A DNA stretch of 24,145 nucleotides from a virus. This document shows, piece by piece, positions 1 to 24,145 of this stretch (within the stretch, counting starts at the first letter, position 1; each line of letters opens with the position of its first letter). The notes under the pieces were generated by a model. The model was not told where the DNA came from. It saw only the letters and a list, made by a program, of their open reading frames with translations, and searched no databases. Both the position numbers and the translations under genes were made by a program. The DNA lies in IMG/VR virus record IMGVR_UViG_3300022752_000388, positions 1-24,145 of that record; one strand, written 5' to 3'.

Positions 1-608
1 GACCCGCCAGCAGCCCCGCCGGCCACGGTGTCATTACCCGCAGCGCCAGTGGTTGTTGACTCAAACTGAATAGACGGTTGTGGTCCAAGAGATTGATACA
101 ACCTCTCAAGACCTTGTGAATATCCTTGTTGACCGGCGGCAATTTCTTCTGGAGTCGGTCCGTATCTTTTTGCCGCTTCTGTTGGATTAAACTGAAACGG
201 ATTAGGATTAAAAAACAGAGGAAGCCCTACCATGGGTGTGTAAATATTCTGACCGGATTCTGATTTCTTAGGCTCCGGCTGCGGCGGAAACATAGGAGCA
301 GTAAGGGCTCGGTTATATACCGGAGCTTCTTTATAAACCGGCATTTTCACAGCGGGAGGTTTATTTTTAAGAGCCGATGCTAACGTGGCTATTCCAAATC
401 CTAGTGTTGCTAATGCTTTGTCGCCACCTGTTGCTGTTCCAGAAATAAACCTTGAGAAGATATTGTCGCCAAAAAGCGAAGAAAAATCTGTTGATCCAAA
501 ATCAAAGGTTTTGGGATCAATTGCTCCTGGTTCGTTTGGATCTGCTCCGATCATTGGGTCATTAAAAGCTCCAAGATCTGCATTGTCTGATGATCCTCCA
601 AAAGACAT
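1..608 (-). CDS. hypothetical virion-region protein, 3' end beyond window
   Basis: A minus-strand frame opens at ATG (608-606) and stays open for 202 codons to the left edge, so the C-terminus is missing. The start follows the TAG of the upstream gene by 3 nt, and GGAG lies about 6 nt before the ATG, overlapping that stop. The N-terminus is Asp/Gly/Phe-rich (MSFGGSSDNADLGAF). A short hydrophobic Ala/Leu stretch lies near residues 65-80, followed by Pro-rich segments and the motif RYGPTPEEIAAGQQGY. Close to the edge it becomes Gly/Ala-rich. I do not recognise a domain. Its place after the nozzle and jelly-roll genes suggests a virion or late protein. The frame is certain; the function is unknown. 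Confidence 0.8.
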   Translation of the reverse strand, partial: MSFGGSSDNADLGAFNDPMIGADPNEPGAIDPKTFDFGSTDFSSLFGDNIFSRFISGTATGGDKALATLGFGIATLASALKNKPPAVKMPVYKEAPVYNRALTAPMFPPQPEPKKSESGQNIYTPMVGLPLFFNPNPFQFNPTEAAKRYGPTPEEIAAGQQGYSQGLERLYQSLGPQPSIQFESTTTGAAGNDTVAGGAAGG

Positions 609-611
609 AAT

Positions 612-1247
612 CTACTCCGGTATAGATGATACAAAAGCCATCGTGGCAATCACTGATGGTGTGGCCGGTCTCGTGGGCGAAGAACCCGACGGAAGATGTT
701 CTACACTCACCGATGTATTGGTAGTGTGCCAATACAGCTCAACATAATCACCTGCTTGCATGGATAGAAATAAATTAAGTGCAGCAATTAAATGTCCGTC
801 AACGCCACCGTGACTATTGGGGACAGAGAATCTTGAGTTACTGTTTGCTAAATCCGTACCATTGATTGCGGCCCATACGTCTACGTCATGAATCTGAGAA
901 TCCGTATTTACAAGTTGAATGCTAAATTGTAAATTATAAATGCCGGGATAGGTTGTGTTAAGCCTTGAGCTATTAGATAAAAATACACTATCACTGATGT
1001 CCGTATTACTATAGGTAATTGCATAAGCAACAGTTGTGCTTGCAGCGCTCTGGTCAATTTCGCTTGAAAAAGCGCCGAATGGGTTACTTAAAAACCTTCC
1101 TCCATCCCTACCCAATAAGTTTCTGGTGATGTTTTCAAGCCGGTTGAAATACAGTCTCAGTGTATTGGTCAAAGACTCTATATACAAACGATCATAGAGT
1201 TCTGGTGATAGCGGAAGATTTGGAGGTGCTGGATTATCAAGCCTCAT
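612..1247 (-). CDS. jelly-roll-like virion protein
   Basis: This 211-aa protein has a short helical N-terminus (about residues 1-50, Leu/Arg/Asn-rich: PELYDRLYIESLTNTLRLYF) followed by a beta-rich domain from about residue 55 to the end. The beta domain has alternating hydrophobic patches and motifs such as GIYNLQFSIQL, HDVDVWAAINGT, SVPNSHGGVDGH and GDYVELYW. That pattern is typical of C1q/TNF-like jelly-roll modules in phage fibres and head or tail decorations (family knowledge from memory; fold inferred). The start is ATG, overlapping the upstream 711-aa gene by 4 nt (ATGA), so the two are probably translationally coupled. The N-terminal helices could attach the beta domain to the tail. 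An exact role (decoration, baseplate or receptor binding) cannot be decided. Confidence 0.8.
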   Translation of the reverse strand: MRLDNPAPPNLPLSPELYDRLYIESLTNTLRLYFNRLENITRNLLGRDGGRFLSNPFGAFSSEIDQSAASTTVAYAITYSNTDISDSVFLSNSSRLNTTYPGIYNLQFSIQLVNTDSQIHDVDVWAAINGTDLANSNSRFSVPNSHGGVDGHLIAALNLFLSMQAGDYVELYWHTTNTSVSVEHLPSGSSPTRPATPSVIATMAFVSSIPE

Positions 1248-3379
1248 GCTCCGCGTCCCGTAGCACGTCCATCGGATCGAATATCAATTCTTGGAGATCC
1301 TAATTGCCAAGCACTCCCTAAGTCTGTGCTTTCAATCTTAAAAATCATTTGTCTTCCGCGAACTCTTACGTAAACTTGGCCGGTAAATTGTTCAATAACA
1401 GTAGTAGAAGTCCTTGTCACAGCCGCAGAACTAGAACCACTGACAGATTGAGGATTGTTATATCCCGAACCTGAATTCATCATGGGGATTAACGTCATCG
1501 TTACGGACGGACTTGCCGCATCAGATCCAGAAAACGTAATGTCCGGAAGAATTCTGTAAACAAATCCTAAATTATGGCCATCTTGAATATCAAATTCAGA
1601 TGATTCTATATAAGCATTAATAGCTACAGGAGTTCCGGTTTCATTATCGTCATTACCAACTTCATGACTGACTAAATTTAAACTATAAGTAGCTGCTTGA
1701 GGAACATCTCTAAGTCCTGAATCAATCCAAGCAGTTCTTCCTAAAGTTCCGTAATGCCAAATTTTTTCTAAGTAATTGTATACAACATATCTATTGATGG
1801 TTGTTGAGTTACTTGAACAATAAAACCACCATACTTCATTAAAGCCTTCATTAGTACCAGCAAATACTTGTTGATTTTGAGATAAATTAATATCGTTAAA
1901 AATGTATTTTCTAAGGTCACAATTTAACGTATCTATTCTACCTAGATAAGAATAAAACTTATCTTTGCCCATCCAAAAAACGGTTCCAGATGCGACAGCT
2001 ACGGCATTAGGACCCATGACGGAAATGTTATCTCCCAGTAACTGAGAACCCCAAACTAACGGAGCACCCAGATATTGAAGCGAATAAACCGATGAATCTG
2101 TAAATACTGCAATTTCCTGACGGGTTTGAATGGCAGATACAATAGTTGATCCGTGAGATAATCTAAGTGATCCTGCCTGATTTGCCGCCGTGGGCGCCCA
2201 ATCCGTAACCGATTCCTGATCTGACCATCGAATCAGCATAGGATCTTGAATAGCAGATCCAATATCGTTAGAGCCAAAACACAAAACAAATCTGTAAATA
2301 TCCGATACATAAATAAAGTTTTGAATAATTGGCGGGTCTAGCGCTCCGGGAAGCGTTTGGATAGCTACCCCACGAGTTGTTATCGACGTACTAGCATCCC
2401 AATAATATATATTCCCGCCTCGAGGTCCAAAGACTAAATCTTCTCCAAAATTATTAGCCGACCATAAACGAAGTGAATCTAAACTTGAAACTCCTTGGCC
2501 CCAATTTCCTAACCCCCAGCCACCAGCACCCCATCCTACGACAGGTGCTTGTGTTGCAGGGCCTGTATTAACTTGATATTGCGCTAAAACACCAGATCCA
2601 CCGTACGATCCTGCCGTTAGCGCTGAAGGAACCGTAATAGTAAAGGTATTTGCAGTAAGGTAAGTTATTTGGAACTGTGCATTAAAAGTAGACGCATATG
2701 TACCTGTAGCCCCACTAAAAGTAACAAAATCATTAGTTATTGCACCATGAGAAGTAGCTGCTACGACGACGGTCGTGGTTCCATCGGCCGTAAATGGATT
2801 GGCACCTAAAGCAAAAGTATTTATATAATATTGTGCAGATACCGTTCCTCCTCCTCCACTCACGGTTGACGTAGCAGCAGTGGTCACTACGATGGTGTAA
2901 GCATTAGCACTTGAAATTGTCGCTATAACGTGTCTAGTATTTAACTCAGCCGCAGGAACCCCCCCGACTGCGCTTGCTCCGGTAAAGTAAACCAGATCCC
3001 CTGCTTGGGCTCCGTGAGCTGTATCGTTGACGGTAACCGTCGTTGATGTATTTACTGTATCAAAAGGATTTGTAAGAGAAGCAGTGTAGTTTCTAGTTCT
3101 TATAGGGGTTATGTCGTTATATATCCCACTTTGTTCAATATAAAACTTTAAGTTTGTACCAATTCCCATCAGGTTTTGGCCGCTTAACGTAACCCAATTC
3201 CACAAAGAACGGCATATACCTAAAAAAGTATTAACAGAAATCCGCACCCAGCCGCCGATTTTTTCTGGAGTCCCTTGACGAAACCTTACTTTATCCGAGA
3301 CATACCATCCACCCTCGTTGGTGTATCGAGTGTTTTCTCTATTGACTCCGGGTTTATATAATACTTTTGATAAAGGCAT
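1244..3379 (-). CDS. tail nozzle / hub protein (P22 gp10 / T7 gp12-like candidate)
   Basis: This 711-aa protein opens with the segment GVNRENTRYTNEGGWYVSDK followed by VRFRQGTPEKIGGW. I associate that block with podovirus tail nozzle or packaged-DNA-stabilisation proteins (P22 gp10 / T7 gp12 type; from memory). Two related beta insertions follow, at about residues 100-185 and 190-275, each with a 'HGAxxxDxVxFxGA' motif and a Gly/Ala end. Then comes a Gly/Trp linker (GWGAGGWGLGNWGQG). The rest is beta-rich with propeller-like strands (ANNFGEDLVFGPRGGNIYYW, SDQESVTDWAPT, VFTDSSVYSLQYLG, FWMGKDKFYSYLG). It would form the distal part of the short tail that closes the DNA channel. ATG start, 2 nt after the lysozyme stop. 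The nozzle assignment is inferred from motifs and size. Confidence 0.75.
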   Translation of the reverse strand: MPLSKVLYKPGVNRENTRYTNEGGWYVSDKVRFRQGTPEKIGGWVRISVNTFLGICRSLWNWVTLSGQNLMGIGTNLKFYIEQSGIYNDITPIRTRNYTASLTNPFDTVNTSTTVTVNDTAHGAQAGDLVYFTGASAVGGVPAAELNTRHVIATISSANAYTIVVTTAATSTVSGGGGTVSAQYYINTFALGANPFTADGTTTVVVAATSHGAITNDFVTFSGATGTYASTFNAQFQITYLTANTFTITVPSALTAGSYGGSGVLAQYQVNTGPATQAPVVGWGAGGWGLGNWGQGVSSLDSLRLWSANNFGEDLVFGPRGGNIYYWDASTSITTRGVAIQTLPGALDPPIIQNFIYVSDIYRFVLCFGSNDIGSAIQDPMLIRWSDQESVTDWAPTAANQAGSLRLSHGSTIVSAIQTRQEIAVFTDSSVYSLQYLGAPLVWGSQLLGDNISVMGPNAVAVASGTVFWMGKDKFYSYLGRIDTLNCDLRKYIFNDINLSQNQQVFAGTNEGFNEVWWFYCSSNSTTINRYVVYNYLEKIWHYGTLGRTAWIDSGLRDVPQAATYSLNLVSHEVGNDDNETGTPVAINAYIESSEFDIQDGHNLGFVYRILPDITFSGSDAASPSVTMTLIPMMNSGSGYNNPQSVSGSSSAAVTRTSTTVIEQFTGQVYVRVRGRQMIFKIESTDLGSAWQLGSPRIDIRSDGRATGRGA

Positions 3380-3381
3380 CT

Positions 3382-3852
3382 TTACCTCATCAATGCAGCT
3401 TCTGCCGCACGGCGGCGGGTAAGTCCGGGGAGGATTCTGCCGTTTGCTTTATTCCATCTAACACATTCCGTAGCCGCACCATCCCAGTCCCCCGCATCAA
3501 TACGTTTTTTGAAGGTAGAAACTCGGTAGTTTCCTAGTCCGCAATTATAAGCCCAGCTTGTCACGGCGGCAATGCGTCGGGGGAAGGCATTACGAAATGT
3601 CGGACTAAGTTTGCAAACACCTACATAAAAGTATTGGATGTGATGGTCTAAGGCATCAACACACTGTTGCATCGTCCAAATGGTTCCCGGCTGAATGTCC
3701 GGGCCGGTTGATCCGTAACCGATTGTCCAAGGATGCCCCTTGGTTCCGGGGTCGGGGTAAGAGGTTACGGTTCCGTCTGGCAGAAGCCTAGCCAGCCCTT
3801 CAAAGGGCTTTATTAATACGTCTCTTGCTAACTTCTTTGCCTCTTCATTCAC
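3382..3852 (-). CDS. endolysin, GH24 phage-type lysozyme
   Basis: This 156-aa protein hydrolyses peptidoglycan glycan chains to release progeny. It shows the GH24 (T4/P22 lysozyme) hallmarks: the catalytic Glu in KPFEGLARL (E18), a D34 in SYPDPGT, and the PWTIGYGST signature (T43). Downstream are the AAVTSWAYNCGLG helix and the RWNKANGRILPGLTRRRAAE segment near the C-terminus, the conserved substrate-groove end. The distance from E18 to D34 is longer than in T4 lysozyme (E11, D20, T26), as in many phage endolysins with a hairpin insertion. No signal peptide or SAR segment is visible, so export would depend on the adjacent holin. Start is GTG in a GTGA overlap with the holin stop. No spanin gene follows it. 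Confidence 0.93.
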   Translation of the reverse strand: MNEEAKKLARDVLIKPFEGLARLLPDGTVTSYPDPGTKGHPWTIGYGSTGPDIQPGTIWTMQQCVDALDHHIQYFYVGVCKLSPTFRNAFPRRIAAVTSWAYNCGLGNYRVSTFKKRIDAGDWDGAATECVRWNKANGRILPGLTRRRAAEAALMR

Positions 3853-4334
3853 GACTTTTGATATTTCTCTATGCTACGTCCAACAAACCAAAACGTGAGC
3901 ACCATCGTAAAAAGACCAAAATCGTTTTCGTTCCAGTTGGCTTTTAACACTTCGTACCACGGTGCATCCGATAAGAACGCCATATAGATAGCGCAAGCTT
4001 TAACGGCTGCATACATACCGAACAAGCACCATGTAATCCCCGGACGAACAAGTGCCGAGATTGCAGATACGAACCATCCTGCGGATTTTGAAGTTTCTGA
4101 TTGCTCACGGAAAGCCTCTTTAATTGCGTCTAATTGGGTGATGCTATGGTCAACATATTTTTCTTCAACCCTAAACTCACCACGGAGTTTTTCCAGATCT
4201 GTCTGAAGCTGAAACATATTCAGCTCATGTTTGCGTTCATTGGCTTTGTCTAGGAATTTTAGGATCTCAGGGGCGAGCCTAAATAACCCACCGAAGATGG
4301 AGCCAAGTAAACCGCCGGATAGGAGATCAAACAT
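3849..4334 (-). CDS. holin, 3TM (GTA/phage holin_3) type
   Basis: This 161-aa inner-membrane protein is expected to time lysis and let the GH24 endolysin reach the wall. It has a Gly-rich hydrophobic N-terminus (residues 1-25, LLSGGLLGSIFGGLF), a charged helical middle predicted to be coiled coil (about 28-85), and a membrane domain at about 86-122 containing SALVRPGITWCLFGMYAAVK. A last hydrophobic helix lies at about 138-152. The 'RPxIT' motif at the start of the membrane region is what I recall from the 3TM holin family first described for gene transfer agents. It overlaps the lysozyme start by 4 nt, the normal holin-endolysin arrangement. It starts at ATG, 2 nt after the chaperone gene. 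Confidence 0.82.
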   Translation of the reverse strand: MFDLLSGGLLGSIFGGLFRLAPEILKFLDKANERKHELNMFQLQTDLEKLRGEFRVEEKYVDHSITQLDAIKEAFREQSETSKSAGWFVSAISALVRPGITWCLFGMYAAVKACAIYMAFLSDAPWYEVLKANWNENDFGLFTMVLTFWFVGRSIEKYQKS

Positions 4335-4336
4335 AA

Positions 4337-4843
4337 TTATGGTTTATCAGGCCACTGAATACCCCAAGGGAACCCCGCTTGAGTGGGTACGTCACGCAGT
4401 GCTTGACGGTATGCAGCCCATGCAGTTTTATCTACGGGAGCGTCAGCCACCTGTGTCCAATCAGAATCTTTAAGTAACTGTGTACGCTGGCTGCGGACAG
4501 ATTCGGCTTGGGTTGCGTCTTTCTGAGCTTTATATGCAGCTTCTTGCTCGGCAGCGGTTTGTGCTGGTTCCGTTTCTGTTGCTGGACGGTCTGTAAAGAT
4601 CGGGCCAAGAACATACTTAGTAAACCAACGCCCTGAAGCATCTTGCTCTACGCCTTGACGCATGGAGAATTGATAATGGTTTTCTGGTGTGGCTTGTGGG
4701 CCTTCAAACACTACGTCAGCACCCAGTGCTTCAAGCACATCGTCAGTTGTGCGATCCCATGATGGACCGTTGTTGTCTTTAGCCCAGCGCCGGAGTTCAT
4801 CTTCCAGCATCACTTGGCCTGTTGATCTAATTCTGATTTCCAT
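4337..4843 (-). CDS. tail fibre assembly chaperone (Phage_tail_APC-like C-terminus)
   Basis: This 168-aa protein ends with a segment near residues 125-165 that reads LKDSDWTQVADAPVDKTAWA, then YRQALRDVPTQAGFPWGIQW. This 'sDWTQ...YRqaLRDiP...FPw..W' pattern is the signature of the phage tail assembly chaperone family (known family, from memory), which helps fold or trimerise fibres without remaining in the virion. The N-terminus (about 1-70) is a small alpha/beta region seen in similar proteins (FEGPQATPENHYQFSMRQG). The middle (about 85-120) is Ala/Gln/Glu-rich and probably helical. It sits just downstream of the fibre genes, separated from the 643-aa adhesin by the homing-endonuclease-like gene. 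ATG start, with AAGG about 6 nt upstream. Confidence 0.85.
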   Translation of the reverse strand: MEIRIRSTGQVMLEDELRRWAKDNNGPSWDRTTDDVLEALGADVVFEGPQATPENHYQFSMRQGVEQDASGRWFTKYVLGPIFTDRPATETEPAQTAAEQEAAYKAQKDATQAESVRSQRTQLLKDSDWTQVADAPVDKTAWAAYRQALRDVPTQAGFPWGIQWPDKP

Positions 4844-4852
4844 GTTGTACCT

Positions 4853-5380
4853 TTATGTAAGGTAGTCAAAGCCTAATTTCTGATTCCTACAACGCCAGTT
4901 TACTGTTGCCTCCGGCATACGAAATGCTTTGGCACATTCAACAGCAGACCCCCAAACACCGTGAGGTGTACCAACCATCCGTGCAGAATAGTGCTTTGCA
5001 CCACTAATTGCCGCGCTTAGTTTTGCTTTTACTTCAGGTCTGTGCATAGCGTTGTTTTTTCCCACATTCCAAGGGTGAGGCATACCACGCAAAGATTCAG
5101 ATTTTTTGCGCTTGGTTTCTTCGCTGTCAGATTTGCCTAAATTACCATCACGAACATTGTGCTTGCCAAGACCAATAAATACGTTACCTACTTGATAACA
5201 GCCAGCATCACCGACACGGCACATACAATATTTTTCTGCGCCTCGGCCTCTTTGTTCCCACTTGCCCGAATCAAGCCAAATTTGTTTCCACTCATCAAAC
5301 GTCAACACAAACTCAACCCCACGCTGTTTAGCGTTTGATTTTTGTTGCGTGTACGCTTTGAGATATGGGTCTTTGGTCAT
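4853..5380 (-). CDS. putative free-standing homing endonuclease with NUMOD-type DNA-binding modules
   Basis: This 175-aa basic protein has three parts. Residues about 10-80 hold a compact, possibly HNH-like core: NAKQRGVEFVLTFDEWKQIW, the pair YCMCRVGDAGCYQVGNVFIG and then HN at 74-75. Residues about 84-128 resemble NUMOD3 repeats (SEETKRKKSESLRGMPHPW, then RPEVKAKLSAAISGA). Residues about 137-174 resemble a NUMOD1/IENR1 helix-turn-helix (GSAVECAKAFRMPEATVNWR). Such combinations are typical of homing endonucleases, which spread by cutting unoccupied alleles. It lies between a fibre gene and its chaperone with gaps of 1 and 9 nt, so it is transcribed with the late operon. No intron or intein is visible. 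The DNA-binding modules are clearer than the nuclease core, whose family I cannot fix. Confidence 0.7.
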   Translation of the reverse strand: MTKDPYLKAYTQQKSNAKQRGVEFVLTFDEWKQIWLDSGKWEQRGRGAEKYCMCRVGDAGCYQVGNVFIGLGKHNVRDGNLGKSDSEETKRKKSESLRGMPHPWNVGKNNAMHRPEVKAKLSAAISGAKHYSARMVGTPHGVWGSAVECAKAFRMPEATVNWRCRNQKLGFDYLT

Positions 5381-5381
5381 A

Positions 5382-7313
5382 TCAGGAAATGGCGAGGAAA
5401 ATGTATGTGCCGCCCGAGGCGTTTAATCCTGCTGGGGCTGCTGCGGTGACTTGGAACCCAACGCTTGTGGTGTCAACGTAATTAGTGCCGGTGACTTCCG
5501 CAGCGGTTGAGTTTAAGAAAAGATAAGGGTCACTGCCGCTTGAGATGCCCCGTGCGCTGTCATACACATACCAGTCACCGGTAGAGTCCGTGCGCTTAAT
5601 CAGTACGAACCTAGCACCGCCCGTGAAGCCACAGTTAATGGTTTGGAGTGCGCCTGTGCCTGTGTAGCTGCCGACTTTGGATACGCCAGCGCAGGTGGCA
5701 AAGAGATAGGCAACATAAGTGTAACTAGAAATATTTGAGCCGCCACTGATTGAAAAAACACTGCTCGTGGGCGCTGTGAAATTCCAATTAGTATCAACTT
5801 GAAACTCCACAGTGCTTTGCAACTGCCCTACTTGATTTGCTCCTCTCGCACTTGCATAGACGCTCCACTGTCCAGTGTTTGCTCTTGATTTCACAATCAT
5901 CATCTCAGGAGCAACACCTAAGTTATGCGCTTGTGTAGTCGCACTCCCCGTCCCCGTATAACACACCACATCAAAGAAGCCGGGGGCACGGCGGAAACCA
6001 TATGCAACTGATGACAGGCCAGAACCGCTCCAAGGCGTTGGTCCGTAACCATTCATGTAATCCCAAGTTGAAAGGCCGGAAGATTCTGCTCCTGTCGTGT
6101 TGGTCCTCAAATATGCTTTTGTAAGCCTAGACTCCATAACCGGGTCCGCAGCAGACAACGCTTTGCTTAACCCCATATCTGTTACAAACCCTGTTGTTAC
6201 AACAGAGCCCGTTGCAAGGGTTTGCGTTACAGGCGCAAACACACTCGTCCCACTAGTCGGCACTTTCATCGGGCCACGGCGAATGGCGATGTAGATGTAG
6301 GTGGCTGAACCAGAAAAAATAGCTTTTTCAGAAGCAAAACCAGTGGCGGTTGGAGTTCCTCCGTCAGCAAATGCCTCGGCATTGGAATTATTTGGTTGTA
6401 ATACTGAATCACTATAACCAGTGTTATTAAACCACCCCCTGAAAGTATCGAAGACCAACCAACTACCCAAATTGTCTGTTCTTTTGTACATAATCCACTG
6501 AGGCTCGTAACCAAGCGTTTGGGCTGGTACGTTCCCACTGCCATCAGTCGTAAACGACCCACACGAAATCACATTGTCTGACCCACTTAGGCCAAAGCCA
6601 CCTGCGTCGTGGGCAAAGAGGTAGGCGACGTAGGTTAAAGGTGTACCGCCTCCGTCATAAAGCAAGTTTGTGCTTACACCAAAATCTGTGCTAGTTGGGT
6701 CTGATGAACCCCATGCCCCGCTAGTTGTAAATACTGCGCCCGTGGAATTTAATGATATCCATTTGTTCAACCCGCCAAGACTTCGATGGTAAACATACCA
6801 ATCATCAGCACTTGTTACTCGTTTGACAATAATACACCCAGGAACAGAACCTAAGCTGTGTGAAATACGCTGATTGGTTGAGGCGTTTTTTACAAATGTC
6901 ACCACATCAAAGAACTTCGGCTGCTTGCGGAAGGTCCATGAGACGTAGGTGTACCCGCTTTGATTCAGCCGAACACCACCACCTGACGCAGTAAGGTCGA
7001 ACCCGGAAGAACTGACAGACGTTATACCCCCACCGGTCTGCTGTTCAAACGTAGCCGAACTGTCAAGGTAGTTGGTGATGCCGCTCACGGTATTTGAAAG
7101 GCTGTGCCCGGTCGGATTGCTGCGTGACTTACCCCAAACCATTCCACCCTTACCTAACAGATCAATCCCGTTGGTAATCGTCTGCGTGCCCCCGTTGCCG
7201 GTGTACAGGTAAGTGGAGAAAACGTCTTCGATGTAGACAGGAGGTGGTCCAACTACAGTGAACTCTCCGAACCCCTGAGCAGATGCAGCACCTTTAGTTT
7301 CAATTAACGGCAT
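5382..7313 (-). CDS. multi-module tail fibre / receptor-binding protein
   Basis: This 643-aa protein is built from about five copies of a ~100-residue lectin-like beta module. Each has a 'YTGxGxxQTIxxG' or 'xxHxLGxxP' opening, then a strand such as PGCIIVKRVTSADDWYVY, PQWIMYKRTDNLGSWLVF, PEMMIVKSRANTGQWSVY or ARFVLIKRTDSTGDWYVY, and an ending such as YVAYLFA or YIAIRRG. Approximate residue spans are 35-128, 135-240, 247-350, 440-540 and 545-643. I recall these modules in phage fibres of aquatic phages (DUF7483-like; uncertain). The N-terminus, MPLIETKGAASAQGFGEF, is a likely attachment peptide. It is probably an adhesin that contacts the cell surface. Its ATG overlaps the upstream fibre stop by 1 nt (TAATG). 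Confidence 0.8.
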   Translation of the reverse strand: MPLIETKGAASAQGFGEFTVVGPPPVYIEDVFSTYLYTGNGGTQTITNGIDLLGKGGMVWGKSRSNPTGHSLSNTVSGITNYLDSSATFEQQTGGGITSVSSSGFDLTASGGGVRLNQSGYTYVSWTFRKQPKFFDVVTFVKNASTNQRISHSLGSVPGCIIVKRVTSADDWYVYHRSLGGLNKWISLNSTGAVFTTSGAWGSSDPTSTDFGVSTNLLYDGGGTPLTYVAYLFAHDAGGFGLSGSDNVISCGSFTTDGSGNVPAQTLGYEPQWIMYKRTDNLGSWLVFDTFRGWFNNTGYSDSVLQPNNSNAEAFADGGTPTATGFASEKAIFSGSATYIYIAIRRGPMKVPTSGTSVFAPVTQTLATGSVVTTGFVTDMGLSKALSAADPVMESRLTKAYLRTNTTGAESSGLSTWDYMNGYGPTPWSGSGLSSVAYGFRRAPGFFDVVCYTGTGSATTQAHNLGVAPEMMIVKSRANTGQWSVYASARGANQVGQLQSTVEFQVDTNWNFTAPTSSVFSISGGSNISSYTYVAYLFATCAGVSKVGSYTGTGALQTINCGFTGGARFVLIKRTDSTGDWYVYDSARGISSGSDPYLFLNSTAAEVTGTNYVDTTSVGFQVTAAAPAGLNASGGTYIFLAIS

Positions 7314-8626
7314 TATGCAAACCTCGTTTGTGATGCAAACACTGTGAACGCCGCAGACCCCGTCTTCACTATCGTATACACATAAGCATCAATGGAGCTT
7401 GCATTACCTGCTGACCATGCAGTGCCGCCTTGGTATTTAGGGGTTACCGACGAACCGTCTACTTGCACTGCGCTGTTGTAATAAGCCGTGGCACCTTGAG
7501 TTACAAGGAACGCAACCGTAACTGATTCACCCGTAGCCATCAAAGTATTTAAGGATGTGCCGGAAGACCCACGAAAGTTAACTGTCCAGTTGGCTGATGC
7601 GTTGCTGGTGTAGTAGAGAACCGACTGCGTGGTTACATCGTAGTTGATTGTTCCTGTGGCAGCGGTAGCCGAAACCGTTGCTACTTCCTTCGCGTTAGTT
7701 AGCGCTACTGCTGCTACACTGCTTGAACCACTAAACGTTTGAAGCGCAGTAAATGTCGTAGCTGTTCCCGGAGCCACGTAGTCTGTACCAGCGGTAGCAT
7801 TTGCTAAAGCGCCCCCAGAATTTGCTTTTAAGATAGACGTTCCTGATGGTGGCGCAAGGTAATCTGTTCCTGCCGAAGCCGCAGAAATTGCCGTGCCGTT
7901 GCCTTTTAATACACCTGAAATCGTTGTAGATAACGTCAATGCAGGCGTCGCCCCACCAGAACTTGATCCAGCAAAACCATTAGAGGTCGCTACGGATACC
8001 GCCGTAACGGTTCCCGTTGATGCCGCAACCCACGTTGGTGCACTAGAGCCATTTGACTGAAGAACATACCCTGCGGTGCCTGCCGCTGTAAAAGCGTAAG
8101 CTGAACCGGTACCATAAGCAACAGCCCCAGCAGTAGGTGTAGCTGTAGCGTTTGTGCCGCCACGAGCAACAGGTACTGTTGGGCCAATTGTTCCTACAAG
8201 TTTATAATCCGTACCGTCATAAGCAACAAGTGCTGTTTGTCCGGGTTGAAGCGTTACGCCAGTTTGTCCTGTGGCTTTAAAAGTAAGTGTGTATGTTGAG
8301 TCATCGTTAATAAGACGATAAGAACGACCTAAACTTGCGCCTGTGTTTCCTACTGTAATTGTTGAGTTTTGAGCCAAAGAAGAAACACGGAAGGTTGCAT
8401 ATTGAGCCGATGAAGCAACAATATTTGTTCCTGAATTTGTTCCTTCTGTCGTTTCAATCGTCAACGCACCAGTGGAAAAGTTTGCGCTTGTTAACGAAGA
8501 AATCCCACCAATTGCAATATCTAAATATTGTGTTAAACCGTTATTTGTATAATCCCCCCATACCCCAGATTCCGTACCTGTGGTTATAACGGGAAGATCT
8601 AAAAGAGTTGTGCGGTTAACAGTCAT
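7313..8626 (-). CDS. tail fibre protein
   Basis: This 437-aa, Ser/Thr/Ala/Gly-rich beta protein begins with TLLDLPVITTGTESGVWGDY and TNNGLTQYLDIAIGG, an N-terminus I know from many phage fibre proteins that attach to the tail. A middle beta region contains GRSYRLINDDSTYTLTFKAT and VARGGTNATATPTAGAVAYG. Fibre-shaft repeats follow, such as GVLKGNGTAISAASAGTDYL and ILKANSGGALANATAGTDYV, each ending in 'GTDYxAP'. The C-terminal ~130 residues (from about SVAAVALTNAKEV) form a separate beta domain, likely a trimeric tip, ending TVFASQTRFA. The start is ATG with GAGGTG about 6 nt upstream, after a 38-nt gap that is the widest within the fibre block. Confidence 0.85.
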   Translation of the reverse strand: MTVNRTTLLDLPVITTGTESGVWGDYTNNGLTQYLDIAIGGISSLTSANFSTGALTIETTEGTNSGTNIVASSAQYATFRVSSLAQNSTITVGNTGASLGRSYRLINDDSTYTLTFKATGQTGVTLQPGQTALVAYDGTDYKLVGTIGPTVPVARGGTNATATPTAGAVAYGTGSAYAFTAAGTAGYVLQSNGSSAPTWVAASTGTVTAVSVATSNGFAGSSSGGATPALTLSTTISGVLKGNGTAISAASAGTDYLAPPSGTSILKANSGGALANATAGTDYVAPGTATTFTALQTFSGSSSVAAVALTNAKEVATVSATAATGTINYDVTTQSVLYYTSNASANWTVNFRGSSGTSLNTLMATGESVTVAFLVTQGATAYYNSAVQVDGSSVTPKYQGGTAWSAGNASSIDAYVYTIVKTGSAAFTVFASQTRFA

Positions 8627-8664
8627 AATTCACCTCAAGTCAAAATCAATGACCAACTGGGAGT

Positions 8665-9597
8665 TTACGTCGTATTAATAATGCCCCATCCCGGCGTTTG
8701 GTTACTGTTGATATTTTGCCAGTTTGCTGTCTCTGAGTCATCAATAAGCTCCCAGAGTTTCCTTCCATTTATAACATCTGTTGCCGTGGCTGATTCGGTA
8801 ACACTTGCTTCAAAATTAAACCCTGCGCTATCAACATCTGTACCTGTAGCCGACTCTGTGATCGTCGCCAAAAACTTAACCAGCGCACTGTCAAGATCTG
8901 TTCCTGTTGCTGATTCTGTGATAACGGCGTTGTAGGCGTTTTGCGATCCAACATCATCCGTACCGGTGGCTGACTCATCAATTGCTGAGGAGTAGGCGTT
9001 CTGTGACATAACATCATCAGTGCCTGTGCCTGTCTCTGCAACCACTGAATCAAACGTAACCAGAGAGCTAACTGCATCTGAACCTGTCCCGCTTTCTGAT
9101 ACATCACAAGGGTATTGAGGGGTTGCACTGATACTATCTGAACCTGACCCCGTTTCTGTGACCAAGGTAAGGAATTTAATAAAGGCTTCTGTACTGTCTG
9201 TCCCTGTGGATGTTTCTGAAACACTCGCTTCAATTTGTACAGGTGATGAGGGGTCATCTGTTCCTGTCGCAGTTTCTGCAACCGTTGCGCCAAACTGTAA
9301 ACCACCTGATGTTGTATCTGTTCCTGTAGCTGTTTCTGCAACTGCCGAATCAAATTGAACAAGGGAAGATATATCATCGGCACCAGACGCTGGTTCAGAA
9401 ACCAATACTGCAAATTCAATAAGCGAAGACGTTGCATCGGCGCCTGTGGCAGTTTCATCGACTGCCACTTCATAAGTCGCACCTCCGCCCCACGCGCCTG
9501 ACCCCCATGTGCTATACCCCCAACCTTCGGTAATAGGCGGACTACCCCCTCCCGTTGATCCAAGTGGTGCGCCGCCAAATGGTGATATGCCAAACAC
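8665..9597 (-). CDS. fibre-like protein with twelve 20-residue repeats
   Basis: This 310-aa acidic protein has three parts. The N-terminus (residues 1-45) is Gly/Pro/Trp-rich and contains EGWGYSTWGSGAWGGG. Residues 46-285 are twelve consecutive repeats of exactly 20 residues with the pattern 'V-x-E-[ST]-x-[TS]-G-[TAS]-D', then a variable part ending in a hydrophobic/Phe position. A 25-residue C-terminal tail ends PGWGIINTT. Such regular beta repeats suggest a fibrous shaft or solenoid in the virion. The start is GTG: an ATG two bases upstream lies in a different frame. The GTG is placed 4 nt after the upstream TAG, with AGGA just before it. Cys is almost absent (one in repeat six). The function as an adhesin or tail fibre is inferred from neighbours. 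Confidence 0.8.
   Translation of the reverse strand: MFGISPFGGAPLGSTGGGSPPITEGWGYSTWGSGAWGGGATYEVAVDETATGADATSSLIEFAVLVSEPASGADDISSLVQFDSAVAETATGTDTTSGGLQFGATVAETATGTDDPSSPVQIEASVSETSTGTDSTEAFIKFLTLVTETGSGSDSISATPQYPCDVSESGTGSDAVSSLVTFDSVVAETGTGTDDVMSQNAYSSAIDESATGTDDVGSQNAYNAVITESATGTDLDSALVKFLATITESATGTDVDSAGFNFEASVTESATATDVINGRKLWELIDDSETANWQNINSNQTPGWGIINTT
8743..9462 (-). repeat. coding tandem repeat, 12 x 60 bp (20 aa)
   Basis: The translated repeats line up with no insertion or deletion for all twelve copies, giving a strict 60-bp period. Individual copies diverge at the variable positions, while the 'E[ST]xTG[TA]D' core is kept. The last copy runs into a distinct C-terminal segment. 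The strict register suggests selection on repeat length, as in a beta-solenoid or beta-helix shaft. Confidence 0.9.
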
Positions 9598-9601
9598 ATT
9601 C

Positions 9602-9967
9602 CTATCCAGTCACCCAGCTAGTTGTTGCCTCATCCCAGCTATACATCTGTCCGTCTTGCGGCATCGGTATGGGTGCTTCCCATAAGCATCTATCTTCGTT
9701 CAGTACCCACGATGGATAGGGTTGCGGTGGGATAAATGCGTCTCGCTGTGTATCGTAGGTATAGCCAATGCCTGCGTAGTTCTTCCTGAATGGTGTGCCG
9801 CCGCCTGTGTGTACGCCGCCTTGCGTGTTGTAGCTTGTACGTTTGCACTTGAGCCTTGTTTCAGCAGCGTAAAACTCTTCCCAATCGTAAATGCCTTCGT
9901 TCTCGTCCTTACCGACGATGACTTGGACGACTGTGTTGTTTTTGTCGAGTAGTGCGTAGTGAGCCAT
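9602..9967 (-). CDS. small tail-region protein of aquatic phages, function unknown
   Basis: This 121-aa protein starts MAHYALLDKNNTVVQVIVGK and contains RTSYNTQGGVHTGGGTPFRK, then NYAGIGYTYDTQRDAFIPPQ and PYPSWVLNEDRCLWEAPIPM. I recognise this set of motifs from small proteins common in cyanophages and other marine or freshwater phages, usually found among tail-fibre genes and of unknown function. It is Tyr/Trp-rich and compact, with no membrane segment. Its position between two fibre genes suggests a fibre accessory protein, assembly factor or minor virion component. ATG start, 9 nt after the stop of the glycine-rich fibre gene. Gene call is firm; role is open. Confidence 0.82.
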   Translation of the reverse strand: MAHYALLDKNNTVVQVIVGKDENEGIYDWEEFYAAETRLKCKRTSYNTQGGVHTGGGTPFRKNYAGIGYTYDTQRDAFIPPQPYPSWVLNEDRCLWEAPIPMPQDGQMYSWDEATTSWVTG

Positions 9968-9976
9968 CTGCTTTCC

Positions 9977-11530
9977 TTACCAACTGATTGTGCCGGTGCC
10001 AGCGGTGAAGCGATAGACACGATAGCCTGAGCGTGTAGGTTGGTCGTAAGTTAGACCTGCGCCGATGGATGCGAGTGCGGGATATGTGTCTGGGTAGGCG
10101 ATGATGACTACGCCGGAGCCACCTGACCCGCCTGCTGCGCCTATATTGTCTCTTCCCGAACCACCGCCACCACCTCCGGTGTTTGCCGTTCCAGCAGATC
10201 CGCTTCCAGTATTGCTACCATTTCCACCACCTCCGGCTCCACCAGTTCCTTGCGCACCTCCTCCAGCATACGTAGCGCCGCCCCCGCCGCCAGCATAAGT
10301 TACCGATGCGCCGGTGATTGACGATGCCGTGCCGATGCCCCCATTGCCTCCAGATCCAGATGTGCCATTATTCCCAACCGCACTTGCTCCACCACCACCG
10401 CCAGATCCATAGTTTGCAGAAGTAAACCCTGTGCCGCCGTTATTTCCTTGAGATGGTGACGTTGATGGTGTATTCCCCAATCCACCGCCATTTCCCGTGC
10501 CACCACCACCCCCACCACCACCTCCACCAGACCCACCGCTAGCTCCTGAAATATTCATATCTCTTCCTGGTGAGCCGCCACCACCACCAGCAGACGTTAT
10601 GGTGCTAAAAACAGAATTTGATCCATTGACGCCAATGGTTGGCGTTGTCGTTCCACCAGCTCCTCCTGCTCCAATTGTGACTGTAATCGGCGAACCTGCA
10701 TTTATAGAAAAGCCAGTGTTGGTTATAAATCCACCGGCCCCGCCTCCTCCTGATATTCCTTTTGCAACTCCGCATCCACCGCCCCCTCCACCTCCAGCAA
10801 CAACTAAATAATCAACAGGAATTACCAGTGGGAGTGACGTAACAGAATAAGAATAAGCCTTCCACCCCTGTGTTGAATCAACATAAACCAATTGCACAGA
10901 GGATTGATTGGTTGCAAAAATTGCCGATAAAGTCGCGCCGTTTATCTTTTTTCCATTTGGCGATACCGTCATATTATTCGTCGCAAACGTCCCTGCATAA
11001 TCCGTTAGCGTTATCAAATCCCCCGCACTCGGGCTTGCAGGCAGCGTCACCGTAATCGCTGCTGACGTTGTGTTAACCGGATAAGCGTTGCCAGCAGAAG
11101 CCGTGAAGTTGCCTGTCTGAACGGATTGCCACGTTAGACCGCCGCCGCCACCACTGCTTGCGGCAATCGTAATAGTTCCATTTCCTGGAGTCAGTGTGAT
11201 ATTTGACCCAGCCGTTAATCCATAAGCAGCACGTCCTGCGGGATAAGTCACAAAGACGTTTTTAGTACCAGCGGAGAAATTAACAAGGCTTCCTGAATTA
11301 CTGGAAGATAAGACCGTGTCCCTTGATAAAGTAGTGCCAGACGATGTGTACGTACCTATGCCTACTTCCCAGTTGGACCCAGACTGGTCGGCTATGGTGT
11401 AAAAGGTCGTGTTGCCGTTACCTATAGCAGCAAACGATTGAAACCCCGTAACCGCACCAGCTAATGTTACTGTGCCGGTGCCTGTGGTTGTCGTGGTTTC
11501 CTGTACACGATCAGCAAGAAGAAAAGCCAT
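9977..11530 (-). CDS. glycine-rich tail fibre protein
   Basis: This 517-aa protein has an N-terminal domain (about residues 1-105) with AFLLADRVQETTTTTGTGTV, FYTIADQSGSNWEVGIGTYT and SRDTVLSSSNSG, seen at the start of many phage fibre proteins (from memory). A beta linker with SAAITVTLPASPSAGDLITL follows. The glycine-rich region from about residue 240 begins VDYLVVAGGGGGGG, contains long runs of Gly with Ser, Asn and Thr up to about residue 475, and ends with YRVYRFTAGTGTISW. This 'YLVVAGGGGG ... YRFTxGxGT' frame matches the glycine-rich fibre domain known from phages and pyocins, thought to form polyglycine-helix sandwiches for receptor binding, as in the S16 adhesin. It is probably an adhesin. 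Its ATG overlaps the upstream stop by 1 nt. Confidence 0.83.
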   Translation of the reverse strand: MAFLLADRVQETTTTTGTGTVTLAGAVTGFQSFAAIGNGNTTFYTIADQSGSNWEVGIGTYTSSGTTLSRDTVLSSSNSGSLVNFSAGTKNVFVTYPAGRAAYGLTAGSNITLTPGNGTITIAASSGGGGGLTWQSVQTGNFTASAGNAYPVNTTSAAITVTLPASPSAGDLITLTDYAGTFATNNMTVSPNGKKINGATLSAIFATNQSSVQLVYVDSTQGWKAYSYSVTSLPLVIPVDYLVVAGGGGGGGCGVAKGISGGGGAGGFITNTGFSINAGSPITVTIGAGGAGGTTTPTIGVNGSNSVFSTITSAGGGGGSPGRDMNISGASGGSGGGGGGGGGGTGNGGGLGNTPSTSPSQGNNGGTGFTSANYGSGGGGGASAVGNNGTSGSGGNGGIGTASSITGASVTYAGGGGGATYAGGGAQGTGGAGGGGNGSNTGSGSAGTANTGGGGGGSGRDNIGAAGGSGGSGVVIIAYPDTYPALASIGAGLTYDQPTRSGYRVYRFTAGTGTISW

Positions 11531-12108
11531 TATGCAGATAAGCTAAAGGTATACGTTACTAAAACAATGTCACCGGATACTACGTTCCTATCCCCCGGCG
11601 CAGAAAAATCTTTTGCTGAAAACAAGGTGCCTGACGTACCACCTTTGGTGTTATTGCTTGTCAGAAAAGCTCCTCCGACAGTTACCGTTGCATTCATCGT
11701 AAACTGAGCTTTGCTTGCTGAATTCGTAACCACTGAAGGGTTCGCCGTTGTTGCTGCTACAAATGTCGCCGCTGGACGCGTTGCTTCTGTGTAGTCTGTA
11801 ACTTCCGTCCATCCTGCATGAGAAGACATCGTATCTCCAGCAGCAGGATTATTACTTGATGCAGCACCATATAAACCTAAATACCAGCTTGTGATTCTTG
11901 CAGTTGAACCATCTAAAGAGGTCCCTGCCATGTATTGAAGGCCCACATTCACCACAAGATTCTTAGACTCATCAGTCCACTTTAGCTTGCCGTCTTTGTC
12001 GTAACACTCAATCAAAAACTTACCCGTGGCTTTGAGACCTTCATTGGATTGAGAGTTCATCATCAAACCGCTTTCGGTTGTGTCAGAGATTTTGGCTTTG
12101 AGTTCCAT
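11530..12108 (-). CDS. virion-associated beta protein, function unknown
   Basis: This 192-aa protein has an N-terminus with EGLKATGKFLIECYDKDGKL and KWTDESKNLVVNVGLQYMAG. Residues about 75-190 are Thr/Ala-rich beta strands (ITSWYLGLYGAASSNNPAAG, HAGWTEVTDYTEATRPAATF, GTLFSAKDFSAPGDRNVVSG, LVTYTFSLSA). I recall this family as frequent in uncultured phages next to the protein encoded just upstream; it lacks a known function. Head decoration, fibre base or baseplate component are all possible. It overlaps its upstream neighbour by 1 nt (TAATG) and the glycine-rich fibre by 1 nt, so the three are probably co-translated. ATG start. Confidence 0.8.
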   Translation of the reverse strand: MELKAKISDTTESGLMMNSQSNEGLKATGKFLIECYDKDGKLKWTDESKNLVVNVGLQYMAGTSLDGSTARITSWYLGLYGAASSNNPAAGDTMSSHAGWTEVTDYTEATRPAATFVAATTANPSVVTNSASKAQFTMNATVTVGGAFLTSNNTKGGTSGTLFSAKDFSAPGDRNVVSGDIVLVTYTFSLSA

Positions 12109-12536
12109 TATGCGATCCTTAAAACAGCGTTAGTAGCATCATTGGCGGGGAAGGTAATTACAAGATTTTGTGCGGTCTTTGTGATGTTTACACCAAAATT
12201 CAAGACAGCAACACTTCGGTTGCCGTTGGTTGAATTGTAAATCAAGGCGCCATTTGTTGTAAGGCTTACGTTTGTGAATGTTGCTGTTTCAAAAGACCAG
12301 TACGAAGTAGTTCCTTGAAACGCGGGGGTGATGTTGGTGAGGACGATTCCTCCAGCGGTGTAATTGGTTCCACTGGATTCACCCGCTGTTGTGTAAGCAG
12401 TCGTTGAGGCACCAAGATCCGCGTTGGCGGTGTATAAGGCCAATTTAAATACATTGCCCGTCCCCGTTGTAAAGTTATGAAGTGCTTGAGCGACCTCAAC
12501 TTTAAAGCTCGTGGTTAATGTTTGGATGATTGCCAT
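12108..12536 (-). CDS. virion-associated beta protein, function unknown
   Basis: This 142-aa protein begins MAIIQTLTTSFKVEVAQALH and then carries FKLALYTANADLGASTTAYT, GTNYTAGGIVLTNITPAF, NGALIYNSTNGNRSVAVLNF and VITFPANDATNAVLRIA. It is beta-rich, Thr/Ala-rich and has no membrane segment. It belongs to a family I remember in many aquatic phage structural modules, with no assigned role. I chose ATG at 12536, overlapping the adaptor stop by 1 nt (TGATG). An in-frame TTG one codon earlier would give 143 residues and is less likely. Its position between adaptor and fibre genes suggests a tail or decoration protein. Confidence 0.8.
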   Translation of the reverse strand: MAIIQTLTTSFKVEVAQALHNFTTGTGNVFKLALYTANADLGASTTAYTTAGESSGTNYTAGGIVLTNITPAFQGTTSYWSFETATFTNVSLTTNGALIYNSTNGNRSVAVLNFGVNITKTAQNLVITFPANDATNAVLRIA

Positions 12537-13216
12537 CAAGCAACCTTATCTCTGACCTGTCCGGAACGATAGGCGTCTTGTCTCTCAAGACCATCACCAA
12601 GACGTTTTGCAAGAATCAGCGCTTCTTTGTATCGGTTCGTGATATTACCAATTTGATCCGGTTCGGCTTTTAAGAATGTTGAGGCTTCTACCAACGATCC
12701 GTATAACAGGACCGAATCAAAATTATCGCTTAACCATGTTGTGGTTGCATCGACATTGCCTACGGTAATTGAACTTGGATAATAAAAATAATGCAGCTCT
12801 AAGCTATACCCATAATCCGGAGTTGGCCCAAGAATGAAACTTAATTCATTTGTGATTGTTTGGCCCACTACTTTGGGGCCGAATAACGCATAACAATAGG
12901 GCCTTCCAGTATTTCCAGAACCCGTTGGCATGGGAAACGATTCACGAATAAAGTTTACGTCTTTATTCAAAAGATAATAATAAGATCCGTCTATATCAAT
13001 TAAAGCAAAACTATATGTCGCTAAGAAATCATCAGGGCAACTCACATACGGGTTATTTTGAGCGCATACTCCAATCATGTTTTTACGCAAACTTGGGAAC
13101 TGGATTGTATTAAAAATCCTTTGTTCTGCTTGAATTGCAAACGCAGTTAGGCTATCCGTTGAGAATGTTGTCTCAAGATAGTCTTGGATCTGCGTTTTGA
13201 GTTCGCCCCAATTCAC
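12536..13216 (-). CDS. head-tail adaptor, SU10-type
   Basis: This 226-aa protein starts with a helical region: WGELKTQIQDYLETTF, then FAIQAEQRIFNTIQFPSLRK. It continues with the strongly patterned core YVSCPDDFLATYSFALIDID, SYYYLLNKDVNFIRESFPMP, NELSFILGPTPDYGYSLELH and YFYYPSSI. It ends with the helical NFDSVLLYGSLVEASTFLKA and RLGDGLERQDAYRSGQVR. I recognise this as the adaptor family typified by phage SU10 (from memory), which forms the ring joining portal to tail. Start is GTG within a GTGA overlap of the 85-aa gene's stop. It should act together with the 324-aa adaptor candidate upstream and the 711-aa nozzle downstream. Confidence 0.8.
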   Translation of the reverse strand: MNWGELKTQIQDYLETTFSTDSLTAFAIQAEQRIFNTIQFPSLRKNMIGVCAQNNPYVSCPDDFLATYSFALIDIDGSYYYLLNKDVNFIRESFPMPTGSGNTGRPYCYALFGPKVVGQTITNELSFILGPTPDYGYSLELHYFYYPSSITVGNVDATTTWLSDNFDSVLLYGSLVEASTFLKAEPDQIGNITNRYKEALILAKRLGDGLERQDAYRSGQVRDKVA

Positions 13217-13470
13217 GCCATCGGCCCTCTGCTCATAACACCTTTAGTCGCAGCGCCCGTTCCGCGCATTTTAATTCCCGTGGTTTTAACTTGCGTATTC
13301 GGGTTGATAGCTACACCATGGGTCGGTCTCCAATCTGGCTGGAGATTATAAGGTGTTTCTTTACCTGAATAATCGGATGTGTTTAATTTATTTCCCGTCA
13401 TGGTATGCGGTTCCGCATAAACTTCAGCAGGGCCGATTTCCTTGCCTTTTACTTTCATAGAGTATTTCAT
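13213..13470 (-). CDS. small basic protein with RGTGAATKG C-terminal motif
   Basis: This 85-aa protein has an N-terminus MKYSMKVKGKEIGPAEVYAE, a Pro/Asn/Thr-rich middle (YNLQPDWRPTHGVAINPNTQ) and a C-terminus reading MRGTGAATKGVMSRGPMA. The 'rGtGAAtkG...rGPm' ending recurs in small proteins of many uncultured phages (from memory); no function is known. It follows the 56-aa gene by 3 nt and its stop overlaps the adaptor start. A neck position suggests a minor head or neck component. The basic, Gly-rich tail could contact DNA (speculative). Confidence 0.75.
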   Translation of the reverse strand: MKYSMKVKGKEIGPAEVYAEPHTMTGNKLNTSDYSGKETPYNLQPDWRPTHGVAINPNTQVKTTGIKMRGTGAATKGVMSRGPMA

Positions 13471-13473
13471 GGC

Positions 13474-13644
13474 TTATCCTTGGTTTTGAACGCGAGCCAT
13501 GTTTCGACCCATCTTTCTCATCATTTCTGATGTCGGGCCACCCTTGCGTAACTTAGTCATGGACTTACCGGGGTGCATATGCTTTTCATGTTTATGAACT
13601 GCATTAGCAATCATCTTTTTATCTTGCTTCATATCATTCTTCAT
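13474..13644 (-). CDS. 56-aa basic, Met/Lys-rich small protein
   Basis: Reading the minus strand across this otherwise empty gap gives a 56-codon frame starting MKNDMKQDKKMIANAVHKHE and ending GRNMARVQNQG, then TAA. An excellent ribosome site, AGGAG, lies 5 nt before the ATG and overlaps the TAG stop of the zinc-ribbon gene. The next gene starts 3 nt after this stop. The sequence is rich in Lys, Met and His, with KHEKHMHPGKSMTKLRKGG in the middle. I recall a family of similar 50-60-aa phage proteins with this 'MKxDMKQDKxMI...HKHExxMH' pattern and no known function. It is short enough to be missed by a size cut-off. Frame, spacing and signal make it a real gene. Confidence 0.85.
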   Translation of the reverse strand: MKNDMKQDKKMIANAVHKHEKHMHPGKSMTKLRKGGPTSEMMRKMGRNMARVQNQG

Positions 13645-13652
13645 ATAGACTC

Positions 13653-14081
13653 CTAAGAGGCTGAGACACTATTTAACAAAGCTTGACCTATGAGATGATT
13701 GGGTGTCATGCCCGAATCTATAGATCTTGCACCGCCCACCGGATTAAATCCCCATTCAATCGTGCGGCTTCCTTCTAACGGAACTCCGGTGTAAAGAGGA
13801 TTTGTGCTAACAACATTATCCACGGTTTGAATACCGTTGTAACCTGATTGATAGTATGAATTAGAATCGGGCCTGGGGTTTCTCACGGCCTGAGGATCAT
13901 CAACAGGATACATTCCTAATTGCAACTGAGGTTGATCGGGTTCCCAGCATTCTGGGCATACAAGAATATTAACATTCTTGGTCTTTATTGTGAGCACCTT
14001 GAGTTGCTTAAGCTTATAGCGAAAATTACATCGATCGCATTGGGCGATTGCAAACTTTCCAGATGCAAATCTATTAGGCAT
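13653..14081 (-). CDS. zinc-ribbon-like neck-region protein
   Basis: This 142-aa protein contains two Cys pairs, C15-x2-C18 (AQCDRCNFRYK) and C42-x2-C45 (VCPECW), spaced like the knuckles of a zinc ribbon. A basic, hydrophobic strand region lies between them. A Pro-rich part follows (EPDQPQLQLGMYPVDDPQAV, RNPRPDSN) and a C-terminal tail with SRTIEWGFNPVGG. Many phage relatives I remember keep the FRY...EPxxPQL...DPQAxRNPRP frame, often without all the Cys. Zinc binding here is inferred from the Cys spacing. It lies between the two adaptor candidates, with 1-nt overlap to the upstream gene, suggesting a role in the neck or tail. ATG start. Confidence 0.8.
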   Translation of the reverse strand: MPNRFASGKFAIAQCDRCNFRYKLKQLKVLTIKTKNVNILVCPECWEPDQPQLQLGMYPVDDPQAVRNPRPDSNSYYQSGYNGIQTVDNVVSTNPLYTGVPLEGSRTIEWGFNPVGGARSIDSGMTPNHLIGQALLNSVSAS

Positions 14082-15055
14082 TAGTAGCCACCAAATCCTA
14101 GAAAGCCTTGGCGCGGGACCAATCTAAGGGGCGCCTTCTCTCGATCTTCTTCAGAGGCTAATTGCCATGCTTCGTCGTATTGAGCTTTTAACATGGCCAT
14201 TCTCTCGAGCCCTCCTTCTACTTTCATGGATAGCTTATAAGCCAGTCCTGAAATTAAAGCCTCTTGGAATCGGAATGGGATGTCTTCTACGTTAACACCA
14301 TTCCCTGCGTCCTGGATTCTGCGAAGTCTCCAATAAACCAGTGTGTAGTACGGTGTTGTGATTGATCCCTGATCAGGGGCCGGCCATACCGTTACATTGG
14401 GAAACTGCGTATTGCTTACCGTGGCTCCCGAACTATGAGAGGCTGCTGTTGTGTTGTTTTGGCCTCTCAATACATTATTCAGCGTAGCAAATGCCGAAAC
14501 GCCTGTAGCCACGTTTTGTGCTTGGGTGCTAGTACCGTAGTAATAAATTGTTTCCGATCCAATGTTTGCATATCCTGCATATGGCACCCCCGAGAGAGAA
14601 GACATTGGTATTGTCGTAACCGACGAGGTGAGATTCGTAGCCAAGGTTCCCGTGAATACATAAGTTTGTCCACCTAGTCTGTCGATGTAAATTTGAATGG
14701 GGCGCCCGGTTGCGAGTTTGTTTGGGATTGTCGAATAGGTGCTTACCGAAATCCTACTAATATTGATGTCTGTTTGATTTGATCCAACCCCCGTGCGAAT
14801 GGTTGTTTCAACAAGATCGACTGTATTGATTGGAAGCGGGTAGGTTATTTGATTGGCATAGAGCTGAATAGCCCCTTGCTCCATGGTCCAAAGGTTGATC
14901 CCCCTATTTGCCCATTCAGATAGAAGAAGATTCAATGAACGTCTTGCGGTGCGTAAGTCATAGCCCGAACGAAGTTCTCTTCCGCATCGCTCAAATGCTT
15001 CTTCTACAATCTCATTTAAATTGGGATTGAATGCCGTCAGTCCGGTTGTTGTCAT
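14081..15055 (-). CDS. head-tail adaptor / tail accessory protein (P22 gp4-like candidate)
   Basis: This 324-aa protein has an N-terminal helical block: NLNEIVEEAFERCGRELRSG, YDLRTARRSLNLLLSEWANR and GINLWTMEQGAIQL. The 'xxxLxxLLxEWxxxGIxLW' pattern matches the family of tail accessory factor P22 gp4 and related adaptors (inferred from motif). A beta insertion follows at about residues 130-220 (Thr/Ser-rich; YVFTGTLATNLTSSVTTIPM). It then returns to a helical end: YYTLVYWRLRRIQDAGNGVN, EALISGLAYKLSMKVEGGLE and MLKAQYDEAWQLASEEDREK, closing with a RLVPRQGF motif. It would extend the portal ring toward the tail. It overlaps the upstream small gene by 4 nt (ATGA) and the zinc-ribbon gene by 1 nt. 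Confidence 0.75.
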   Translation of the reverse strand: MTTTGLTAFNPNLNEIVEEAFERCGRELRSGYDLRTARRSLNLLLSEWANRGINLWTMEQGAIQLYANQITYPLPINTVDLVETTIRTGVGSNQTDINISRISVSTYSTIPNKLATGRPIQIYIDRLGGQTYVFTGTLATNLTSSVTTIPMSSLSGVPYAGYANIGSETIYYYGTSTQAQNVATGVSAFATLNNVLRGQNNTTAASHSSGATVSNTQFPNVTVWPAPDQGSITTPYYTLVYWRLRRIQDAGNGVNVEDIPFRFQEALISGLAYKLSMKVEGGLERMAMLKAQYDEAWQLASEEDREKAPLRLVPRQGFLGFGGY

Positions 15056-15297
15056 TTGCCCACCTTCCTAAATGGTGCGACTTTTTTTGCGATGCTTTTG
15101 GGTTGTGCCACAAACTGCTTGCCCTTGGCTTTTCCCGCTCTTTTGGCTCTTGTGGTTGCTGCATATTCCGCTGGGCTAAGTGCATTAATTGCCGCCGACG
15201 GGAGATACCGCTCACCAGTCTTGCTAGACGGTTTACCGCTCTTGGTTGTCCACTTCTGGTCACCCCAAGCCTTAAGAGACTGCTGCGGAGCTTTCAC
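15052..15297 (-). CDS. small basic protein with SLKxWGDQKWTTKSGKPS motif
   Basis: This 81-aa, strongly basic protein reads QQSLKAWGDQKWTTKSGKPS, then SKTGERYLPSAAINALSPAE, YAATTRAKRAGKAKGKQFV and AQPKSIAKKVAPFRKVGK. The 'SLxxWxxQxWxTxSGKPSxxTGERYLP' signature belongs to a conserved domain of unknown function that I recall in phages and also in large DNA viruses of eukaryotes (family name uncertain, perhaps DUF6321). The charge suggests nucleic-acid binding, for example in the packaged capsid, but this is inference. ATG overlaps the stop of the preceding gene (ATGA) and its own stop overlaps the adaptor start the same way. Confidence 0.82.
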   Translation of the reverse strand: MKAPQQSLKAWGDQKWTTKSGKPSSKTGERYLPSAAINALSPAEYAATTRAKRAGKAKGKQFVAQPKSIAKKVAPFRKVGK

Positions 15298-15551
15298 TTC
15301 ATCTTCTTCAATGTCTGTGCAAGCGTTGCTCGCTGACCCATTTTACCGGTTGCTTTTGCTGCTTTGGCTAGCTTGGCTGCTGGGATCTTTTCCCCGGCTT
15401 TTACACCAAGAGACTTTTTTAAGGCTCCCGGTTTCTTAATGGCTTCTTGAATCCATTTGCCACCTTTAAATCCGGGAACCCCGCGACCTTTAAGAACATC
15501 CGCACGGGTTACTTTGCCATCATCATTTAGATCAGGAAAGTTTTTTGGCAT
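15294..15551 (-). CDS. small basic protein with EF-hand/dockerin-like calcium loop
   Basis: This 85-aa protein has two parts. Residues 7-18 read DLNDDGKVTRAD, which fits the 12-residue calcium loop exactly (D1, N3, D5, G6, V8, D12), as in EF-hands and dockerin repeats; only one loop is present. From about residue 30 it is a Lys-rich helical region, KWIQEAIKKPGALKKSLGVK and AGEKIPAAKLAKAA, then GQRATLAQTLKKMK. That second part is a recurring small domain of phages (from memory). I use ATG at 15551, with GAGG 6 nt upstream. A GTG four codons earlier gives 89 residues, but it would leave no ribosome site. Calcium binding is a prediction. Confidence 0.8.
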   Translation of the reverse strand: MPKNFPDLNDDGKVTRADVLKGRGVPGFKGGKWIQEAIKKPGALKKSLGVKAGEKIPAAKLAKAAKATGKMGQRATLAQTLKKMK

Positions 15552-15563
15552 CACACACCTCAC

Positions 15564-15767
15564 TTAAAGTTTTTCACCTATCTCATATTGAGATAGCTTT
15601 GATCTGAGCTTTTCAATTTCTGCGTCGCGTTCTGCTAACTTCTTTTGAAAGCTTTCATTCATATCAACCCACATCTGCAAATTCTGGGTTCTTAACCTAT
15701 TGTCCTCGACCATCATATTAAATAGTCTTTCGGATGCGTCAAGTTGCTTTTGAATAAAATTAATCAC
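15564..15767 (-). CDS. small coiled-coil protein
   Basis: This protein of 67 aa (from the GTG chosen here) is almost wholly helical: INFIQKQLDASERLFNMMVE, then SFQKKLAERDAEIEKLRSKL in a heptad pattern, ending SQYEIGEKL. A long coiled coil is likely, perhaps oligomeric. I chose GTG at 15767 because GGAGG sits 8 nt before it and it overlaps the upstream TAA by 8 nt. An in-frame ATG at 15806 would give 80 aa but overlaps the previous gene by 47 nt and has no clear ribosome site. It sits inside the cassette of small genes before the connector. No function recognised; a scaffold or assembly helper is possible. Confidence 0.72.
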   Translation of the reverse strand: MINFIQKQLDASERLFNMMVEDNRLRTQNLQMWVDMNESFQKKLAERDAEIEKLRSKLSQYEIGEKL

Positions 15768-16029
15768 GATATCCACCTCCTGCTGCTTTGTACTTTTTCG
15801 CCACAAGCTGAGCCTTTCTCGCGGACCATTTTCCTGCTCCCGTGCCTTGCGTGGCCGCAGCTTTTACTTGAGCAACGATACGCTTGCGAAGATCTGGCTT
15901 CGTATAGTTACCAGCCGCATTGACCGTCCCGCCTTTAGCGTACTCTTTAAAGTCTGTGTTATCCCTTCGTGCCTTGATTTTGGGCACTTTGCTGGGATTG
16001 ATTATTCCCATTCCCCGACTGATTAACAT
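15760..16029 (-). CDS. small basic protein with KWSARKAQL...YKxxGGGY motif
   Basis: This 89-aa basic protein ends with AAGNYTKPDLRKRIVAQVKA, GTGAGKWSARKAQLVAKKYK and AAGGGYRD. This 'YTxPxLRxRI...xWSARKAQLxAxxYKxxGGGY' domain recurs in phages and giant DNA viruses (from memory, perhaps DUF5872); its function is unknown. The N-terminus is MLISRGMGIINPSKVPKIKA. The ATG at 16029 is supported by AGGAG 6 nt upstream even though it lies 71 bp inside the end of the giant gene, an unusually long overlap here. An internal ATG at 16011 would still overlap by 53 bp. Charge and conserved aromatic residues suggest DNA contact (inference). Confidence 0.8.
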   Translation of the reverse strand: MLISRGMGIINPSKVPKIKARRDNTDFKEYAKGGTVNAAGNYTKPDLRKRIVAQVKAAATQGTGAGKWSARKAQLVAKKYKAAGGGYRD

Positions 16030-19000
16030 CTGCTGCTCCTATTAGTGCTGCCAGACCAAAGTTTTCCGTATCCTTAAGTGGCCGTAAATAGTTTGGTGCT
16101 TTGAACAAATCAAAAGGTCCAAATTGTGGTGCTGGCACGTTGGGCTGTGCGTAGTCTACATAAGTTTTCTGTTGCTCTGATGCTGGAATTCCAAATAGCG
16201 GAAACGGCGGGGCGGTTGTTACCGGCTTTGATGTCGTTGGCGCCTTGGTTGTTGTTGTAGTTATCGGAATTGTTGTTGTAATTTCGGTTGGTGATAACGT
16301 CAATGTTATTGGCGGAGTTGTTGTTTGTGTGGTGATAGGAAACGATGTGGTAGTAGTAACCGGTGGTAAGGATGTAGTAGTAACCGGTGGTAAGGATGTA
16401 GTAGTAACCGGTGGTAAGGATGTAGTAGTAACCGGTGGAAGAGACGTTGTGGTGATTACCATGGTTAATGATGGTGACTTTGTTATTAGTTGCGTCAGTG
16501 ACGGTGTGATTGATTGAGTAACGGATTGAGTGACTGATTGTGTTACCGACTGCGTGACTGATTGTGTTACAGATTGTGTGACTGATTGTGTTACCGACTG
16601 CGTGACTGATTGTGTTACAGATTGTGTGACTGACTGGGTTACCGACTGCGTGACTGACTGGGTTACCGACTGCGTGACTGATTGTGTTACAGATTGTGTG
16701 ATTGACTGGGTTACCGATGGTGTGACTGACTGAGTAACGGATTGAGTAACTGACTGGGTAACGGATTGAGTAACTGACTGAGTAACGGATTGAGTAACGG
16801 ATTGTGTAACTGACTGGGTAACGGATTGAGTAACTGACTGGGTAACTGACGGGGTTACCGATGGTGTAACTGACTGGGTAACTGACGGAGTAACGGATTG
16901 AGTAACTGACTGGGTTACCGATGGTGTTACGGATTGAGTAACAGATTGTGTTACAGATTGTGTGACTGACGGAGTAACAGATTGAGTCAAGGATTGTGTG
17001 ACTGGTTGCGTAACTGAAGGCGTAACAGATAGACTTGCCGCACGGCTAATTGATTCCGAAATGAGTGCTGAAATAGACTGAGATAGTGAAATCGATTGGC
17101 TTAAGGATGCCGATAGGGACATTCCTTTGATCACATTTTCGCTTATCTCTTGGCTCAAGCTTTGCGATAACGATGCTGACTGACTCTGAGATAGGGACTG
17201 TGAGGCGCTTAAAGCCAATTCTTGGCTAATTGATTGTGATAAAGATATTGCCGCTGCTTCAGATATTGATATTGATTGTGACTGTGACACGCTTTGTTGC
17301 TTCGATACGCTTTGTGAAAGTGAATTTGAAACACTAACTGATTCAGAGATTCTTATTGTCTCAGATATTGATTGCGATACAGATTCCGATATGGATTGGC
17401 CCCTTGCGCGATCTGCTTTAATTTCCGAGCTTATGCTTATGGATAAAGATTGCGATTGCGAGAGCGACTGTGATGAGCTTAGTGAAATCGATTCAGATAG
17501 CGCGACTGCAGTCGAAAGACTTTGACTGTTGGATATTGATGCGCTTATTGCTGCTTCAGATATAGACTGACTTAAACTAATACTTATTGAATTTGATGTG
17601 CTTGCAGCTATGAGATCCGACATTTTTGTCGTCACCTCAACCGTGGGCGTTGCATCTGGCTTGACGGTTGATACACCAAGCTTTACCTCATCGCCTTTTT
17701 GCAGCAAATAATTATTGGGTCCTACACGCAGCATGGTGTACATCTTTCCATCTGCGCCCGTAACGATGGCGTTATCACCGACAATCGATGTGACTGTGCC
17801 AGATACCGTGGACCTTGGAGTAATCGTATCTAATACATTGAGTTGCCGATCTCCCGCAAGGCCCATGGTGTTCATGAACGTCTTGAAGTCAGCGTAGGTT
17901 ATTTTGCCTTGGTCTAGTAGTGACCGTGCATTGGCAGCAATCTGTGCGTCTGTCTGTGCATTAAACGCCCGCTGATCGTCTAATAACTTACCTTGTGGCG
18001 TGTTATTTAGTTCGTTAACAATTGAATCTAAATTAACCCCATCAGCGAGACGTTTTAAATTAAATTCAAGTTCATTAAATGTTGGGCGCCTGCCAATTTC
18101 ATTTTGAAAAACTTGATTTAATTGTTGTTCGAATATAGAAAATTTTTCATTAACATTATCAGGTACATACACAACATCATTTTTTGTGGCGTTTATATTA
18201 ATTTCATCGCCAACCTTTAAGTCCACATTGCTTGGCAAATCAAAACGCACCAAGGACCCATTTCCTAGTTCTACAAGCCCCTGGGTTCCGTCTGGCGAGA
18301 TTATTTTTATTTGTCCGCTGTTATCGGAAGTCATTCCTCCACGAAGACCAACCGCAACTCCTGCGGTTGTACCAGCCGCAACAAATGTTTGTTGCATCGT
18401 ATCCAGGGCGCCCTTCAAGAAATCCATGCCCGTCATGTCTTGGGCCAAACCAATCTGAGGAAGCTTATCTGTTGCCGCTTGCAAACTATATGAAAGCAGT
18501 TCACCTAGTTGTTCTTTGGTGCCGTACTTGCCAATTTGCGTAATTAAGCTTTCGCCAATTACCTTGCCTAGCTGATCCGTTGCGGTGCCGCGCCACAGGG
18601 GTTTCAACAATCCAACTAGCTCATCTGCGCCGATTCTCTCGCCAATTCCTTCTGCTATTGCCATGAGGGTCGCCCGCTTTCCTGCGTCCTCTATTCCAAG
18701 TCCGGACATTCTTCCTTGGATGTATTCATTTCCGTATGTTGTTGCCATGGCTCCAACTACAATACCCGGAGCGATTCCAGTCGCCAACCACGGTATGGCA
18801 GTTACGACATTTGACAGGCCTCCAATAAGATTTTTATGCGCGTCCGTACTTGCATTTGCAATCGTAACCGCGTCGTCACCCGCTGTTTTTATTCCCGCTG
18901 CTAGCTTGCTGAAATCCTTGGCAAAGGAATCAAGTCCGAGGGATTCTGCAATATGTAGGTTAATTCCAAGTGCGCCGTTAAGTGAATTTGCTACTGCGCT

Positions 19001-22000
19001 TCCTGTTACTGCATACGCCGTGGCTAATGTATTTGAAAGCGCATCGCCAGCAGGAGATCCACGAAACTGGTTTATAAATTGCTTTGTTTCAAACGGGAAC
19101 TGTGAATCCTGTACAGAAGATAAGTTGATTCTGTTGAACACATTTCCAGATTGTAAATCTTGGAGCGCAAGCGCCATGGCGGTGCTTGGTTGAACACCTT
19201 GATCGATGTAATAGGCGGAGGCCTTATTTTCAACACGAGTATCGGCGCGAAGCAAAAAGTCCGCCATTGACTTTTGATTACCTGCTATAGCCTGCTGCCT
19301 TTGTTGGTCAATTTGTTTGTATTGCGAATCAATGTCTTTCAAGATTCGCATATCGGTTGTGGCGGCACTAGCAGATGCGATTTTCGCCCTTTCCTCAGGG
19401 CTCATAATGCTGTACTGTCTTAACAAATTATCAAAATAACTTTTTTGTACCGTCGCAAAATTGTTTTGTATTAATCCCGTCTGCGTTGTAAGACCTAGGG
19501 ATCTTGCTTGATCGCTTAGCTCTTTAGGTATTGAGAATTCTGAATTTGTTACTTTAGGTGCGGTTCTTTGAATAATTTGTTGTGCATCAATTACGGTTTT
19601 TACACCTTGTGGTGATAATCCGTAAAAATCTTTTGTGATATCTTTACCCGTGGCGTCTTTTGCGCTTGATACAAAAAGATCGCCGGTTTCTGCATTCCTA
19701 TCAAATACAACCTGTCTTCCGTTTCCAATGTTGAACCATTGTTTTAAATTAGAAACTGCTGCGTTTGTAAGTTCTGAAGGCGTTAATTCTGATCCTTCTT
19801 TCAGAGCCCTGTAATACAAAAGTTGCTGATTGGCTTTGTCACCTTTGATACCCACATCATCCATGGCGGATTCGAGTTGGGACTCGGTAGCCTTGCCGTT
19901 AATAAAATCATTTGCAATATTTGTGTAGTTTTTTCTTGCTGTGATTTGACTATTTAATGATGTTATATAGTCGGATGCATCTTCCGGTAAGAATCCCGCA
20001 TCTTTCAGTCTTTGAATTGCGTCTTCTGATTTTAGTGTTGAATCAAATGACGTATATTCTTTTGCTATATCTTGAGCCTTTTTTGCCCTATCAATGAATT
20101 GTTGATTGGCTGCGAAGATACTTGCAATTGTATTATCTGAATACCCTGATTCGCGTAAATCATCTGCTGCGTCATCGACTGAAGTCTCGCCGCTGTTTAT
20201 GGACTTTATTAAATTATTCACATAGCTTGATTGGCCAGCATTTAGTGCGCTTTGTATGCCTTGCCATTCTTCTGCCGAATACACTCGTCCAGCAGAATTG
20301 CCGCTTAACATCAGTCGATTGCCATCGTCATCCATGGTAAACAGTTCACCATTCTTATCGATGGCTACTGCACCTATGGCTGAGTTAGATTTTGCTACTT
20401 CTGGAGTTGCGCCACCCGTTACCTTGGCTGCTTGATCTTTGCTAAATCCAAGGTTAATCAACTGATTCATTAGGCTAATAGGATTGAATTTTCCTGTTTT
20501 AGCTGTGTTGATTGCTTGTGATACGCCGATTTGAAGTAGCGCTTTGGATGTTGGGTCAAGCTTTTGTGCAGTTGCAAATTCATTAATGCCCGTGGAAATT
20601 GCGGCGTTTACAGCCCCACCTAATAAAGCTGGTAATGGGTCTTGTCCTTGTGATATTGAATAGATTGCATTCGCCATGGGCCCGGCGATTAATTTGGCAG
20701 TTGCAAGTTTTTCTGCTGCCGTGGCTCCGCTAATCAGTCCGCTGTTTGCTAGCTCATTGGCCATCACACTCGTGACGCCCTGAAGTATCTCCCCAGTTGC
20801 TGCGCCTAAAAATGCTTTGGATAAATCGCCGCCGTTGAAGACGGTATTTATCGCTACTCTTGTGAGAAAACTTGATACGGCAGGGGCGGCGGTCGCACCA
20901 ACAATACTACTGATAGCTGGAGTTATTGCGTTGGCTATACCCGGAACAAGAAACGATGCCCCCACTGCAAGCAACTGAACCAGCATCGGGTTTTTCTGTA
21001 GAAAATCCGACGCATTCCATTCTGGAACAATAACCGGCGATCCAAAGGCGTCGAGCTGTACTCGATAATCTGAATAACCCTTTCCTGCGTTGGTTGAACC
21101 AATGACATTGCTTCCCTTGCCGCCCACCATTTTGGTATCAAGTGGTTGGTTTGTTCGCTTGTCAAATAATTCATAGGTTGTGTAATCGTTATATCCGATT
21201 ACCTCTGGTGTATCACTAGATGCTGAAAATATGGGATCTTTGCCGGCGCCAGTTTTTACGCCAATTTGATTTAAATTAGTGATCCCTAAAGCGGCAAGTC
21301 TTTTTGCCAGATCATCTACATGCCACTCGTCGGAATTACCAGGGGTCTGATAATTGAGTTTATATAAAGATTTGCCACTATTGATCTGGCCTTTTAGGAA
21401 GTCAATTGTGTCATTGTTGAGCCATTTGCCCTCCCATTTCGTATCTTTGGGGTGGAGTATTAACTGCTCATAATCGTTACGACTTAACTTCTGGCCCGTT
21501 TGATAGTTTTGAAACGGGGTTTCTAAAAACTCTGGTTCAAAAACCCAGCCGTTTTTAAGGTCTAGACCGAGAGCCTGTTCGTATACGTTATACCCATTGT
21601 TATACATCCAATCAATATCGACTTGACTTACGCCATCGGCTATTAATTGCGATGGTTTTATTTTTTTTTCGTTGAAATAATCTATCTTTTGTTTTGGATC
21701 ATAATTACCCCATTCGCTTGGCAAGCTAATTGATGGTTTTGGAGGAGCGCTTGTTGTTTTTGTTGCGTCATAATAGCCGTAGAGATCTTTAAGACTTTGA
21801 ATTTCTGGTTCTGGCGTCCCAAATGCTCTTAATTGACCTTCTGTGACCTTGGATCCAATGAGCCAATTTACTTTTTCTTGGGGGCCGATTTGAAACCAAT
21901 TAGATGGCAAATTTACGCCAACGCTCGCGGCCTTGGCTCTTGTTTCATCTTGTTCTGATCTTTGCGTAGGTTTTGGAGGAGCGCTTGTTGTTTTTGTTGC

Positions 22001-22495
22001 GTCATAATAGCCGTAGAGATCTTTAAGACTTTGAATTTCTGGTTCTGGCGTCCCAAATGCTCTTAATTGACCTTCTGTGACCTTGGATCCAATGAGCCAA
22101 TTTACTTTTTCTTGGGGGCCGATTTGAAACCAATTAGATGGCAAATTTACGCCAACGCTCGCGGCCTTGGCTCTTGTTTCATCTTGTTCTGATCTTTGCG
22201 TAGGTAAACTATTTTGATAGGCATCTCTTTGCCCTGCGTCTAAAAATGCAGTGCCGTCTGATGCGTAATAATAAGTTGGATAGTTATAAGTCCCTTCTTC
22301 TTCCTGCTCTCGCCTATCATAAGATCTTGTATATGCTGGCGGCGGACTATATCCATTATTTAACATCCATTGAATTGTTTCCTCGTCCGTGATTGAACGA
22401 AGCTCATTGATGGATGTCCCTGCGGCGTTAAAACGCCGTATTTTTTCTGCGGCGTCTAGGCCAAACCATTCCGAGTCAAATGTTGGAAGCGCCAC
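15959..22495 (-). CDS. giant repeat-bearing virion protein (2178 aa), function unknown
   Basis: By far the largest gene here. Start is GTG with AGGT 5 nt upstream; an in-frame TGA lies just before, so no longer start exists. Layout: residues 1-305 hold four ~47-residue modules ('LPxxW...K[IV]..[FL]...LxxxG...WM.NNGY' type), the middle two identical. Residues ~500-560 and ~1220-1285 are Ala/Gly-rich and hydrophobic, the second with YIQGRMSGLG and GIGERIGADELV. Residues ~680-1190 are mostly helical; ~1455-1500 resembles a DUF4214-type module (uncertain). Residues 1626-1823 are Ser/Gln repeats, 1824-2007 VTxS tetrapeptides, 2018-2049 TTTSLPPV. The last ~130 residues are Pro/Thr- then Asn/Gln-rich. 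Size and hydrophobic helices resemble large ejected internal proteins; the stalk resembles surface adhesins. No catalytic motif was seen. It could be an internal/ejection protein or a long fibre. Confidence 0.8.
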   Translation of the reverse strand: MALPTFDSEWFGLDAAEKIRRFNAAGTSINELRSITDEETIQWMLNNGYSPPPAYTRSYDRREQEEEGTYNYPTYYYASDGTAFLDAGQRDAYQNSLPTQRSEQDETRAKAASVGVNLPSNWFQIGPQEKVNWLIGSKVTEGQLRAFGTPEPEIQSLKDLYGYYDATKTTSAPPKPTQRSEQDETRAKAASVGVNLPSNWFQIGPQEKVNWLIGSKVTEGQLRAFGTPEPEIQSLKDLYGYYDATKTTSAPPKPSISLPSEWGNYDPKQKIDYFNEKKIKPSQLIADGVSQVDIDWMYNNGYNVYEQALGLDLKNGWVFEPEFLETPFQNYQTGQKLSRNDYEQLILHPKDTKWEGKWLNNDTIDFLKGQINSGKSLYKLNYQTPGNSDEWHVDDLAKRLAALGITNLNQIGVKTGAGKDPIFSASSDTPEVIGYNDYTTYELFDKRTNQPLDTKMVGGKGSNVIGSTNAGKGYSDYRVQLDAFGSPVIVPEWNASDFLQKNPMLVQLLAVGASFLVPGIANAITPAISSIVGATAAPAVSSFLTRVAINTVFNGGDLSKAFLGAATGEILQGVTSVMANELANSGLISGATAAEKLATAKLIAGPMANAIYSISQGQDPLPALLGGAVNAAISTGINEFATAQKLDPTSKALLQIGVSQAINTAKTGKFNPISLMNQLINLGFSKDQAAKVTGGATPEVAKSNSAIGAVAIDKNGELFTMDDDGNRLMLSGNSAGRVYSAEEWQGIQSALNAGQSSYVNNLIKSINSGETSVDDAADDLRESGYSDNTIASIFAANQQFIDRAKKAQDIAKEYTSFDSTLKSEDAIQRLKDAGFLPEDASDYITSLNSQITARKNYTNIANDFINGKATESQLESAMDDVGIKGDKANQQLLYYRALKEGSELTPSELTNAAVSNLKQWFNIGNGRQVVFDRNAETGDLFVSSAKDATGKDITKDFYGLSPQGVKTVIDAQQIIQRTAPKVTNSEFSIPKELSDQARSLGLTTQTGLIQNNFATVQKSYFDNLLRQYSIMSPEERAKIASASAATTDMRILKDIDSQYKQIDQQRQQAIAGNQKSMADFLLRADTRVENKASAYYIDQGVQPSTAMALALQDLQSGNVFNRINLSSVQDSQFPFETKQFINQFRGSPAGDALSNTLATAYAVTGSAVANSLNGALGINLHIAESLGLDSFAKDFSKLAAGIKTAGDDAVTIANASTDAHKNLIGGLSNVVTAIPWLATGIAPGIVVGAMATTYGNEYIQGRMSGLGIEDAGKRATLMAIAEGIGERIGADELVGLLKPLWRGTATDQLGKVIGESLITQIGKYGTKEQLGELLSYSLQAATDKLPQIGLAQDMTGMDFLKGALDTMQQTFVAAGTTAGVAVGLRGGMTSDNSGQIKIISPDGTQGLVELGNGSLVRFDLPSNVDLKVGDEININATKNDVVYVPDNVNEKFSIFEQQLNQVFQNEIGRRPTFNELEFNLKRLADGVNLDSIVNELNNTPQGKLLDDQRAFNAQTDAQIAANARSLLDQGKITYADFKTFMNTMGLAGDRQLNVLDTITPRSTVSGTVTSIVGDNAIVTGADGKMYTMLRVGPNNYLLQKGDEVKLGVSTVKPDATPTVEVTTKMSDLIAASTSNSISISLSQSISEAAISASISNSQSLSTAVALSESISLSSSQSLSQSQSLSISISSEIKADRARGQSISESVSQSISETIRISESVSVSNSLSQSVSKQQSVSQSQSISISEAAAISLSQSISQELALSASQSLSQSQSASLSQSLSQEISENVIKGMSLSASLSQSISLSQSISALISESISRAASLSVTPSVTQPVTQSLTQSVTPSVTQSVTQSVTQSVTPSVTQSVTQSVTPSVTQSVTPSVTPSVTQSVTQSVTQSVTQSVTQSVTQSVTQSVTQSVTQSVTQSVTPSVTQSITQSVTQSVTQSVTQSVTQSVTQSVTQSVTQSVTQSVTQSVTQSVTQSVTQSVTQSVTQSVTQSITPSLTQLITKSPSLTMVITTTSLPPVTTTSLPPVTTTSLPPVTTTSLPPVTTTTSFPITTQTTTPPITLTLSPTEITTTIPITTTTTKAPTTSKPVTTAPPFPLFGIPASEQQKTYVDYAQPNVPAPQFGPFDLFKAPNYLRPLKDTENFGLAALIGAADVNQSGNGNNQSQQSAQNQGTKG
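16350..16445 (-). repeat. 4 x 24-bp tandem repeat encoding TTTSLPPV
   Basis: Four direct 24-bp units lie at 16350-16373, 16374-16397, 16398-16421 and 16422-16445. The first three are identical; the fourth changes only in its last bases. On the coding strand each encodes an octapeptide of Thr, Ser, Leu, Pro and Val. This is a Pro/Thr linker within the giant protein and a likely site of copy-number slippage. Confidence 0.92.
16475..17026 (-). repeat. 46-unit array of a 12-bp repeat encoding VTQS / VTPS
   Basis: A continuous array of 46 four-residue units, in register for 552 bp with no break. Units are mostly VTQS, with VTPS scattered and a few ITQS, LTQS, ITPS and edge variants. At DNA level there are higher-order copies: a 48-bp block beginning at 16541 recurs at 16589, and part of the other half repeats with a 24-bp period (around 16735-16800). 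This indicates growth by block duplication. The reverse strand is also open here (VTDC-type repeats), which is only a by-product of the 12-bp period. Confidence 0.93.
17027..17622 (-). repeat. degenerate Ser/Gln-rich repeat region (SxS, SQS)
   Basis: About 198 residues (1626-1823) of the giant protein consist largely of alternating Ser with Ile, Leu, Val, Ala or Gln, such as SISISLSQSISEA and SLSQSQSLSISIS. The unit is short and degenerate, without a fixed DNA period. A few charged breaks occur (EIKADRARG, NVIKGM). The pattern is like serine-rich stalks of surface proteins and predicts a long beta-type or extended rod. Confidence 0.85.
21735..22205 (-). repeat. perfect 234-bp tandem duplication
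   Basis: The stretch 21735-21968 is followed directly by an identical copy at 21969-22202. Identity runs three bases further, so 237 bp of overlapping sequence match with no mismatch by eye. The period is 78 codons, keeping the reading frame (residues ~99-176 and 177-254 of the giant protein). No other sequence lies between the copies. Zero divergence, including third positions, means a very recent duplication or ongoing homogenisation. Confidence 0.96.
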
Positions 22496-22502
22496 ATATC
22501 AC

Positions 22503-22874
22503 CTAGCAATACATGCCGCCTTTGTTCATTTTGACCATCTTGCCCTTGGTCTTGCCCTTTGATGCTACGCCATCACGACTTGGGGCGGCTGTTTTTACAG
22601 AGCCCATTTTTGTCATGCCGCCCATTTTCATGCCCTTCATCTCTGCCATTTCATGTTTGACCATAGACTTAGGTGCGCCTTTAGCCTTCATAAAAGCCAC
22701 TTCTTTTTTCACCATGGCTTTGGGCTCTCCGCCCATTTTCATACCTTTCATAGCTCTTTCCTCTGATAGTCCAATTGCAATTGCTTGCTTGGGGTTAGTG
22801 ACTTTTTGACCTGATGATGACTTGAGTTTACCCGATTTAAATTCTCGCATAACCGTTGCTATCTTATCTTTCAT
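22503..22874 (-). CDS. DUF6496-like Met/Lys-rich small protein
   Basis: This 123-aa protein begins KIATVMREFKSGKLKSSSGQ, then KVTNPKQAIAIGLSEERAM, which fits the DUF6496 pattern (VMxEFKxGxLxSxSGxKVTNxKQAIAIALSE; from memory, function unknown). A Met/Lys-rich middle has two similar 'PK[AS]MVKxE[VM]xxMK' units at about residues 51-65 and 67-80. The C-terminus reads APSRDGVASKGKTKGKMVKM and ends GGMYC. Its ATG overlaps the previous stop by 4 nt (ATGA) and its TAG overlaps the ribosome site of the giant gene, 7 nt downstream. It is very basic and without membrane segments. A role in DNA condensation or head assembly is conceivable but unsupported. Confidence 0.8.
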   Translation of the reverse strand: MKDKIATVMREFKSGKLKSSSGQKVTNPKQAIAIGLSEERAMKGMKMGGEPKAMVKKEVAFMKAKGAPKSMVKHEMAEMKGMKMGGMTKMGSVKTAAPSRDGVASKGKTKGKMVKMNKGGMYC

Positions 22875-23872
22875 ATGTATTTACCTCTGGTTTTTCCTCT
22901 CATGGCTATTCCATCTGCGCGACTTGATGCGGAACCTACTTTGCCGCCCTTACGCATATAGTCAGATCCCATGCGAATATCTTCATAATCCACGGGTTCA
23001 CTTTTTGTTGATCTTTGATACGGTCTTGGTTGAACTTTAATTGCTTCTTTCCCAGAGCTTTCGCCTTGCAATAACCGGCGTTTATTTTTTGCCGCAGCAA
23101 ACTCTACGGGCCCCATGTCCTTTTCATAAGGAAGTCTTTTGCGTGGGGCCTCAAGTTGTTTAGCTGGCTCGCCTCGCTTTGCGAGCTCTCCGCCTTTTGG
23201 CGCCTCAAGTCTTGGGGCGCCCTTTGTTTCAAGCTTTGCAAGATCTTTAGCTGCTGCTTTTGTGGTCAGGGCTTTCGCGGCCTCTTGTGGGACCCTTGGC
23301 TCGACTCTTGCCGCCCTTTGTCCCATTTTTGCTGCTGCGCCCAATCCCCTAAGTGGAAGCCCAAACATGAGCATTTCAGGTGCTACACGCTCAAGGGGTT
23401 TGTCGTAGTCCCTGATTCTTTCAAACTCTGATTTACCCTTGGTTTTTCTTCCCGCCTCGATGGCGTCCATTTCTTTTTTGGCTACTTCTGCGGGCTTTTC
23501 TGTTTTGGTAACTGGCTTAGACGCTGGTTTAACGACTGGCTTTGTGGCGGGCTTGGGTGCTTGTTTTTTGGGCGCCTGTTTAATTGGCGTGTGTGAAAAT
23601 CCTGCTGTGCCGGGTTCTTCAAATTCCTCTACGCTAATTGACGGTCGCGTCATCTCTGGCTCTCTTACGGGCATAGCCTGAGCCACAGGGGGGCTTGGCT
23701 GGGCAACCTGGGGGACTTGTGCAGGAGCCTCCATCATTCGCGCAGCCGTACTACCCGACATAATGGGTTGCCCACTGCTGTCTCGGACGATCTCACCGCT
23801 TGAGTCCCTGAGAGGCTCCCTCTCAAAATCGGGCATACCACCTTCATAAAACTTTCGTGTTTTGCGTTTCAT
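22871..23872 (-). CDS. hypothetical Lys/Pro/Ala-rich protein with RADGIAMRGKTRGK tail
   Basis: This 333-aa, low-complexity, basic protein starts MKRKTRKFYEGGMPDFEREP. A Pro/Gln-rich part follows (about residues 48-72), then a Lys-Pro repeat at about 98-128 (KQAPKPATKPVVKPASKPVT). An Ala/Leu/Arg helix-prone segment comes next (MLMFGLPLRGLGAAAKMGQR). The tail contains YMRKGGKVGSASSRADGIAM and RGKTRGKYI. The 'S..RaDGIA.RGKTRG' ending recurs at the C-terminus of the next protein as SRDGVASKGKTKGK. No enzyme motif is visible. ATG start after the 58-bp gap. The extended nature suggests a scaffold or disordered virion protein (inference). I do not recognise a function. Confidence 0.78.
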   Translation of the reverse strand: MKRKTRKFYEGGMPDFEREPLRDSSGEIVRDSSGQPIMSGSTAARMMEAPAQVPQVAQPSPPVAQAMPVREPEMTRPSISVEEFEEPGTAGFSHTPIKQAPKKQAPKPATKPVVKPASKPVTKTEKPAEVAKKEMDAIEAGRKTKGKSEFERIRDYDKPLERVAPEMLMFGLPLRGLGAAAKMGQRAARVEPRVPQEAAKALTTKAAAKDLAKLETKGAPRLEAPKGGELAKRGEPAKQLEAPRKRLPYEKDMGPVEFAAAKNKRRLLQGESSGKEAIKVQPRPYQRSTKSEPVDYEDIRMGSDYMRKGGKVGSASSRADGIAMRGKTRGKYI

Positions 23873-23889
23873 AATGGCCCTACTAAAGT

Positions 23890-23895
23890 ATTATA
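23890..23895 (-). promoter_or_regulatory. possible -10 box (TATAAT) before the 333-aa gene
   Basis: The minus strand reads a perfect TATAAT here, 17 nt before the ATG at 23872, in the only long gap of the window. No good -35 element lies at the usual 16-18 bp distance; the best candidate, TTGGTT at 23923-23928, is 27 bp away. A promoter is possible but weakly supported. Confidence 0.25.
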
Positions 23896-23914
23896 TTCCG
23901 CCACGTGGCGGAAT
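23895..23914. promoter_or_regulatory. perfect 20-bp palindrome
   Basis: A perfect inverted repeat with arms ATTCCGCC and GGCGGAAT around ACGT. It could be an operator for a dimeric protein or a hairpin in RNA (8-bp stem, 4-nt loop). Neither strand has a T-run after it, so a classical terminator is unlikely. Its edge touches the TATAAT on the minus strand, so it could control that element or protect and process the mRNA. Confidence 0.6.
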
Positions 23915-23930
23915 TAGGGTTTAACCAAGA

Positions 23931-24145
23931 TCATCCTTTTTTAGCCAACTGATCAATTTTTGCTTCAAGTCTTTCAAACCCAGCGTCAAATCGTTCCATG
24001 ATTTTTTCAAGGTCTTGGCGCACTTCTGCGCGAGTGATGAGATCACGGGCTATTTCCTCTCGGGTTTTATTGAGCAAGACTTGTAGACGTTGCAGCTCAT
24101 CGTGGGAATTTTTGAGCATAAACATGACAAGCCCTACCAAGACAG
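23931..24145 (-). CDS. membrane-anchored coiled-coil small protein, 5' end beyond window
   Basis: The frame is open to the right edge, so the N-terminus may be missing; the only start in view is TTG at 24140. The visible part (70+ residues) begins with hydrophobic LVGLVMFML, probably the end of a membrane helix. A charged heptad-like helix follows (DELQRLQVLLNKTREEIARD, then DLEKIMERFDAGFERLEAKI) to DQLAKKG and TGA. A single-pass protein with a cytoplasmic or periplasmic coiled coil is likely. Similar short anchored coiled coils occur in phage head regions, function unknown. It is followed by the 58-bp gap. Confidence 0.7.
   Translation of the reverse strand, partial: VLVGLVMFMLKNSHDELQRLQVLLNKTREEIARDLITRAEVRQDLEKIMERFDAGFERLEAKIDQLAKKG

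Follow-up and report, generated by a model that had tools for sequence, protein, structure and literature searches.

A mosaic giant protein encoded beside the tail adaptor gene of an uncultured podovirus, and its predicted role as an ejected internal virion protein

The window, by which we mean the whole stretch of viral DNA analysed here (24,145 nucleotides of IMG/VR record IMGVR_UViG_3300022752_000388), carries its main genes on one strand, and one of them encodes a giant protein of 2178 residues. The open reading frame occupies positions 15959-22495 of the minus strand, on which the protein parts and neighbouring genes located below also lie, and it starts with GTG and has no internal stop. 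The GTG start is supported by the homologs, which begin with MALPxLPSDW or VALVDELPPDW. In comparison with the homolog at locus L006, the dN/dS ratio is 0.09 over the core of the protein and 0.02 over its C-terminal tip. The core is thus under strong purifying selection, and the frame is confirmed as a real gene. Cysteine is absent from the window protein and from 13 homologs (14 sequences together).

The late genes are arranged in the following manner. The order begins with the genes for a 333-residue protein (22871-23872) and a 123-residue protein (22503-22874), followed by the giant gene, an 89-residue protein gene (phrog_17747; 15760-16029) over the 3′ end of the giant gene, and the tail adaptor of the SU10 type (SU10_adaptor; 14081-15055). 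The adaptor was assigned by Pfam PF24175 (27.7 bits, cut-off 27) and by tblastn to annotated adaptors, and the 333-, 123- and 89-residue proteins are conserved neighbours. After the adaptor come small tail proteins, fibre-type genes that are separate from the giant gene (4337-11530), holin-like and lysozyme genes, a 711-residue virion structural protein (phrog_3287; the “stabilization” protein of phage DSL-LC04 is a relative), and finally 211- and 202-residue proteins, the latter truncated by the window end. The 89-residue gene and the giant gene share 71 bp, read in different frames, and relatives keep this arrangement. The source virus is uncultured; by its capsid (58-74% identity) and its adaptor (39-45%) it is a podovirus akin to Pelagibacter phage HTVC023P, Roseobacter phage CRP-902, phage DSL-LC04 and Planktothrix phage Pag-Yong1 (~50-65 kb each). 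These four phages share the virion backbone of capsid and adaptor, but none of them has a giant gene between the two.

The 333-residue protein ends in SASSRADGIAMRGKTRGKYI, and the 123-residue protein has a related C-terminal tag. This Lys/Gly-rich tag (S-RADGIA-RGKTRG-x or DGVA-KGKTKG-x) is common to two or three otherwise unlike short proteins of the capsid-adaptor cassette, in the window (22871-23872 and 22503-22874) as well as in L037, L056, L006, L063 and L079, and is absent from the examined stretches of HTVC023P, CRP-902, Pag-Yong1, DSL-LC04 and L018. It is possibly a shared virion-targeting or docking signal. HNH/homing-endonuclease-like genes lie in the window at 4853-5380, in the capsid region of L006, L013, L014 and L016, and at several points of the late region, and they may drive cassette exchange in this virus group.

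The N-terminal head of the giant protein consists of four modules of about 47 residues, hereafter called W-modules, which the sequence-only reading had also counted. A profile HMM places them at residues 3-50 (22346-22489; 51 bits), 118-164 (22004-22144; 55 bits), 196-242 (21770-21910; 55 bits) and 258-304 (21584-21724; 75 bits). Modules 2 and 3 are identical because they lie in a perfect tandem duplication of a 234-bp unit (21735-22205; 2.0 copies, 100% identity). Loci L004 and L005, which are 98% identical to the window elsewhere, have a single copy of this unit. The count of four would therefore stem from a duplication that is either very recent or an artefact of assembly. That the four-module head is partly an artefact, with a duplication that the virus itself does not carry, is a question separate from function; the perfect identity of the two copies and the single copy in L004 and L005 speak for it, while a recent tandem duplication would look the same and only one of the four modules is affected. 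We lean somewhat against the artefact, although it is a serious candidate. W-modules also occur within the stalks of L056, L064, L066, L067 and L068. A match of the W-module profile to DotG/IcmE (E 1e-10) was rejected, as it is a sum over short repeats in which no single stretch passes.

The head is followed by a core of about 1300 residues. Block A (residues 309-692; 20420-21571), to which the ejection-cluster core of L018 and L025 is homologous, includes a hydrophobic stretch at residues ~502-549 (20849-20992). Next come an all-helical middle region (residues ~758-1118; 19142-20224) and block B (residues 1145-1388; 18332-19063), with its marginally hydrophobic stretch at residues ~1223-1255. 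The plain count of hydrophobic windows is not above that of shuffled sequences (8 versus 6.6), and hydropathy was therefore judged only by peak tests with 30- and 50-residue windows against 300 shuffles. The hydropathy peak of block A (50-residue window) is matched by 3 of the 300 shuffles. That of block B is matched by 5 on 30-residue windows and by 80 on 50-residue windows, and exceeds chance on the former only. The hydrophobic core of the sequence-only reading is thus clear in block A and marginal in block B. The hydrophobic Ala/Gly block A is found again in the corresponding position of eight relatives, some of which have unrelated block types.

We modelled the core with AlphaFold2 from 15 sequences. 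The resulting all-helical model is of low confidence (pLDDT 56, pTM 0.30), and the middle region is its best part, with pLDDT mostly 70-88. A Foldseek search of the PDB with this low-confidence model returned nothing at E <= 1e-3 (all E > 0.1), so that the match to gp16/gp14-type proteins envisaged at the outset did not appear. Matches to HsdR and Fas from another search were set aside (E > 0.03). In BFVD, the sole match at E <= 1e-3 is A0A6J5KM96 (E 5e-10, 24% identity, 432 columns), a protein that is annotated in an uncultured Caudovirales phage as having an AdoMet_MTases domain. The region preceding the stalk (residues 1389-1624; 17624-18331) is modelled with higher confidence (pLDDT 84.9) as a beta-barrel/helical/beta-barrel arrangement with OB-like barrels. 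Its PDB neighbours are the OB folds of IF1, aIF1A and S1 (Foldseek E 4e-3 to 2e-2; TM-score up to 0.72 by target length). Pointing the other way, the 47 residues at ~1394-1440 match, by profile, the repeats of biofilm-associated surface proteins (E 1e-10 summed over two repeats). Both matches are leads.

The three-part C-terminal stalk described earlier was recovered in full. Part 1 (residues ~1632-1822; 17030-17602) is an S-x alternation, in which 66 of the 76 serines fall on one parity. Part 2 (residues ~1823-2010; 16466-17029) contains 45 units of the type (V/I/L)T(Q/P)(S/P/L), 33 of them perfect VTQS, and part 3 (residues ~2011-2097; 16205-16465) is Thr/Pro-rich. The 33 perfect units are written in 12 different DNA sequences, so the VTQS peptide is probably maintained by selection rather than by fresh DNA slippage. 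Matches of the stalk to phrog_430 and Pfam DUF445 were set aside as low-complexity. The protein ends in a tip of 80 residues (~2098-2178; 15962-16204; ..YVDYAQPNVPAPQFGPFDLFKAPNYLRPL..FGLAAL..), which the sequence-only reading had overlooked. It is strictly conserved at residues ~2098-2160 and constant at the 38 loci found by IMG/VR profile scan.

How widespread is this protein? We scanned IMG/VR with profiles of the whole protein, of its parts (blocks A and B, tip and middle segment) and of an alternative block B, and found about 40 loci with the tip or the core; the middle segment added no further contig. Searches of PHROGs, Pfam, NCBIfam, 50,697 phage records and GTDB genomes turned up no relative, the phage records having been searched by tblastn with the window core, the L018 core, L067 and L073, and the GTDB genomes having been scanned with the core and with the tip. 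The window protein itself has no Pfam or NCBIfam domain above cut-off. Accordingly, the family is one without a named relative in the libraries searched, while its kind, the large, mosaic, virion-linked protein, is already known.

Comparison of the loci indicates that the family is a mosaic, in which the heads, both hydrophobic blocks and the stalks are swapped and the tip is constant. W-modules form the head in the window, L004, L016, G001 and G002, whereas L006 and L013 have DUF4214 with a TTPPP linker (the Pfam cut-off is just reached in L006 and missed in L013), L067 has a GDSL/SGNH hydrolase (Pfam 44.9 bits, cut-off 32.9), and L056, L073 and L079 have heads of none of these types. The statement that the protein lacks a catalytic motif therefore holds for the window copy but not for its relative L067. 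Block B is replaced by an unrelated helical block in G001, L056, L064 and L067. The window type of block A is paired with two unrelated block B types (in the window and in G001), and the second block B type is in turn paired with different block A types (G001, L056, L067). The stalks are of the SLSQS, VTQS or TVTQT type, except that L018 has an acidic (EETSE)n repeat and L073 lacks a Ser/Thr rod. The order of parts, first taken as a distinct fixed design, is thus not fixed, since the head, each of the hydrophobic blocks and the type of stalk are all exchanged among homologs.

This pattern bears on two familiar classes of long virion protein. In tail fibres and spikes, the N-terminal virion-binding domain is conserved and the C-terminal receptor-binding tip is variable. 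The giant protein has the reverse polarity, with a variable N-terminus and a constant C-terminus, and an ordinary fibre or spike was rejected. The length of a tape measure protein is tied to the tail length. A tape-measure-like scaffold rod for assembly would suit a long, repetitive and helical protein, but the relatives are short-tailed podoviruses, the HMM searches (PHROG, Pfam) show no similarity to tape measures, and the stalk length varies widely even among relatives whose cores are 79-80% identical. A tape measure was rejected on these grounds, and we regard an assembly rod as highly improbable. No characterised tape measure or fibre protein was matched over its full length.

The family is encoded at two places in the genome. 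The first, seen in 24 contigs of which some are near-identical, is within the virion-structure cluster immediately before the adaptor; here the giant gene is followed by the 89-residue-type gene and/or the adaptor gene, and the major capsid gene lies farther upstream wherever the contig extends there. In L018, on a contig of 27.9 kb, and in L025, the homologous core instead comes directly after a tail stabilisation-like protein and a ~214-residue protein, and is 71% and 53% identical to the window, respectively, over about residues 309-686. In L018, the core gene is succeeded by a gene whose product shares its C-terminal domain with the “tail tape measure protein” of DSL-LC04, and then by genes for large ejection-type proteins. 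We call this region the ejection cluster, a putative label taken from its gene order and from the names of the genes in cultured relatives. The ejection-cluster protein begins at the core, without a head; that of L018 has a different C-terminus without the tip, and that of L025 ends at the contig edge. G001 (46 kb) has its giant at the adaptor site and none within its own ejection cluster. The core inside the ejection cluster is the strongest argument for a conserved function that would be internal or related to ejection.

Considering these features, we slightly favour the interpretation that the giant resides inside the virion and is ejected together with the DNA, in the manner of T7 gp16 or the polyvalent proteins. 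The ejection interpretation is favoured by the place in the virion-structure cluster upstream of the adaptor in 24 contigs, by the homologous core in the tail/ejection clusters of L018 and L025, and by G001, which has the giant at the adaptor site and none within its own ejection cluster. It is also favoured by the all-helical core with block A recurring in eight relatives, by the absence of cysteine in the 14 homologs, by the OB-like barrels before the stalk, and by the annotated methyltransferase neighbour in BFVD, since a SAM-dependent head would be useful only within the cell. Finally, the layout resembles that of T7 gp16 in its variable, sometimes enzymatic N-terminus and two distant hydrophobic regions.

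T7 gp16 has an N-terminal transglycosylase and two hydrophobic regions (TMH I, 243-410; TMH II, 1119-1290), and is mosaic among its relatives (PMC8954989). The gp16 type, which also includes P22 gp16 and Sf6 relatives, resembles the giant in being a very large helical protein whose N-terminal domain is an enzyme in part of the relatives, in its two widely spaced hydrophobic regions (of which the second is marginal in the giant), in its mosaic evolution and in its location with virion genes (PMC8954989). The Ser/Thr stalk and the conserved tip are not described for gp16, however, and the giant is usually encoded beside the adaptor, away from the ejection cluster. Searches of the PDB by sequence and profile, and by Foldseek with the low-confidence core model, detected no similarity to the ejection proteins of T7, P22 or PhiM1. 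The polyvalent proteins of phages and conjugative elements are often longer than 2000 residues, are virion-linked, and have been proposed to be injected with the DNA; like the giant, they have swappable and sometimes enzymatic domains (PMC5512222). In contrast, the giant has a long low-complexity stalk, one enzymatic head was seen directly (L067), and neither an LPD or other defining polyvalent domain nor several enzymatic domains were found in the window protein with Pfam and NCBIfam. Membership in either group is neither demonstrated nor claimed. The suggested link to ejected internal virion proteins thus survives as the best reading, but with a core for which these PDB searches gave no gp16/gp14-type match.

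The modules, the mosaic exchange, the two gene positions and the purifying selection are observed, and from them we derive the following course, which is a prediction as to packing, ejection, entry into the membrane and what each part does. The giant protein of this HTVC023P/Pam1-like podovirus would be packed in the head and leave with the DNA. The invariant tip would dock it to a virion part beside the portal and the adaptor, and the Ser/Thr stalk would be a flexible tether able to thread the narrow tail channel. The conserved helical core, comprising blocks A and B, would then insert into or cross the envelope, while the OB-like barrels may contact nucleic acid or the portal. The N-terminal head would be an exchangeable cargo or processing domain, such as the W-modules here and the GDSL/SGNH hydrolase in L067. 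Against this course, no solved ejection protein is matched, and the hydropathy of block B is not clearly beyond composition. Moreover, the relatives already have a separate ejection cluster, so the giant would be an extra ejection component.

An external fibre, too, would be expected to have a Ser/Thr rod with an enzymatic or adhesin-like head, and the biofilm-repeat match points to adhesins. The giant might thus be a head or neck adhesin or whisker, with the tip anchored to the capsid or adaptor, the rod extending outward, and a swappable head that binds or trims sugars of the host surface. A constant tip with varying heads, rods that look like those of surface adhesins (S-x and VTQS), a hydrolase head suited to polysaccharide deacetylation, the biofilm-repeat match and the adjoining capsid and adaptor genes all agree with such an adhesin. 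However, an all-helical, partly hydrophobic and strongly conserved core between head and rod is un-fibre-like, headless cores lie inside the ejection clusters of L018 and L025, the virus has fibre-type genes of its own, and no signal peptide is apparent by eye. We consider an external adhesin the leading alternative, though a rather unlikely one. A serine-rich repeat adhesin of bacteria consists of a signal peptide, the serine-rich repeat region and a cell-wall anchor. Such adhesins and the biofilm-associated proteins resemble the giant in S-x alternation, Thr-rich rods and the local repeat match; the giant differs from them in having a helical core and a phage structural-gene context, and neither a signal peptide nor a cell-wall anchor is apparent by eye. 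A bacterial adhesin gene captured whole was considered and rejected.

Alternatively, the gene might encode a late protein outside the virion, such as a superinfection-exclusion or host-modifying factor that is targeted to the membrane or surface and encoded within the structural cluster. No characterised protein is among the relatives found, and proteins of the capsid-adaptor interval of HTVC023P have N-termini that look like signal peptides by eye. The window protein has no apparent signal peptide, though, and the family is strictly linked to virion genes in each of two different clusters, which makes a non-virion factor improbable.

An extension of the ejection interpretation, which we put forward tentatively, is that the family is a class of phage-delivered giants, in which a constant docking tip and a Ser/Thr tether would deliver, by way of the tail, a membrane-crossing core and an exchangeable N-terminal cargo into the envelope. 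The cargo would include adhesin-like modules, a hydrolase and possibly a methyltransferase. If so, uncultured podoviruses known only from metagenomes would have a natural delivery chain with swappable payloads. The family is under purifying selection, costs more than 6 kb and is present at about 40 IMG/VR loci, yet is unlisted in PHROGs, Pfam and NCBIfam. Its mosaicism, with constant core and tip, exchangeable heads and stalks and two positions, separates structural need from cargo, and what podoviruses inject beside DNA thereby becomes testable.

Two further observations concern the ejection clusters. The ejection-cluster block A of L018 (L018:2514-3629) is nearly identical to that of the window at about residues 420-500, while the remaining protein differs; this suggests recent recombination between the two phage lineages. 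In addition, a second family of giants (1982-2084 residues) closes the ejection cluster in the 46-kb contig G001 (L030, 10927-17181) and in contig G003 (L035/L036), and is conserved in its C-terminal ~900 residues only, with 28% identity.
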